From Mycobacterium sp. BK086 (GTDB taxonomy: Bacteria > Actinomycetota > Actinomycetes > Mycobacteriales > Mycobacteriaceae), in contig SNWL01000008.1 of assembly GCA_004362315.1 (NCBI GenBank), positions 186,001 through 250,000 on the forward strand: a DNA stretch of 64,000 bases, read 5' to 3'. This document shows, piece after piece, positions 1 through 64,000 of this stretch. The notes beneath the pieces were generated by a model that was given only the letters and a program-made list of their open reading frames with translations, did not search any database and was not told the origin of the DNA. Position numbers and translations under genes: made by a program. Numbering within the stretch: position 1 is the stretch's first letter; each line of letters starts with the position of its first letter.

Positions 1-1230
<1,230 letters not shown>

Positions 1231-1265
1231 GGTTGGTTTCCGTCGCCCACAGTAGCCCATGTCGC

Positions 1266-1322
1266 CGAGTTTCACGTTTTGCAGCCACTCACTCGATGTT
1301 TCGCTGCGAAAGGTGAAACTCG
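1266..1322. repeat. 57-bp imperfect palindrome, upstream copy of pair A
   Basis: The left arm CGAGTTTCACGTTTTGCA and right arm TGCGAAAGGTGAAACTCG are inverted repeats of 18 bp with a few mismatches, around a 21-bp centre. A second copy of the same length lies immediately after the next gene (2230-2286), identical at about 47 of 57 positions by hand alignment. This copy sits in the divergent region between thiC and the nuclease gene, so it cannot be a simple terminator for either neighbour. Confidence 0.85.
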
Positions 1323-1377
1323 ATCGGGGCCAGTCGGTCTCGGCTGAATTGTCGGGACTCGCTGGGATGCTTCCCGC

Positions 1378-2229
1378 ATGGCGAAGCGGGATGTATTCGT
1401 CGGCCGTGAGGCATTGGCGGCCGGTCGGCTCACCAGAAGTGAGCTGGTCCGCTGGTATCAGCCGCTGTTCCGCGGCGTGTACATGCCCAAGGGTGCTGTC
1501 ACGTTGTGGGACCGGGCGAAGGCGGCCTGGTTGGCGACTGGCCGCCAGGCGGTGGTCACCGGCGTCGCTGCATCGGGCCTGTACGGCGCGAGTTGGGTCG
1601 ACGCTGACGCCACCATCGAGCTGATCTCCCCGCGGCACGCTCGTCCGCAACCCGGCCTCGTGGTCCGGCAGGAATTGCTCGCACCCGATGAGATCACCAA
1701 AGTCGCCGGCATCCCGGTCGTGGTGCGTGCCCGCGCGGCGTTCGACCTGGGGCGACATCTGGGACGCGGCGAGGCGGTCGCACGCCTGGATGCGCTCATG
1801 CGCAATCGTGTGTTCTCGGCCGAAGACGTACTCATCCTGGCCAAGCGGTATCCCGGAGCGCGAGGGGTGAAGCAGCTGGTCGGCCTCTTGCCGCTCATCG
1901 ATGGCGGTGCGGCCTCGCCGCAGGAGACTCGGCTCCGATTGCTGTACATAGACGCCGGGCTCCCTCGTCCGACCACCCAGGTTCCCGTTCTCAACGGATG
2001 GGAAGCAGTCAGAATTCTGGACCTCGGGTGGGAGGACTTTCGGGTCGGCTCGGAGTACGACGGCGACGTGCATCGCACCAACCGTCGTGCCTACGTGAAG
2101 GACTTGCGTCTACGGCCGAAGGTGGAGGCCCTGGGCTGGGCGGTCGATCACGTCATCAAAGAAGACAGTGACGACGAAATCATCGGCCGCGCCGCCCAAC
2201 TTCTGCGCTCTCGCGGCTGGACTCCCTGA
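1378..2229 (+). CDS. AbiEi-like N-terminal / DUF559-type nuclease-fold protein (paralogue A)
   Basis: This 283-residue protein is not a characterised enzyme, but two parts can be seen. Residues ~5-90 resemble the winged-helix N-terminal region of AbiEi-type antitoxin proteins (FVGREALAAGRLTRSEL, then FRGVYMP). Residues ~180-260 carry a DUF559/Vsr-like PD-(D/E)XK pattern: E183 in SPQETRLR, D215 in ILDLGW, and the SEYDG motif with E226 and D228 followed by H232. The start is ATG 1378; no strong ribosome-binding site is visible. A clear paralogue lies at 52122-52961, sharing RYPGARGV, SPQETRLRLL and EYDG. Both genes are single, with no cyclase- or AbiEii-like toxin partner beside them. Each is bracketed by its own pair of palindromic elements, suggesting a self-contained module. 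Cleavage or DNA-binding activity is inferred only. Confidence 0.75.
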   Translation: MAKRDVFVGREALAAGRLTRSELVRWYQPLFRGVYMPKGAVTLWDRAKAAWLATGRQAVVTGVAASGLYGASWVDADATIELISPRHARPQPGLVVRQELLAPDEITKVAGIPVVVRARAAFDLGRHLGRGEAVARLDALMRNRVFSAEDVLILAKRYPGARGVKQLVGLLPLIDGGAASPQETRLRLLYIDAGLPRPTTQVPVLNGWEAVRILDLGWEDFRVGSEYDGDVHRTNRRAYVKDLRLRPKVEALGWAVDHVIKEDSDDEIIGRAAQLLRSRGWTP

Positions 2230-2286
2230 CGAGTTTCACGTTTTGCGGCGCGGTACTCGCACTTTCCCTGCGAAAGGTGAAACTCG
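2230..2286. repeat. 57-bp imperfect palindrome, downstream copy of pair A
   Basis: This copy starts at the base after the TGA of the nuclease gene. It has the same arms and spacing as 1266-1322, in the same orientation. The centre is less conserved (shared ACTCG and TTTC blocks). By itself it could act as a terminator hairpin, but its match to the upstream copy needs another explanation. Confidence 0.85.
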
Positions 2287-2357
2287 CGCGTTGCCGGCCT
2301 GTCCCGGCGGCTGGGAATACCGATTGGCCCTTGATGATTTGTATAGCTAACATATGT

Positions 2358-2373
2358 GTTTCGCATACGAAAC
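2358..2373. promoter_or_regulatory. Perfect inverted repeat, putative operator of the exporter gene
   Basis: GTTTCG-CATA-CGAAAC is a perfect 6-bp inverted repeat with a 4-bp spacer, ending 11 bp before the GTG start of the exporter. Its position fits repression by a TetR- or MarR-type regulator, but no such regulator gene is adjacent. Confidence 0.4.
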
Positions 2374-2384
2374 GAGATTCGCCC

Positions 2385-4142
2385 GTGACGACCGAGCTTG
2401 ACCCTGCCCTGGCGGAAACCGACCGGCGTCGACGCCGGATGGACCACGATCACCCGCACTACAAGTGGGTCGTGCTGTCCAACACCACGCTGGGCATCCT
2501 GCTGGCCTCGATCAATGCCTCGATCGTCCTGATCTCACTGCCTGCGATCTTCCGTGGCATCGGCCTGAACCCTCTCGCGCCCGGCAACGTCAGTTACCTG
2601 CTGTGGATGCTGATGGGCTACCTGGTGGTGACCGCCGTGCTGGTGGTGCCGTTCGGGCGGCTCGGTGACATGTACGGCCGGGTGCGGATCTACAACATCG
2701 GCTTCGTGGTGTTCACGCTGGCGGCGGTCGCGCTGTCGTTCGACCCGTTCCACCTCGACGGCGGCGCGATATGGCTGATCGCCTGGCGGGTGATCCAGGG
2801 CATCGGCGGCGCCATGCTGATGTCGTCGTCGTCGGCCATCCTCACCGACGCCTTCCCGGCCAATCAGCGGGGCATGGCGCTCGGGGTCAACATGGTCGCC
2901 GCGGTGGCCGGCTCGTTCCTGGGCCTGCTGATCGGCGGCGTGCTCTCCGAGATCCACTGGCAGGCCATCTTCTGGGTGGGCGTGCCGATCGGCATCTTGG
3001 GCACCATCTGGAGCGTGCGCTCGCTCAAGGAGCTGGGTGTGCGCAATCCCGGCCGGGTCGACTGGGCCGGCACCGTCACATTCGGTGTCGGACTCACGGT
3101 CCTGCTGATCGGCATCACCTACGGCATCCAGCCCTACGGTGACTCCACGACGGGCTGGACGAGCCCCATGGTGCTGGGCTCGATCATCGGCGGGCTGGTG
3201 CTGCTGGTTGCGTTCTGTTTCATCGAACTGCGGGTGTCGCAGCCGATGGTCGACATCCGGCTGTTCAAATCGGCCGCGTTCGGCATGGGCAACCTCGCCG
3301 GGCTGATGTCGTCGGTGGGCCGCGGCGGCTTGCAGTTCATGTTGATCATCTGGTTGCAGGGCATCTGGCTTCCCTTGCACGGCTACAGCTTTGAATCCAC
3401 CCCGTTGTGGGCGGGCATCTACCTGCTGCCCGCGACGTTCGGGTTCCTGGCCGCCGCGCCCATCGCGGGTTCGTTGGCCGACCGGTTCGGGGCGCGGCCG
3501 TTCACCGTGGCGGGCATGCTGCTGATGGCGGTGACATTCGTTGCGCTGCTGATGATCCCGGTCAACTTCAACTACTGGGTCTTCGCGGTGCTGGTGTTCC
3601 TCAACGGCCTGGGCGGCGGCATCTTCACCGCACCCAACACCGCGGCCATCATGTCCAGCGTCCCGGCCTCGCAGCGGGGCGCGGCGTCGGGCGTGCGCTC
3701 GACGTTCTTCAACGCCGGCAACTCGCTGTCGATCGGAATCTTCTTCTCGCTGATGATCGTCGGGCTGGCCCACACCCTGCCCGATGCGATGAGCCAAGGC
3801 CTTCAGGCCCAAGGCGTTTCGGCATCAGTCGCCCACGATGTGGCCAATCTGCCGCCGGTCGGCAGTCTGTTCGCCGCGTTCCTGGGCTACAACCCGATCG
3901 CCGAGCTACTGGCGCCGTACAACGCGCTGCACCAACCGGGTGTCAACGCCGATGTGCTGACCGGTCAGACGTTCTTCCCGAACCTGATCACCGAGCCGTT
4001 CCACTCCGGGCTGGTGGTGGTGTTCGGTGCCGCCGCGCTGATGATGGTGATCGGCGCGATCGCCTCGTTGTTCAACCCGGGCCGCTATGGCGGCGATCCG
4101 GTCACCGAGGGCCAGACGCCCGAGCAGGCGACGGCCGAGTAG
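2385..4142 (+). CDS. DHA2-type 14-TM major facilitator exporter
   Basis: The product is about 585 residues with roughly 14 hydrophobic segments, as in the QacA/EmrB (DHA2) drug:proton antiporters. Motif A appears after TM2 as GRLGDMYGRVR. The TM5 region carries the antiporter-type run around AAVAGSFLGLLIGG, and a second GSLADRFGARP lies between TM8 and TM9. I chose GTG 2385 (TTELDPALAE follows) over an upstream GTG at 2277, because 2277 lies inside the palindromic element and would add a non-conserved 36-residue extension. It probably sits in the plasma membrane and exports hydrophobic or cationic compounds; the substrate cannot be read from sequence. The 3' end overlaps a small minus-strand gene by 41 bp. 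Confidence 0.88.
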   Translation: MTTELDPALAETDRRRRRMDHDHPHYKWVVLSNTTLGILLASINASIVLISLPAIFRGIGLNPLAPGNVSYLLWMLMGYLVVTAVLVVPFGRLGDMYGRVRIYNIGFVVFTLAAVALSFDPFHLDGGAIWLIAWRVIQGIGGAMLMSSSSAILTDAFPANQRGMALGVNMVAAVAGSFLGLLIGGVLSEIHWQAIFWVGVPIGILGTIWSVRSLKELGVRNPGRVDWAGTVTFGVGLTVLLIGITYGIQPYGDSTTGWTSPMVLGSIIGGLVLLVAFCFIELRVSQPMVDIRLFKSAAFGMGNLAGLMSSVGRGGLQFMLIIWLQGIWLPLHGYSFESTPLWAGIYLLPATFGFLAAAPIAGSLADRFGARPFTVAGMLLMAVTFVALLMIPVNFNYWVFAVLVFLNGLGGGIFTAPNTAAIMSSVPASQRGAASGVRSTFFNAGNSLSIGIFFSLMIVGLAHTLPDAMSQGLQAQGVSASVAHDVANLPPVGSLFAAFLGYNPIAELLAPYNALHQPGVNADVLTGQTFFPNLITEPFHSGLVVVFGAAALMMVIGAIASLFNPGRYGGDPVTEGQTPEQATAE

Positions 4143-4479
4143 CCACCGGCGGGGCGGTCCCCTCAGCCACCCAGCGGTGCAAGCGGCCTGCAGTGCGCCA
4201 CATGGCGGCCTGCATTTCGTCGGGACCCAATTCGTCTTGGGCACAAGCCTTGAGGCGATCGGAGACCCTGACCAGGGTCACGGCTGCCACGCGGGCGGTG
4301 CGGTCACGCGAGGCCCGCATGCTCTGCGAGATCACCTCACGGAGCTCGATGAGATCGCCGACCACCCGCGAACCTCCGGCGGGTCGTTCTCGGCGATACA
4401 ACTCGATGAGTGCGTCGATGCACGTCAACGTCTGGTGTGCGGTGCTTTTGGGAATCAGGATGTCGATGTCCGAACTCAC
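4102..4479 (-). CDS. Small helical protein of unknown function
   Basis: The frame encodes 125 residues from GTG 4479 (or 135 from TTG 4509). It is rich in predicted helix, e.g. the LTCIDALIELYRRE and DRTARVAAVTLVRVSDRLKA stretches, and I recognise no family. It lies downstream of two other minus-strand genes (4538-4879, 4901-5776) with short gaps, so it may be the last gene of that transcript. Its 3' end overlaps the convergent exporter gene by 41 bp. No clear ribosome-binding site distinguishes the two starts. It could be spurious; codon bias and the operon-like position favour a real gene. Confidence 0.5.
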   Translation of the reverse strand: MSSDIDILIPKSTAHQTLTCIDALIELYRRERPAGGSRVVGDLIELREVISQSMRASRDRTARVAAVTLVRVSDRLKACAQDELGPDEMQAAMWRTAGRLHRWVAEGTAPPVATRPSPARASGPR

Positions 4480-4537
4480 CCGCTCAGCCCAGCACACCCG
4501 CGCGAACAAATCGTGACGAGCCGAGGACGGCCCGGGT

Positions 4538-4879
4538 TCACCAATCCGAACGGCCGACCAGAATGAGGTCGGTCAGTGCGAACGCAGGCACAGCGAGCGC
4601 TTCGGAGAGCTGCGCCGCGTAGGACCGTGCGATGAGGGGCCCGTCGCTGCGCTCGTCGAAGTCTCCGGTCAAGTCGACGGCGATCCGGCAGCCGAAGGTG
4701 TCGCTGGCCTCCACGACCTCGATGCCGAGCACACCGGCGGGCATCGGCAGTGTCGACGCGGCCGCGCGCACGTGCTCCACGGTGGCCGCCCAGTCGACGT
4801 AAACGGAAACAAACGATCGCATCTCATTGATCGTCGTTTCGGTCACCGGCGACCGCCACACGAATCGCCGAATGTTCAC
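4538..4879 (-). CDS. Hypothetical protein, ~113 aa
   Basis: The frame runs from GTG 4879 and encodes 113 residues with an alternating strand/helix pattern (SFVSVYVDWAATVEHVRAAASTLPMP, then GCRIAVDLTGDF). I recognise no family. An internal ATG at residue 20 (MRSFVSVYVDW) is an alternative start. It lies 21 bp downstream of the membrane-protein gene at 4901-5776 on the same strand, which suggests co-transcription. No signal peptide or membrane segment is visible. Confidence 0.55.
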   Translation of the reverse strand: MNIRRFVWRSPVTETTINEMRSFVSVYVDWAATVEHVRAAASTLPMPAGVLGIEVVEASDTFGCRIAVDLTGDFDERSDGPLIARSYAAQLSEALAVPAFALTDLILVGRSDW

Positions 4880-4900
4880 CTGCCGGTAATGGCGGGCGGC

Positions 4901-5776
4901 CTACTTGGTCCGAAACGACGTCTGCAACAGCTGCGCATCCATGTGGCTCGGCGTGACACCTGTGGTGGCGTAGAGGTACACCGCGGCCCGGAAAATCGAT
5001 CCGAGCGCGGTGAAGACGAGGATCAGCGCCAAGAGATAGACGACTCCGACCGCGACGAGCGTGGCCACGACGGCTCCGCTCACGGCACCGCCGCCCGCAC
5101 TGTTGGCCAGCATCACCCCGAGGGCGCCGAAAGCGAACAGCGGAAGCATGAAGAGAAACGAGATGAGGCCCAATCCGCCTGAGCCGGCCAGTGATTCACC
5201 CCAGGTGCGGCGCAGGATGCCCGACGACTGCTTGACAGCCTTGATGGGCCCGACCCCGTCGGTGACGAGGACCGGGACCACGAAATAGGTGGCGACTCCC
5301 CAGACTGCGCTGAAGATGCCCGCAAGCAGTTCCCCGAAAAACCCGAGCTTGTCGGTCAACAGCGCCTGCAGCGCCTGCAGGATGACACCGACGGTAGCCG
5401 CGATCAGTGACCACCCGAGGATCTGTGGCAGGCGCTTGGCCGCGGCGGCGAATCCCGAACCGATCGTGGGTGTCTGGCCAGCGAAGCTCTGCAGCGCGCA
5501 GGAGATCAGCGCGGCGTTGCAGAACACCACCACGAATGTGCACAGGAAATACCAGACGAACACGGCGACTCCGACAATCACCTGTTCGGTGTTCTGCGAG
5601 ACGTTCAGCCCGGCTCCGGCCGCCGCAGCCACGCCGGTCGGGATGACTGCCACCGCGCTCACTGCGATCAGTGCGATACCGGAGAACACCGGGAACAGCG
5701 CCAGTTTCGGATAGCTCTTCAGGACCGACCAACTCGCCCCGGCCATGCTCCAACCGCGCTTGAACGATTCGAACAT
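4901..5776 (-). CDS. DUF6159-type multi-pass membrane protein
   Basis: The product is 291 residues with about six hydrophobic segments and the N-terminal FxxFKRGWSMAGASWSVLKSYPKL pattern typical of DUF6159 membrane proteins (reported here in short form: FKRGWSM near residue 6). I chose ATG 5776 because AAGGAGG stands a few bases before it; the longer frame from 5800 lacks this support. It probably resides in the plasma membrane. The function of the family is unknown. It appears to head a three-gene minus-strand transcript and is divergent from the oxidoreductase gene at 5877, with a 100-bp shared promoter region. Confidence 0.8.
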   Translation of the reverse strand: MFESFKRGWSMAGASWSVLKSYPKLALFPVFSGIALIAVSAVAVIPTGVAAAAGAGLNVSQNTEQVIVGVAVFVWYFLCTFVVVFCNAALISCALQSFAGQTPTIGSGFAAAAKRLPQILGWSLIAATVGVILQALQALLTDKLGFFGELLAGIFSAVWGVATYFVVPVLVTDGVGPIKAVKQSSGILRRTWGESLAGSGGLGLISFLFMLPLFAFGALGVMLANSAGGGAVSGAVVATLVAVGVVYLLALILVFTALGSIFRAAVYLYATTGVTPSHMDAQLLQTSFRTK

Positions 5777-5876
5777 TGCGGCCTCCTTGTCTGAAGCCAA
5801 TGCGTCGAGGACACCGTAGCGTGGTCTGTCTCATCTGGGCTCCAAACCGGCGTCGCCTTGGGTAGCTTCACTGACC

Positions 5877-6893
5877 GTGCCCGTTCTGACGAACCGCCAG
5901 ATCCTGCTGCGCCGACGCCCCACGGGGCTGGTCCAGCCCGCCGACACCGAGCTGATCACCACGGCCGCTCCTGAGCTGGCCGACGGTGAGGCGCTGCTGC
6001 GCACGACGTACGTGGGTCTTGACGCCGCCGTGCGCACCTGGCTCGACGACCAGCCGAGCTATCTGCCGCCGGTGCAGCTCGGCGCGGTCATCCGCGCCGC
6101 CGGGATCGGCGAGGTCGTCGAATCGCGGTGTCCGGCGTTCGCGGTGGGCGACATCGTCACCACCCTGACCGGCTTTCAGGACTACCAGGTCATCCGCGAC
6201 GACCTGTTCAGCACGCCCATCCCCGGCGAAACCGACCACCTGGCCATCATGAGCGTCTACGGGCCGACCGGTGCCACCGCCTATTTCGGGATGACCGATA
6301 TCGGACGGCCGCAGGAAGGGGAGACGGTCGTGGTGTCGGCGGCCGCCGGGGCCACCGGGTCGATTGCCGGACAGATCGCCAAGATCGCCGGTGCCCGGGT
6401 CGTCGGCATCGCCGGTGGGCCGGATAAATGCCGGGCGGTGATCGAGGACTTCGGATTCGACGCCTGCATCGACTACAAGAGCGACGACATCCCCGCCGCG
6501 CTCAAGCAGCACTGCCCCAAAGGGGTGAACGTCTATTTCGACAACGTCGGCGGCCCGATCCTGAACGCGGTGCTGGGCCGGCTGGCCCCCAAGGCCCGGG
6601 TGGTGCTGTGCGGTGTCATCTCGAGCTACCTGACAGGCGAGCATCCGGGGCCGGCCAACTACGTCAACCTGCTGGCGAAAACCGCGTCGATGCAAGGGTT
6701 CAACGCGCTGGACATGTGGGGCCGCTTCGACGAGGCGTTCGCCGATCTGCGCCGCTGGGAATCCGAGGGCAGGCTGGTGCACCGGCAGACCGTGTTCGAC
6801 GGTCTCGAGTCCTGTGTCGATGCGCTCAACGGACTGTTCACCGGTGCCAACATCGGCAAGATGCTGGTGAAGGTCAGCGAGCCGAGCGGCTAG
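5877..6893 (+). CDS. Zinc-independent NADP-dependent MDR oxidoreductase (CurA/PTGR-like)
   Basis: The product is 338 residues and belongs to the medium-chain dehydrogenase/reductase group that lacks catalytic zinc, related to curcumin reductase CurA and prostaglandin reductases, which reduce alkenal/one double bonds with NADPH. Evidence: the VYGPTGATAYFGM segment at ~128-139, the Rossmann motif AAAGATGSIAG at 155-165, and the VYFDNVGGPILNAVL block typical of the family. The start is GTG 5877. It is convergent with xthA and their stop codons overlap by 4 bp. The natural substrate is unknown. Confidence 0.88.
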   Translation: MPVLTNRQILLRRRPTGLVQPADTELITTAAPELADGEALLRTTYVGLDAAVRTWLDDQPSYLPPVQLGAVIRAAGIGEVVESRCPAFAVGDIVTTLTGFQDYQVIRDDLFSTPIPGETDHLAIMSVYGPTGATAYFGMTDIGRPQEGETVVVSAAAGATGSIAGQIAKIAGARVVGIAGGPDKCRAVIEDFGFDACIDYKSDDIPAALKQHCPKGVNVYFDNVGGPILNAVLGRLAPKARVVLCGVISSYLTGEHPGPANYVNLLAKTASMQGFNALDMWGRFDEAFADLRRWESEGRLVHRQTVFDGLESCVDALNGLFTGANIGKMLVKVSEPSG

Positions 6894-7720
6894 CGGCTCA
6901 AGTCCACCAGCACCGGAGCGTGATCGCTTGGCGCGGGGTCGCCCTTCTTGCCCGGACGGCGCTCGTCCTTGACGATCTCGGCGTGCGTCACCCGCTGCGC
7001 CAGACCCGGTGAACCGAGGATGAAGTCGATGCGCATGCCGCGCCGCTTCTGGAAGGCCAGCTGGGTGTAGTCCCAATACGTGTAGACCCCGGGGCCGGGC
7101 GTGTACTCGCGGACCACATCGGTGAAGTTGGTGTCGGCGAAGGCGTTGAACGCCTTGCGTTCCGGTTCGGACACATGGGTGGCGCCGTCGAACGCCGCCA
7201 TATCCCAGACGTCCTCGTCGGTGGGCGCGATGTTCCAGTCGCCGACCAGGGCGATCGGCTGCTGCGGATCGTCCCGCAGCCAGGACTCGGCGGTATTGCG
7301 CAGGGCGGCAAGCCATTCCAGCTTGTACTGATAGTGCGGATCGGCCAGGGTGCGGCCATTGGGTACATAGAGGCTCCACACCCGCACACCCGCGCAGGTG
7401 GCGCCCAGCGCGCGGGCCTCGGCCTTGGCATCCGCCCCGTCCTTGCTCCAGGACGGCTGGCCGTCGAAACCGATCTCGATGTTGTCCAGGCCGACCCGCG
7501 AGGCGATCGCGACTCCGTTCCACTGGTTGAACCCGCAGTGCACCACCTCATAGCCGGCTTCCAGGAACGGCATGGTGGGGAACTGGTCGTCGGAGCACTT
7601 GGTCTCCTGCATGGCCAGCACGTCGACGTCGCCGCGCTGCAGCCAGCTGACCACCCGGTCCACCCTGGTCCGAATCGAATTCACATTCCAGGTGGCGATG
7701 CGCAGGGCGTCGGCTGACAT
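6890..7720 (-). CDS. xthA: Exodeoxyribonuclease III
   Basis: This 276-residue protein matches the ExoIII/AP-endonuclease family of the EEP superfamily, acting on abasic sites and 3' blocked ends in base excision repair. Visible active-site blocks are ATWNVNSIR (N12), QETK with metal-ligand E39, GDWNIAPTDEDVWD, and the terminal SDHAPVLVDL with the catalytic Asp-His pair. The order xthA, GNAT protein, def is that of M. tuberculosis Rv0427c-Rv0429c. It lies 3 bp beyond the acetyltransferase gene and is probably co-transcribed with it and def. Confidence 0.96.
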   Translation of the reverse strand: MSADALRIATWNVNSIRTRVDRVVSWLQRGDVDVLAMQETKCSDDQFPTMPFLEAGYEVVHCGFNQWNGVAIASRVGLDNIEIGFDGQPSWSKDGADAKAEARALGATCAGVRVWSLYVPNGRTLADPHYQYKLEWLAALRNTAESWLRDDPQQPIALVGDWNIAPTDEDVWDMAAFDGATHVSEPERKAFNAFADTNFTDVVREYTPGPGVYTYWDYTQLAFQKRRGMRIDFILGSPGLAQRVTHAEIVKDERRPGKKGDPAPSDHAPVLVDLSR

Positions 7721-7723
7721 GCG

Positions 7724-8626
7724 CTACACCCTACGTCCGGTCAACGACACGGCATCGACGTAGCGATGGTGATGGTGTAGCCGGAACCCCAGCGAGTGAT
7801 ACAGCATGATCGCGCCGCTGTTTTCAGTCAGCACCTGGACGTATGCCCGGGTTGCGCCGCGCTGCACACCCCACCCCAGCAGGGCCTGGCACAGCCGTCG
7901 GGCATGGCCCTGTCGCCGGGCGGCGGCACCGACGTGAACCGCCGAGATCCCCAGCCAACGGGTGGCGTCCGGGGCGGTGGTCACCGCGCCTCGGCCCACC
8001 GCCGCGGCGGTCGAGGCGAACACCACCTCGCCGTCGACGACCGCGGTCAGCACCTCGGTCGGTACGTCGCGCTCGTAGCCCGCCAGCCACGCGGCATCCG
8101 GCCGGTCGGCCAGCCTCACCGCCGGATCCAGGTCAGCCCCGGTGAGATCGGTGACCATCACGCGGGTGTGCTTGACGCCTTCGGCGCGAATGGGAAGCAG
8201 TCGCTCGGGAAGTGCCAGCCAGGGTTCCAAACCGCGTTGGCGATACCAGTCGATGATCGGTGGCAGTGTTTCGACCGTCGCCGAGAAGTCCAGCGGCACA
8301 GCCGAGTTGGCCCGGCTGGTGTAGCCGCCGCCGGCGCGCAGCAGCCAGCCGTCCTGCCAGCTCTGCTCGGTTCCCGGCCAGGCCAGTGCCGCCGCATGCT
8401 CCAGCGCTCGGATCTCGGAGGCCCGTACCGGAACCACACTGAGTTCGCGCACCGCCACGACATCGGCGGGTGACACCTCGACCACTCCATCGGATTTGGT
8501 GCGCACCACGATGACGGGCTCGACAGCCTGCAGTTCGCCGATCACGTCGGTCATGGCCGGGGCAGTGCCCGCGGGGAGGCGGTAACGAATGCTCACCCGG
8601 CTGCCGACGGGCGGCAGGCTGGCCAT
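7724..8626 (-). CDS. GNAT acetyltransferase with N-terminal extension (Rv0428c-like)
   Basis: I take ATG 8626, four bases after the def stop codon; the open frame continues upstream but over def coding sequence. The 300-residue product has an N-terminal ~55-residue small beta region (VGSRVSIRYRLP) and a C-terminal GNAT fold with the acetyl-CoA loop VGAARRQGHARRL and a YVQVLTENSGAIMLYHSLGF segment, both characteristic. It corresponds in position to Rv0428c. The acceptor substrate is unknown. It lies in a tight def-GNAT-xthA minus-strand group. Confidence 0.88.
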   Translation of the reverse strand: MASLPPVGSRVSIRYRLPAGTAPAMTDVIGELQAVEPVIVVRTKSDGVVEVSPADVVAVRELSVVPVRASEIRALEHAAALAWPGTEQSWQDGWLLRAGGGYTSRANSAVPLDFSATVETLPPIIDWYRQRGLEPWLALPERLLPIRAEGVKHTRVMVTDLTGADLDPAVRLADRPDAAWLAGYERDVPTEVLTAVVDGEVVFASTAAAVGRGAVTTAPDATRWLGISAVHVGAAARRQGHARRLCQALLGWGVQRGATRAYVQVLTENSGAIMLYHSLGFRLHHHHRYVDAVSLTGRRV

Positions 8627-8630
8627 CGGA

Positions 8631-9224
8631 TCAGTGACCGAACGGGTCGGGCACCTCGCCGGGTGTCCACGACAGTCCGGGCACACCCCAGCCGTTCGAC
8701 TTGATGGTGCGCTTGGCTGCACGGGCGTGCCGGCCGATCAGGTGGTCGACATAGAGAAACCCGTCGAGGTGACCGGTTTCGTGCTGCAGCATGCGGGCAA
8801 ACAGGTCGTGCCCTTCGAGGGTGATGGGATTCCCGTCGGCGTCCAGGCCGGTGACCCGGGCCCACTTCGCCCGACCCCGGGGGAACGATTCGCCGGGAAC
8901 CGACAGGCAGCCTTCGTCGTCGTTGTCCGGGTCGGGCATCGTCTCGGGGATTTCCGAGGTCTCCAGAACCGGGTTCACCACGACGCCGCGATGGCGCGTG
9001 GTCTTGCCGCGCTCGTCGGCGCAGTCGTAGACGAACACCCGCAGGCCGACTCCGATTTGGTTGGCCGCCAGCCCGACTCCGTTGGCGGCGTCCATCGTGT
9101 CGTACATGTCTTTGATGAGATCGGCGAGATCTTCGGGCAGCGAGCCGTCGGCTCCGACCGGCACCGGTTGGGTCGGAGTGTGCAGAACGGGATCACCCAG
9201 GATCACAATTGGTCTTACTGCCAT
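8631..9224 (-). CDS. def: Peptide deformylase
   Basis: The protein has 197 residues starting at ATG 9224 ([11 protein letters not shown]); a longer frame reaching 9368 would invade the divergent gene. All three deformylase motifs are present: [10 protein letters not shown] at 49-58, EGCLS at 104-108 with metal ligand C106, and HETGH at 148-152. It removes the formyl group from nascent polypeptides at the ribosome. Position and length fit M. tuberculosis def (Rv0429c). The gene is divergent from the DUF3263 gene. Confidence 0.97.
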
Positions 9225-9349
9225 GATCGGCAAGCTTAAGTCAGCCGACGCGCGGGCTTGGCTGCCGTCCCAACCGGCTCGACCGTGATTGAATGAGCGC
9301 CAAGCAAAGGGATGTCTTTTCAGGTCTTCGAAAGGGTCAGCAGATCGAA

Positions 9350-9658
9350 ATGGACGGCGCCATGGCACGGGCCGAGCGGTCTAATGACGACGCTGACCTT
9401 CCCGATGGGTTGACTCGCCGCGAATACGACGTCCTCGCCTTCGAGCGGCAGTGGTGGAAATACGCCGGGGCCAAGGAAGAGGCCATCAAGGAGCTCTTCA
9501 GCATGTCGGCGACCCGGTACTACCAGGTGCTGAATGCGCTGGTTGACCGCCCCGAGGCGCTGGCGGCCGATCCGATGCTGGTCAAGCGGCTGCGACGGCT
9601 GCGGGCGAGCAGGCAGAAGGCGCGCGCGGCTCGCCGGCTCGGCTTCGAGGTCCCCTGA
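9350..9658 (+). CDS. DUF3263 protein (Rv0430-like)
   Basis: The product is 102 residues from ATG 9350, the same length as Rv0430; earlier in-frame starts at 9293 would overlap the shared promoter with def. It has the DUF3263 helical pattern [28 protein letters not shown], quoted here only as [11 protein letters not shown] and WWKYAGAKE, followed by a helix-turn-helix-like [10 protein letters not shown], and a basic tail. A DNA-associated role is plausible but unproven. It precedes the VirR-like gene by 40 bp. Confidence 0.88.
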
Positions 9659-9698
9659 TTTTTCTCCGTAGGCGGCGCCCCTGGTTACAGTGGGCGCG

Positions 9699-10160
9699 AT
9701 GAACGACCGCGTTCCTGACTCCTCCGGGCTGCCGCTGCGGGCCATGGTGATGGTGCTGCTGTTCCTCGGTGTGATCTTTCTGTTGGTCGGGTTCCAGGCG
9801 ATGGGCTCGGGCAACGACACCAGCAGTGACGACACCTCGGTGCGCACCGTCACCACCACGACCACCAAGACGTCGGCCGCGCCGGCGCCCAAGTCCGACG
9901 TGCGCGTGTTCAACGTCGGTGAAGGCGAAGGCGCCGCGTCGCGCATCGGTGACCGGCTGCGTGAAGCGGGCTGGAACGTCACCGAGACCAGCAACCTCCA
10001 AGTGCCGCCGATCCCCGCGACGACGGTCTACTACGGCACGACCGACGGGGAGCAGGCCGCCGCGGAGGCGGTGGCGAAGGTGCTCAGCGCGCCGGTGGCA
10101 CCGAGAATTCCAGAAATTGCCGAGCAACCACCGGGCGTCATCGTTTTGGTGACCGGATAG
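9699..10160 (+). CDS. LytR_C-domain membrane protein (VirR/Rv0431-like)
   Basis: Starting at ATG 9699, the 153-residue protein has a short cytoplasmic N-terminus, one membrane helix at about residues 15-33, a Thr/Ala-rich linker and a LytR_C domain from about 65 ([20 protein letters not shown] to the end). In M. tuberculosis the positional equivalent, Rv0431 (VirR), influences vesicle release and cell-envelope integrity. A cell-wall role is therefore the best inference. It is followed 10 bp later by sodC. Confidence 0.88.
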
Positions 10161-10170
10161 GCTTCGGCAC

Positions 10171-10911
10171 ATGGTCAAGCCTGTGAGCCCGTTGAGAACT
10201 GCCGCCGCCGTCCTGTTCGTTGCTCCCGTCGCATTGCTGAGCGCGTGTAGCCCCAACGAGCCGATCGCCTCGCAGCCCGGCACCACGCCCGCTGTGTGGA
10301 CGGGTTCCCCGGCGCCCGCCGCTGCGGGCGAAGAGTCGCACGGTGCACCGGAAGCGTCGCACGGCGCGCCGCAGGCCCCGGCCAGCTCGGGCGACACGCT
10401 GACCGCACAGATCAAGACCGCCGACGGCACCCAGGTCGCCGCGGCCACTTTCGAATTCCAGGACGGCTTCGCCACGGTGACCGTGCAGACCACCGGCACC
10501 GGCAAGCTGACCCCCGGCTTCCATGGCCTGCACCTGCACTCGTTCGCCAAGTGCGAGGCCAACTCCGTCGCCCCGGCCGGCGGCGCACCCGGCGACTTCC
10601 TCTCCGCAGGCGGACACTTCCAGGTCAGCGGACACACCGGCCACCCGGCCAGCGGTGACCTGGCCTCGCTGCAGGTCCGCGAGGACGGCTCGGCGACGCT
10701 GGTGACCACCACCAACGGCTTCACCAAGCAGGATCTGCTGGCCGGCAACGGCACCGCGATCATCATCCACGCGGATGCGGACAACTTCGCCAACATCCCG
10801 CCCGAGCGCTACCAGCAGATCAACGGCGGCGCACCGGGTCCGGACGAAACCACCATGGCCACCGGCGACGCCGGCAAGCGGGTGGCGTGCGGTGTCGTCG
10901 GTACCGGCTAA
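10171..10911 (+). CDS. sodC: Cu,Zn superoxide dismutase, lipoprotein
   Basis: The precursor has 246 residues with a signal peptide ending in lipobox LLSAC, so C26 should be lipidated and the enzyme anchored outside the membrane. Metal ligands fit the family: H121 and H123 in GLHLHSF, C128, H149 in GGHF, H155/H158 in [11 protein letters not shown] and D163. The C-terminal [12 protein letters not shown] supplies the second disulfide cysteine. A His/Ala-rich linker with two SHGAP repeats (residues ~56-67) precedes the catalytic domain. It dismutates superoxide in the periplasm-like space, as Rv0432 does. Its last 20 bp overlap the next gene. Confidence 0.96.
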
Positions 10912-12040
10912 GCCGTCAGCGGGTAAGCCCGAGCGCATCGATTTCGCCGGCTCACCCCGGCCGACGCTCGGCGTCGAGTGGGAGTTCGCGCTGATCGACG
11001 CGAAGACCCGCGATCTGAGCAACGAGGCGGCCGCGGTGATCGCCGATGTGGGCGAAAACCCGCGCATCCACAAGGAATTGCTGCGCAACACCATCGAGGT
11101 CGTCACCGGTGTGTGTGACACCGTCGACGAGGCGATGGCCGACCTTCGGACGACCTTGGGCAGTGCGCGCGAGATCGTGCACGAGCGCGGCATGGAGCTG
11201 TTCTGCGCGGGCACCCATCCGTTCGCGTCGTGGTCGGCGCAGAAGCTCACCGACGGGCGGCGCTACGCCGAGCTGATCAAGCGCACTCAGTGGTGGGGCC
11301 GGCAGATGCTGATCTGGGGCGTGCACGTGCACGTCGGGGTGTCCTCGGCGCACAAGGTGATGCCGATCATCTCCTCGCTGCTCAACCAGTATCCGCACCT
11401 GCTGGCGCTGTCGGCGTCCTCGCCGTTCTGGGCCGGCGACGACACCGGGTATGCCAGCAATCGGGCGATGATGTTCCAGCAGTTGCCGACGGCGGGCCTG
11501 CCGTTCCAGTTCGAGACCTGGCAGCAGTTCGAACAGTTCGTGCACGATCAGAAGACCACCGGCATCATCGACCACATCAACGAGATCCGTTGGGACATCA
11601 GGCCGTCACCGCATCTGGGCACCATCGAGGTGCGGGTGTTCGACGGGGTGTCCAACTTGCGGGAGCTGTCTGCGCTGGTCGCGCTGACGCACTGCCTGGT
11701 GGTCGACCTGGACCGCAGGCTGGATGCCGGTGAGCAGCTGCCGGTGATGCCGCCCTGGCATGTGCAGGAGAACAAGTGGCGCGCGGCGCGCTACGGTCTG
11801 GATGCGATCATCATCCTCGATGCCGACAGCAACGAGCGCCTGGTGACCGAGGACCTCGACGATCTGTTGACCCGGTTGCAGCCGGTCGCTGAATCTCTGC
11901 ACTGCGCAGACGAATTGGCCGCGGTCGCCGATATCCCGAGGCGCGGAGGTTCGTATCAACGCCAGCACAAGGTGGCCGAGGCCAATGGCGGGGATCTGCG
12001 TGCGGTGGTTGACTCGTTGGTCGGGGAGCTGGATGTCTAG
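10892..12040 (+). CDS. Carboxylate-amine ligase, YbdK/GCS2 type (Rv0433-like)
   Basis: I take GTG 10892 ([13 protein letters not shown] follows), which overlaps sodC by 20 bp and gives 382 residues, close to Rv0433. The protein is a glutamate-cysteine ligase 2 superfamily member: [12 protein letters not shown] near the N-terminus, [35 protein letters not shown]. YbdK relatives have weak gamma-glutamylcysteine ligase activity. Mycobacteria make mycothiol rather than glutathione, so the true role is unclear. The overlap with sodC suggests coupled translation. Confidence 0.9.
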
Positions 12041-12049
12041 GAGGCGCCC

Positions 12050-12385
12050 ATGAGAATTCGTCGATGGGGACTGGCGGTATTGGCCGCCGCGGTGGTCGTG
12101 ACCGGTGGGGGGTGTGCCAAGGCGATCACCGGTACTCCGGTGGCCACACCGGGTGAAGCCGGTAAGGGTATGCGGCCGGCCGATCTGCTCACCACGACGT
12201 GCCGGGAGTATCTGACCATGGACACCGTCACCCGGCGCGAGGTCATTGTGGCGATCGGTAAGAGCGGGAACCAGTTGGTCGCGATGAACCCCGAATTGTG
12301 GTCGGGGGTCGCCGGTGCGCTGTGCGGGTTCGTCGACCCGAGTGCCCCGGTGAAGGACGTGGTGATGGGACAGGGCATCCGGTAG
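12050..12385 (+). CDS. Small lipoprotein of unknown function
   Basis: The 111-residue precursor begins with MRIRRW and a hydrophobic segment ending in GGGC, a usable lipobox with C22 as the lipidated residue. AGGAGG just before ATG 12050 supports the start. The mature part has one further cysteine pair (C52 region TTTCREYL and CGFVDPS) that could form a disulfide. No family recognised. It sits between the ligase gene and the Lon-N gene with gaps of 9 and 2 bp, so it belongs to the same transcript. This gene has no counterpart that I know of at this place in M. tuberculosis. Confidence 0.8.
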   Translation: MRIRRWGLAVLAAAVVVTGGGCAKAITGTPVATPGEAGKGMRPADLLTTTCREYLTMDTVTRREVIVAIGKSGNQLVAMNPELWSGVAGALCGFVDPSAPVKDVVMGQGIR

Positions 12386-12387
12386 CC

Positions 12388-13029
12388 ATGACGGCCCAAC
12401 CCATGTTCCCCCTGCAGTCGGCGCTGCTGCCGGGAGAGTTGTTGCCGCTGCGGATCTTCGAGCCGCGGTACTCACAGTTGGTGTCTGATTGCCTGGCAAT
12501 GACAGACCCCGCGTTCGGTGTCGTGCTGATCACCCGAGGACGTGAGGTCGGTGGCGGGGATGCCCGCAGCGAGGTCGGTGCGCTGGCGCGCATCACCGAG
12601 TTCAGCGATCAGGGGATGGGCCAATATCAGCTGAAAACTGTTCTCGGTGAACGCATCCGGGTGCTCGAATGGCTGGATGACGATCCCTACCCGCGGGCCG
12701 TCATCGAACCGTGGCCCGATGAGCCGGGCCCGGAAGTGAGGCCCGAGCGCATCGGCGAGGTCATCGACAAGATCTTGGCGCTGTTCGAGAGGATCGTCTC
12801 CATCCGTGGCGGGCAGCTGCGGCCGGATGCACTGGCCGTCGAGCCCGAGATCGCCGACGATCCATCCCTGCACATCTACGCGCTGGCCGCGCGGGTGCCG
12901 ATGGGACAGGCCGACCGCTACGCGGTGCTGGCCGCTCCGACACTGGCCGAGCGGATCGACGCGTTGACCGACGCCATCGAAACCGTCACGGCCATGGTCG
13001 AATTCCAGATCGCCGACGAGGATTCCTAG
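12388..13029 (+). CDS. Lon N-terminal-domain protein (Rv0434-like)
   Basis: The product is 213 residues from ATG 12388 and consists of only the LON substrate-binding domain: MFPLQSALLPGELLPLRIFEPRY is the diagnostic start (quoted in part), followed by GVVLITRGREVGGGD and a helical C-terminal half. No AAA or protease domain follows, so it is not a Lon protease. Stand-alone LON-domain proteins are of unknown function, possibly in substrate recognition. It is the last gene of the sodC group and is convergent with the methyltransferase gene. Confidence 0.9.
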   Translation: MTAQPMFPLQSALLPGELLPLRIFEPRYSQLVSDCLAMTDPAFGVVLITRGREVGGGDARSEVGALARITEFSDQGMGQYQLKTVLGERIRVLEWLDDDPYPRAVIEPWPDEPGPEVRPERIGEVIDKILALFERIVSIRGGQLRPDALAVEPEIADDPSLHIYALAARVPMGQADRYAVLAAPTLAERIDALTDAIETVTAMVEFQIADEDS

Positions 13030-13043
13030 CCTCAGAGCCCGCC

Positions 13044-13078
13044 GAAATCGACACGAAGGTTGCGATTGTCGAGTTTTC
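13044..13078. terminator. Hairpin between convergent genes, probable bidirectional terminator
   Basis: GAAATCGACA and TGTCGAGTTTTC form a bulged inverted repeat around a 13-bp loop in the 88-bp gap between two convergent genes. Position suggests termination from both sides; there is no long T-run. Confidence 0.4.
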
Positions 13079-13117
13079 ACGACCCTCATGGCGTTCTCGC
13101 GGAGTACTGCCTCTGCC

Positions 13118-14023
13118 TCAGAGCTTCCTGGCGTCGATCAGGACGGTGTCGGGCACGGGGTCCTCGAGCCCCTCGGGTGCGGGCCGCTGGTAATGCGCCA
13201 TCAGGTCGACCGCGGCGATCGCGCTGACCTCCCAGCCACGTTCGGTCAGCCAATGCGCGACGTCGGTGCGTGCCTCCATGTACCACAGCCGGGTGACGTC
13301 AGGCAGCTCCGGGCCGCCGGCCGCGGCGGCGGCGGCGCGGGCTTCGGCCATCCGTTCCTGCCGGCGGGCCAGTTGTTCTGCCGAGTAGAACACTTCACCG
13401 AAGGCCTCGACCGACAGATGGCTGCCGCGCGCACTGAGCTGGTCGATCTGCTCGAACAGGGCGTCCTGGGCGGCGGCGGGCAGGTAGGGCAGCAGCCCTT
13501 CGGCCGACCACGCCGTCGGGGTGGACGGATCGAAACCGGCCTGGCGCAACGCCTTTGGCCAGTCGTGGCGCAGGTCCACGGCCACCGCGGCGTATTCCGC
13601 GGCCGGCCGGGCCCGGTGCTGGGCGAGCACCCGGTCCTTGAACTCGAGCACCTTCGGCTGGTCGATCTCGTAGACCGTGCTCCCGTCGATCCACGGCAGT
13701 CGCCAGGCTCGGGTGTCCAGGCCGGCGGCCAGGATCACCGCCTGATCCACACCGTTGGCACCGGCCGTGGTGAAGAACTCGTCGAAGAACTTCGTCCGCG
13801 ATGCGATGTAGGCGGCCATGGCCTGGGCCCGCATCGGGTAGTCGTCCATGAACGGGGAACGCCAGCCCGCTTCGACCGCCGCCTCGACGAAGAAATGCGC
13901 GTAGGGGTCGGTGTAGAGCGGGCACTTGGCGTCGGTCTCGACAGCCCGCGCGCGGGCCACGCTCAGCGCGGTCGCACCGACACTCTCGGTGATGTCCCAG
14001 GTGTCGTCGTCGGTTCTGCTCAC
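13118..14023 (-). CDS. Mycobacterial class I SAM-dependent methyltransferase (TIGR00027 type)
   Basis: This 301-residue protein shows the pattern of the large mycobacterial methyltransferase family: SVGATALSVARARAVET at the N-terminus, DPYAHFFVEA, then VILAAGLDTRAWRLPW as the SAM-binding segment and VYEIDQPKVLEFK. Substrates are mostly unknown; leucine-carboxyl or small-molecule methylation has been proposed for relatives. GTG 14023 overlaps the mnhG stop codon by 4 bp, so the gene appears translationally coupled to the antiporter operon, which is unexpected for its function. Confidence 0.9.
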   Translation of the reverse strand: MSRTDDDTWDITESVGATALSVARARAVETDAKCPLYTDPYAHFFVEAAVEAGWRSPFMDDYPMRAQAMAAYIASRTKFFDEFFTTAGANGVDQAVILAAGLDTRAWRLPWIDGSTVYEIDQPKVLEFKDRVLAQHRARPAAEYAAVAVDLRHDWPKALRQAGFDPSTPTAWSAEGLLPYLPAAAQDALFEQIDQLSARGSHLSVEAFGEVFYSAEQLARRQERMAEARAAAAAAGGPELPDVTRLWYMEARTDVAHWLTERGWEVSAIAAVDLMAHYQRPAPEGLEDPVPDTVLIDARKL

Positions 14024-14367
14024 GGATTCGGCTTCGTTCTCTCGGTGTCGTCGCGCATCTCGTCGACGGTCAGCTCGTCACCGACCTTCTGTTCACGGTA
14101 GGCCAGCTGTCCCACGCGGTGCGCCACCACCGGCGCGGTGATGAGGGTGAACATCGCGGTGAGCATCAGCATGCCGACGTCGACGTTGCCGGACAGCCGG
14201 ATCGTCGCGCCGCCGAGCACCAGCAGAAGTCCCAGCACCTGCGGCTTGGTCGCGGCGTGCATGCGAGTAAGGGTGTCGGGGAAGCGCAGCACGCCGATGG
14301 CCGCGGTCAACGCCAGCGCCGAGCCGGCCAGCACGAGGATGCCGGCCACCAGGTCGAGGGCGCTCAT
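14020..14367 (-). CDS. mnhG: Mrp/Mnh antiporter subunit G
   Basis: The 115-residue membrane protein has three hydrophobic segments and the MnhG/PhaG pattern GSALALTAAIGVLRFPDTLTRMHAATKPQ (RFPDTLTRMHAA is the core), then LGLLLVLGG. It is part of the hetero-oligomeric Mrp cation/proton antiporter in the plasma membrane. The start overlaps the mnhF stop by 4 bp and its stop overlaps the methyltransferase start. The polar C-terminal tail is acidic and basic-rich (ELTVDEMRDDTERTK). Confidence 0.93.
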   Translation of the reverse strand: MSALDLVAGILVLAGSALALTAAIGVLRFPDTLTRMHAATKPQVLGLLLVLGGATIRLSGNVDVGMLMLTAMFTLITAPVVAHRVGQLAYREQKVGDELTVDEMRDDTERTKPNP

Positions 14368-14654
14368 ACCTCGGTCTCCTGTCCGGCGGACTTGCCGGCG
14401 ATGTCGGGCACCCGGAACCGGGCCACGCTGACCGAACCGACGAAGCTGATCAACGCCAACGCCGCCAGGCTGTAGGTGACGGTGGTGTCGAGGCTGAACG
14501 CCGCCCAGGCGGCGACCCCGCACATCGTCACCGCCACCATGGTGTCGACGGCCACCAGTCGGTCCAGCGTGCTGGGACCCAGCAGCAGCCGCAACATGGT
14601 CACCGCGGCGGCCGCGACCAGCATCACCCCGGAGAGCACCCACACGACCGTCAT
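14364..14654 (-). CDS. mnhF: Mrp/Mnh antiporter subunit F
   Basis: Starting at ATG 14654, 96 residues with three hydrophobic segments and the MnhF signature LGPSTLDRLVAVDTM, followed by SLAALALISFVGSVSVARF. The upstream in-frame extension is only the overlap with mnhE and is not used. It overlaps mnhE and mnhG by 4 bp on each side. It is a small accessory subunit of the Mrp complex. Confidence 0.92.
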   Translation of the reverse strand: MTVVWVLSGVMLVAAAAVTMLRLLLGPSTLDRLVAVDTMVAVTMCGVAAWAAFSLDTTVTYSLAALALISFVGSVSVARFRVPDIAGKSAGQETEV

Positions 14655-15190
14655 GAGACCTCCTCCGATTCGGTTGCCGCAGGACGCCATTCGGAGTCAC
14701 GCTCGAACGCGGCGATCAGTAGCCGTTCCAGCTGAGCCATCTGCCGATAGAACCGCTCCACCGAGCGTTCGTTTCCGACGTCGAGCACATGCACGTAGAC
14801 CAACCGCCTGGCCTGGTCGATCTCCAACACGATCGTGCCGGGGGTCAGGTTCATGATGTTGACCGCCAGCGCCAGCACCAGGTCGGACTTCAGCGCCAGG
14901 TGTCCGCGCAGCACCGCCGACAACGGTGGACGTCCGGGGCGGATCGCCAGCCACGCCACCTGCACCGAGGATTGGGCCAGCCACCACGCCACGTGCAGCG
15001 CCAATCGCAGCAGCGACAGTGGGTGCAGCCGGCCCTGCACCGGGACCGACGGCAATGGCAGCAGCAGCGTGATCCCCAGTGCGACCACCACACCCGAGAG
15101 CACGTTGGCCACCGACACGGTGCCCCACAGCAGCACCCACACCATGGTCAGCCACGCCAGAATCCAGATCCGCAGCGTCCACTTCCTCAT
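14651..15190 (-). CDS. mnhE: Mrp/Mnh antiporter subunit E
   Basis: The 179-residue protein matches MnhE: two N-terminal membrane segments (ILAWLTMVWVLLWG and VLSGVVVALGITLLLPL), then a soluble part with the conserved LTPGTIVLEIDQARRLVYVHVLD (core LTPGTIVLEID). It is required for assembly or function of the Mrp complex in other bacteria. It overlaps both neighbours by 4 bp. Confidence 0.92.
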   Translation of the reverse strand: MRKWTLRIWILAWLTMVWVLLWGTVSVANVLSGVVVALGITLLLPLPSVPVQGRLHPLSLLRLALHVAWWLAQSSVQVAWLAIRPGRPPLSAVLRGHLALKSDLVLALAVNIMNLTPGTIVLEIDQARRLVYVHVLDVGNERSVERFYRQMAQLERLLIAAFERDSEWRPAATESEEVS

Positions 15191-16788
15191 CGGTGACTCC
15201 CCAGCACCGCAGTGATGTACTGGTCGCGGTCGAGCACTTCGTGTGCGGCGCGGTCGGTGTAGCCGAAGATCGGACCGGCGGCCACCGTCAGTGCCACACC
15301 GACGGCGATCAAACCCATTGTCGGAGCCAGCATTCCGACCGGCATCCGGCCGACGTCATCGCGATCGTCGAAGGCGACGTCCTCGGAGTAATCGTCGAGC
15401 AGCACCGAGGGCGCCGAGTCGGCGAGCTCACCCTCGGGCGCGTCGGCCCTGGCCCGCCAGAAGGCCTTGGTCCACACCCGGGCCACCACGTACAGCGTCA
15501 GCAGGCTGGTCACCACCGACCCGGCGACCAGCAGCCAGGCCAGCACCGAACCGCTGGCGGTACCGGCCTCCAGCAGCGCCACCTTCCCGATGAAGCCTGA
15601 AAAGGGTGGAATACCACCCAGATTCAAGGCCGGAACCAGGAAGACGAACGCCAACAGCGGGCTGGCCGCGGCCAATCCGCCCAGGCGGCGCAGCGTCGAG
15701 GCACCGGCTTGCCGCTCGATCAGGCCGACAACCAGGAACAGCGTGGTCTGCACGACGATGTGGTGGGCGACGTAGTAGATCGCCCCCGACATACCCAGCT
15801 GGCTGGATAGCGCGACACCGAACACCATGTAGCCGATATGGCTGACGAGGGTGAAGGACAGCAGCCGCTTGATGTCGTTCTGCGCGATCGCGCCCAGGAT
15901 GCCGACGAGCATGGTGAGCAGTGCGGCGACCAGCAGCACGTTGTCCAGCCCACCCGCGGGAAACAGCAGTGCGTGCGCCCGGATGATCGCGTACACACCG
16001 ACTTTGGTCAGCAAGCCGGCGAACACAGCGGTCACCGGTGCCGGCGCCGTGGGGTAGGAGTCGGGCAGCCACGCCGACAGCGGGAACACCGCCGCCTTGA
16101 TGCCGAAGGCCACCAACAACACCGCGAAGATCGCGCCTCGGGTGCCGTCGCTGATGCCGTGCAGTCGCAGCGACAGCTCGGCCATGTTCAGCGTCCCGGT
16201 GGCCGCGTAGACCAGTGCCAGGCCGATCAGGAAGATCAGCGACGACACCATCGACACCATCACGTACGAGATGCCTGCGCGCACCCGCTCCTTGCTGGCC
16301 CCGATGGTCAGCAGCACGAAGCTCGCCGAGAGCAGCACCTCGAAACCGACGTACAGGTTGAACAGATCACCGGCCAAGAATGCCGTGCAGACGCCGGCCG
16401 ACAGCACCAGATAGGTGGGCAGGAAGATCGACACTGGCTGGTGTTCGTCGCCGTCGCGGATACCCTGCCCGATGGCATAGAAGACCACTGCCAGCAGCAC
16501 GATCGCCGATACCACCAGCATCAGTGCCGAGAGCCGGTCGGCCACCAGCGTGATGCCCAGCGGTCCCAGGCCCGCCTCGGTCGGACCCCAGCCGCCGACG
16601 TGCAGCGCCTGAGTGCCGTCGCGGTCGGTCAGGTAGGTCAGCACGGCGCACACGACCAGCACAGCGGTGAGTGCGGCCAAGGTGATCAGCCGCTGCAGCC
16701 GTGGCCTGCGGCCGGCGATCAACGTCAGTGCGGCTGCCGCCAACGGGATCAGCACCGGCAGCGGCATCAGCACACCGGCGGTGTTCAT
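15187..16788 (-). CDS. mnhD: Mrp/Mnh antiporter subunit D
   Basis: The 533-residue protein with about 14 membrane segments is homologous to proton-pumping NADH dehydrogenase subunits (ND2/4/5). Characteristic sequence: FEVLLSASFVLLTIGASKERVRAGISY with the conserved Glu, GIKAAVFPLSAWLPDSYPTAPAPVTAVFAG with the conserved Lys, and IKRLLSFTLVSHIGYM (each quoted in part). It forms an ion-translocating part of the Mrp antiporter. Start ATG 16788 overlaps mnhC by 4 bp. Confidence 0.94.
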   Translation of the reverse strand: MNTAGVLMPLPVLIPLAAAALTLIAGRRPRLQRLITLAALTAVLVVCAVLTYLTDRDGTQALHVGGWGPTEAGLGPLGITLVADRLSALMLVVSAIVLLAVVFYAIGQGIRDGDEHQPVSIFLPTYLVLSAGVCTAFLAGDLFNLYVGFEVLLSASFVLLTIGASKERVRAGISYVMVSMVSSLIFLIGLALVYAATGTLNMAELSLRLHGISDGTRGAIFAVLLVAFGIKAAVFPLSAWLPDSYPTAPAPVTAVFAGLLTKVGVYAIIRAHALLFPAGGLDNVLLVAALLTMLVGILGAIAQNDIKRLLSFTLVSHIGYMVFGVALSSQLGMSGAIYYVAHHIVVQTTLFLVVGLIERQAGASTLRRLGGLAAASPLLAFVFLVPALNLGGIPPFSGFIGKVALLEAGTASGSVLAWLLVAGSVVTSLLTLYVVARVWTKAFWRARADAPEGELADSAPSVLLDDYSEDVAFDDRDDVGRMPVGMLAPTMGLIAVGVALTVAAGPIFGYTDRAAHEVLDRDQYITAVLGSHR

Positions 16789-17255
16789 CGCGACCCCTCA
16801 TGGCCGGGCAGCGCGTCGAGCTCGTCGGGCTCGTCGGTATCGCGCTCGGCCACGGGCTGGGGGACGTCCTCGTCGACCGAGGAGGCTTCCTCGTCGGAGA
16901 GCTTCGAGACGCGGGTGTCCTCCGGGTCGTTGCTCACTTCCTCCTCGGTGGTCAACCGGAACGAGCGGTAGGTCAGCGCCAGGATGAACGCGGCGATCCC
17001 CATCGCGATGACGATCGCGGTCAGGATCATCCCCTGGGCCAGCGGATCGGCGGTTGTCGTCTCCGACCCACTTGTCCGGCCGCGGATCGGCGGGTTCCCG
17101 GTTTCCCCGCCGACGGTCAGGATCAACAGGTTGACGGCGTTGCCCACCAGCAGCAGGCCCAGCAGCATGCGGGTCAGGTTGCGCGAAAGCAGAAGGTACA
17201 CACCACAACTGGTGAGACCGCCGATGATGACGAGCGGAACGAGGTAGACGATCAT
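16785..17255 (-). CDS. mnhC: Mrp/Mnh antiporter subunit C
   Basis: The 156-residue protein is NuoK-like with three membrane segments: GLTSCGVYLLLSRNLTRMLLGLLL and VGNAVNLLILTVGG are the conserved parts. It also has an acidic hydrophilic tail of about 45 residues (ending near DELDALPGHEGSR) longer than in many MnhC proteins. It overlaps mnhA and mnhD by 4 bp. Confidence 0.93.
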   Translation of the reverse strand: MIVYLVPLVIIGGLTSCGVYLLLSRNLTRMLLGLLLVGNAVNLLILTVGGETGNPPIRGRTSGSETTTADPLAQGMILTAIVIAMGIAAFILALTYRSFRLTTEEEVSNDPEDTRVSKLSDEEASSVDEDVPQPVAERDTDEPDELDALPGHEGSR

Positions 17256-20146
17256 GACGCCCTCGCGCGCACCACGGCCGGCGAGACGAATTCCTCGTCG
17301 ATGCGCGCGCCGAGGCTGCGCAGTACGTCGAGAACCAGACCCACCACGATGAGGTACACCCCGAGGTCGAAGAACAGGGCGGTCACGAACTTCACCGTGC
17401 CCAGCAGCGGCAGATGCAGGGTGATCACCGCCGACGACAGCGCCGGCGCGCCGAGCAGCATCGAGCCGACGGCGGTGCCGCCTGACAGCGCCAGCCCGGC
17501 GCCGAGGATCTTGCCGGCGTCCAGTGGCAGCGTCTCGCCGAGCTCGTAGCGTCCGCCCGCGAGGTAGCGCAGCACCAGGGCAAGGCCTGCGGTCAGCCCG
17601 CCGGCGAAGCCGCCGCCGGGGGTGTTATGTCCGGTGAAGAAGAAGTACACCGACAGCACCATGATCAGCGGGAAGATCATCCGGGTGGCGACCTCGAGCA
17701 CCAGGGAACGGTTGCGCGGGTCGCGCAGCTCGCTGCCGCGCAGCCAGGTGGTGTCGCCGACTGCGGGGCTGTAGGCGGTCGTGGGAAGCACACCGATATC
17801 GGGCTGTCCGGCGTCGGCCACCCGCGGTGCCGCGCCGAACCGCCGGTTGCGGAACACCAGCGATGCCACCCCGGTGGCGGCGGCCACCAGGACCGAGATC
17901 TCGCCGAGGGTGTCCCAGGCGCGGATGTCGACGAGCAGCACGTTGACGGTGTTGGCGCCGTGGCCGCGGTCGTAGGCGGCGGCTGGCAGCAGATCGGCGA
18001 TCGGGGTACCGGTGCGAGCGGCCATCGCGAACACCGCCAGGGTGGTGACGCTGGCGCCGACGGCCAGCGCGAGTGCGATGCGGGGCACCCGGTAGCGCCG
18101 GGCTTCCTCGGCCTCGGCCGGCAGTGTGCGCAGCACCAGAACGAAGATCACCAGGGTTAGCGTTTCCACCAGGAACTGGGTCAAGGCCAGGTCGGGCGCG
18201 CCGTGAAAGGCGAAGATCGCCCCGCAGCCGTAGCCGGTGATGCCGACCAACAGCACCGCGGCCAGCCGGTTGCGCAGAATGGTGGCGGCCACTGCGGCGG
18301 CCAGGATGAGCAGGCCCACCACCGGCTGCACCAGGGAATCCCACAGCCGGAACTGCGGGTGATTTCTGGATCCCAACGCCAGCACCGCGACCGGGAACAG
18401 CACCAGCGTCGACAAGATCACCGACTGGGTGACCGGAATGGATCCGCGCTGGGTGATCGCGGTGAGCCGCACCGAGGCGACGTCGGCTCCGCGAATGACC
18501 GCGTCGTAGATCCGGTCGGCGTTGCCCAGCGGATGCCAGTTGCCAAGTCCGGTGCGGCGCAGGCGTTCACGACCGAAGAAGGCCGCGATGCCGATCGCCA
18601 GCACCAGCGCGGACAGCACCAGCGGCAGATTGACGCCGTGCCACAGCGCCAGGGTGTAGTGGCCGTCATCGGCGCCTGCCGCGGGCATGGTGCCGGCATA
18701 GCCGTCGAGGGCGGTGTCGAGATAGCTGGGTACCACGCCGAAGAACAGTCCGGCCGCGGCCAGGATCGCGGGCGCCACCAGGAACGCGGCCGCGGGCCGG
18801 TGCAGGTTGGCCACCAGCGTGGTCGGGCCGTGAGATCCCTTGCGCGCGAACGCACCCCACAGGAATCGTAAGGCGTAAATCGTGGTGAACACCGAACCGA
18901 TGACCACCCCGGTGAGCACCACGGGTGCCCAGGCGCCCAGTGACTCGCTGTGGGCGATGCTCTCGAAATCGGCCTCCTTGGCCACGAAACCGAGGAACGG
19001 CGGCAACGCGGCCATGCTCGCGGTGGCACCGGCGGCGATCACGAACAGCGCGGGCATCCGGTGGCCCAGCCAGGCGAGTCGGCGGATATCCCGGGTGCCG
19101 GTCGAATGGTCGATGACGCCGACGACCATGAACAGCGTCGCCTTGAACAGCGCGTGCGCGCAGAGAATGGCCAGCCCGGCCAGCATCATGTCCCGGCCGC
19201 CGCCACCGACCATCACGGTGATGAAGCCCAGCTGACTGACCGTGCCGAACGCGAGGATCAGCTTGAGGTCGTACTCGCGGACCGCGCGCCAGCCGGCCAA
19301 CAGCATGGTCGCCACGCCCAGCGTGATGACGGTCGGCCGCCAGCCCGGGGAGTCGGCGAAGCCCGGGGTGAGCCGGGCGACGAGGTACACACCGGCTTTG
19401 ACCATCGCGGCGGCATGCAGATAGGCGCTGACCGGGGTCGGGGCGGCCATGGCGCCGGGCAGCCAGAAGTGGAACGGGACGATGGCCGACTTCGACAGCG
19501 CACCGACGAGCACCAGCACGATGGCGACCGCGACGGCGGTGCCCTGCGGTGGTCTGGCCACCAGTTCGGACAGCAGGTAGGTGCCCGCGGTGTGGCCGAG
19601 GATCACGATGCCGGCCAGCATGGCCAGCCCGCCCGCGGTGGTGACCAGCAGGGCCTGCATGGCGGCCCGGCGGCTGGTAGCCCGTTCGGCGTAGTGCCCG
19701 ACGAGCAGGAACGACAACACCGTCGTCAGTTCCCAGAAGGTGTAGAGCAGCAGCATGTTGTCGCTGATCACCAGACCGAACATCGCCCCCGAGAACGCGA
19801 CGAGCTCAGCGGCGAAGCTGGGCAGCCGGTTCTCGGTATGGCCGTCGCGGTGGTGGAAGTACTCCGCGCAGTAGAACAGCACCAGCGCGCCGATACCGAG
19901 CACGAGCACGCTCATGATCGCGGTCAAGGTGTCGAAGCGCAGCGTGATGTTCATCGACAGCTCGGGCACCCACGGGATGTCCACGGCCGGTGTGGGGCGT
20001 CCGGCCCGTGGCCAGTTGAGGCCCACCCAGACCAGCGAGGCCGCTGGGACGAGAGCGAGAGGGTAGAAGGCCAGCCGTCCCCATCGGTACACGAGCGCCG
20101 GCGCCACGGCGGCGGCGATCGCGTGCGCGATCAGGATGACGAGCAT
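17252..20146 (-). CDS. mnhA: Mrp/Mnh antiporter subunit A with fused MnhB domain
   Basis: At 964 residues, this NuoL-like protein covers the MnhA core (FWELTTVLSFLLVGHY, then SKSAIVPFHFWLPGAMAAPTPVSAYLHAA) and a C-terminal part ending in an MnhB-like domain (about residues 825-950: FFFTGHNTPGGGFAGGL is diagnostic). No separate mnhB exists in the operon, so subunit B is supplied by fusion. ATG 20146 is preceded by GGAG. It forms the main ion pathway of a six-gene Mrp system that exchanges Na+ or K+ for protons, for pH or salt tolerance. Transcription probably starts in the 142-bp region upstream. Confidence 0.94.
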   Translation of the reverse strand: MLVILIAHAIAAAVAPALVYRWGRLAFYPLALVPAASLVWVGLNWPRAGRPTPAVDIPWVPELSMNITLRFDTLTAIMSVLVLGIGALVLFYCAEYFHHRDGHTENRLPSFAAELVAFSGAMFGLVISDNMLLLYTFWELTTVLSFLLVGHYAERATSRRAAMQALLVTTAGGLAMLAGIVILGHTAGTYLLSELVARPPQGTAVAVAIVLVLVGALSKSAIVPFHFWLPGAMAAPTPVSAYLHAAAMVKAGVYLVARLTPGFADSPGWRPTVITLGVATMLLAGWRAVREYDLKLILAFGTVSQLGFITVMVGGGGRDMMLAGLAILCAHALFKATLFMVVGVIDHSTGTRDIRRLAWLGHRMPALFVIAAGATASMAALPPFLGFVAKEADFESIAHSESLGAWAPVVLTGVVIGSVFTTIYALRFLWGAFARKGSHGPTTLVANLHRPAAAFLVAPAILAAAGLFFGVVPSYLDTALDGYAGTMPAAGADDGHYTLALWHGVNLPLVLSALVLAIGIAAFFGRERLRRTGLGNWHPLGNADRIYDAVIRGADVASVRLTAITQRGSIPVTQSVILSTLVLFPVAVLALGSRNHPQFRLWDSLVQPVVGLLILAAAVAATILRNRLAAVLLVGITGYGCGAIFAFHGAPDLALTQFLVETLTLVIFVLVLRTLPAEAEEARRYRVPRIALALAVGASVTTLAVFAMAARTGTPIADLLPAAAYDRGHGANTVNVLLVDIRAWDTLGEISVLVAAATGVASLVFRNRRFGAAPRVADAGQPDIGVLPTTAYSPAVGDTTWLRGSELRDPRNRSLVLEVATRMIFPLIMVLSVYFFFTGHNTPGGGFAGGLTAGLALVLRYLAGGRYELGETLPLDAGKILGAGLALSGGTAVGSMLLGAPALSSAVITLHLPLLGTVKFVTALFFDLGVYLIVVGLVLDVLRSLGARIDEEFVSPAVVRARAS

Positions 20147-20238
20147 GGCACTCCGATCTTTGGACGCGCCAGCGCGTCGGCGATCTACCGGTCGGTCGGG
20201 GTGTCAGCCAAAGGTTTTCGGCTATGTCCTGTCGACAG

Positions 20239-20263
20239 TCTACGGGGTTGACCCTTTCGTAGA
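20239..20263. promoter_or_regulatory. Inverted repeat upstream of mnhA
   Basis: TCTACG and CGTAGA form a perfect 6-bp inverted repeat with a 13-bp centre that itself contains GGGTTGACCC. It lies about 95 bp upstream of the mnhA start and 26 bp from the stop of the SRPBCC-like gene. It may be an operator for the antiporter operon or a terminator for the gene upstream. Confidence 0.3.
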
Positions 20264-20288
20264 TTCTCGGGCCGCGCGTGTGCAATGC

Positions 20289-20681
20289 TCAGACTTGCTG
20301 TGTTGGCTCTGAAATGGCTTGAGCGGCAATACGTCTCAGCATATTGCGGACCACGACCCGGTGTCCGCCCGAGCCGATCACCAGTGCGCGGTAGACCCTG
20401 CCCTTGACCCCTGGGAAGGCCGCCCAGGTCTGTGCCGCGACCCTGGTGCCACCGGCCGGATCGTCGGAGAGCAGGAAGATCAGCTTGTACACCGAGAACC
20501 AGTGCCGCCCCTTCAGGGCGAAGCGGTCCGGTTGCTCGGCGGCCTCGAGGGCGAAGCCGAACGGGACCGTCTCGGGGTCCGAGGGATTGCTGCACATCGT
20601 TCGCAACACTGCGTGCCACGTCGCTGCCCGGTCTGCCGGGACCGTTATGGCATGCTCATCGATATAGGGTAAACGTTCCAT
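20289..20681 (-). CDS. START/SRPBCC-like small protein
   Basis: I take ATG 20681, giving 130 residues. The longer open frame upstream crosses the divergent tetR gene. The sequence pattern (TVPADRAATWHAVL, ALKGRHWFSVYKLIF, then GTRVAAQTWAAFPGVKG and LVIGSGGHRVVVRNML) suggests a START/SRPBCC-type ligand-binding fold. No catalytic function can be named. It is divergent from the TetR gene with only 21 bp between the start codons, so it is likely the regulator's target. Confidence 0.75.
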   Translation of the reverse strand: MERLPYIDEHAITVPADRAATWHAVLRTMCSNPSDPETVPFGFALEAAEQPDRFALKGRHWFSVYKLIFLLSDDPAGGTRVAAQTWAAFPGVKGRVYRALVIGSGGHRVVVRNMLRRIAAQAISEPTQQV

Positions 20682-20694
20682 ATAGAAGGACTGT
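20673..20694. promoter_or_regulatory. Imperfect palindrome between divergent SRPBCC and tetR genes
   Basis: A 22-bp stretch (ACGTTCC...GGACTGT) is symmetric at about 14 of 22 positions and spans the start codon of the minus-strand gene. A TetR dimer bound here would block both genes. Confidence 0.35.
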
Positions 20695-20702
20695 ACTAGA
20701 TC

Positions 20703-21305
20703 ATGGCGCCACCGCGGAAGCACGAAACCGACGCCATCCTGGATGCGGCACGCGGGCTGCTGCTCGCCGAAGGGCCGCGGGCGGCCAGCGTCGCGGCGAT
20801 CGCCAAAGCCAGCGGCGCGCCGGTGGGCACGCTGTATCACCGGTTCGGCAATCGCGACGGTGTGGTGACGGCGGTGTGGCTGCGCGCGCTGGAACGCTTC
20901 CAGGCGCGGGCGATGGCCGCGTCCGGCACAGATCCGGTGGAGGTAGCCGTCCAGATGGCGGTGGCCGCGGTCGGGTTCGCGACGGACTGCGCCGAGGACG
21001 CGCGTCTGCTGTTGACGATCCGGCCCGTCGATCTGCGCGACGCCGGACCTGACCCGGAATTCGACGCGACGCTGGCGACGATGAATGCGCCGCTCGTCGA
21101 CCGGGTGGCTGAGTTGGCGCGCCAGCTGTACGGCCGTGCCGACGCGCGAAGCGTCGACGCCGTCACCAGAGCGGTGGTCGACCTGCCGTACGCGGTGGTG
21201 CGACGGCACGCGCACGACGACGGCATGCCGTCATGGGTGCGGGCCGATCTAGCCGCATCCGTTCGGGCCTTGCTGACGGCCCATTCGCCCGCGAGTCCGC
21301 TCTAG
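20703..21305 (+). CDS. TetR-family transcriptional regulator
   Basis: The product has 200 residues with an N-terminal helix-turn-helix (ASVAAIAKASGAPVGTLYHRFGNRDGVVTAVW, core GAPVGTLYHRFGNRD) and a helical ligand-binding part. AGAAGGA lies 12 bp before ATG 20703. It is divergent from, and probably represses, the SRPBCC-like gene, given the 21-bp spacing. Its stop codon overlaps by 4 bp that of the convergent gene. The effector is unknown. Confidence 0.88.
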   Translation: MAPPRKHETDAILDAARGLLLAEGPRAASVAAIAKASGAPVGTLYHRFGNRDGVVTAVWLRALERFQARAMAASGTDPVEVAVQMAVAAVGFATDCAEDARLLLTIRPVDLRDAGPDPEFDATLATMNAPLVDRVAELARQLYGRADARSVDAVTRAVVDLPYAVVRRHAHDDGMPSWVRADLAASVRALLTAHSPASPL

Positions 21306-22057
21306 CGCTGCATGTAGGTGACCGTCTGGACGGCATTGGCCGCCGGGTTCGCGGTGAAGAGGACGTCGGTGGTGCCGCCCGCGCTTCCGGTCATGCGGGC
21401 CTTACTGGCGTCGCTGCTCGACGCGATGGCGATGCCGCCGGAGTTCGCCAGATGATCGGGGTGGCGGTAGGCGAAGTTGCAGTTCGCCGGCCCGCCGTTG
21501 GCACGTCGCTTGCCTTTCAGGAATCCCGTTGCGCCAGAGGCGATGCGGGGTGGACAGCTCGCGACGTTGGTGGTGATCTCCGGGACGAAGATCAGGTCGT
21601 GACCGGTGGTGTTGGTGAGCTCGAATTCCCAGCCGTTGTAATTGGGTCCCCAGGGGTCCCACCTGAAGACCACGATCTGGGGCCGGTCACCGGGGGTGTC
21701 GGGGAAATCGACGGACATCCCCTGGCCGTGTTCGTGCGCGGTGTGGCGGGTAATGGTGCCATCGGCGGACGCTTCGATGGCGATTCGTGCGCCGGTCGAA
21801 CCGCACCGGTAGCCGAGATCGGCGTTGGCCGGCCCGTCGAACACGAAGGGCGGCGACGAACTCTTCATGCCCTTGGCGTAGCCGATCTGGCCGGCTTTGA
21901 TGGGGCCGTCGGCGCTCTCGATATTCGAATTTCCGAAGTAGATGGGGACGAGGTCGACCGGAGTCTGGTTGTGGATCTCGAACTCCCAGCCGTCACGGTT
22001 GCGGCCCCAATCGAATTGGCCCAATTGTTCGGTGGTTACGTTCAGGGTCGCGGTCAC
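21302..22057 (-). CDS. Protein with two tandem copies of an unrecognised domain
   Basis: GTG 22057 is chosen because GGAAGGA precedes it, giving 251 residues (VTATLNVTTEQLGQF). Two halves align: WGRNRDGWEFEIHNQTPVDL near residue 18 and WGPNYNGWEFELTNTTGHDL near residue 136. Each is followed by a segment ending in GPAN(A/C)(D/N)(L/F)(G/A)YR and a Ser/Ala-rich strand. I recognise no known family. The shape, with short strands and no signal peptide or membrane helix, suggests a duplicated beta-rich binding domain. It stands alone between the TetR gene and a DUF1707 gene, both possibly unrelated. Confidence 0.7.
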   Translation of the reverse strand: MTATLNVTTEQLGQFDWGRNRDGWEFEIHNQTPVDLVPIYFGNSNIESADGPIKAGQIGYAKGMKSSSPPFVFDGPANADLGYRCGSTGARIAIEASADGTITRHTAHEHGQGMSVDFPDTPGDRPQIVVFRWDPWGPNYNGWEFELTNTTGHDLIFVPEITTNVASCPPRIASGATGFLKGKRRANGGPANCNFAYRHPDHLANSGGIAIASSSDASKARMTGSAGGTTDVLFTANPAANAVQTVTYMQR

Positions 22058-22181
22058 GGTGTTCCTTCCGATGCATGCCGAGTGGAATAACCATGCCGCG
22101 GAAGGAGTCTGGCGCGCGTCGTCTGATCGGTGGGTGACGGGGAGGAAATCCTTGTCCCCCAATCGGAGTACGGGCCGCGCC

Positions 22182-22595
22182 CTAGCGGCAGAAGGTGCGC
22201 ACCGGAAGCGCGTGCCCGAGCAGCCCGATGGCTCCGCCGACGATCGGCCAGACGGGCCAGAAGTACGCGGTCGAACCGGTGGTGAGCGCGACGGCCAGCC
22301 AGACGGTCAGGACGATCGCGACCATCGCCGCGTAGCCGGCGAGATGGAACCGCACCGAGGCGCGGGCGGCCTTCTTGCGGGCGGCGACGCGACGCGGATC
22401 GACGCGACGCAGCTGTCCGACGGGCAGGTCGGCGACCAGTCGGCGGAGTTCTTCTGCGCTGCGTGCGGCGAATGCCGCTTGCACGCGAGTCTCGTACTCG
22501 GCGAGGTCGAAGTATCCCTGGCTGAGGGCCTGGGACAGCAGGTCAGCGGTATTTTCCCGGTCGCGGTCGCCGATCAGGACGGTGGGAGTGGTCAT
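22182..22595 (-). CDS. DUF1707 protein with C-terminal membrane hairpin
   Basis: The product has 137 residues from ATG 22595. Residues ~5-55 form the DUF1707 domain (IGDRDRENTADLLSQALSQGYFDLAEYETRV; core RENTADLLSQA and GYFDLAEYETR), common in actinobacteria. A basic linker leads to two hydrophobic segments (AGYAAMVAIVLTVWLAVAL and FWPVWPIVGGAIGLLGHAL). The function is unknown. A divergent SRPBCC gene starts 58 bp away. Confidence 0.85.
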   Translation of the reverse strand: MTTPTVLIGDRDRENTADLLSQALSQGYFDLAEYETRVQAAFAARSAEELRRLVADLPVGQLRRVDPRRVAARKKAARASVRFHLAGYAAMVAIVLTVWLAVALTTGSTAYFWPVWPIVGGAIGLLGHALPVRTFCR

Positions 22596-22653
22596 ACCGT
22601 CCAACTCTGACATGTCAGTAGTGGAGTGTCAATGGATGCTGTTGAATTGCTCC

Positions 22654-23103
22654 ATGGCCGAGCTCAGCAGGATCGTCAGCGCCAGCACGCGGATCGCCGC
22701 ACCCGCGGCAGCCATCTTCGAGCTCATCGCCGATCCCGCCCGCCAACCCGAATGGGACGGCAATGACAACCTGGCGCAGGCAGTGCCCGGCCAGCGGGTG
22801 CGCGGTGTGGGTGACGTGTTCACGACGACCCTGACCATGGGCGTCGACCGGGAAAACCACGTCGTCGAGTTCGAGGAGGGACGGCTGATCGCCTGGCGGC
22901 CGTCCGAGGTCGGCAATCCGCCGCCCGGGCACCTGTGGCGCTGGCAGGTCGAACCCGCCGACGATGCCAGCGCCGTCGTCACCCATACCTATGACTGGAC
23001 ACAGCTGACCGACCCCAAGCGGCTGGAGAAGGCACGGAATACCACGGCCGACAAACTGCAGGCCTCGCTCGACCGGCTCGCCGCGCTCGCCGAACGGGGT
23101 TAG
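22654..23103 (+). CDS. SRPBCC/polyketide-cyclase-like protein
   Basis: I chose ATG 22654 (MAELSRIVSASTRIAAPAAAIFELIADP), giving 149 residues; the longer frame covers the divergent gene. The N-terminal strand plus IFELIADPARQPEWDG, and the C-terminal TRL helix (LEKARNTTADKLQASLDRLAAL) indicate the START-like fold that binds hydrophobic ligands. A similar, separate SRPBCC gene lies at 29993. No function can be assigned. Confidence 0.85.
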   Translation: MAELSRIVSASTRIAAPAAAIFELIADPARQPEWDGNDNLAQAVPGQRVRGVGDVFTTTLTMGVDRENHVVEFEEGRLIAWRPSEVGNPPPGHLWRWQVEPADDASAVVTHTYDWTQLTDPKRLEKARNTTADKLQASLDRLAALAERG

Positions 23104-23163
23104 CGGCCGGCTTCACCCTCTGGTCCGGTTCCTCCTCCGCGCTCGTTCCTCGCGCGGCATCGG

Positions 23164-25341
23164 TCACCGTTCCGAAAAAGCGCGCAACGACTCCACCTGC
23201 GCGGAGTCCAGCGACGGCCGCACTGTTTCGCGGGCCTTGGCCACATCGGCGGCGGTGACGTCGGCGGCGTCGATCGAGCGACGCATCGCGGTCAGTGCGG
23301 CCTCGCGCAACAACGCCACGCAGTCGGCCGCGCTATAGCCGTCCAGCTCGGCGGCAAGGGCGTCGAGGTCGACCTCCGGCGACAGCGGCACCGATTTACC
23401 TGCCGTGCGCAGGATTTCGCGTCGGGCGTCGGCGTCGGGCGGCTCGACGAACACCAGCTTCTCCAGCCGTCCCGGGCGCAGCAGCGCGGGGTCGATCAGG
23501 TCTGGGCGGTTGGTGGCGCCGAGCACCACCACGTCGCGCAACGGCTCGATGCCGTCGAGTTCGGTCAGCAGCGCGGCCACCACCCGGTCGGTGACCCCGG
23601 AGTCGAAGCTCTGTCCGCGCCGTGGCGCCAGCGCGTCGATCTCGTCGAGGAAGACCAGTGACGGGGCGGAATCCCTTGCCCGGCGGAACAATTCGCGGAC
23701 TGCTTTCTCCGAGGAGCCGACCCACTTGTCCATGAGCTCGGCACCCTTGACCGCGTGTACGGACAGCCGGCCCGAGCTGGCCAGCGCGCGTACCACGAAG
23801 GTCTTCCCGCATCCTGGCGGGCCATAGAGCAGCACGCCCCTCGGCGGGTCGACGCCGAGGCGGGCGAAGGTGTCCGGATGCTGAAGGGGCCACAACACGG
23901 CTTCGGTCAGCGCCTGTTTGACCTCGACCATGTCGCCGACGTCGTCGAGGGTGACCGAACCGACCGACACCTCCTCGGTCGCCGAGCGGGACAGCGGGCG
24001 GATCACAGTCAGCGCGCCTGTGAAGTCCTCCTGGGTCAGGGAAGGCGGTTTGCCGTCCTCGCTGGCGCGAGCGGCTGCGCGCAGTGCCGCCTCCCGGACC
24101 AGTGCCGCCAGGTCGGCGCGAACGAATCCCGGTGTGCGCTCGGCGATCTCGTCGAGTGCCAATTCGTCGGCAGGGACGTCGCGCAGCAACACCTCGAGCA
24201 CCGCCTTGCGGGTGGCACCGTCGGGCAGGCTCAGGCCGAGCTCGCGGTCGCAGAGGTCCGGTGCGCGCAGCCGCGAATCCACCGCGTCGGGCTGTTGGGA
24301 GGTGGCGACCAAGGCCACCCCAGGCGCGCCGACGGCCTTGCGCAGCTCGGCCAGGATCAGCGCTGACACCGGCTCGGCCGGAGTGGGTAGCAGCGCATCG
24401 ATATCGGTGATCAGCAGCACCCCGCCGCCACCGATGACGGTGGCGACGGCTTCGGCGACCGCACGCTGGCGATCCTGAGCCGCCAGCGCTCCGGTGTCGG
24501 GGCCGTCGAGTTCGACCAGCCGCCGGCCGGCACAGACCGCGCGCACCAGGGTGGCCTTGCCGACGCCGGCCGGCCCGGTCACCAGTACGCCCAGATTCGG
24601 TGTGGCACCGAGCTTTTCCAACAGCTCTGGCTCGTCGAGCGCCAGCTTGAGCCACTCGGTGAGCCGGCCGGCCTGGACGTGCTGACCCTTGAGGTCATCG
24701 ATGGACACCGCAGGGGCCTGCGGCCACACCATCGGCGGGCTGACAGCCGGAGAGAGCGCCGGGACGGCGGACGATCCCGTCACTCCGTCACCCCAGGTGA
24801 CCGACGAATTCGGTTGTACGCTAACCGGTCCGGACGGATCGGTGCCGGTGACGGTCAGCAGCTCCGAGGTCCAGGTGATGCCGACGGAGGACGCCAGGGC
24901 GGAGCTGGCCTCGGTGGTCGACGTGCCGGGCCCGAGATCGCGCGGCAGCAGCGACACCGTGTCACCGACCGTCATCACCTTGCCCAACAAGGCCTGCCGC
25001 AGGGTTGCCGACGAGACCGACTGGGTGGCCAGGGTGGAGCCGCGCAGGGTGACCGATCGCGCACCGTACACGGTGACCGGTGCGACCAATACCGTCGTGT
25101 CTTCGCGCAGGCCGGCGTTGGACAACGTCACATCGTCCAAGAGTGCGGTGCCGGCAGGCGTGCCAGGGGGAGCGACGCCGGCCACGGCGGCGGTGGTACG
25201 AGAGCCGGTGAGCGACAACGCGTCCCACTCACGGATACCAAGGGCGGCAATGGCTTCGGGGTGAAGTCGGACCACGCCACGACGAGAGTCCAGCGCCGAG
25301 GTGTTCAGCCGTGCGGTCAGCGCCAGGCCGGTCGGTGCCAT
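23164..25341 (-). CDS. Cdc48/VCP-like double AAA+ ATPase (Rv0435c-like)
   Basis: The 725-residue protein has an N-terminal Cdc48-type double-psi region (~10-130) and two AAA+ modules. D2 is intact: Walker A GPPGCGKT at 507-514, Walker B VFLDEIDA at 563-570, and a second-region ATNRPDLIDPALLRPGR. D1 is degenerate: Walker A reads GPAGVGKA (256-263), without Ser/Thr after the lysine, and Walker B reads LLITDID (309-315) without Glu. ATP hydrolysis should therefore depend on D2. It probably unfolds or remodels protein complexes. It is the last gene of the SDR-moeA-psd-pssA operon; start at 25341 lies 1 bp beyond the pssA stop. Confidence 0.93.
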   Translation of the reverse strand: MAPTGLALTARLNTSALDSRRGVVRLHPEAIAALGIREWDALSLTGSRTTAAVAGVAPPGTPAGTALLDDVTLSNAGLREDTTVLVAPVTVYGARSVTLRGSTLATQSVSSATLRQALLGKVMTVGDTVSLLPRDLGPGTSTTEASSALASSVGITWTSELLTVTGTDPSGPVSVQPNSSVTWGDGVTGSSAVPALSPAVSPPMVWPQAPAVSIDDLKGQHVQAGRLTEWLKLALDEPELLEKLGATPNLGVLVTGPAGVGKATLVRAVCAGRRLVELDGPDTGALAAQDRQRAVAEAVATVIGGGGVLLITDIDALLPTPAEPVSALILAELRKAVGAPGVALVATSQQPDAVDSRLRAPDLCDRELGLSLPDGATRKAVLEVLLRDVPADELALDEIAERTPGFVRADLAALVREAALRAAARASEDGKPPSLTQEDFTGALTVIRPLSRSATEEVSVGSVTLDDVGDMVEVKQALTEAVLWPLQHPDTFARLGVDPPRGVLLYGPPGCGKTFVVRALASSGRLSVHAVKGAELMDKWVGSSEKAVRELFRRARDSAPSLVFLDEIDALAPRRGQSFDSGVTDRVVAALLTELDGIEPLRDVVVLGATNRPDLIDPALLRPGRLEKLVFVEPPDADARREILRTAGKSVPLSPEVDLDALAAELDGYSAADCVALLREAALTAMRRSIDAADVTAADVAKARETVRPSLDSAQVESLRAFSER

Positions 25342-25342
25342 C

Positions 25343-26185
25343 TCAGCGACCCGGCCTGCGCAGGCCGAGGCGCGTCACCGAACGACGGTTGGGCAGACGA
25401 CGATTCGCCCGGCGCGCCGCGCGCCGCTGTTTGGGTGCGTCGTTCCATGCTTCCGGGCGCGCCGCCACCCAGCGCTGGCTGTACACCGTGAACGGGATGA
25501 TGCACAGGTAGCCCGCGATGATCAGCAGGACCAGGATGTAGGGGAACAACAGCAGCGCCGCCGCGGCGGCAGCGATCAGGATCAGCAGGATCGGTGCGGC
25601 ATTCGGCGGCATCTTGATGGCTTTGAGTGCCAGCGTCGGCACCCGGCTGATCAGCAGGGTGGCGTTGGCGGCGAACCAGAAGCAGACGAACCACGGCGAG
25701 GTCCACCAGCCGTGGCCGAACTGCAGCATCGCCGCGAGCGGGCCGATCACCCCGACCGCGCCGCATGGTGCGGGCATACCGGTGAAGTACTCCCGCGTAT
25801 AGGCCGGCCGGGTGTCGTCGTCGAGCAATGCGTTGAACCTGGCCAGCCGCAACACAATGCACACGGCGTAGAGCAGCGCGAAGATCCAGCCGACCGGCGA
25901 GGTCGGTAGCAGCGTCACGTAGACCACCAATGCCGGTGCCACACCGAAGTTCACCGCGTCGGCTAGTGAGTCGATCTCGGCGCCCATCCGCGACTGGGCG
26001 TCCAGGGCGCGCGCGATACCGCCGTCGATACCGTCGAGCACGGCCGCCGCGCCGATCAACGCCAGCGCGATGTGCGGGCGCCCGTCCAAGGCGAACTTGA
26101 TCGATGTCAGCCCGCAGCAGATCGCCAACACCGTTGTCGCGCTGGGCAGGATGCGCATGGCGGACGGGCGCCCCGACTTGATCAT
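25343..26185 (-). CDS. pssA: CDP-diacylglycerol-serine O-phosphatidyltransferase
   Basis: The 280-residue membrane protein carries the complete CDP-alcohol phosphotransferase motif: D54-G-x2-A58-R59-x8-G68-x3-D72-x3-D76. It makes phosphatidylserine from CDP-diacylglycerol and serine in the plasma membrane. ATG 26185 overlaps psd by 4 bp, and psd decarboxylates its product, so the pair forms the phosphatidylethanolamine route. Length and order match Rv0436c. The C-terminal ~35 residues are strongly basic. Confidence 0.95.
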
Positions 26186-26877
26186 GGCAGCTCGGCCAGC
26201 ACAGTCTCGCCGGCTGTCGCCCGCTGGCCGGGGGACACCAGCAGTCGCGAGCCCTGGGGCAGATAGGTGTCGAGCCGCGAGCCGTACCGGATCAGTCCGT
26301 ACGTGTCGCCGATCGCCACGTTGTCGCCGGGGTGGACGTCGCACACGATGCGACGGGCCACCAGACCCGCGATCTGCACGGCAACCACCTCGGCGCCGTC
26401 GGGGGTGCGGATGACGATGCTGTTGCGCTCGTTGTCCTCGCTGGCGGCGGGCAGGTCGGCCGAGACGAACTGCCCCGGCCGGTAGTGGACCGCGGTCACC
26501 TGGCCGCCGACCGGTGCGCGCTGCACGTGCGCGTCGAACACCGACAGGAAGATGCTGACCCGCGGCAGCGGCTCGGCCGCAAGGCCGAGTTCGGCGGGCG
26601 GCACCGCGGTGTCGACGAGGCAGACCTGACCGTCGGCCGGCGCGACGACCACGCCGGGCCGGGTCGGTGGGACGCGGCGCGGGTGGCGGAAGAACGCGGC
26701 GTTGGCGCCCGCGGCGACCAGACCGGCGGTGCGGACCCAGCGATAACGCCTGCCCAGGGCGGCAACCGCCAGGCTGGCGCCGACGAACGGCAGGCCCGCC
26801 GGGTGCATCGGTGGCACGGTCGACCGGACCAGATCCAGCAGGTGTGATGATTCGGAGGTGCGGGGGCGTCTGGCCAT
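26182..26877 (-). CDS. psd: Phosphatidylserine decarboxylase
   Basis: The 231-residue proenzyme shows the bacterial short PSD pattern: [37 protein letters not shown] with H117, and the autocatalytic cleavage site RYGS with G199-S200, which should yield a pyruvoyl group at the small subunit. It converts phosphatidylserine to phosphatidylethanolamine. It overlaps pssA by 4 bp and corresponds to Rv0437c. Confidence 0.95.
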
Positions 26878-26902
26878 CGGCGACGAGTCTAACCGCGCAG
26901 AC

Positions 26903-28095
26903 CTACGACAGGTCCCACAGCTGGACCTGCTCGCCCGCGGCCATCTCGGTGACGTCCTCGGCGATCTCCAGCAGGCAGTTCGCCGAGGCCAGCCAGCGCA
27001 GGTGATGCGAGGCAGGCGGCCCGTAGGTGGTCACCGTGCCCGCCGCCGCGTCGTACACCCCGCGCCGGAACTGACGCTTGCCCTTCGGCGAGGTCAGGCT
27101 GTCGGCCAGCACCGCGGTCCGCCGTGGCCGGTGCGGGTGCGGCAGTCCCATCGCCGCGCGCAGGGCCGGCCGGACGAAGACCTCGAATGAGACCAGCGCG
27201 CTCACCGGATTGCCCGGCAGCGTGATGATCGGACAGCCGTTGATCCGTCCCGCGCCCTGCGGCATACCGGGCTGCATGGCGACCTTGACGAACTCGACGG
27301 CACCCCCACCGAAGGCGTCTTTCACGACCTCATACGCGCCGGCGCTGACACCGCCGGTGGTGATGATGAGGTCGGCCTGCCCGGCATACCCCTCGAGCAC
27401 CGTGCTGAACTGCGCGACGTCATCGCTGGATGTCGGGGTGGCCACTACTTCGCCGCCGGCCTCCCGGACCGCGGCGGCCAGCATGATGGCGTTGGATTCG
27501 TAGATCTGTCCGGGCTGCAGTTCGGTGCCGGCCGACACCAACTCGGTGCCCGTCGACATCACCAGCACCCGCTGGCGCGGCCGGATCGTCAACGAGCCCA
27601 GGCCGAGTGCGGCGGCCAGACCCAGCGCCGCGGGGGTGACCACATGACCGGTCTGCAACACCGTGGTGCCCGAGGTCACGTCCTCGCCCGCGCGGCGGAT
27701 GTGCTGGCCGAGCTTGGGTGCGGTCCGGATCTCGACGGTGTCGACGCCGCCGTCGGTGGCCTCGACCGGTACCACCGCCGTCGCGCCGGCCGGCAGCGGT
27801 GCGCCCGTCATGATCCGGTGCGCGGTCCCGGGGGCCAGCGTCAGCCGGTCGATACGCCCGGCCGGAATATCCTCGGCCACAGGCAGTTTCACCGGATTGG
27901 TGTCGGCTCCCGCGACGTCGTCGGCGTGCACGGCGTAGCCGTCCATCGCGGAGTTGTCGAACACCGGCAGCGACAGCGGTGCCGTCACGTCGGCGGCCAG
28001 TGCCAGTCCCTCGGCATCGACAAGACCGACCGTCTCCGCCGCCCGGGCAGCGATCAGGTCGGCGACGACCCCCTGGTGCTCCTCGACGGTACGCA

Positions 28096-28096
<1 letters not shown>
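26903..28096 (-). CDS. moeA: Molybdopterin molybdenumtransferase MoeA
   Basis: I take ATG 28096, giving 397 residues; it shares its A with the TGA of the preceding SDR gene (TGATG), a coupling arrangement. Characteristic MoeA segments are [39 protein letters not shown], and the MPTG-like [17 protein letters not shown] (quoted in part), followed by [14 protein letters not shown] and [10 protein letters not shown]. It inserts molybdate into adenylylated molybdopterin. It corresponds to moeA2 (Rv0438c) by position. Confidence 0.93.
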
Positions 28097-29016
<920 letters not shown>

Positions 29017-29074
29017 GGCACGACGATACGTCGGCCCAAGTTGCATCCAACCGGTGGCCGTTTACTGTCGCTGC

Positions 29075-29890
29075 ATGGCTATCGGTGGGGTGCTGTTCGA
29101 CATCGATGGCGTCTTGGTGACCTCGTGGAAGCCGATCCCCGGCGCGGCCGAGGCCCTTGCGGTGCTGGCCGAACACCAGATCGCCCGCTCGTATCTGACC
29201 AACACCACCACTCGCACCCGTCAGCAGATCGCCGCGGCGCTCTCGAAGGCCGGTATCGAGGTGCGGCCCGACGAGGTGATCACCGCCGCCGCGCTGACCG
29301 CCGACTACGTGCGGGCCAACTATCCCGACGCGCGATGCTTCCTGGTCAACAACGGCCAGATCACCGATGACATGCCGGGTATCGACATCGTCGACTCCGG
29401 GGTCTACGACGACGACGGCGAACCCGATGCGCCCGACGTCATCCTCCTCGGCGGGGCAGGCCCGGAATACAGCCATCGCACCTTGAGTCGGGTGTACGAA
29501 TGGATGGCTCAGGGCGTGCCGGTGGTGGCGATGCACCGCAGCACCGCGTGGACCACCACCGAAGGCCTGCGTATCGACACCGGCATGTACCTGATCGGCA
29601 TGGAGGAGACGTCCGGTCGCAAGGCCACCGCCGTCGGGAAACCGGCACCGGCGGGCTTCCTGGCCTCGGCCGCCCGCCTCGGTGTCGATCCCGACGAGAT
29701 GTACATGGTCGGCGACGATCTCAACAATGACGTGCTGGCCGCCCAGGTGGTCGGCATGACCGGCGTGCTGGTGCGCACCGGAAAATTCCGGCAGGACACC
29801 CTGGATCGTTGGGCCGCAGACGAATTCGCCATGCAGCCCAACCACGTCATCGATTCGGTCGCCAAGTTTCCGGAGTTACTGGGGCTGTAG
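29075..29890 (+). CDS. HAD-superfamily phosphatase, NagD-like
   Basis: Start ATG 29075 gives 271 residues. The nucleophile motif is LFDIDGVLV with D9 and D11; motif II is SYLTNTTTR and motif IV GDDLNNDVLAAQ. The large C2-type cap (residues ~75-190) places it with NagD/phosphoglycolate-phosphatase-like enzymes acting on small sugar or nucleotide phosphates. It is divergent from the SDR gene (59 bp apart). Exact substrate not known. Confidence 0.9.
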   Translation: MAIGGVLFDIDGVLVTSWKPIPGAAEALAVLAEHQIARSYLTNTTTRTRQQIAAALSKAGIEVRPDEVITAAALTADYVRANYPDARCFLVNNGQITDDMPGIDIVDSGVYDDDGEPDAPDVILLGGAGPEYSHRTLSRVYEWMAQGVPVVAMHRSTAWTTTEGLRIDTGMYLIGMEETSGRKATAVGKPAPAGFLASAARLGVDPDEMYMVGDDLNNDVLAAQVVGMTGVLVRTGKFRQDTLDRWAADEFAMQPNHVIDSVAKFPELLGL

Positions 29891-29898
29891 CGGCTCTA

Positions 29899-29951
29899 GC
29901 GACTTCGGCGCGCATTCCGCCGCTGAGCGAACGAAAACGCGCCGAAATCGC
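29899..29951. repeat. Solitary 53-bp imperfect palindrome
   Basis: Arms GCGACTTCGGCGCG and CGCGCCGAAATCGC are inverted repeats matching at 13 of 14 positions, around a 25-bp centre. Overall length is like that of the paired elements at 1266, 2230, 52047 and 52968, but it occurs once and has no nuclease gene beside it. It starts 9 bp after the HAD gene and could act as its terminator. Confidence 0.65.
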
Positions 29952-29992
29952 AAGGGTGATGAGTTTCTCGAGGCCGCCGAGTCTGTCTGGAT

Positions 29993-30469
29993 ATGACTGA
30001 AACTCTGATTGTGAATGCCACCGTCGACGCGCCGGCCGGTGCGGTGTTCGGCGTACTGGCCGACCCGAACACGCACAAGGACATCGACGGCACCGGCTGG
30101 GTGCGGGATGCGCTGGATCCGCAGCCCCTGAACTCTGTCGGGCAGGTCTTCCGCATCGCGATGTACCACGATCTACACCCCGACAAGGACTACGAGATGG
30201 CCAATCAGGTCACCGCGCTGGAACCCGACCGCGTCATCGCCTGGGCGCCGGGGGGACTGACCGAGGACGGCAGCGTCGACCTGGGCGGCTGGACCTGGCG
30301 CTACGACCTCGAGCCGCTGGGTGCCGAGCAGACCCGCGTCGTACTGACCTACGACTGGACGAATGCGACGGCGGCGGTCCGGGAGAACATCGTGTTCCCG
30401 CCGTTCCCCGTCTCGCACCTGGACAACTCGTTGGCAAATCTGGCGAAGCTGGCCGCCGCGCGGCAATGA
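29993..30469 (+). CDS. SRPBCC-family protein
   Basis: The 158-residue protein begins with NATVDAPAGAVFGVLADPNTH (quoted in part), the usual START/SRPBCC opening, and includes VIAWAPGG and WTWRYDLEPLGAEQTRV strands and a C-terminal helix (HLDNSLANLAKLAAA). It should bind a hydrophobic ligand. It lies just before the accessory cluster but is separated from it by 429 bp, so I do not count it as part of the cluster. Confidence 0.88.
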   Translation: MTETLIVNATVDAPAGAVFGVLADPNTHKDIDGTGWVRDALDPQPLNSVGQVFRIAMYHDLHPDKDYEMANQVTALEPDRVIAWAPGGLTEDGSVDLGGWTWRYDLEPLGAEQTRVVLTYDWTNATAAVRENIVFPPFPVSHLDNSLANLAKLAAARQ

Positions 30470-30898
30470 CGCCGCTCGACTCCCGTCAATCCCGTCATCG
30501 AGTAGGTGACGACGGATTGCTGCACCGACCCGAGTAGCGAACTACTGGCGACAATCGCGCTGGCGTGCGTCACTGTGCTCTTGACATGGCTATTTGCTGC
30601 AGGTTGAGGGCTTCACCTGGGTCTCGGAGTACCACCGGGTCTCGGGTCGACGGCGAACGTCCGAGCCACGACGGAAATTTGCTGCGCTTGCCCCCCGCGG
30701 CGCTTCCGGTTGTGGTATCTATTCAGGCAATGTCGGCGCCCTCGATGGGCCATGCGTATCGCCTCCCGGGGGTAGAGGTCATGCTCGATTCGCATTTGAT
30801 TCGCGCGATTGTTGGAACCGGTAGCGAAGCCCCTTCAATAACGTCGGCACCCGATCTCGTCACTCGAGATATCGCGGAACGGACATGAAGGGCGCACG
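30470..30898 (+). promoter_or_regulatory. Intergenic region before the biosynthetic cluster
   Basis: No convincing gene is visible in these 429 bp: short open frames lack ribosome-binding sites and family features. It includes an inverted repeat AGTAG-CGAA-CTACT (30533-30546) and a TTGACA (30581-30586) without a clear -10 partner. It is the only long gap in the window and most likely carries the promoter and operators of the eight-gene cluster that starts at 30899. Confidence 0.45.
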
Positions 30899-33622
30899 GT
30901 GCCAATCCTCCTGACCGGGCAGGCGCCCGGTGATCAGATGCGCACGCTGGCAGGCGGCAAAGCACACAACCTGTGCGACCTGACCGCGGCCGGCTTTCCC
31001 GTGCCGACGTGGGCGATCCTCGGAACCGAAGCCTTCGAGGCCGCTGTCGCGGCGGCCGGGCTGAGCATCAGCGAGGCACCCCTCACTCTGGCCGATCGCC
31101 TTCGGGAAGCGGCATTCGCAGAAGCAGCGTTGAGCGAATTCGTCATGACCGCCGAAATTCGAGACGCGATTCAAGCGGCATTGGATTATGTGGGTGCCGA
31201 GACGGTCGCGGTGCGCTCATCGGGTCGGCAAGAAGACGGGGATCGGGATTCGTTCGCGGGACTGTTCGACACCTATCTCAACGTCGTTGGTCTTGACGCC
31301 ACCGAAGACGCTGTCCGGCGTTGCTGGGCCTCGGCCTTCTCGCAACGAGCAACGCAATACCGTCACACCCGGGGCCTGGACTTCCGAGATGTCGCTCTGG
31401 CGGTCATCATTCAGCGATCACTGCAACCAGTGAGCAGCGGCGTGATGTTCACCGCGGACCCGCTGACGGGTTCATCGGACCGGGTGGTCATCAACGGTGT
31501 ACTCGGGCTCGGCGAGGGTTTGGTCTCGGGCACCGTCGACTCGGACTCCGTCGCCATCGACAAGAGCAGCGGCGCAGTCATCGAGGAGACGATCGCCACC
31601 AAGGAGCAGATGGTGGCCGGAGTGGCCGGGGGTGGAATCAGCACGGTCGACGTTCCTGTTGAACGACAACGCGATTCCAGCGTCGGCTCTGCTCTGCGCG
31701 CGACCCTGTTCGATCTGGGGACTCGGCTGGAACAGCATTTCGGGGCGCCCCAGGATGTCGAATGGGCCTGCGACGACACATCCACCTGGATACTGCAGTC
31801 CAGGCCGGTCACCACCCTCGATCGCCACATCGCCGACACCGCTGAACATTTGGGCGAAGACGTGGCTCTCGACGAGGTCCGCATCTGGGACAACTCGAAC
31901 ATCATCGAGAACTTCGCAGGAGTCACGTCGCCGTTGACGTTCACCACGGCCCGCAGGCTTTACGGCGACGTGTACCGCGCCTATGCACGCAGCTTGAAAG
32001 TTCCTCCCGCGCAACTGGAACAAATGGAGTCGTGGCTGCCGGTGATGCTCGGCCAGTTCAACGGCAACGTCTATTACAACCTGCTGCACTGGTACCGGAT
32101 GGTGGGCATCGCGCCGGGGTACTTCCTGAATCGCCGCGTCCTGGAAGTCGCGCTCGGCGTCAGCGAGACCCTCGACCGCAAGACGGCAAAAACACTACGT
32201 CCCTTCACCTTTGCCAATCCGCTCGCCCGCGTCCGGTCCCGGGTTCGCACGACCCTCCACTACGCGCGCAGCATCGCGGCCATCGACACCCTGGTTGCGG
32301 ACTTCGACGAGACCTTCGTCGAATTGATCGACCGGCACGGCTTGATGGACGTCTCGGCGATGGACGGGCCTTCTGCCTACCGGAAGTTCCGCCAGATCCA
32401 CGACGAGGTCGCCGAACTCTGGGGCCCGTTGATGGTCCTCGACGCGATCCTGTTGACGTTGGTCGGATCGCTGGCGGTGCTGACGAAGGTGCTGTTGCGC
32501 GACGCGCCCGAGTGGGTCCAGTTCGCGATCGTCAACCCGGAGCCGGACGTGATCTCCGTCGAACCCGCCAAGGCGTTGGTGGACATCGCCGCCTTCGCGC
32601 GTGAGCATCGCGAGCTCGACGAGTTCATCGGCTCCGTCGAACCCGCCATCGCCTACGCCCGGCTCGCCGAGTACGCCGCCGACTCCGAGTCGCCGATGTG
32701 GAAGGAACTGCTCGGCAAGATCGACGCGTACATCGACAAGTTCGGCTACCGGTGCCTCGACGAACTCAAACTCGAGGCGCCCGATCTGCGGCAGGATCCC
32801 GCGGGGATTTTTCACATGCTGCGGATGGCCTCTGCCGAAGAGCGGGTGAAGACCGGGGATTCCGCCGAGGATTATCTCGACGCGCATCTCGGTGGCCGGC
32901 GCCGACGCGTCTTCGACGCGCTACGCCGAAAGATTCAGCGAGCGGCCACCCACCGCGAACACCTTCGCTTCTGCCGCACCCAGGGTTTCGGCATCTTGAA
33001 ATCGCTTGCCGCGGTGATGGGTCGGGATCTGGAGGAACGAGGAACGGTCGGCAGTCGCACCGACATCTTCCAGTTGCGCATCGACGAGTTGTTCGCTGTG
33101 TACGAAGGCACGATGCCGGTGGCGGACGCGCAGACCGCTATTCGGCGGCGCAAGCTCCTCCACGACAGCTATACGCAACTCGCGGCGCCTGCCCGCTTCA
33201 CCACGACCGGATCGCGCTACTCAGACCAGGAGCTGGCTGCCGCCGGCTGGCGGCCGTCCGAAGACTCAGGACATGCGCCGGCCGGGACGGTGCTCACCGG
33301 CACGCCGTCCAGCCCGGGAGTGGTGACCGGCCGCGCGGTCGTCGTCGAAAAGCCGCAGGATTTCTCCAGTGGCATCCTCGTGGCCTACCGGACCGATCCG
33401 GGGTGGGTGGCGGCTCTGCCGTTCGCCTCGGCGCTGCTCATCGAACGCGCGTCACCGCTCACTCATGTGGCGATCATCGCCCGCGAACTGGGTGTGCCGA
33501 CCGTGGTGCAGATCGACGGGCTGACCAGTGCGGTTCGCACCGGGATGACGATCAGTGTGGACGGCGCCAGCGGCCGCGTCGTTCTGTTGGAAGAGCCCCT
33601 TCTGGAAGAGCCGACGCCATGA
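30899..33622 (+). CDS. PEP-synthase / rifampicin-phosphotransferase-like enzyme
   Basis: The 907-residue protein has an N-terminal ATP-grasp PEP/pyruvate-binding domain: KAHNLCDLTAAGFPVP (~21-36), VRSSGRQEDG (105-114), GLGEGLVSG (203-211), QSRPVT (300-305). A ~450-residue central helical domain follows. The extreme C-terminus is the swivelling phosphohistidine domain, with SPLTHVAIIARELGVP and H856. No PEP/pyruvate TIM barrel follows. This order (ATP-binding, central, His) is that of rifampicin phosphotransferase rather than PEP synthase, so it probably transfers the ATP beta-phosphate to a small molecule (inference). GTG 30899 is used. It opens the cluster and overlaps the next gene by 4 bp. 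Confidence 0.82.
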   Translation: MPILLTGQAPGDQMRTLAGGKAHNLCDLTAAGFPVPTWAILGTEAFEAAVAAAGLSISEAPLTLADRLREAAFAEAALSEFVMTAEIRDAIQAALDYVGAETVAVRSSGRQEDGDRDSFAGLFDTYLNVVGLDATEDAVRRCWASAFSQRATQYRHTRGLDFRDVALAVIIQRSLQPVSSGVMFTADPLTGSSDRVVINGVLGLGEGLVSGTVDSDSVAIDKSSGAVIEETIATKEQMVAGVAGGGISTVDVPVERQRDSSVGSALRATLFDLGTRLEQHFGAPQDVEWACDDTSTWILQSRPVTTLDRHIADTAEHLGEDVALDEVRIWDNSNIIENFAGVTSPLTFTTARRLYGDVYRAYARSLKVPPAQLEQMESWLPVMLGQFNGNVYYNLLHWYRMVGIAPGYFLNRRVLEVALGVSETLDRKTAKTLRPFTFANPLARVRSRVRTTLHYARSIAAIDTLVADFDETFVELIDRHGLMDVSAMDGPSAYRKFRQIHDEVAELWGPLMVLDAILLTLVGSLAVLTKVLLRDAPEWVQFAIVNPEPDVISVEPAKALVDIAAFAREHRELDEFIGSVEPAIAYARLAEYAADSESPMWKELLGKIDAYIDKFGYRCLDELKLEAPDLRQDPAGIFHMLRMASAEERVKTGDSAEDYLDAHLGGRRRRVFDALRRKIQRAATHREHLRFCRTQGFGILKSLAAVMGRDLEERGTVGSRTDIFQLRIDELFAVYEGTMPVADAQTAIRRRKLLHDSYTQLAAPARFTTTGSRYSDQELAAAGWRPSEDSGHAPAGTVLTGTPSSPGVVTGRAVVVEKPQDFSSGILVAYRTDPGWVAALPFASALLIERASPLTHVAIIARELGVPTVVQIDGLTSAVRTGMTISVDGASGRVVLLEEPLLEEPTP

Positions 33623-36600
33623 CCGATACCGAACGCATCATCGGCTGGCTGATGGCCCCGCGGGATGACACCGGGATCCAGCTGGCGACCGACGACGGTG
33701 GCTGGCAATTCGCGAGCTACCGCGAATTGGCCGACCAGGCCCGGCGTATCGCGCGCCAGTTGGTCGACGAGGGCGTGCGCTCCGGCGACGTTGTCAGTGT
33801 CTTGATGCCGACGTCGGATCTGTGCTTGGCAACGCTGTTCGGAGTGTTGGCCGCCGGCGCAACGCTCACCCCGATCGTGCCGCCGATGTTCCAGCACCCC
33901 GACCAGTACACGGCCCATCTGCACGGCATCCTCGGTGCGTCGGGTTGCCGCGCTGTGGTTGCCGCGTCGGGCTTCACCGGCCTGGCACAGCGAGCGCTGC
34001 CCGGCTTGGCCCTGAACCCGAAACTCATCGAGCTGGATCGGGCACCAGACTGTGCACCCATCGACGAATTGGCCGAGCCCGCACCGTCGGTGCTCCTGCA
34101 GATGACATCGGGATCGACGAGTGCACCGCGTGGCGCGAGCATCGGTTGGCACAGCCTGGCCACCAATCTCAATGTGATGGAGGAGCTTTGCGGAATGGCC
34201 GACGGCCAGCTCGGCGTTTCCTGGCTTCCGCTGTATCACGACATGGGGTTGATCGGGTGCGTCTTCCAGGCGATGACCCGGCAACGCAACCTGCAACTGC
34301 TGCGACCCGATCAGTTCGTCCGTGATCCGTTGCGGTGGCTGCGGGCGGCCGCGAACGCAGAGCACACGGCGTCTCCGTCGTTCGGACTGGTCTATGCGAG
34401 TCGCAGGCTCAAGCCGGAAGATCTCGGCGATATCGACCTGTCGGGGCTGCGCACGCTGGTCATCGGCGCCGAGCCGATCAACCCTGCCCATTTGCGTGCC
34501 TTCACGGAACTGACTGCAGGACACGGTTTTTCGCCCGCCGCATTCATGCCGTCCTACGGTCTGGCCGAGCACACACTGTTCGCCACCTCGCACCGGCTTG
34601 GCGAGGCGCACCGGATGGTCCGGGTGGATAGATCCGCGTTGCGTCATGGTGAGCCGATACGGGTGCTCGCCCGGGTATCGGACTGTGTGACAGACCAACC
34701 CGGCGACGACTGGGTGGTGTCGTGCGGTACGGCCGCGCCGGGTCACGAGGTGTGGATCGCCGACGAGTCCGGCGCTCGGCTGCCGGACGGGACGCTGGGG
34801 GAGATCGTTCTGTCGGGCCCGTCGGTGGCGCTGGGCTATCACGGGGACGCGGGCAGCACCACCCGGTTCGTCGGGGATGAACTGCGAACCGCGGATGCCG
34901 GGTTCCTCCTCGACGGCCAGCTGCACGTGTTGGGCCGCATGGGGACGAGCCTGAAGATCAACGGGCGCAGCGTCTTTACCGAGGACCTCGACGTGACGAC
35001 CGCGGCCGCCATGGGACTGGCGCCGAGCCGGGTCGTCACCGTCGCGGTCAACGATGCCGGCCAAGCGGGCGTGGCGGTGTTCATCGAACAGGCGGCCATC
35101 GCCCCCGGCATGCTCACCGCAGCCGTCCGGTCGTTGCAGGCGAACGTCGGTGAGGACGCGCCGCTGTGGCTGATCAACGTTCCGCGCGGAGCCCTGTCTC
35201 GGACATCGAGCGGCAAGCCGCGCCGCGCGCACATGTGGCAGCAATGGCGAGCGGGCCAGACGACCGGCGCGGAGCTGCTCACCATCGGCGGTGCCGGACG
35301 GGATCCCCAGCAGCTCGAACGGGTGCGGACGTTGTTCGAGAAGACCCGCGAGCTGGCGGTGATTCCCGACGACGCGACAGTGCATTTCGAGGGTTCCCTG
35401 GCCGAAGGCTTCGGCAACGAGGGATCCGACATCGACTTCCTGCTGCTGGTGCCCGGGGCGAGCAAGCAAGCGGTGATGCCGACGGTCCTGTTCCTGGATG
35501 GTCGCCGGGTCGAGGTGCGCGCCCAGTCGCACGAGCAGGCTCGCAAACGGCTGCTGCGGGTTCGGCGAGCCATCGACACCGGTTCGATCGCCGGTGTGAC
35601 CGAGGACGTGCTGAACCGGGTCCAGCGTTTCCTGCACGGCATTCCGCTGTATACCGGCCCCGACTATGGACAACTCCTCGACATCGTGACCTACGCGGAG
35701 CTGACCACACTGTTGCAGTCATGGTGGCGCCGGCGGGCCGGCGGCTGCCTGCGTCACGCCGCCGCGCTGACCCTCCTCGGTGACGATCGCGAGGCGGTCA
35801 CCTGGGCCCGAGAAGGCCTGGCGCAGAACATGAAGGCCTTTCTCGCCGCGCACGGCGAGGGCTATATCGAGATCAAATGGCTGCCCGAGCAGATCGCGCG
35901 GCTGCGAAAGGTCGCCGACCAGAGCGTGGCGGCCCTGCTCGAGGAATACCAGACCCTCGATGCCACCCAGACGCCGGCGAGCCGGGACTTCATCGAGCGA
36001 GCCCTGGCACTGTCGGTGCGATTGGGCGGGCCCAGGATCACGCCGGATCCCGCCAACGTGCTGCTGCGGCGCGCACCCGGGGTGACCACCTGGCCCATCG
36101 GCTCGGCCCCGCACGTCGTGCGTGACAAGAACGACGTGTTCATGCTCTCGGCGCCGTGCGCACAGTCGTGGGGGAATGTGGTCTTCGGCCAGTCGATCGC
36201 GGACACCAAGGCTGCCCACCAACACATTCGGCTCTTCGTCCACTACGGCCTGATCGGCCTGACCTGGCGCGGTGCGGGCCAGATCACGCCGGTGTCGGCG
36301 ATGTGCACACCCGGCCGGCCGCTGACGCCGCTACCGTCGGGCCGACGCCCGGTTGTCACGATCGACGGTGCCTTCACCGACCAGGACATCGCCCGATCTC
36401 CGCTCAACGCACGGGCTTTCGCCGAATGTGCGGGCGCATTGCTGGTAGCCAACATGGTGCTGGAGAACGCACGCGAGGATTTCTACGGAGCGGTCAAGAA
36501 CGGCCAGTGGCAGGTGACATCGCTGTGCGGACGCCGCATCGTCATCATGGCGGTCCGGATATTGGCCAGCGCCTGGGGAATCACCCCGTTGCCGTCGGAT

Positions 36601-36936
36601 CCGGTGCTCCTGCACCAGCTCGACATGCTCGTCCCCGAGCATCCTCAGATCGCGGCAACCGCCCGCCGGCTCAGCGAGCTGTCGGTCGGCGATCACGACG
36701 AAGCCTGTTCCGCCCAAAGGGAACTCGATGCGCTGGTTGCCGAGGTTCGAGAGGTCACCTGCGGAGCCCAGTTCCCGTCGTCGTTCTCGTCCCGAGACGA
36801 GTGGCAACGCACCATCCGGTACGGGTACCAGTGGCTGCGGCTGGGCGGATATGTCGATGCCTACGTCGAACTCGACGAAACCCGCGACCTGCTCAGCACG
36901 GGGGGCGCACAACCATCGGAGAGGCGGGCGCCATGA
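33619..36936 (+). CDS. Fatty-acyl-AMP ligase fused to a nucleotidyltransferase domain
   Basis: The 1105-residue protein has two recognisable parts. Residues 1-545 are an ANL-superfamily fatty-acyl-AMP ligase: A3 loop TSGSTSAPRG (163-172), YHDMGLIG (206-213), PSYGLAE (311-317), catalytic K533 in SSGKPRR. Residues ~570-720 contain a DNA-polymerase-beta-type nucleotidyltransferase core, GS-x9-SDID (G592-S593, D604 and D606), as in aminoglycoside adenylyltransferases. The remaining C-terminal ~380 residues are helical with no clear assignment. The first part should activate a fatty acid and load it onto the adjacent ACP. The second may add an NMP group to a small molecule or protein. I know no characterised protein with this combination. 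Confidence 0.85.
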   Translation: MTDTERIIGWLMAPRDDTGIQLATDDGGWQFASYRELADQARRIARQLVDEGVRSGDVVSVLMPTSDLCLATLFGVLAAGATLTPIVPPMFQHPDQYTAHLHGILGASGCRAVVAASGFTGLAQRALPGLALNPKLIELDRAPDCAPIDELAEPAPSVLLQMTSGSTSAPRGASIGWHSLATNLNVMEELCGMADGQLGVSWLPLYHDMGLIGCVFQAMTRQRNLQLLRPDQFVRDPLRWLRAAANAEHTASPSFGLVYASRRLKPEDLGDIDLSGLRTLVIGAEPINPAHLRAFTELTAGHGFSPAAFMPSYGLAEHTLFATSHRLGEAHRMVRVDRSALRHGEPIRVLARVSDCVTDQPGDDWVVSCGTAAPGHEVWIADESGARLPDGTLGEIVLSGPSVALGYHGDAGSTTRFVGDELRTADAGFLLDGQLHVLGRMGTSLKINGRSVFTEDLDVTTAAAMGLAPSRVVTVAVNDAGQAGVAVFIEQAAIAPGMLTAAVRSLQANVGEDAPLWLINVPRGALSRTSSGKPRRAHMWQQWRAGQTTGAELLTIGGAGRDPQQLERVRTLFEKTRELAVIPDDATVHFEGSLAEGFGNEGSDIDFLLLVPGASKQAVMPTVLFLDGRRVEVRAQSHEQARKRLLRVRRAIDTGSIAGVTEDVLNRVQRFLHGIPLYTGPDYGQLLDIVTYAELTTLLQSWWRRRAGGCLRHAAALTLLGDDREAVTWAREGLAQNMKAFLAAHGEGYIEIKWLPEQIARLRKVADQSVAALLEEYQTLDATQTPASRDFIERALALSVRLGGPRITPDPANVLLRRAPGVTTWPIGSAPHVVRDKNDVFMLSAPCAQSWGNVVFGQSIADTKAAHQHIRLFVHYGLIGLTWRGAGQITPVSAMCTPGRPLTPLPSGRRPVVTIDGAFTDQDIARSPLNARAFAECAGALLVANMVLENAREDFYGAVKNGQWQVTSLCGRRIVIMAVRILASAWGITPLPSDPVLLHQLDMLVPEHPQIAATARRLSELSVGDHDEACSAQRELDALVAEVREVTCGAQFPSSFSSRDEWQRTIRYGYQWLRLGGYVDAYVELDETRDLLSTGGAQPSERRAP

Positions 36937-37175
36937 CCGTTCGTGAAGACGTTCTGGCACTGGTCGCGGCAATGGCACCCGACACCGCCGGCGAGCCGGA
37001 CCTGAACAGCGCCCTGATCGGCGACCTCGGATATACCTCGTTGCGGCTCGTCGAATTGTCGATCGCGGTCGAACGCGCATTTGGGCTACCGCAGCTGAAT
37101 CCAGAGCTGCTCGCCGGCGTGTACACAGTGGGCGATCTCGTCAATCTCGTTGAGGCCCAGAAGGAACGGATATGA
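36933..37175 (+). CDS. Acyl carrier protein
   Basis: This is an 80-residue protein with the ACP helical pattern and the phosphopantetheine site LGYTSLRLVEL, with S36 as the modified serine (the usual D-S-L reads T-S-L here). It overlaps both neighbours by 4 bp (ATGA), between the FAAL fusion and the thioester-reductase-like protein. This implies that the FAAL loads acyl groups onto it and that the other enzymes act on the tethered chain. Confidence 0.9.
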   Translation: MTVREDVLALVAAMAPDTAGEPDLNSALIGDLGYTSLRLVELSIAVERAFGLPQLNPELLAGVYTVGDLVNLVEAQKERI

Positions 37176-38227
37176 GTGCGGGCACGGGCATTCTGATCAC
37201 GGGCGCCGCCGGACACGTCGGCACCGACGTCGTCGCCCGCCTGTCCCGGCGCGGGCGCAGCGTCATCGCACTGACGCACGATCGGGCGGTCGCCGGCGCG
37301 CGACCGGTCAAAGGGGATGTCCGGCGCGAGGATCTCGGCCTCGACCGGCAGACCGTGTCCGAACTCACCGGTGAGGTCGGCCTGGTGGTGCATTCGGCCG
37401 CGGTCACCGATTTCGGGTTGCCCGAGCAGAGTTACACCGAGCTGAACGTCGACGGAACCGCCAACGCGCTGGCGCTGGCGCGCCGCTTCGATGCGGGCTT
37501 CGTCTACGTCAGCACCACCTACGTGTGCGGCGAGACCGAGGGGACGTTCCACGAGGACCAGCTTGACATCGGCCAACAGTTCAGCAACGACTACGAGCAC
37601 AGCAAGTATCGTGCCGAGCAGCTCGTCCGCGCATCGGGGCTTCGGTCGGTCGTCGTCCGGCCCGGCATCGTGACCGGCGAGTATCGCACTGGAAATACGC
37701 AGGTGTACAAGCACATCTACCAACTGCTCAAGGTGATCGTCGAAGGTAGGTTGCGCACGCTGCCGGGGAACTACGCGGCGACACTGGGGCTGGTCCCGAT
37801 CGGGCATGTTGCCGACGTCACGGTGGCCGCCGTCGAGAGGTTTGCCGAGAACGTCGGGCGCACGTTCCACGCGGTCGGCGCCAATTCCCTGTCGCTGCGC
37901 ACGATTTCCGATGTGCTCGCCGAGTATCCGTGCTTCCGCATCCCCGACTTCGTGCCTCCCGCCACGTTCAGCGAATACGACCTCGACGATATCGAGCGCA
38001 GTTACTACCAGAAGGTCGGGACGCTCTACACGAGCTATCTGCGCCGCCGCCTGGAGTTCGACAGCACCAACACCCGCGAGCGGCTCGGTCTCACGCCGCC
38101 GGCGATCGGACCCGGATACTTTCGCCGTCTTCTCGACTCCTGCTTGCGCACCGGATATCTGGGCCGGCCCGAACCGTCCGTCGCCGAGGTCCTGGCCCGG
38201 CTGCAGGCCGAGAGGAGCCTGGTATGA
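37172..38227 (+). CDS. Extended SDR, thioester-reductase-like
   Basis: The 351-residue protein begins with the extended-SDR nucleotide motif GILITGAAGHVGTDV (GAAGHVG at 11-17). It has VVHSAAVTDFG, an STTYVCG strand and the catalytic pair Y141-x3-K145 (DYEHSK), followed by RPGIVTGE. The pattern resembles carboxylic-acid-reductase/thioester-reductase terminal domains and NAD(P)-dependent epimerases. Beside an ACP it could reduce the acyl thioester to an aldehyde or alcohol, or reduce a keto group; the sequence does not decide. It overlaps the ACP gene and the next gene by 4 bp each. Confidence 0.82.
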   Translation: MSAGTGILITGAAGHVGTDVVARLSRRGRSVIALTHDRAVAGARPVKGDVRREDLGLDRQTVSELTGEVGLVVHSAAVTDFGLPEQSYTELNVDGTANALALARRFDAGFVYVSTTYVCGETEGTFHEDQLDIGQQFSNDYEHSKYRAEQLVRASGLRSVVVRPGIVTGEYRTGNTQVYKHIYQLLKVIVEGRLRTLPGNYAATLGLVPIGHVADVTVAAVERFAENVGRTFHAVGANSLSLRTISDVLAEYPCFRIPDFVPPATFSEYDLDDIERSYYQKVGTLYTSYLRRRLEFDSTNTRERLGLTPPAIGPGYFRRLLDSCLRTGYLGRPEPSVAEVLARLQAERSLV

Positions 38228-39060
38228 CCAGCTCCGATCGCGTCGAAGCGCTACCCGTGCATCAACCGAGCAGGTATGACGCGGATACCTACTTCATCGA
38301 GACGTGTGATGCACTGGCCGCGTTGGACATCGACCGCCACGGGTTCGCGTACGAGAACGGAATACTGCTGCTCAAGCCGGATGCAGCGGTCACCGGGGCG
38401 ATGAAGTCGGCGATCGATTGGCTGGTCGAGCATGACTACCGCATCGTCGGGGCAGCCGCGGTACAACTGACGTATCTGCACCTGCGCGCGCTGTGGTACT
38501 TCAACTGGCACAAGGCAACTTCCGAACGGCGCAAGGTCGCCGATCGACTCGCCGGGCTGTCGCCGTCGCTCGTTCTGGTCGTCCGCCACCCCGATGATGG
38601 GCAGCCGGTTTCGGTTCGGTTGACCGCCGACAAGGGACCGGCCGACCCGGCGCTGCGCAAGCCGGGCGAGCTGCGGCATGCGCTGGCGGCCGGTACCTAT
38701 CTGCTCAACAAGGTGCATACCCCGGATGATCCCGACGATGTTCTGCGGGAACTGAGCATCTATTTTCCGGAACCCACACTCAGCGCCGTGATTTCGGCAT
38801 GCGTCGCCGGCGCCGACGCAACATCGGATGCCGTTCGGATCGTCGACGGCATCGAATCCGGCCTGGAGTGCAAAAGCGGTGACCTCGCCGCCGCACAGGA
38901 TGCGATCTGGCACGGATTTGGTGAGGTCGGTATGGGGGACCGACCTCGAAACGGCGAGGAATGGCTGGCTGCATTGGCCGACGCGGAGAAGCGGGACATC
39001 GGTGTCGATCCGTGGTTTCGGATCGTGGTCGAGTCGTCTTATCTGCCGATGCACCGATAG
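38224..39060 (+). CDS. Nucleoside-diphosphate-kinase-like protein
   Basis: The 278-residue protein is about twice the length of a normal NDPK. The kinase fold is recognisable: ILLLKPDAAV (47-56) for the first strand and LLNKVHTPDDPDDVLRELSIYF (~160-181) corresponding to the NDPK active-site segment, with H165 at the position of the phosphorylated histidine. The usual arginine and GxxxP loops between them are altered (HKATSERRKVADRLAGL). A ~95-residue C-terminal extension has no match. Role in the cluster unknown: it may phosphorylate a pathway intermediate or supply an NTP to the nucleotidyltransferase domain of the FAAL fusion. Confidence 0.75.
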   Translation: MTSSDRVEALPVHQPSRYDADTYFIETCDALAALDIDRHGFAYENGILLLKPDAAVTGAMKSAIDWLVEHDYRIVGAAAVQLTYLHLRALWYFNWHKATSERRKVADRLAGLSPSLVLVVRHPDDGQPVSVRLTADKGPADPALRKPGELRHALAAGTYLLNKVHTPDDPDDVLRELSIYFPEPTLSAVISACVAGADATSDAVRIVDGIESGLECKSGDLAAAQDAIWHGFGEVGMGDRPRNGEEWLAALADAEKRDIGVDPWFRIVVESSYLPMHR

Positions 39061-39075
39061 GAAAGAGACGGAATC

Positions 39076-39996
39076 ATGAACGGAGAAAGCTTTTCTCAGA
39101 CGGTTCGCCGTGAGTTGGTGCACAAGCGGGCCGTCTCCGAAGTGCTGGTCACCTCGGTGGCCGACCAGGACGGCACGTGGATTGTGCACGCCCAGCTGCC
39201 GCGTCAGCACAGTTTCCACACCGACGGGGTGGGACGTCAATGTTCGTACTACGACCCACTTCTCGTTCTGGAGGCATTCCGGCAGGGCTGCATCGCCAGC
39301 AGTCATCTCTTCTATGACGCGCCGCCGGACGCCCGGCACACCGTACGCCTGTACGAACTGTCCGTCGTCGACTTCGACCATTTGCAGCGCGGACCCGAGA
39401 TGCTGGATCTCGAACTGACGATCGTGGTGCAGAAGGAATTCCGCCGCGGCGAGGACCAAGGCGCGGTGCACGGCCTGGAAGTCCGGGCCGTCGCCGCCCA
39501 CGAGGGCACCAAAACGATAGAGCTGGCCGCGGCGTTCAACTGGATGCCGTTGGAGAAGTGGGATCGGATGAGGGCGGGCGCAAGCTGGGACCCGGGCCCC
39601 CAACCCGCTCCGGCTGAAGCCGCGTCAGTGGGTCGGACGCGGACGGAGAACGTGGTGATCGGGGCGCCCGTTCACACTGTCGAGGAACGCTCGGCGACTG
39701 CGCCACTCGTGGTGGACATCGGTCACGCGACACTGTTCGACCATCCCCTCGACCATCTGCCCGGCGGACTGATCATCGAGGCGGCACGGCAGCTGTCGCT
39801 GGCGATCGCCGATACGCGGGCCGAGAGTCTTGTCGGGCCGTCCTGGCTGAAGATCGAATTCCAATCCTTCGTCGAGATGGATGCGGTCAGCAGTGTCGCG
39901 ATGACCCAGGACGCCGCCGAGCCGCTGACGTTCCGCGGCGACATCACACAGTCCGGAAATACCAGGGCCACCATCGAATTGGCCTTCATGGAATGA
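39076..39996 (+). CDS. AfsA-type gamma-butyrolactone synthase (double hot-dog)
   Basis: The 306-residue protein has two AfsA hot-dog repeats. The first starts at ELVHKRAVSEVLVT and contains YYDPLLVLEAFRQ (residues ~59-71). The second contains DHPLDHLPGGLIIEAARQ (~218-235), the family hallmark. Characterised AfsA/ScbA proteins join a beta-ketoacyl-ACP to dihydroxyacetone phosphate in butyrolactone signalling-molecule synthesis. GAAAGAG lies just before ATG 39076, after a 15-bp gap. No ArpA-type receptor gene is visible nearby. It overlaps the UbiA-like gene by 4 bp. Confidence 0.88.
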   Translation: MNGESFSQTVRRELVHKRAVSEVLVTSVADQDGTWIVHAQLPRQHSFHTDGVGRQCSYYDPLLVLEAFRQGCIASSHLFYDAPPDARHTVRLYELSVVDFDHLQRGPEMLDLELTIVVQKEFRRGEDQGAVHGLEVRAVAAHEGTKTIELAAAFNWMPLEKWDRMRAGASWDPGPQPAPAEAASVGRTRTENVVIGAPVHTVEERSATAPLVVDIGHATLFDHPLDHLPGGLIIEAARQLSLAIADTRAESLVGPSWLKIEFQSFVEMDAVSSVAMTQDAAEPLTFRGDITQSGNTRATIELAFME

Positions 39997-40904
39997 CCGT
40001 TCTGCGGCGCACGACCGGCATCGGCGCATTCCTGGTCGAACGGTGCCTGCCGGTCTATCCCATCTACCTGGCGTTGTGGGTCGTCGCGGTCGAGTGCCTG
40101 ATCGTCGTGGTCGGGCACTCCTCCGGCCCGTGGCATCCGTCCTGGGATACCGCGCTGAAGATCCTGGCGCTCAACGCCGCAGGGGCGTTCCTGCGGATGG
40201 TCGACGACCAGAAGGACCTCGACTACGACACGGCGTACAACCCGGACCGCCCGCTGGTTCAAGGTCGGATCAGCACTCGCGAGTTGCGAGTCGCGATGGT
40301 GCCGGCCGCCCTGATCGCGTTGGCGCTGGGAGCGGCGGTATCGGTCTGGACGGCCGCGTTCGTGGCGCTGATCCTGGGCTACAGCCTTCTCGTCTGGTGG
40401 GCGGAGTCCCGCGTTCAAATGGTGCGGGACAACCCGATCGTCAACCTGATCGCGGTGTGCCCCGCACAGTTCCTGGCGACGGGTTTCGCGATGACGGGTC
40501 AGCCGGGAGTCGGCGATGCGTCCTGGCTACGGCTGGCGCTGATCCCGCTGGTGTTCACCGCCACGATCTTGCATGTGGAATTGGCGCGCAAGACCACTCG
40601 GACGGCGGATGCCGACGATCTGCGCTCGTATTCACGAGTCATCGGACCGACGGCCAGCGGGGTCTCGGTGTTGATGCTCGGCCTGGGCGCGGTGCTTCTC
40701 GAAGTGCTGCTGAGCGCGCCGTGGAACTGGACCGGTCCCTGGTGGCCCGTTGCCTGGCTCCCGCTCGTGGCCGCCGTGCTGCCATGCATCTCGGCGTGGA
40801 CCTTCTTTGTCACACGGGTGAGCGTCCACCCGCGCGGCCTGCCAACGGCTTTCGTGATCGTCTTCTATCTCGCCATCCTCGGACAGGGCTTGGTCTACCA
40901 CTAG
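39993..40904 (+). CDS. UbiA-family membrane prenyltransferase
   Basis: The 303-residue protein has about eight or nine membrane segments and the first UbiA Asp-rich motif, D71-D72-x2-D75 in LRMVDDQKDLDYDT, followed by NPDRPLVQGRIS as in the family. The second motif is less clear (TADADDLRSYSR). Such enzymes move a polyprenyl or similar group from a diphosphate onto an acceptor at the membrane. Its start overlaps the afsA-like gene stop by 4 bp, so it is in the same pathway. Donor and acceptor are unknown. Confidence 0.85.
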   Translation: MTVLRRTTGIGAFLVERCLPVYPIYLALWVVAVECLIVVVGHSSGPWHPSWDTALKILALNAAGAFLRMVDDQKDLDYDTAYNPDRPLVQGRISTRELRVAMVPAALIALALGAAVSVWTAAFVALILGYSLLVWWAESRVQMVRDNPIVNLIAVCPAQFLATGFAMTGQPGVGDASWLRLALIPLVFTATILHVELARKTTRTADADDLRSYSRVIGPTASGVSVLMLGLGAVLLEVLLSAPWNWTGPWWPVAWLPLVAAVLPCISAWTFFVTRVSVHPRGLPTAFVIVFYLAILGQGLVYH

Positions 40905-40917
40905 AAAGGTACATACT

Positions 40918-42201
40918 GTGCGGATCCTCATACCACTGGTCGGCAGTCGCGGTGACGTCCAGCCCGGGGTGGCGCTTGGTCTGGAGCTCGAACGCCGCGG
41001 CCATGATGTGATCGTCGGTGCGCCACCGAATTTCGTCGACTTCGTCGCCAAAGCCGGCCTGACCGTGCGCCAATTCGGCCCGGACGTGCACGCGCTGTAT
41101 TCCTCTCCGGAGGGCCAGCGGGCGCTGGCGGCGGGCAGCACGTTCAAGTTGATGTCGATGGTGTCCAAGCAGATGTCGGAATACGCCGACCGGATGGACG
41201 ACGAACTGATCGAGATCTCCAAGGGCGTCGAGATGATCGTGTGCACCACGTTCAGCGAGGACCGCTCGGCGATCATCGCTGAGTCCCTGGGCATCCCGAT
41301 GGTGACCCTGCATACCTATCCGTGCCGCAAGAACAGTCACTACGCGCCGCCGGGATCGGTGCCGGTCAACTGGCGAGTTCCCGGTGTTTTCACCCGGGTG
41401 GCCTGGGCCGCGATCGAGCGACTGCGGACGGTGGTTTTCGGGAAGTACCTCAACAACCTTCGCACCAAGCTCGGCCTGAAGCGATCATGGGCCAGCACCG
41501 AATCGATTCTGATTCAACGGAATGTCCCCGAGCTACAGATGTACGACCCGGCTTTTGTGCCGGGGCTGGCCGAGGAGTGGGGCTCGTCGCGGCCCATGGT
41601 CGGGTTCCTGTGGTTGCCGCAGTCGGCCCGGGCGGCGATCGGCGAGTCGGCTGAGGCGCATACCGAGGTACTCCAGTGGGTGAATGAGGGAACGCCGCCG
41701 ATCTTCTTCGGCTTCGGCAGCATGCCCATTCTGGACTTCGGATTGGTGCTCGGCATGATCGAGCAGATCTGCGCCAGGACGGGTGAGCGGGCGCTGGTCA
41801 GTGTGGGCGGTGCGAGCCTCGACCCGAGCCTGCGGAACACCTCGGCCAGCGTGAAGGTCGTCGATGCGTTGGCGCACGATCTCGTCTTCCCGCATTGCAA
41901 GGCGGCGGTCCACCACGGTGGGATAGGCACTCTCTTCGAGAGCCTTCGGGCGGGGCTGCCGACACTGGTCTGCTCGGTATCGTTCGACCAGCCGGTGTGG
42001 GGACATCAGGTGGAGAAGCTCGGGGTGGGTGCGCATATTCCGTTCACCAAGTTGGCACCCGACACCCTGAGCGCGGGCATCGATGCCGTGTTGGACCCCC
42101 AGATGCGTTCCCGGGCAGAGGCTTTCGGCGCACGCCTGCAGTCGACCGGCGACGGCGTGCCGCGGGTCTGCGACATCGTCGAGAAGACGGCTGCGCGCTA
42201 A
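40918..42201 (+). CDS. Family 1 glycosyltransferase (MGT/UGT type)
   Basis: Starting at GTG 40918 with AGAAAGG upstream, this is a 427-residue GT-B enzyme. The N-terminus is the typical RILIPLVGSRGDVQPGVALG; the nucleotide-sugar pocket reads HHGGIGTLFESLRAGLP followed by SFDQPVWGHQVEKLGVG. It is similar to sterol, macrolide and glycolipid glycosyltransferases. It should attach a sugar to the cluster's lipid product. It is the last gene of the plus-strand run and overlaps by 4 bp the stop of the convergent P450 gene. Confidence 0.9.
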   Translation: MRILIPLVGSRGDVQPGVALGLELERRGHDVIVGAPPNFVDFVAKAGLTVRQFGPDVHALYSSPEGQRALAAGSTFKLMSMVSKQMSEYADRMDDELIEISKGVEMIVCTTFSEDRSAIIAESLGIPMVTLHTYPCRKNSHYAPPGSVPVNWRVPGVFTRVAWAAIERLRTVVFGKYLNNLRTKLGLKRSWASTESILIQRNVPELQMYDPAFVPGLAEEWGSSRPMVGFLWLPQSARAAIGESAEAHTEVLQWVNEGTPPIFFGFGSMPILDFGLVLGMIEQICARTGERALVSVGGASLDPSLRNTSASVKVVDALAHDLVFPHCKAAVHHGGIGTLFESLRAGLPTLVCSVSFDQPVWGHQVEKLGVGAHIPFTKLAPDTLSAGIDAVLDPQMRSRAEAFGARLQSTGDGVPRVCDIVEKTAAR

Positions 42202-43535
42202 CCGGGGCGGCGAGGCGAGAACACCACCGGCAGCGATGCCGGCGACAGGACGAAATCCTTGGCCTGTGGCTTGACGGTGAAGTCGGCGGGCAGCCGGATA
42301 TCCCACCGGGAGAACAGTGCCGCGGCCTGCAGGGTGATGGACAGCAGCGCGAATTGGCTTCCGGGGCAATGCCGCTGACCCAGTCCGAACGCCATCATGA
42401 CGTCACGATCACCCGACCCGGACTCCCAGCGGTCGGGGTCGAACGTCGCCGCATGGGGAAAATACTGGTCCTGCAGATGCACCATCAACGGGCTGAACAG
42501 GATGTTGGTGCCGTCCGGAAACTCCGCAGAGCCGATCCGTACCGGGCCGTCGGACGTGAGGATGCTGATCCACGGTGCCCACAGACGCAGAGTCTCATTC
42601 AGCACATTTCGGAGATAACTCAAGGCGGGCACGTCGCCCACTTCCACAGGGCGAGAACCGATTACCGAATCCAGCTCGTCGCGGATCTTGGCTCCGATCT
42701 CGGGTGCGCGACTTGTTTCGTAGACGAGCCAGGAGAAGATGGACGTCTGCGACCCGATGCTCGCGGCAAGTGAGAGGAGCAGCTCGTCGACGAGATTGTC
42801 GTCGGACAGCGTCGCGCCGGTCTCTTCGTCGACGTGGTGCAGCAGGGCCGACAACATATCGCCCTCGTCGGGTTCATGGCGCCGGCGTTCGATGAGTGAG
42901 CGCAGTGCTGCGCGGACCTGTCGGGAATGTGCGATGAATCGCCGGTTGGCCAGCACCCGTAACTGTCGAGCGATCTTGGGCAGGGCACCGCGAATGATGA
43001 CTTCGCTGAGCAGCCAAGGTGTTCGCTCACGAATGACATCGATCTCGTCGGCATCGGACTCGGCGCGGAACAGCGTCGCCAGCATGGTCCGCATCACCAG
43101 CTCGTGCACGCTGGAGCGCAGATCGGCCTGAGCGCCACTGGCAAGCGAGCCGGCCCAGTCGTCGGCAATTGCCGCGACGGTGACCCCGTACTCGGTGAGA
43201 CGGCGTTGCCGGAAGACGGGAGCGATCAGCCTGCGGCGCAGGTCGTGTTCGGGGCCGCTGAGCACATTGGTCGCGCCGCTGACCAATTCGTGGATGGCCT
43301 CGCGCATCGGCTCGCGATGGAACGCTCCCGCGCGCCCGAGGCTGACGTCCCGGATGAGATCGGGCGTGGTCAGCATGTACGAGGCCTGTGGCCCCAGATA
43401 GACCCGGACGATGGGACCGATCTCAGGGGCGCGCAGCAGCAGCTCGCGAGGATCGCCCGTGACCATGTGGGCGTGGCCGATGAGTGGCAGACGCCCTGGC
43501 GCCGTGGGTATTTGAGACAAGCCGGTTTGGCTCAT
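42198..43535 (-). CDS. Cytochrome P450
   Basis: The 445-residue protein has the heme-binding motif FGLGQRHCPG (383-392) with C390 as iron ligand, and ExxR as E314-T-L-R317. The I-helix position that normally carries an acid-Thr pair reads G-S-Q-T (Q263, T264), so the usual acid is replaced by glutamine. P450s with this change may have altered oxygen activation. It is convergent with the glycosyltransferase gene and probably modifies the cluster product, but it could be independent. Confidence 0.93.
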   Translation of the reverse strand: MSQTGLSQIPTAPGRLPLIGHAHMVTGDPRELLLRAPEIGPIVRVYLGPQASYMLTTPDLIRDVSLGRAGAFHREPMREAIHELVSGATNVLSGPEHDLRRRLIAPVFRQRRLTEYGVTVAAIADDWAGSLASGAQADLRSSVHELVMRTMLATLFRAESDADEIDVIRERTPWLLSEVIIRGALPKIARQLRVLANRRFIAHSRQVRAALRSLIERRRHEPDEGDMLSALLHHVDEETGATLSDDNLVDELLLSLAASIGSQTSIFSWLVYETSRAPEIGAKIRDELDSVIGSRPVEVGDVPALSYLRNVLNETLRLWAPWISILTSDGPVRIGSAEFPDGTNILFSPLMVHLQDQYFPHAATFDPDRWESGSGDRDVMMAFGLGQRHCPGSQFALLSITLQAAALFSRWDIRLPADFTVKPQAKDFVLSPASLPVVFSPRRPG

Positions 43536-43553
43536 GGCCGCAGCGTATCGGGT

Positions 43554-45248
43554 TTAGGACGAGGTGAGTCCGCGAACGGCCTCGATGCGGGCCTTGAGCT
43601 GATCGGTGGTGGCCGCCGCCACCGGAGGGCCGCCGCAGACCCGGCGCAGCTCGTTGTGGATCTGCCCGTGCGTCTTGCCGGTGCGGTGATGCGCCAGCGA
43701 CACCAGCGCGTTGAGTTCGCGGCGCAGGTCCCGCAGCTGGCCGTGGGTGGTCAGCCTGGGCATTTCACCACTGGCCGTACGCTTTTCGATCTGCTCTTCT
43801 TGCCTGCGCCGCAACAGATCTCGCATCGATTCGGCGTCCAGGAGACCCGGGATGCCGAGGTAGTCGGCCTCCTCGTCGCTACCCGCGGGCGTCGCGGTGC
43901 CGAACGACGACCCGTCGAAGATCACCTGATCGAGCTCGGCGTCGGCGCCGAGGTACTCGATCTTGTTCTCGCCCTCGTCGGGCTCGTCGCGGTTCTGCTT
44001 GGCCAGCTCCGCTTCGAGGGGGTCGTCGTCGAGGTTCTCCCGGTGCGGCTTGCCGAGCACGTGGTTGCGCTGGGCTTCCATCTCGCTGGCGAGCAGCAGC
44101 AGGTTGGGTACCGAGGGCAAGAAGATGCAGGCGGTCTCGCCGGGCCGCCGCGACCGTACGAACCGGCCGATCGCCTGGGCGAAGAACAGCGGTGTCGAGG
44201 CGCTGGTGGCGTAGACACCGACGGCCAGCCGCGGCACGTCGACGCCCTCGGACACCATGCGCACGGCCACGAGCCAGCGCGAGGTGCTCGCCGAGAACTG
44301 CGAGATCCGATCCGAGGCGCCCTTGTCGTCGGAGAGCACGACCGTGGGGGCCTCGCCGGTGATCTTCAGCAGCAGATCGGCATAGGCGCGGGCCGCGGTC
44401 TGGTCGGAGGCGATGATCATGCCGCCGGCGTCGGGCACGTGTTCACGAAGGCCGCGCAGGCGGATGTCGGCCGCGGCGATCACGGCCGGCATCCACTCGC
44501 CGGCCGGGTTGAGTGCGGTCTTCCACGCCCGCGCGGTCTGCTCGGCGGTCAACGGCTCGCCGAGCCGGGCCGCGTGCTCCTCGCCGGCGCTGTCGCGCCA
44601 GCGGGCCTCGCCGGAGTAGGCCATGAACATGACCGGGCGCACGACACCGTCGGCCAGCGCGTCGGAGTAGCCGTAGGTGTGGTCGGCCTGCGAGCGGGCG
44701 AAGCCGTCGGGCCCGGTCTCGTAGGTGATGAACGGGATCGGGCTGTCGTCGCTGCGGAACGGGGTCCCGGTCAGCGACAGCCGTCGGGTCGCGTCGTCGA
44801 ACGCCTCCCGGATGGCGTCGCCCCACGTCTTGGCGTCACCGCCGTGGTGGATCTCGTCGAAGACGACGAGGGTCTTGCGGTTCTCGGTGCGCACCCGGTG
44901 CCGGGTCGGGTGGCTGGCGACCTGGGCGTAGGTGACGACGACGCCGTGGTATTCCGCGGAGGTCTGCGAGTTGGAGTTCGAAAACTTGGGATCCAGCGAG
45001 ATACCGTGCCGGGCGGCGGCCTGAGCCCACTGGATCTTGAGGTGTTCGGTCGGGACCACGATGGTGATCGATTCGACGGTGCCCTCGGCGAGGAGCTCGG
45101 CGACGATTCGCAGAGCAAAGGTGGTCTTCCCGGCGCCGGGGGTCGCGACCGCGAGGAAATCGCGTGGTTTGGCGGCCAAGTACTTGACCAACGCCCGCCG
45201 CTGCCAGCCCCGCAATGCCTGGGTGCTGGGCGCATCAACTGCCCGCAC
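43554..45248 (-). CDS. DEAD/DEAH-box (superfamily 2) helicase
   Basis: The 564-residue protein shows SF2 motifs in order: Q-like LRGWQRRAL, Walker A ATPGAGKTT, motif II VFDEIHHG, motif III SLTGTPFRSD, motif V SEGVDVPRL and motif VI QAIGRFVRSRRPG. A C-terminal ~150-residue acidic and helical region (LDDDPLEAELAKQNRDEPDEGENK, quoted in part) has no known function. It resembles type III restriction/XPB-like helicases, but no nuclease or methylase lies beside it. Start GTG 45248. It is divergent from the cyclase gene. Confidence 0.9.
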   Translation of the reverse strand: MRAVDAPSTQALRGWQRRALVKYLAAKPRDFLAVATPGAGKTTFALRIVAELLAEGTVESITIVVPTEHLKIQWAQAAARHGISLDPKFSNSNSQTSAEYHGVVVTYAQVASHPTRHRVRTENRKTLVVFDEIHHGGDAKTWGDAIREAFDDATRRLSLTGTPFRSDDSPIPFITYETGPDGFARSQADHTYGYSDALADGVVRPVMFMAYSGEARWRDSAGEEHAARLGEPLTAEQTARAWKTALNPAGEWMPAVIAAADIRLRGLREHVPDAGGMIIASDQTAARAYADLLLKITGEAPTVVLSDDKGASDRISQFSASTSRWLVAVRMVSEGVDVPRLAVGVYATSASTPLFFAQAIGRFVRSRRPGETACIFLPSVPNLLLLASEMEAQRNHVLGKPHRENLDDDPLEAELAKQNRDEPDEGENKIEYLGADAELDQVIFDGSSFGTATPAGSDEEADYLGIPGLLDAESMRDLLRRRQEEQIEKRTASGEMPRLTTHGQLRDLRRELNALVSLAHHRTGKTHGQIHNELRRVCGGPPVAAATTDQLKARIEAVRGLTSS

Positions 45249-45461
45249 CCCTGGGACTCCTCTCCGGTCGAGATGGACTCTAGCCCAAGCACATCCGCTT
45301 GCGCATATCGATCCGGCGTGTCGGCGGACCCGAGAAAGTTCTCGGCGTCGCGTCGATATTCACCCGGCCCGTCGGGTGCGTCAATTGACCCGTCGCCAGT
45401 GCTCGACCGCCTATGCTTGGCGGGTCGGGTGCCCGGGGGTCCCCGGGTTGGCGGTGCTGAC

Positions 45462-48400
45462 ATGACGGCGGCAGCTTGCGTGGCGTGCGGTACAACGCTG
45501 CGCGAGTCCGCGAAGTTCTGCGACGAATGCGGCGCGGCCGTGCCGGCCAGCGCCGCTCCCGCCGAGTACAAACAGGTGACGGTGCTGTTCGCCGATGTCG
45601 TGCACTCGATGGACATCGCCGCGGCGGTGGGGGCCGAGCGGCTTCGCGAAATCATGACCGCACTGGTCGATCGCGCCGCACGGGTCGTGCAGCGCTACGG
45701 GGGCACTGCCGACCAATTCACCGGCGACGGCTTGATGGCCCTGTTCGGCGTCCCAGTCGCGCTAGAGGATCACGCGTTTCGCGCCTGCTTGGCCGCGCTG
45801 GAGGTTCAGGAGGAATCGAAGGTCCTTGCCGAGGAGGTTCGCCGACGCGACGGTGTCGAGCTACAACTGCGGATCGGGCTGAACTCCGGCGAAGTGATTG
45901 TCGGCCAGCTCGGAGCGAGCCCATTCGGCCGTACTGCGGTCGGCGAGCAGGTTGGGATGGCGCAGCGCATGGAGTCGGTTGCCCCACCCGGCGGGGTGAT
46001 GTTGAGCCAGTCGACAGCGCGGCTGGTCGAGCACGGCGCCATCTTGGACGGCGAAGAAAAGGTCCGCATCAAAGGTCGTGACAGTCCGGTTCTCGTGCGC
46101 CGGCTGCGCGGAGTCAGTGCGCAACGCGGCGACACCGGCCGGCAGGAGACCGCGTTGGTCGGGCGTGGGCAGGAGGTCGCCACGCTGACCGAGATCCTCG
46201 ACCGGGCGATCGCGGGAACCGGTGGCGTCGTGGGGATCGTCGGCGCGCCCGGAATCGGCAAGAGCCGGCTGGTTCGCGAGACCGTGGCACGGGCCAACAC
46301 GCGTGGTGTCGCGGTGTTCTCGACCTTCTGCCAATCTCACACGCGCGATATCGCGTTTCATGCCGCGGCGGGGCTTTTACGCGCGGTCTTCGACACCGAT
46401 GGTCTACCTGGGGGCGCCGCGCGCGAACGAGTGCGCACGCGCCTGCCCGATGCCGATGCCGAGGATCTGGTTCTGCTGGACGACCTGCTGGGTATTCGTG
46501 AGGCTGACGTCGAGCCGGTCGTGATCGATGCTGATGCCCGACGTCGGAGGCTGACCCGCTTGATCAGGTCTGCCGCGCTGGCACGCCGCACGCCGACTCT
46601 GTATGTCATCGACGATGTCCATTGGCTCGATGAGGCCAGCGAATCGATGCTCGAGGAATTCGTCTCGGTGCTTCCTCGGACGCATTCACTGGCGCTGTTC
46701 ACTTATCGGCCCGAGTATCACGGAGCGCTGGCGCGCACGGCCGGCTCGCGGACCATCAGCATCGTCCCGCTCGACTCGTCGGACACCGCAGCGCTGACAG
46801 CGGCGCTGCTCGGTGAGCACAGATCGGTCGCCGGGCTCATGTCGCAGGTCGCCGAGCGCTCCGGCGGTAACCCGTTCTTCACCGAGGAGATCGTGCGCGA
46901 TCTCGTCGAACGTGACGTGCTCAGCGGGAGCGCCGGCTCCTACATCTGCCACCTCGACTCGGCGCATGTGACGGTGCCCGCCACCGTCCAAGCCACCATT
47001 GCGGCCCGCATCGACCGCCTCGGCCGCGCGGCAAAACGCACACTGCACACGGCAGCGGTGATCGGTTCCCGGTTCGTACCCGATCTGCTCTCCCGGGTGG
47101 ACGGGCGGTCGGCGCTTGCCGAGCTGGTCGATGCCGATCTGGTCGACCTCGTTCCCGGGTCGCCGCATGGTGAGCATGCGTTCCGGCACCCGTTGATTCG
47201 CGCGGTCGCCTACGAATCCCAACTCAAAGCTGACCGTGCGGTGTTGCATCAACGCGTGGCCGAGGCGATCCAGCAGGACGATCCTGCGGCGGACGACGAG
47301 AACGCCGCGCTGATCGCCGGCCACCTCGAAGCTGCTGGGGACGTGCGCGCCGCGTTCGACTGGCACATGCGCGCGGCGGGCTGGCTCATGACCCGTGACA
47401 TCCGCGCCGCCAAGACGAGTTGGCAGAAGGCCCGTGATGTCGCCGACCAACTGCCCGCCGACGAGCCGGGCCGCCTCCCGATGCGGATCGCCCCGCGCAC
47501 GCTGCTGTGCGGCTTCGCGTGGCGTGCCGGTGGCGAAGCGAGTGTTGCCGACACCGGCTACGACGAACTGCGGGAACTCTGTTTGGCGGCCGGCGATCAG
47601 ATGTCATTGGTCATGGGCACCTCAGGACTGCTGGTTGCGATGGGCCTCAACCATCGACTCGCCGAATTGCAGTCGCTCACACCGGAATACATTCGCTTGC
47701 TCGAGTCGACGGGTGATCCTGCACTGCTGTTGCTCTCGAACTGCGCGACCTTCGGTGTATTCCAGGCAGGCGCTATCGCCGGGGTGATGCCGCTGTTCCA
47801 ACAAGCAATCGACGCTGCGGACGGCAACCCCACGCTCGGCAACTTCTTCTTCGAATCGCCATTGGCGTGGGTGACGACGCTGCGCGGGCTGGCTCGGAGC
47901 AGCCTCGGCGACCCGAACTGGCGGGACGATCTGCGCGATGCGCTGACGATGGCACGCGAGGTGGGCGGCATGACCCAGGCCTCGGTCGTCACCTACGGCT
48001 ATGGCGTTGCTCTCCTGAACGGCACCCTGGTGCCGGACGCGACGACTTTGGAGCATTCCGCTTTCGCTCTGGACGCCGCGGAACGATCCGGCGACGACGT
48101 GTCACTGGCCTGGTCGCGAGTCAGCCACGGCATCATGCTGATTCGTTCGCGCGACGGCGACTCCGCAGGCGGGCTCGAACTGCTCAGGACCGGTCGCCGG
48201 CAAGCGGCGGGTCATGCGGATCTGCTCACGGTCACGATGGCCGACGTCCAACTCGCCGAGTGTGAAGCGCGCAGTGGCGACCTGGATGCGGCCATCGAGA
48301 TCGCGGCGCCGACGGTCGCGCATTGCTTCGCTAGTGGCGAAGCCATCTTCCGCGGACCCGCGGTTGCCGTACTGGCGGATGCGCTGTTGAGCCGCGGAAC

Positions 48401-48617
48401 CGCGCAAGACATGCAGGACGCCCGGAATGTGGTCGACCGGTTGGCCGCGAGCCACGCGGATCCGGGCTTTGTGTTCTACGAGCTGCCGCTGCTGCGGCTG
48501 CGCGCCCAGTTGGCGCGCGTCCGTGGCGACGAACAGGCATACCGAGAACTCGCGGACCGCTATCGGGCGATGGCGACGTCCGCCGGCTTTGAAGGGCACA
48601 TCGCGTCGGCCCGTTGA
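45462..48617 (+). CDS. Class III nucleotide cyclase domain with zinc ribbon, AAA ATPase and TPR-like repeats
   Basis: I use ATG 45462 (MTAAACVACG); the frame is open much further upstream but only antisense to other genes. The 1051 residues comprise: a zinc-ribbon C6-x2-C9...C20-x2-C23; a class III cyclase domain (~36-215) with metal ligands D45 and D89; an AAA_16-type ATPase (~232-500, Walker A GAPGIGKSR at 261-269, Walker B LYVIDDVHW); and a long helical repeat C-terminus. The purine-specifying lysine position reads Q85 and the transition-state asparagine reads G165, so activity is uncertain. Rv0386-type relatives end in a LuxR helix-turn-helix; this one does not. Confidence 0.88.
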   Translation: MTAAACVACGTTLRESAKFCDECGAAVPASAAPAEYKQVTVLFADVVHSMDIAAAVGAERLREIMTALVDRAARVVQRYGGTADQFTGDGLMALFGVPVALEDHAFRACLAALEVQEESKVLAEEVRRRDGVELQLRIGLNSGEVIVGQLGASPFGRTAVGEQVGMAQRMESVAPPGGVMLSQSTARLVEHGAILDGEEKVRIKGRDSPVLVRRLRGVSAQRGDTGRQETALVGRGQEVATLTEILDRAIAGTGGVVGIVGAPGIGKSRLVRETVARANTRGVAVFSTFCQSHTRDIAFHAAAGLLRAVFDTDGLPGGAARERVRTRLPDADAEDLVLLDDLLGIREADVEPVVIDADARRRRLTRLIRSAALARRTPTLYVIDDVHWLDEASESMLEEFVSVLPRTHSLALFTYRPEYHGALARTAGSRTISIVPLDSSDTAALTAALLGEHRSVAGLMSQVAERSGGNPFFTEEIVRDLVERDVLSGSAGSYICHLDSAHVTVPATVQATIAARIDRLGRAAKRTLHTAAVIGSRFVPDLLSRVDGRSALAELVDADLVDLVPGSPHGEHAFRHPLIRAVAYESQLKADRAVLHQRVAEAIQQDDPAADDENAALIAGHLEAAGDVRAAFDWHMRAAGWLMTRDIRAAKTSWQKARDVADQLPADEPGRLPMRIAPRTLLCGFAWRAGGEASVADTGYDELRELCLAAGDQMSLVMGTSGLLVAMGLNHRLAELQSLTPEYIRLLESTGDPALLLLSNCATFGVFQAGAIAGVMPLFQQAIDAADGNPTLGNFFFESPLAWVTTLRGLARSSLGDPNWRDDLRDALTMAREVGGMTQASVVTYGYGVALLNGTLVPDATTLEHSAFALDAAERSGDDVSLAWSRVSHGIMLIRSRDGDSAGGLELLRTGRRQAAGHADLLTVTMADVQLAECEARSGDLDAAIEIAAPTVAHCFASGEAIFRGPAVAVLADALLSRGTAQDMQDARNVVDRLAASHADPGFVFYELPLLRLRAQLARVRGDEQAYRELADRYRAMATSAGFEGHIASAR

Positions 48618-48626
48618 CCGAGCCCG

Positions 48627-49523
48627 TCAGCCGACCGGGTACACCACGCCCGTCAGATCTTCGGACACCTGCCACAACCGCTGCTGAGTCTTGACGTCGT
48701 AGGACTTCTTGTTGGACGTCACCAGCTTCGGGTAGCCCCGCATCTGCAGAATCCCGCCGGGCCCGTAGTACTGCCCGCCCCGCACGCCCGGGTCGGTGGC
48801 GGCGCGCAGCGTCGGTAGCGCGCCCATCTCCGCGTCCTGAACGGTCAGGCCGAAGCCCCATTCGATCGCCTTGGGCAGGTTGCGGCCCAGCTCGGTGGCC
48901 GAGCTGCCCGGGTGGGCGGCGGTGGCGATTGTGTCGGTGCCGGCCAGCCGCTTCTGCAGTTCATAGGTGAACAGCAGGTTGGCCAGCTTGGCCTGGCCGT
49001 AGGCGCCGGCACGGCTGTAGCTGCGCTCGGACTGTAGATCGTCGAAGTTGATGCTGCCGAAGCGGTGGCCGTTGCTGCTGACCGTGACGACCCGCGAGCC
49101 CGGTGTCGCGAGCAAGCGGTCCAGCAGCAGCCCGGTGAGCGCGAAGTGGCCGAGGTGATTGGTGCCGAACTGCAGCTCGAACCCGTCCTGGGTGGTCTGC
49201 TTCGGCGTCATCATCACGCCCGCGTTGTTGATGAGGAGGTCGATGCGGTCGTGGCCGGCCTTCAACTCGTCGGCGGCCGCGCGGACGGACTCCAGCGAGG
49301 TGAGGTCGAGTTCCTGGACGGCGACGTCGGCACCCGGGTAGCGGCGGGCGATCAGATCGGCCGCGGCCTTGCCCTTGTCGAGGTTGCGGACCGCGAGCAC
49401 CACACGGGCGCCCTTCGACACCAGCGCGCGGGCGGTCTCGTAGCCGAGCCCGGTGTTGGCGCCGGTGATCACGGCGGTGCGGCCGGTCTGATTCGGAATG
49501 TCGTTGGCAGTCCACGCGGCCAT
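48627..49523 (-). CDS. Short-chain dehydrogenase/reductase, paralogue of 28096-29016
   Basis: The 298-residue SDR has TGANTGLG, NNAGV, the YGQAK catalytic pair and the C-terminal TLRAATDPGVRGGQYYGPGG, very close to the SDR at 28096. Both end with a QQRLW-VSE-LTGV pattern. It is divergent from a TetR gene and shares with it a promoter region containing two direct repeats, so it is probably that regulator's target. Substrate unknown. Confidence 0.92.
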   Translation of the reverse strand: MAAWTANDIPNQTGRTAVITGANTGLGYETARALVSKGARVVLAVRNLDKGKAAADLIARRYPGADVAVQELDLTSLESVRAAADELKAGHDRIDLLINNAGVMMTPKQTTQDGFELQFGTNHLGHFALTGLLLDRLLATPGSRVVTVSSNGHRFGSINFDDLQSERSYSRAGAYGQAKLANLLFTYELQKRLAGTDTIATAAHPGSSATELGRNLPKAIEWGFGLTVQDAEMGALPTLRAATDPGVRGGQYYGPGGILQMRGYPKLVTSNKKSYDVKTQQRLWQVSEDLTGVVYPVG

Positions 49524-49550
49524 CAGGGCCTCCTCGTCTAAACTCGATAA

Positions 49551-49602
49551 ACGGAGCGCGCGCCCCGGTTTCTTCGACTATACGGAACGTGCGCCCCGCT
49601 TT
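49551..49602. promoter_or_regulatory. Two direct repeats, putative TetR operators
   Basis: ACGGAGCGCGCGCCCCGGTTT (49551-49571) and ACGGAACGTGCGCCCCGCTTT (49582-49602) match at about 18 of 21 positions and are spaced 31 bp apart, three helix turns. Each is partly palindromic. They lie between the divergent SDR and tetR genes, which suggests autoregulation and control of the SDR. Confidence 0.65.
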
Positions 49603-49624
49603 GTCAACGCGTGAGAGGTGTGAG

Positions 49625-50182
49625 GTGGGCCTGAACTGCCGGCCGCTACGAGCCGATGCCGCGCGCAACCGCGCCCGGGTGCTGCAGGTTGCCTACGACG
49701 TCTTCGCCGAGCAGGGCCTGGCGGTGCCGATCGACGAGATCGCCCGGCGGGCCGGCGTCGGCGCGGGCACCGTCTACCGCCATTTCCCGACCAAGGAAGC
49801 GCTGTTCGAGGCCGTCATCGGCGACCGGGTGCGCTTGGTCGTCGAGCGGGGACGAGAGCTGCTGGCCGCCGACCCGTCCACCGCACTGTTCGAATTCCTA
49901 CGCGAGATGGTGCGATCAGGTGCCGCCGACCACGGGATGGTCGAGGCGCTCGCGAGCTACGGGATCGACCTCGACTCCGCGGCGCCGGGAGCCGAGGCGG
50001 AATTCCTCGCGGTGCTCGGCGAGATGCTGGTGGCGGCCCAGAAGGCCGGAGCCGCGCGGGCCGATATCGGGCTGGCCGAACTCAAGGCACTGCTGGTCGT
50101 CTGCAAGAGCGGCCAAGAATACGGCGACGACGTCGCCGACCGGATCACGAACGTCATCGTGGCCGGTTTACGCGCCGGGTGA
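49625..50182 (+). CDS. TetR-family transcriptional regulator
   Basis: I chose GTG 49625 (GLNCRPLRADAARNRARVL follows) because GAGAGGTGTGAG precedes it; an upstream GTG at 49589 lies inside the second operator repeat. The 185-residue product has the TetR helix-turn-helix (IDEIARRAGVGAGTVYRHFPTKEALFEAV, core GAGTVYRHFPTK). It probably represses the divergent SDR gene. Its stop is 15 bp before the first CIRCE element of groEL2. Confidence 0.9.
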   Translation: MGLNCRPLRADAARNRARVLQVAYDVFAEQGLAVPIDEIARRAGVGAGTVYRHFPTKEALFEAVIGDRVRLVVERGRELLAADPSTALFEFLREMVRSGAADHGMVEALASYGIDLDSAAPGAEAEFLAVLGEMLVAAQKAGAARADIGLAELKALLVVCKSGQEYGDDVADRITNVIVAGLRAG

Positions 50183-50197
50183 ACGGCTGATCCACTT

Positions 50198-50224
50198 CTT
50201 GCACTCGCCCAGGCCGAGTGCTAA
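50198..50224. promoter_or_regulatory. CIRCE operator 1 of groEL2 (HrcA site)
   Basis: CTTGCACTC-N9-GAGTGCTAA is a close match to the CIRCE consensus TTAGCACTC-N9-GAGTGCTAA. HrcA repressor binds such sites upstream of chaperonin genes, linking groEL2 to heat and misfolding. Confidence 0.92.
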
Positions 50225-50232
50225 AAAGGTCT

Positions 50233-50259
50233 TTGGCACTCCCGACCGGTGAGTGCTAG
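50233..50259. promoter_or_regulatory. CIRCE operator 2 of groEL2 (HrcA site)
   Basis: TTGGCACTC-N9-GAGTGCTAG is a second CIRCE inverted repeat, 8 bp after the first. It lies about 100 bp upstream of the groEL2 start; the two sites allow cooperative HrcA binding. Confidence 0.92.
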
Positions 50260-50272
50260 GTCGGGACGGTGA

Positions 50273-51988
<1,716 letters not shown>

Positions 51989-52003
51989 GTCCAAGATTCG
52001 AAG

Positions 52004-52036
52004 AAGCCCCGGCGTGCTCCGCACGCCGGGGCTTTT
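52004..52036 (+). terminator. Rho-independent terminator of groEL2
   Basis: AGCCCCGGCGTGC-TCC-GCACGCCGGGGCT is a perfect 13-bp stem with a 3-base loop followed by TTT, starting 16 bp after the groEL2 stop codon. Confidence 0.95.
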
Positions 52037-52046
52037 CGTTATCCCC

Positions 52047-52100
52047 ACTGTGCGCCTCATGCACAGATATCGGCCAAAACCGCTGCACCGCAAGCACAGT
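52047..52100. repeat. 54-bp imperfect palindrome, upstream copy of pair B
   Basis: The ends ACTGTGC and GCACAGT are inverted repeats, and an inner TGCA is also placed symmetrically. An inverted copy of 53 bp lies right after the next gene (52968-53020), identical at about 35 of 53 positions without gaps. It begins 10 bp after the groEL2 terminator and 21 bp before the nuclease gene. Confidence 0.8.
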
Positions 52101-52121
52101 CGCGGCGACCACGACCATGGT

Positions 52122-52961
52122 GTGGGCGTGCAACCCTTCATCGGAAGTGCCGCGGTGCGCCGCGGTGACATCACTCGAAATGCGCTTGCCCGTCATCACA
52201 GAGCGATCTACCGCGACGTTTACCTTCCTCGCGACGTCGAGCTGACGGCGCTGCTGCGGGCGCGGGCAGCCTGGCTGTCGACCGGTGCGACGTTATGCGG
52301 CTTGTCGGCTGCGGCGGCGTTCGGCACGAAGTGGCTCGATGCGTCGGCGCCCGCGGAAATCATCCGGGACACTCGGCATGCGCCGGCTGGCATCGTCGTC
52401 CACTCCTGGCGCCTGGCGCCCGATGAGACATGTCTGGCCGGAAGCATGACCGTCACGACCGCGATCCGTACCGCGTTCGACATCGGCCGGCACTTGCCGC
52501 CGGATCGAGCGATTCCAGTTCTGGACGCTTTGGCGAACGCCACCGGCCTCAGACCCTCCTCGGTGCACGCAATGGCGGACCGGTACCCGGGTGCGCGCGG
52601 AGTATCTCGGCTGCGCCGAACCCTCGAACTGGTCGACGGTGGCGCGGAATCTCCACAGGAGACCAGGCTTCGACTGCTGATCGTGGGCGCTGGGCTACCG
52701 ACGCCTGAAACCCAGATCGCATTCCGCGACTTGCATGTTCGTGTCGACATGGGATGGCGCGAATGGCGGGTCGCCGTCGAGTACGACGGTATTCAGCACT
52801 GGACTGATCGCCGGCAGCGGGCCTGGGACCTCGAGCGGGTTGCCCTGTTGGAAGCTGCTGGCTGGGTCGTCGTCCGCGTCAGCGCGGACATGCTGTCACG
52901 ACCGAAGGTCGTCGTCGAGCGCATCACGGCCAAGCTCCGGGCAGCAGGTTGCCCGATCTAG
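52122..52961 (+). CDS. AbiEi-like N-terminal / DUF559-type nuclease-fold protein (paralogue B)
   Basis: Starting at GTG 52122 (or 52128), the 279-residue protein aligns over its whole length with the protein at 1378-2229. It has the N-terminal winged-helix-like part (FIGSAAVRRGDITRNAL, YRDVYLP) and the nuclease-like part with E180 in SPQETRLR, D209 in RVDMGW and E220/D222 in AVEYDGIQHW. It has a better-formed C-terminal helix (DLERVALLEAAGWVVVRV) than paralogue A. No ribosome-binding site is obvious. It lies between groEL2 and a flavoprotein-like gene, framed by its own palindrome pair. Function unknown; a DNA nuclease or DNA-binding role is inferred from the fold only. Confidence 0.75.
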   Translation: MGVQPFIGSAAVRRGDITRNALARHHRAIYRDVYLPRDVELTALLRARAAWLSTGATLCGLSAAAAFGTKWLDASAPAEIIRDTRHAPAGIVVHSWRLAPDETCLAGSMTVTTAIRTAFDIGRHLPPDRAIPVLDALANATGLRPSSVHAMADRYPGARGVSRLRRTLELVDGGAESPQETRLRLLIVGAGLPTPETQIAFRDLHVRVDMGWREWRVAVEYDGIQHWTDRRQRAWDLERVALLEAAGWVVVRVSADMLSRPKVVVERITAKLRAAGCPI

Positions 52962-52967
52962 AGCCGA

Positions 52968-53020
52968 GTGTGCTGCTCCTGCAGAGATTTTCGCGAATTC
53001 GCGAGCATAGGGCGCACAGT
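52968..53020. repeat. 53-bp imperfect palindrome, inverted downstream copy of pair B
   Basis: Its reverse complement begins ACTGTGCGCC, identical for ten bases to the upstream copy, and continues with shared ATGC, AAAA, CTGCA and AGCACA blocks. It starts 6 bp after the nuclease gene stop and ends 7 bp before the stop of the convergent gene. A central TCGCGAATTCGCGA is itself a perfect palindrome. Confidence 0.8.
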
Positions 53021-53027
53021 CGGATGC

Positions 53028-53396
53028 CTAGCTGAGCGGCACGCAATCGTCGCCGCAGCCTGAGGCAGTCGGAACGTTGGGCTGCGCCGGCCGGTGCAAT
53101 ACGGCGCGCTGCGGGATCACGTGCAAGGAATCGTCGGTGAGCTCTCCTCGACCGTCGACGATCAGGCTATAGCCGCCAGGTTGGGCCGGCGGCCACAGCA
53201 GCGTGGCGTCGGGATGGCCGCAGATATTGCGGCGTGTGCTGTTGCCGACCGCGCCGACGTCGAGGACGCCGTTCGTGAGTTGCGCATTCACTGCAACGGT
53301 GTGGGCACGGTGGTCGTCGCCCACGGTGATGAGGTAGCCGATCGGGTAGTCGCCCAGGGTACCGGCGAGCTGATCGAGATCGACCTTGATGCTCAT
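53028..53396 (-). CDS. Pyridoxamine-5'-phosphate-oxidase-like (split-barrel) protein
   Basis: Starting at ATG 53396 (MSIKVDLDQLAGTLGDYPIGYL), the 122-residue protein shows the split-barrel pattern of small flavin- or heme-binding proteins: YLITVGDDHRAHTVAVNAQLTNG, DVGAVGNSTRRN and LLWPPAQPGGYSLIVDGRG (quoted in part). A two-cysteine C-terminal tail (SGCGDDC) is unusual. It may use F420 or FMN as relatives do. It is convergent with the second nuclease module. Confidence 0.82.
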   Translation of the reverse strand: MSIKVDLDQLAGTLGDYPIGYLITVGDDHRAHTVAVNAQLTNGVLDVGAVGNSTRRNICGHPDATLLWPPAQPGGYSLIVDGRGELTDDSLHVIPQRAVLHRPAQPNVPTASGCGDDCVPLS

Positions 53397-53468
53397 GGGC
53401 TGACGATACTGCGGCTCATCCACCTGAGCGTTGGGAATGCCACACCGTGCCCTAGGGTTGCCAACCAA

Positions 53469-54278
53469 ATGCCGCTGCCTACGCCATCACCCACGTCCAC
53501 CGCCGTCGTCACCGGGGCATCCTCCGGAATCGGCGCCGACCTCGCCCGCGAACTCGCATCACGCGGTTACGGCGTCACCCTGGTCGCCCGCCGCGAGGAC
53601 AAGCTCAAAGAGCTCGCCGCCGAACTCGCCGACCAGGTACGCGTCGAGGTCATCGCGTGCGACGTCGCCGACCCGGCTGCTCGCGCCGGTCTGTTCGACG
53701 AGATACAACGGCGCGGCCTGACCGTCGACATCCTGGTCAACAACGCAGGCATCGGCACCATGGGTGCGGTCAAGGACGCGTCGGTCGACGACGAGATCGC
53801 GCAGGTCCGCGTCAACGTCGAAGCCGTTATCGACCTGACGACCCGCGCCGTGCAGCAGATGGTGCCGCGCGGTCGTGGTGCGATCCTCAATGTCGGCTCG
53901 ACGGCCGGCTTCCAGCCGTTCCCCGGCCAAGCCGGGTATGCGGCGACCAAGGCCTTCGTCCGGTCCTATACCGACGGGGTGCGCGCGGAGTTGGCAGGCA
54001 CCGGTGTCACCATCGCCACGCTCAACCCGGGTCCGGTGCGCACCGAATTCCTTCAGGCTGCCGGCATGGACGAGCGGACGTTCGCCGATGCGTTCCCGAA
54101 GTTCATGTGGGAGCCCTCGCGCGCTGTCGCCAAGGCCGGTATCGACGTGCTCGACCAGGACGGCGGCAGCGTGATTCCCGGTCTGGCGAGCCAGGTTTCG
54201 ACGCGGATCTTCCAGGTGTTGCCGAAACGGCTACTCCTGCCGTTACTGGTCAAACAGCATCCGGCGCTACGACGCTGA
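53469..54278 (+). CDS. Short-chain dehydrogenase/reductase
   Basis: The 269-residue SDR starts at ATG 53469. It has TGASSGIG, VDILVNNAGIG, catalytic Ser in NVGSTAG and Tyr-Lys in YAATK, then NPGPVRTEF. It belongs to the DltE/YqjQ-like branch. Start-codon neighbourhood is divergent from the split-barrel gene. Its last 12 bp overlap the convergent AhpD-like gene. Substrate not known. Confidence 0.92.
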   Translation: MPLPTPSPTSTAVVTGASSGIGADLARELASRGYGVTLVARREDKLKELAAELADQVRVEVIACDVADPAARAGLFDEIQRRGLTVDILVNNAGIGTMGAVKDASVDDEIAQVRVNVEAVIDLTTRAVQQMVPRGRGAILNVGSTAGFQPFPGQAGYAATKAFVRSYTDGVRAELAGTGVTIATLNPGPVRTEFLQAAGMDERTFADAFPKFMWEPSRAVAKAGIDVLDQDGGSVIPGLASQVSTRIFQVLPKRLLLPLLVKQHPALRR

Positions 54279-54830
54279 ACCCGGCCACGCACGCATCCAG
54301 CCCTCGACCGGCAGGTCCAGCCCGTTGCACAGGGTGCACACCGTGCGGTACCAGCCGACCGCGATCAGCAGCTCCATCCGCTGCTCGTCGTCGAAATTCT
54401 CGCCGAGCGCGGCCCAGGTCTGCTTCGACCACGACCCGGTGCGCTCCAGCTCGTCGACCGCCACGATGAGCGTGCGCTCCTCGGGACTCCACCGCGGATC
54501 GGTGGCGTCGCCGACGGCCAGCGCGTCGGCCTCGTCACCGGACACGCCCGCGATCGGTCCCCAGAACGCGGCCTGCCCACCCCACTCATAGGCGCACCGC
54601 ACCAACCCGCAGATGCGCAGGATCGCAATGGTCCGGGCGCGCGGTGGCAGCCGGGTGTCGACGTACAGCGACTCACCCATCTTGCGCAGCTTGCGGGCCA
54701 TGTCGGGGTGACGTTGTAGGCAGCGCACCAGCAGCAGTGGCTCATACGTCCGATCGGGGTGACCCCAGCTGCCGATGTCGGTGGCATCCTCGGGGCTCCA
54801 CGGCTCGGCCAGCGGCGCAACGCGACTCAC
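54267..54830 (-). CDS. Carboxymuconolactone-decarboxylase/AhpD-like protein
   Basis: The 187-residue protein has the all-helical CMD fold with LPPRARTIAILRICGLVRCAYEW (core RTIAILR and CAYEWGG) and a second helical segment with ERTLIVAVDELERTG. The usual CxxC peroxidase pair is reduced here to single cysteines at C74 and C78 (CGLVRC). Start GTG 54830 overlaps the amidohydrolase stop by 4 bp, so the two may function together. Role unknown. Confidence 0.85.
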   Translation of the reverse strand: MSRVAPLAEPWSPEDATDIGSWGHPDRTYEPLLLVRCLQRHPDMARKLRKMGESLYVDTRLPPRARTIAILRICGLVRCAYEWGGQAAFWGPIAGVSGDEADALAVGDATDPRWSPEERTLIVAVDELERTGSWSKQTWAALGENFDDEQRMELLIAVGWYRTVCTLCNGLDLPVEGWMRAWPGSAS

Positions 54831-56551
54831 AGCGCGGGCGCCGGTTGACGACCGCGAATCAGCTTGCCTGGCCGTGCCGATGTGGGCACGCCATTCTCGG
54901 AGATCACCTCACCGGCGACGATCGTCGCCACGTAACCGTCCGCGGTTTGGTCCAGACGCCGCCCGCCGGCGGGCAGATCCGACTTGACGGTCGGCTGATG
55001 CAGCCGCAGCGCGTCACCGTCGATCACGTTGACGTCGGCCTTGTAGCCCACCGCGAGCCTGCCGCGGTCGGCCAGTCCGGCGATGCGGGCGGGTGTCGAC
55101 GTCAGCTCCTGGATCACCCGTTGCACCGAGAGCCGGCCGGACTCCCGGTCGCGCACCCAGTGCGTCAGCATGTAGGTGGGAAAGCTTGCGTCGCAGATCA
55201 TTCCGTAGTGAGCGCCGCCGTCGCCCAGGCCGAGGACGACGTCGTCGCGCTGGATCAGTTCGGCGACCGTGTCCAGTGAGTTGTCGCGGAAGTTGGCCAG
55301 AGTGACCAGCAGCATGGCGTGACCGTCGTCGTCGAGCAGCCGGTCGTAGGCCTCCTCGAGCGGGCTGACGCCGCGGGCGCGGGCCCGTGCCCCGATCGAA
55401 TCCTCCGGCGAGGGTTCGTAATTCGGCGGATCGCCGAGCGGGTACATGTAGTCCCACGCCTGAGCGGCGAACATCAGCGGATGCCCGTCGCTGGCCGGGC
55501 TGTCGTTCAGGATGCGTTCGCGCACTTCGGGTTTGCGCATCTCGGCGACACGCTCGGCCAGCGGCAGCTCGGCGATCTCTCGGTACGCCGGGTACATGAC
55601 GAACGGGTTGCCGGACAGGTCGAGGCCGAGCACCAGTCCGATCGGGCGCGGGAAGATCTGTCCGGTGACATCACCGCCGTTGGCGTTGGCCTTCTCGACC
55701 ATGCGCAGTGCGTCGAGGTGGATCGGCGGGCCCGCGTTGCCGATCGCGAGTGTGAACGTCACCGGCAGACCCACGTCCGCGGCGACGTCGAACACCGCGC
55801 TCAGCGCGCCTTCGTAGTCGCCTGCCATCAGATCCGGCACGAACTGCAGCAGGCCGCCGCCGGCGTCGTCGACACCCCTGGCGATCGCCTCGATCTCCTC
55901 GTACTGCGCTTCGTAACTCGGAATCGGTTGTCCGCCAGAGGTTTTGTGCAGGGTCAGCCGGGAAGACGCGAAGCCCAGCGCGCCCGCCCGAATCGCCTCC
56001 TCGGCCAGCTTGCGCATCAAGGCCAGATCCTCGGTGGTGGGGAGTTCGCGGTCGACGCCGCGCTGCCCCATGACATAAACCCGAAGGGGGGAGTGCGGCA
56101 GGAATGCGGCGACATCGATGTCCCGCTGCCGCGAATCCAATGCGTCGAGGAACTCGGGGAACGTCTCCCAGCTCCACGGCAGTCCGTCGACCATCACGAC
56201 GCCGGGGATGTCCTCGACACCGGCCATGACATCGACGAGGACGTCGTGATCTTCTGGGCGGCACGGCGCAAACCCGACGCCGCAGTTGCCCATCACCGCG
56301 GTCGTCACGCCATGCGCCGACGACGGCGTCATTCGGTCCGACCAGATCGCCTGCCCGTCGTAGTGGGTGTGGAGGTCGACGAAGCCCGGCGTGACGAGCA
56401 GCCCGGTGGCGTCGATCTCCCGGTCACCTGTGCCGTCGACGGTGCCGACCGCGGCGATGACGCCGTCGGACACGGCCACGTCACCGGGGTAGGGCTCACC
56501 GCCCAGGCCGTCGACGATCGTGCCGTTGCGGATGACCAAGTCGTAACTCAT
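54827..56551 (-). CDS. N-acyl-D-amino-acid deacylase-type amidohydrolase
   Basis: The 574-residue protein belongs to the amidohydrolase superfamily: VIRNGTIVDGLGGEPYPGDVAV at the start, metal-binding VTPGFVDLHTHYDGQ with H61 and H63, GNCGVGFAPC, and the C-terminal LGLGDGGAHYGMICDASFP. The pattern and length suit D-aminoacylases, which remove acyl groups from D-amino acids, but related hydrolases act on other amides. It is the first gene of a two-gene unit with the AhpD-like gene. Confidence 0.88.
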   Translation of the reverse strand: MSYDLVIRNGTIVDGLGGEPYPGDVAVSDGVIAAVGTVDGTGDREIDATGLLVTPGFVDLHTHYDGQAIWSDRMTPSSAHGVTTAVMGNCGVGFAPCRPEDHDVLVDVMAGVEDIPGVVMVDGLPWSWETFPEFLDALDSRQRDIDVAAFLPHSPLRVYVMGQRGVDRELPTTEDLALMRKLAEEAIRAGALGFASSRLTLHKTSGGQPIPSYEAQYEEIEAIARGVDDAGGGLLQFVPDLMAGDYEGALSAVFDVAADVGLPVTFTLAIGNAGPPIHLDALRMVEKANANGGDVTGQIFPRPIGLVLGLDLSGNPFVMYPAYREIAELPLAERVAEMRKPEVRERILNDSPASDGHPLMFAAQAWDYMYPLGDPPNYEPSPEDSIGARARARGVSPLEEAYDRLLDDDGHAMLLVTLANFRDNSLDTVAELIQRDDVVLGLGDGGAHYGMICDASFPTYMLTHWVRDRESGRLSVQRVIQELTSTPARIAGLADRGRLAVGYKADVNVIDGDALRLHQPTVKSDLPAGGRRLDQTADGYVATIVAGEVISENGVPTSARPGKLIRGRQPAPAL

Positions 56552-56577
56552 GAGCTCAGGTTACGACGCCTGTCAGG

Positions 56578-56964
56578 ATGGCAGCTGTGATCGATCACTT
56601 CGGAATCAACTGCAGCGACTGGGCCAAGTCGAAGGAGTTCTACGACGGCGTGCTCGGTGTGCTCGGCTACACGCGTCAGATGGACTTCGATGTCGCGATC
56701 GGCTACGGCCGTGACGGCAAGCCGGACTTCTGGATCGCCGACGCCTCGGCGGGCGAGGCGTCCGGCCCCAACCGCGAAGTGCACATCGCGTTCGCGGCGG
56801 CCGACGTGGACGCGGTCAAGGCCTTCTACGACGCCGCACTCGAACTCGGGGCCGAGTCGCTGCATGCGCCGCGGCTGTGGCCCGAATACCACCCCGGCTA
56901 CTTCGGCGCCTTCGTGCGCGATCCCGACGGCAACAATGTCGAGGCCGTCTTCCACGGCGCCTAG
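56578..56964 (+). CDS. VOC-family (glyoxalase-like) protein
   Basis: The 128-residue protein shows the beta-alpha-beta3 vicinal-oxygen-chelate pattern: IDHFGINCSDWAKSKEFYDGVLG (core HFGINCSDWAKS), HIAFAAADVDAVKAFYDAAL, and YFGAFVRDPDGNNVEAVFH with metal-binding residues H7, H69 and E122 in the usual places. It could be a lyase, isomerase or binding protein. ATG 56578 and GTG 56587 are both possible. It is divergent from the amidohydrolase gene (26 bp). Confidence 0.88.
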   Translation: MAAVIDHFGINCSDWAKSKEFYDGVLGVLGYTRQMDFDVAIGYGRDGKPDFWIADASAGEASGPNREVHIAFAAADVDAVKAFYDAALELGAESLHAPRLWPEYHPGYFGAFVRDPDGNNVEAVFHGA

Positions 56965-57071
56965 CTGTCGTGGGGGCGACCTCCCCGAATTTATTGACGA
57001 CGATGCAACCGGCCGCGCTAGTCTGTGGGTGGCCTGTTAGTTAGCTGTCAAACAACAATCGGGGGATTGTC

Positions 57072-58175
57072 ATGACGGCAACCGTTTATCCGCACACGAG
57101 GCTCGCGTCGGCTCTGTTGGCGGCGGGCGTGGTCGCCGCGTCGCCGCCGTTGGTTCAGGTCGCGGAGCGGCCTGCGCCGGTTGTCAGCTTCGCTGCCGTA
57201 CAACCGGTGTCGGTGGTGACCGATGTGCTGCAGAACCTGGGAGACGCCGTCTCCGGCGTCACCTGGGTGCTCGGCTCTCCGATCTACGGGTTGCTCTCGC
57301 TGCCGTTCAACGCCGTGTACGCGCTGACGACAGCCGTCAAGGATCCAGCGTTGATCCCCAGCGTGCTGAGCTACCTCACCCAGATCTACCTGAACCCGGA
57401 CTCGGCCAGCGGTGGCCTTGCCTACGGCGTGAAAACCGGGTTGTCGGAGATCGCTGCCACGCTGCCGAACCCGCTGGGAACCTGGACCACGGGGACGCTG
57501 AACACGCTCTCCGGCCTGGTCGACAGCCTGTTCACCGCGTTCCCCGACCCCACGCCGGGCGGAGACGTGTTCGAAGATCTCGCCTTCATCAAGGCACCTG
57601 GCCGCGCGTTGTGGGCCGTTCGGCAAGCGCTCGTCGCGCCGGTCGAGGCTCTCGCCGACGTGATCACGTGGCTCGGCTACCTGCCGGCCACGCTCGAGGC
57701 GACGCTGGAGTCGGCGATCCGCGACCCCGCTGAGATTCCCGGCCTGTTCAGCAATGTGGTGCGTAGTGTGCTCGACCTCAATGCCGGTGTTCTCGGGTGG
57801 GTGCTCGAGGACCTCGTCCGTCCGTTCCGCTATCTGCCGGTCCCGATCGGGGACGACCCGGCGAATGTCTATTACGGCATGGCCAGCCAGTTCTTCAGCG
57901 CGCAGGCGGACAACATGGAGAAGTTGTTGGATGCGCTGCTGCCGGTACCGGTGACACCGACGCCGTTCAAGAAGGCGGCGGCGCCGAAGGGTGTCGACAA
58001 GAAAGCCGCCGCCGACGCGGTGAGCACCACGGGTGCCAGGCGCGCCGATACCGGTGTGAGCGCACGCGGCCGCACGACGGTGAAGGACGCCCGCAAGGCT
58101 CCGTCGACCAGCGTCAAATCCAGCGATACCAAGGCTGGATCCCATCGGGTAACCCGGCGGTCGGGCGCCGGGTAG
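57072..58175 (+). CDS. Exported mycobacterial protein of unknown function with basic tail
   Basis: The 367-residue protein has an N-terminal hydrophobic signal-like segment (LASALLAAGVVAASPPL) and a largely helical, Ala/Leu/Val-rich middle, including VVTDVLQNLGDAVSG and PGRALWAVRQALVAPVEALADVI. Mycolicibacterium species carry several proteins of this type; their function is not known to me. The last ~70 residues are rich in Lys, Arg, Ser and Thr (KKAAAPKGVDKKAAADAV onward), perhaps binding anionic surfaces. ATG 57072 lies after a 107-bp gap. Cell-envelope location is inferred. Confidence 0.75.
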   Translation: MTATVYPHTRLASALLAAGVVAASPPLVQVAERPAPVVSFAAVQPVSVVTDVLQNLGDAVSGVTWVLGSPIYGLLSLPFNAVYALTTAVKDPALIPSVLSYLTQIYLNPDSASGGLAYGVKTGLSEIAATLPNPLGTWTTGTLNTLSGLVDSLFTAFPDPTPGGDVFEDLAFIKAPGRALWAVRQALVAPVEALADVITWLGYLPATLEATLESAIRDPAEIPGLFSNVVRSVLDLNAGVLGWVLEDLVRPFRYLPVPIGDDPANVYYGMASQFFSAQADNMEKLLDALLPVPVTPTPFKKAAAPKGVDKKAAADAVSTTGARRADTGVSARGRTTVKDARKAPSTSVKSSDTKAGSHRVTRRSGAG

Positions 58176-58202
58176 GAGTTGCCTGGGCGTACGTTGGCGG
58201 GC

Positions 58203-58712
58203 ATGACGATGGATGCCGCACGCGAACTCTTACGGGACTCCTTCACCCGCATCATCGAGCATGTCAACGACCTCACCGACGATCTGACCGACGAGGTCTC
58301 GTTCTTCCGGCCGACCGCGACGGCGAACAGCATCGCCTGGTTGATCTGGCACAGCGCCCGCGTTCAGGACGCCCAGCTCGCCGACATCGCGGGAACCGAT
58401 CAGGTGTGGTTCACCGGCGGCTGGGTGGACCGCTTCGACCTGGATCTGCCCCGGGACGCCCATGGCTACGGACACACGCCTGAGGACGTGGGTAAGGTCC
58501 GCGTTCCCGCCGACCTGCTTGCCGGCTACTACCACGCGGTGCACAAGGCGACTCTGGAATACATCGCCAGCGTCACCGCCGAGGAGCTCGCCCGCGTGGT
58601 CGACACAAACTGGAATCCGCCTGTGACAGCGAGCATCCGGTTAGTCAGCATCATCGACGACTGCGCTCAGCATCTGGGCCAGGCGGCCTACGTACGGGGC
58701 ATCGCCCGCTGA
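58203..58712 (+). CDS. DinB-family protein
   Basis: Starting at ATG 58203, the 169-residue protein has the four-helix DinB pattern with metal-binding His residues: LRDSFTRIIEHVNDL, AWLIWHSARVQDAQ (His55 region) and the C-terminal DDCAQHLGQAAYVRG. Mycobacterial relatives include mycothiol-dependent enzymes, which is one possible role. The stop codon is followed within 45 bp by the PAP2 gene. Confidence 0.87.
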   Translation: MTMDAARELLRDSFTRIIEHVNDLTDDLTDEVSFFRPTATANSIAWLIWHSARVQDAQLADIAGTDQVWFTGGWVDRFDLDLPRDAHGYGHTPEDVGKVRVPADLLAGYYHAVHKATLEYIASVTAEELARVVDTNWNPPVTASIRLVSIIDDCAQHLGQAAYVRGIAR

Positions 58713-58756
58713 CCACCCACGCGGTCCGGTGGTGGCCGCCCATCGGCATCGCCGCG

Positions 58757-59260
58757 ATGGCGCTGCTGGGCTGGGCGGTGGGTGCCGGGTCGACACCGAT
58801 CGACGACTGGTTCCAGCGCGCCCACGGCAGCGTGCTGGGGTGGCTGCTGTTCTTCACCGACCAGCGCACGGTCGCGGTGATTCTGATCGGTGCGCTGATG
58901 CTTGCCGGCTACCGGCAGCGGTGGCTGCTCGCCGTCCTCGTCGTCGTGACTCCTGGTGCAGCCGTGTGGCTTTCGCGGATTCTCAAGGACTGGTTCGGCC
59001 GCGAGAAGGGTGGTGCGGTGGCGTACCCCAGCGGGCATACCACGCTGATGGTCGTCGCGTTGGGAATGCTGATCCTGGTCGCCGGTGCGCGGCTGTACAT
59101 CGTTGTGGCCGCGACTTTTTGGGGAGTGCTGGGGATGCTCGGCCAGGCGGTGACCTACCACTACTTCACCGACGCCATCGGGGGCCTCCTGCTGGGGAGT
59201 TCGCTGGTGTGTGCGGCCGCCGCGACACTGCAGTCCGCCCGCACCAGAGCACACGACTGA
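58757..59260 (+). CDS. PAP2-family membrane phosphatase
   Basis: The 167-residue protein has about five membrane segments and the PAP2 motifs: LKDWFGREKGG in place of KxxxxxxRP, YPSGHTTLM, and TYHYFTDAIGG, whose His and Asp complete the active site. It should dephosphorylate lipid phosphates such as phosphatidate or polyprenyl diphosphate on the outer membrane face. ATG 58757 is the first standard start. An earlier CTG overlapping the dinB stop codon would add 16 residues and make translation coupled. Truncation at the N-terminus is therefore possible. Confidence 0.85.
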   Translation: MALLGWAVGAGSTPIDDWFQRAHGSVLGWLLFFTDQRTVAVILIGALMLAGYRQRWLLAVLVVVTPGAAVWLSRILKDWFGREKGGAVAYPSGHTTLMVVALGMLILVAGARLYIVVAATFWGVLGMLGQAVTYHYFTDAIGGLLLGSSLVCAAAATLQSARTRAHD

Positions 59261-59319
59261 CGAGCCGTCGTTCACCGCGACGTCACCTCGGGTTTGCCTG
59301 CCGCTGATAATTTCCGGCC

Positions 59320-60177
59320 GTGTCACTCGAAAGCCATGGTTACTCGATCTTCGACGACGACGATGACGACCCGGTGCTGCTGGATGCCGCGGGTCTGGCC
59401 GTCGACACGTGGCGGGAGAACTACCCGTACGACGCGCGGCTGACCCGCACCGAGTACGAGGAGCAGAAGCGCCTCCTGCAGATCGAACTGCTGAAGCTGC
59501 AGAAGTGGAGCCAAGCCAACGGGCTGCGGCACGTCTTCGTGTTCGAGGGGCGCGACGCGGCGGGCAAGGGCGGCACCATCAAGCGCTTCATGGAGCACCT
59601 CAACCCGAGGGGCGCGCGGGTCGTGGCACTGGAGAAGCCCACCGAGAAGGAAACCACCCAGTGGTACTTCCAGCGCTACGTCAACCACCTGCCCGCCGCG
59701 GGTGAGATCGTCATGTTCGACCGGTCCTGGTACAACCGCGCCGGCGTGGAGCGGGTCATGGGCTACTGCACGCCCAAGCAGCACGCGGAGTTCATCCGGC
59801 AGGCACCGCTGTTCGAACAGATGCTGGTCAACGACGGCATCAGCCTGACCAAGCTGTGGTTCTCGGTGTCCTCGAGCGAGCAGCGCACCCGGTTCACCAT
59901 CCGTCAGGTCGACCCGGTGCGGCAGTGGAAACTCTCGCCGACGGACCTGGCGTCATTGGACAAGTGGGACGCCTACACCTCGGCCAAAGAGGACATGTTC
60001 GCCTGGACGGACACCGAGATCGCCCCGTGGACCGTCATCAAAAGCAACGACAAGAAACGCGCGCGGATCAACGCGATGCGCCACGTGCTGAGTAAGTTCA
60101 ACTACGAGAACAAAGACCATGAGGTGGTCGGCCAGCCCGACCCCTTGATCGTGGGCCGCGCAACTCACTCCGACTAG
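59320..60177 (+). CDS. ppk2: Polyphosphate kinase 2
   Basis: The 285-residue protein carries the PPK2 hallmark: Walker A GRDAAGKGG at 77-85 in FEGRDAAGKGGTIKRF, and the Walker B region MFDRSWYNRAGVERVMGYC with D134. It uses polyphosphate to phosphorylate NDPs or NMPs. An Asp run (FDDDDDDP, residues 11-18) precedes the core. Start GTG 59320; no strong ribosome-binding site. It is followed 28 bp later by a membrane protein. Confidence 0.95.
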   Translation: MSLESHGYSIFDDDDDDPVLLDAAGLAVDTWRENYPYDARLTRTEYEEQKRLLQIELLKLQKWSQANGLRHVFVFEGRDAAGKGGTIKRFMEHLNPRGARVVALEKPTEKETTQWYFQRYVNHLPAAGEIVMFDRSWYNRAGVERVMGYCTPKQHAEFIRQAPLFEQMLVNDGISLTKLWFSVSSSEQRTRFTIRQVDPVRQWKLSPTDLASLDKWDAYTSAKEDMFAWTDTEIAPWTVIKSNDKKRARINAMRHVLSKFNYENKDHEVVGQPDPLIVGRATHSD

Positions 60178-60205
60178 ACCTGCGCGTCCCCGCAGAGGAG
60201 GACGC

Positions 60206-61045
60206 GTGCGGTTCGCGACGACGCTACTGCTGTGGCTCGTCACGACGCTCTTGCTGGCCCTCGCCCTGCCCACGGCGTGGGCGCAACAACACCTGGTCGA
60301 CGAAGACGGCTATGCGGCGTTGGCGCAGAAGGCGGCCACCGATCCCGGGTTGCAGTCGGCGATGTCCTCGCAGTTGACGACGCAGGTGGCCCGCCTGGGT
60401 ACCAGCGTGAACACTCAGACCGTGAGTCTGGTCGCGGCGGCCTACACCTCGAACTCCTCGTTCCCCGGTCAGTTCGCCCAGGCGAACCGCTTCGCGCACC
60501 GATGGTTGTTCACCGACACGATTCGCTCCAGCGTGGACTCACAGGGCCGCTGGGTGATCGACATCGCGCCGATGCTCTCCGACGCGGCGTTCAAGGAAAC
60601 GCTGTCCGACTACAACATCACGGTGCCGACGACGGTGCCGATTCCGCTGACCGACAACGCTCCATCGGTGCTGCGGCCCGGCGCGTTGCGACTCGTGGGC
60701 ACCTACGGGCCGTGGGTCAGTGTCGGGTTGGCAGTGCTCACCGGAGTACTCGCGTTGCTCACCCTGTTCGTCGCCCGAAGCCGCGGCAAGATGCTGGTGG
60801 GCTTGGGGGTGTCGGCCCTGTTGGTCGGTGCGGCCGGTTGGGCCGCAATCGAATTCGGCCGAAGACGGCTGAACGCGGTGCTCGACAATTCGTCGGGTGA
60901 CATCAGGCGGATCGCCGACGTACTGGTCGGCACGGCGCAGAACAGCATGCATCAGTGGCTGAACATCACCCTGATCGTCGGCGGTGGCCTGGTGATCATC
61001 GGCGTGATCGTGTCACTGCTGGTGAGCCTGGCGAAGTCGAGCTAG
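60206..61045 (+). CDS. Membrane protein with N-terminal helix and C-terminal membrane segments
   Basis: The 279-residue protein starts with a signal-anchor-like segment (FATTLLLWLVTTLLLALALPTAWA), an extracytoplasmic ~150-residue domain (LVDEDGYAALAQKAATDPGL...), and three C-terminal membrane segments (VSVGLAVLTGVLALLTLF, MLVGLGVSALLVGAAGWAA, LNITLIVGGGLVIIGVIVSLL). GAGGAGG precedes GTG 60206. The architecture resembles mycobacterial membrane proteins of unknown role. It is followed by a DUF2889 gene 2 bp later, suggesting one transcript with ppk2. Confidence 0.8.
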   Translation: MRFATTLLLWLVTTLLLALALPTAWAQQHLVDEDGYAALAQKAATDPGLQSAMSSQLTTQVARLGTSVNTQTVSLVAAAYTSNSSFPGQFAQANRFAHRWLFTDTIRSSVDSQGRWVIDIAPMLSDAAFKETLSDYNITVPTTVPIPLTDNAPSVLRPGALRLVGTYGPWVSVGLAVLTGVLALLTLFVARSRGKMLVGLGVSALLVGAAGWAAIEFGRRRLNAVLDNSSGDIRRIADVLVGTAQNSMHQWLNITLIVGGGLVIIGVIVSLLVSLAKSS

Positions 61046-61047
61046 CC

Positions 61048-62022
61048 ATGCCCTTCGTCACCGATATCGTCGGCCCCCAGCATCCCGTCACCGAGTGGCC
61101 ACCGCTGCGTCCCGGAATGCTGCGCAGGGCTACCACGATCGACACTCATCCGCAGGACTCGCACCGCGCCGATGCGCAGCTGCGTGCCCGTGACACACGG
61201 GCAGGCTCGTCCGGCATCCTCGAAGTGCTCGACGACGTCGTCGTCCTGGCACGGCTGACCGATCACGTGATCGATGAAATCAGTGGCGGTGATCCACGAT
61301 TGGGCCGATTGCTGGGTGCCCGGGTGGGCGGGGGTTTCCGCGCGATCGTCAGGGATCTGCTGGGAAGCGACACCATGCGTTCGCCCGCGCTGTACCTCCT
61401 GCTCGACGACTGGGTCGGCGCATCGCTGGTGACGGGTTACGGCGCGCATCACGCCGATCTCACCGGCGGCGTCGAGTGGCCGATGTCGGATGCCATGTCC
61501 GATCACCTGGCAGGTGTCTGTTCGGGCTTCGCCCCCGACGCGTCGGCCGTCGACTTCAGCCGGCGCAATATGTTGATGCCGTGCGTGCGTGGGCCGCTCG
61601 CGCCGCCGCTTGGCGGCGACGGCATGCCGCCCGGGGAGCCCCTCCGGCCGCACGGTATGCGCCGGATGCGCAGGCTGGACGTATCTCCGAACGGCGCGAC
61701 GGCGGCGTTTGACGCACACTTCCGGGATTCCCACGCCGACGCTGACGGCATCGAGACCGTCGTGCATGAGTACACCGTTACCGGCGAGATCGACGCTGCC
61801 ACGCAATCCATTTCGCATCTGACGGCAGAGGCCAGGGTGCTTCCGTGGCAGGAGTGCCCTGGTGCTCTGGCCAGTGCGCAGCGGATCGCCGGGATGGCGG
61901 TGGCCGACGTGCGCGACCACATCCGCACCGAGTTCACCGGGATCTCGACCTGTACCCATCTCAACGACACCCTTCGGTCGCTGACCGACGCGCAGGCGCT
62001 GCTCGCGGCTAGGGCTCGATGA
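61048..62022 (+). CDS. DUF2889 protein
   Basis: The 324-residue protein begins at ATG 61048. It has MLRRATTIDTHPQD near the N-terminus (with RRATTID typical of DUF2889), a central region rich in Asp/Ala, and a C-terminal SISHLTAEARVLPWQECPGALASAQRIAG segment ending with TCTHLNDTLRSLTDA (conserved Thr-His-Leu-Asn-Asp). It may be involved in metabolism of acyl-CoA or steroid intermediates, judging by gene neighbourhoods I recall, but this is weak. It overlaps the convergent crotonase gene by 14 bp. Confidence 0.82.
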   Translation: MPFVTDIVGPQHPVTEWPPLRPGMLRRATTIDTHPQDSHRADAQLRARDTRAGSSGILEVLDDVVVLARLTDHVIDEISGGDPRLGRLLGARVGGGFRAIVRDLLGSDTMRSPALYLLLDDWVGASLVTGYGAHHADLTGGVEWPMSDAMSDHLAGVCSGFAPDASAVDFSRRNMLMPCVRGPLAPPLGGDGMPPGEPLRPHGMRRMRRLDVSPNGATAAFDAHFRDSHADADGIETVVHEYTVTGEIDAATQSISHLTAEARVLPWQECPGALASAQRIAGMAVADVRDHIRTEFTGISTCTHLNDTLRSLTDAQALLAARAR

Positions 62023-62905
62023 TGTGCGACGGGTCGGGCCGCCGCTCGGGCGGGGCCTGGCTGTAGTCACCCCACGGCCCGTCGCGCAGCTCGACGGCCG
62101 CGCGGACGCCCTGTGCGCCTGCAGTATTGATGAAGTCGAGAGCTTCGGGGGTGTTGCGCATCAGTCCGTCGAGAATGCCGCCCAGAGTCTGCGTACTGGC
62201 CAGGCCCATGTTCTCGTAGGCCTGGTTGACGATCATCTTCTGAGCCTGCAACTGTGACAACGGGATTCGTGCCAGATCAGCGGCGATCTCGGCCACCCGC
62301 GCCTCCAGTCGCTCGAAAGGCACCGCCTCGTTGATCAGCTCGATGTCGGCGGCCTCCCGCCCGGTGAGCGGGCGCCCGGTCAGCGAATGCCACTTGGCCT
62401 TGCTGAAACTGAGTCGGTAGAGCCACATTCCGGACAGGTAGGCGCCCCACATCCGGCTGTACGGCGTGCCGATCATCGCGTCCTCGCTGGCGATCACCAG
62501 ATCGGCAAGCAGCGCATAGTCGCTGGCGCCGCCCACACACCAGCCGTGGACCTGTGCGATCACCGGCTTGGTGGCCCGCCAGATTGCCATGAATTTCTGG
62601 GTCGGGCCGGTCGCGCGCCCACTGACCATGGCGAAATCCTTACCGGGGTCCCAGCGGCCATCGGTCATCATCGACTCGCCCCAGTGCTGGAATCCGCCGC
62701 CGAAGTCGTAGCCGCCGCAGAAGGCGCGACCGGCGCCGCGCAGCACGATCACCTTGATCGAGGGATCGTGTTCGGCCAGCCCGATCGCGGCCTCCACCTC
62801 GTCGGGCATGGGCGGCACGATCGTGTTGAGGTGTTCGGGGCGGTTGAGCGTGACGGTCGCGACGGGGCCATCGGTCATGTAGAGCACGGTTTCGAATGTG
62901 GTCAT
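62009..62905 (-). CDS. Enoyl-CoA hydratase/isomerase (crotonase) family protein
   Basis: The 298-residue protein has the crotonase fold: TVTLNRPEHLNTI near the N-terminus, oxyanion-hole VLRGAGRAFCGGYDFGGG, and HGWCVGGASDYALLADLVIASEDAMIGTP. The two catalytic glutamates of hydratases are not conserved: the usual E144 position reads Asp in GGASDY, and the E164 position reads Ser/Arg in PYSRMW. It may be an isomerase, hydrolase or other crotonase rather than a hydratase. It is divergent from the next dehydrogenase gene. Confidence 0.88.
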   Translation of the reverse strand: MTTFETVLYMTDGPVATVTLNRPEHLNTIVPPMPDEVEAAIGLAEHDPSIKVIVLRGAGRAFCGGYDFGGGFQHWGESMMTDGRWDPGKDFAMVSGRATGPTQKFMAIWRATKPVIAQVHGWCVGGASDYALLADLVIASEDAMIGTPYSRMWGAYLSGMWLYRLSFSKAKWHSLTGRPLTGREAADIELINEAVPFERLEARVAEIAADLARIPLSQLQAQKMIVNQAYENMGLASTQTLGGILDGLMRNTPEALDFINTAGAQGVRAAVELRDGPWGDYSQAPPERRPDPSHIIEP

Positions 62906-62991
62906 ACGTCCAATTAACGGTCTTGGACACCGGCCAATTCAACGGGCACAAATTGAAGGTATTACCGAATGGCTTACAGTACGATCACCCC

Positions 62992-64000
62992 GTGCTGCGA
63001 GTCATCCAGTGGGCCACCGGTTCGGTCGGTAAGCATTCCGTCGCGGCCGTCCATCGCCATCCCGACCTCGAGTTGGTCGGAGCCCTGGTCTACAGCGATG
63101 CCAAGGCGGGCCGCGACGTCGGCGAGCTGAGCGGGATCGGTCCGATCGGCGTGCAGGCCACCAAGGATCCAGACGAGATCGTCGCGCTCGACGCCGACTG
63201 CGTGCTGTACATGCCGCAGGGGGAGATGAATCCGACCGGGGCGGTCGACGACATCTGCCGGCTGCTGGCGTCGGGCAAGAACGTGGTCTCGACCGCGGTG
63301 ACGGCCTTGATCTATCCGCTCGCGATGGGCCAGGAGGTGGTGGACCGGCTCAGCCAGGCCTGCGCCGAGGGTGGGACGTCGTTTCACGGCACCGGCATCG
63401 AGCCCGGCTGGGCCGCCGAGGTATTGCCACTGACGATGTCCGGATTGTTCGCGCGCATCGACTCGCTGCTGGTGCAGGAACTGATGGACTACACGACCTA
63501 TGACAGCGCGCTGATGCTGTTCGACATCATGGGATTCGGGAAACGGCCCGACGAACCGGTGCCGATGGCCGACGCCGCGCTGGCCGGGGTGACGTTCCGA
63601 GCCCCGTTGATGTTGCTGGCCGACGGGCTGGGCGCGACGGTCGACGACTTCGTCTACCATCGCGAAATCGCGCTGGCCGCTGAGGCTTTCGACGTCAAGG
63701 CGGGCCGGGTGGAGGCGGGTACCGTTGCCGCGCAACGCTTCGGCTACACGGCCGTGGTCAACGGGCGACCCGCGATGACCGTGGAGCACATCACCCGCCT
63801 CGGCGACGAGCAGGCGCCGGAGTGGCCGACCGGGCGGGGGTGGAAGGTGACCGTCGAGGGGGAGCCGTCGATGGTGCTGGAATCCAAGATCGCCACCCAC
63901 GGCGAGGACGAGACCGATCAGGGTTGCCTGGGCACGGCAATGCATGCGGTGCATGCGATTTCGCCGGTGTGCGCTGCCGCGCCCGGTATCCGGACGTTCC
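62992..64000 (+). CDS. NAD(P)-binding dehydrogenase, diaminopimelate-dehydrogenase-like (3' end outside window)
   Basis: Starting at GTG 62992 the frame is open to the last base, giving 336 codons of a longer protein. The N-terminus has the Rossmann motif VIQWATGSVGKHSV and the DapB/DAP-dehydrogenase-like VGALVYSDAKAGRDVGEL, ALDADCVLYMP, GKNVVSTAV. It resembles mycobacterial NAD(P)H-dependent amine dehydrogenase-type proteins, some of which act in steroid or amino-acid metabolism. Substrate not known. It is divergent from the crotonase gene (86 bp apart). Confidence 0.82.
   Translation, partial: MLRVIQWATGSVGKHSVAAVHRHPDLELVGALVYSDAKAGRDVGELSGIGPIGVQATKDPDEIVALDADCVLYMPQGEMNPTGAVDDICRLLASGKNVVSTAVTALIYPLAMGQEVVDRLSQACAEGGTSFHGTGIEPGWAAEVLPLTMSGLFARIDSLLVQELMDYTTYDSALMLFDIMGFGKRPDEPVPMADAALAGVTFRAPLMLLADGLGATVDDFVYHREIALAAEAFDVKAGRVEAGTVAAQRFGYTAVVNGRPAMTVEHITRLGDEQAPEWPTGRGWKVTVEGEPSMVLESKIATHGEDETDQGCLGTAMHAVHAISPVCAAAPGIRTF

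Follow-up and report, generated by a model that had tools for sequence, protein, structure and literature searches.

A salinipostin-like gene cluster accompanied by glycosyltransferase and cytochrome P450 genes in Mycobacterium sp. BK086

Layout, protein families and chromosomal position

The window analysed here is a stretch of 64,000 nucleotides from contig SNWL01000008.1 of Mycobacterium sp. BK086, and all positions refer to it. Eight plus-strand genes lie at 30899–42201; at five of their junctions neighbouring genes overlap by 4 bp, and at the other two they are 15 and 13 bp apart (in order, from the first gene to the last: −4, −4, −4, −4, +15, −4 and +13 bp), and a cytochrome P450 gene converges on the last of them with a 4-bp overlap. 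The features, with their Pfam assignments, are as follows:

30899..33622 (+), PEP-synthase-like phosphotransferase (PPS), 907 aa, with ATP-grasp, central and C-terminal phospho-His domains; PPDK_N and PEP-utilizers
33619..36936 (+), FAAL-NT fusion, with a fatty acyl-AMP ligase (FAAL; residues 1 to ~550) and a kanamycin-nucleotidyltransferase-like (NT) domain plus HEPN-like bundle (~550–1105); AMP-binding and NTP_transf_2
36933..37175 (+), acyl carrier protein (ACP), 80 aa; PP-binding
37172..38227 (+), thioester-reductase-like extended SDR (TR), 351 aa; NAD_binding_4 (best of five)
38224..39060 (+), NDPK-like protein with a C-terminal extension, 278 aa; NDK
39076..39996 (+), AfsA/ScbA-type butyrolactone synthase (AfsA), 306 aa; AfsA
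39993..40904 (+), UbiA-fold membrane transferase (UbiA), 303 aa; UbiA
40918..42201 (+), GT1-type glycosyltransferase (GT) with a presumed tailoring role, 427 aa; EryCIII-like_C/Glyco_transf_28
42198..43535 (−), cytochrome P450 (P450), a probable tailoring enzyme, 445 aa; p450

An earlier note on this DNA had described the eight genes as a coupled plus-strand cluster, and its coordinates proved exact when the overlaps and gaps were measured again. The Pfam and NCBIfam profiles bear out the families that it named. Its reading of activated acyl groups, butyrolactone chemistry by AfsA, chemistry on phosphates and nucleotidyl groups, and probable glycosylation is upheld.

PPS aligns with structure 5fbs at both ends and scores 894 bits against the NCBIfam PEP synthase model NF004881 (cut-off 883). 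It also matches the rifamycin phosphotransferase model NF041857 below its cut-off (311.6 against 999), and the RedH and PigC models with scores far below theirs. The FAAL part of the fusion matches FAAL structures (best 3pbk, 2.6e-59), and the predicted model of the NT part (mean pLDDT 89) matches ANT(4') enzymes. TR scores below the cut-off of TIGR01746, and no confident relative of the UbiA-fold protein was found among solved structures. The fifth protein of this set, encoded between TR and AfsA, reaches only 27.7 against the equivalog NF001908 (cut-off 155) and is therefore called NDPK-like; its substrate may not be a nucleotide. Across 11 aligned members, its K51, N162, H165 and E176 are invariant, and these we take to be the catalytic Lys, Asn, His and Glu of nucleoside diphosphate kinase. 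In alignments that excluded rows covering less than 80% of the length of the window protein, together with loci L048–L057, L122, L123, L078, L093, L111, L044 and L096, and that counted some genomes twice (L038–L047 and their named copies), active-site residues are at least 98% conserved in PPS (H856, 70 rows), ACP (S36, 67 rows), TR (Y141 and K145, 71 rows) and UbiA (D71, D75 and D79, 71 rows). In a separate alignment of 24 rows, the NT motif EGS.AEGFGN..SD.D is invariant.

Some more specific assignments were rejected. Rifampicin inactivation was considered, as both PPS and GT resemble such enzymes, and dismissed on scores far under the cut-offs; likewise, PPS is not supported as a prodigiosin-type ligase (RedH score 346 against 1350), nor is P450 supported as an oxygenase of pentalenene (201 against 800). 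Separately, by its NCBIfam model PPS would be called a PEP synthase and nothing more specific, an observation that we counted against the pathway model proposed below.

The cluster sits between moeA and groEL. This interval was compared in 25 same-genus genomes of 41 searched, 18 of which have both genes on one contig (in the remaining seven, the two lie on different contigs or groEL has no match). Where the cluster is present it spans 19.2–22.2 kb (three genomes), and where a search with the NDPK-like protein showed the cluster to be absent it spans 3.2–16.5 kb (15 genomes). The content of the slot varies, which suggests that genes have been gained and lost at this position rather than that it is a clean empty site.

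Kinship to the salinipostin cluster and distribution of the core genes

The gene set of the salinipostin (spt) cluster, comprising PPS, FAAL, NT, ACP, TR, NDPK, AfsA and UbiA, is present and contiguous in the window. In a genome taken to be that of Salinispora tropica CNB-440, the homologues of all of these stand together in one operon of nine overlapping genes (L047:2024-13073, 11.05 kb) in the order PPS, FAAL, NT, ACP, TR, NDPK, UbiA, a luciferase-like gene (by Pfam) and AfsA. Identities between the window and S. tropica proteins are 43% for PPS, 39% for FAAL, 37% for NT, 43% for ACP, 46% for TR, 39% for NDPK (over 182 residues), 32% for UbiA and 28% for AfsA. Kudo and co-workers (2020) have reportedly tied this operon to the salinipostins, and Creamer and co-workers (2021) are said to have given a phylogeny of the salinipostin cluster. 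In passages of a later paper citing Creamer and co-workers (2021), butyrolactone gene cluster homologues span 12 phyla. The spt cluster of S. tropica CNB-440 is given as RS20900–RS20940, with a length of 11.1 kb, in the passages covered of PMC7888443; the operon found here fits it in gene number and length, and on this agreement, rather than on a named record, we take the two to be the same. The luciferase-like gene is absent from between AfsA and UbiA in the window, where the two genes overlap, and the window cluster is thus described as spt-like, not as spt itself.

Among five genomes searched, the window PPS has a single match in S. tropica, which lies in the operon and scores 734 bits; in genome G849 its best match is the cluster copy (679 bits), far ahead of the next one (155 bits). 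In the PPS tree, 15 cluster proteins, including those of S. tropica and G849, form one clade against five paralogues (support 98/94; recovered in 98% of bootstrap trees), with outgroup branches that are long and were flagged by a warning. AfsA gives a single match each way between the BK086 genome and S. tropica, and in its tree (23 rows) Spt9 and the G849 protein do not group with the mycobacterial and Nocardia rows. In the NDPK tree (24 rows), the cluster members need two changes, with S. tropica branching outside them at a weakly supported fork (81/57), and only 16% of bootstrap trees show a single origin of the cluster members. From the trees of PPS, AfsA and NDPK and from the gene content, kinship to spt is therefore well supported for PPS and for the set as a whole, and the window AfsA and NDPK-like protein are candidate orthologues of the Salinispora proteins.

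Of 66 named loci, 60 hold the seven core genes, PPS to UbiA, on one strand and in one order, and this is more than chance because the loci were chosen by the NDPK-like gene alone. Eleven of the 60 complete loci are mycobacterial (the same cluster occurs, for example, in Mycolicibacterium rhodesiae DSM 44223, L060), 48 are from Nocardia and one is from Tsukamurella (L122, counted with its genes in broken pieces); among the other six, L070 and L123 end at contig ends, and L078, L093, L111 and L096 are missing some genes from the middle. Within the genus, the NDPK-like gene was detected in 18 of 396 genomes (E 1e-20 or better), and all 18, the window's own included, have the seven core genes. The class sample contains it in eight of 394 genomes, of which three (G849, G968 and G1075) lie outside the family. 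The G849 stretch holds PPS, NT, TR, NDPK, AfsA and UbiA with a nitroreductase-like gene (read from its first residues), and FAAL and ACP have no match in the stretch fetched; in the stretches examined from G968 and G1075, no core gene besides the NDPK-like one was found. For FAAL-NT, one of three search queries was a single L047 frame across two genes, the second half of which is not a true protein, and the other two were sound. Relatives of the NDPK-like protein also occur without the core, in ten order-level stretches (L048–L057) and two class-level ones (L152 and L153), so the family is wider than the cluster.

The view of the earlier note that this is a unitary pathway is upheld. Its further claim, that no characterised pathway has this set, does not stand: the set is that of the spt cluster, and by the note's own criterion the novelty of the cluster is lowered.

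Proposed pathway and alternative readings

We consider that the locus probably encodes an spt-like pathway to a bicyclic enol-phosphotriester butyrolactone that is then hydroxylated and glycosylated. The pathway type is fairly secure; the product, each single step and the order of steps are what we infer from the genes and their conserved residues. Enzymes of the AfsA family condense a β-ketoacyl thioester with dihydroxyacetone phosphate to a butenolide phosphate. The window AfsA would do the same, and its butenolide would be saturated by an ene-reductase encoded outside the window's cluster, in which none was found. Candidates in related clusters are a nitroreductase (at least 30 of 48 Nocardia loci) or the luciferase-like protein, and these genes count in favour of the model because a butenolide pathway would need such a reductase. 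FAAL and ACP would load a fatty acid, which TR would reduce towards a long-chain alcohol, a role weakened by G849, which keeps TR without FAAL or ACP in its fetched stretch. PPS would phosphorylate the enol of the β-keto lactone, much as pyruvate is phosphorylated by PEP synthase. The NT domain and NDPK-like protein would then activate this phosphate for attachment of the alkyl chain by the UbiA-fold membrane protein, whose substrate may thus be an alkyl and not an isoprenoid chain. These core steps would yield the bicyclic phosphotriester, on which P450 and GT would act last, by hydroxylation and glycosylation.

The last two genes vary between clusters. GT, placed after UbiA, and P450, converging on it, accompany 15 of the 18 same-genus clusters. 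The three clusters without them, in G032, G331 and G690 (L066, L065 and L067), adjoin ABC transporter genes; as relatives of the ABC membrane protein also lie near some GT-bearing Nocardia clusters (L069, L079 and L099), ABC genes and GT are no strict alternatives. GT is present in 29 of the 60 complete named loci. Counts for the 48 complete Nocardia loci are lower bounds, because the stretches stop at 10 kb or at contig ends, and each family is named from one member: GT occurs in at least 20, P450 in at least 25, a P450–GT4 fusion family (with the P450 homologue fused behind a GT4 glycosyltransferase) in at least 25, a nitroreductase family in at least 30 and an O-methyltransferase family in at least 27. 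Neither the Salinispora operon nor the stretch from G849 contains a match to GT, which is absent also from three same-genus clusters and so is not a core gene. The existence of several otherwise complete clusters without GT and P450, together with the opposite strand of P450, would suit two separate units, a seven-gene spt-like core and an unrelated GT–P450 pair; we regard this as rather unlikely, since the pair keeps its position in 15 of 18 same-genus clusters and homologues of GT and P450 recur near the core in Nocardia.

It is improbable that the product is an ordinary A-factor-like butyrolactone signal, with phosphate enzymes that handle only the phosphate derived from dihydroxyacetone phosphate and form no phosphotriester. 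AfsA is present, and the spt cluster reportedly yields plain butyrolactones as well, which counts for this reading; however, AfsA, a reductase and a phosphatase are what such a simple signal requires, and 60 of 66 loci retain five further genes (PPS, FAAL-NT, ACP, NDPK and UbiA). Also improbable is an envelope glycolipid, close to the view of the earlier note, in which an acyl-lactone is prenylated by UbiA and glycosylated like mycobacterial glycolipids: a search of the BK086 genome with GT gives 12 matches, among them GT itself, and ABC transporter genes adjoin the three GT-less clusters, but GT is not core, UbiA belongs to the Salinispora set too, and salinipostins are described as alkyl esters, not as carrying prenyl groups, in passages of PMC6681047.

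Novelty and comparison with known systems

The phosphotriester pathway favoured here is of a type already known; what seems to be new is the form with GT and P450 in mycobacteria and Nocardia, together with the prediction that members of these genera produce the class. Among the literature titles listed, which are what this search covered, none names such a cluster in mycobacteria, and the literature passages covered gave no description of a phosphate-activation module of enol kinase, NT and NDPK-like protein. The passages of the review PMC6681047 stop, for phosphotriester biosynthesis, at a suggested common origin with butyrolactones. PMC5603573 deals with cyclophostin and cyclipostin analogues that bind covalently to serine and cysteine enzymes and are studied for use against mycobacteria. 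It also reports that natural compounds of the class, by covalent attack on serine or cysteine enzymes, inhibit M. smegmatis, M. phlei and one Nocardia; genera inhibited by these compounds themselves carry the genes. We tentatively suggest that enol-phosphotriester lactones bearing sugar and hydroxyl groups are made by some mycobacteria and by many Nocardia, acting as covalent serine-hydrolase inhibitors and perhaps stored in masked, glycosylated form or directed against kin, which would be assembled by a PEP-synthase-like enol kinase, a nucleotidyltransferase and an NDPK-like kinase. If so, self-protection, signalling and competition between kin become testable, and the conserved module offers single enzymes for working out phosphotriester assembly.

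Cyclophostin and the cyclipostins of Streptomyces belong to the chemical class of the predicted product, as described in passages of PMC6681047, which mention no glycosylated member; among the matches listed, no gene cluster for them was found in the literature. A-factor/ScbA-type synthesis shares the AfsA-family synthase, but the window protein scores 171.5 bits against the ScbA/BarX model NF041195, below the cut-off of 200, and the window has many extra phosphate enzymes. Rifampicin phosphotransferase and PigC/RedH are built like PPS, with the ATP-binding domain first and the phospho-His domain last, whereas PPS falls far short of their cut-offs. The window NT differs from the kanamycin nucleotidyltransferase ANT(4') in its low identity (12–17%), the HEPN-like bundle that follows it and its fusion to FAAL. 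The spt cluster of S. tropica CNB-440 has no match to GT or P450 at its operon, encodes FAAL and NT, fused in the window, as separate genes and places UbiA before AfsA with the luciferase-like gene between them; it shares with the window the order PPS, FAAL, NT, ACP, TR, NDPK, followed by UbiA and AfsA, at 28–46% protein identity.

The chromosomal slot and the genes around it

The spt-like cluster sits inside the moeA-groEL interval (window 26903-50363), which is a variable chromosomal slot, with a size of 3.2 to 22.2 kb among the 18 same-genus genomes compared. Two further features of the window are given here, the first of which adjoins the cluster:

45264-48614, plus strand, protein with guanylate-cyclase and AAA ATPase domains
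15187-20146, minus strand, Mrp-type Na+/H+ antiporter genes

The top NCBIfam match of the cyclase-ATPase protein is TOMM_kin_cyc, at a score under the family cut-off.

Neighbors and a fusion protein in Nocardia

Three minus-strand families, F7, F8 and F9, lie upstream of the PEP-synthase-like gene (PPS) in Nocardia loci, and their position beside the cluster is kept in 48, 47 and 38 loci, respectively. They look putatively ESX-related; a Pfam search of one partial F9 protein returned no match. A P450-GT4 fusion family was found in 25 of the 48 Nocardia loci with a complete seven-gene core, as exemplified by one protein of the Nocardia stretch L043:

L043:12555-15110, minus strand, single protein, GT4 glycosyltransferase with P450 fused behind

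Reduced clusters and NDPK-like genes elsewhere

Four Nocardia loci (L078, L093, L111 and L096) retain PPS and NDPK with some intervening genes missing, PPS being of truncated length in L078 and L093; either decay or a reduced pathway may account for this arrangement. The cluster stretch of G849, a genome outside Mycobacteriaceae, gave no match to FAAL or ACP; its nucleotidyltransferase is a stand-alone gene, and a putative nitroreductase-like gene closes the cluster.

Two stretches of another genome, G040, hold three NDPK-like matches in ~16 kb, together with ACP-like and TR-like genes (L051), a nucleotidyltransferase-like gene (L052; hmmsearch, 4e-16), and further genes that look putatively EPSP/MurA-like and thymidylate-kinase-like. 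These stretches possibly represent another phosphate-activating pathway.
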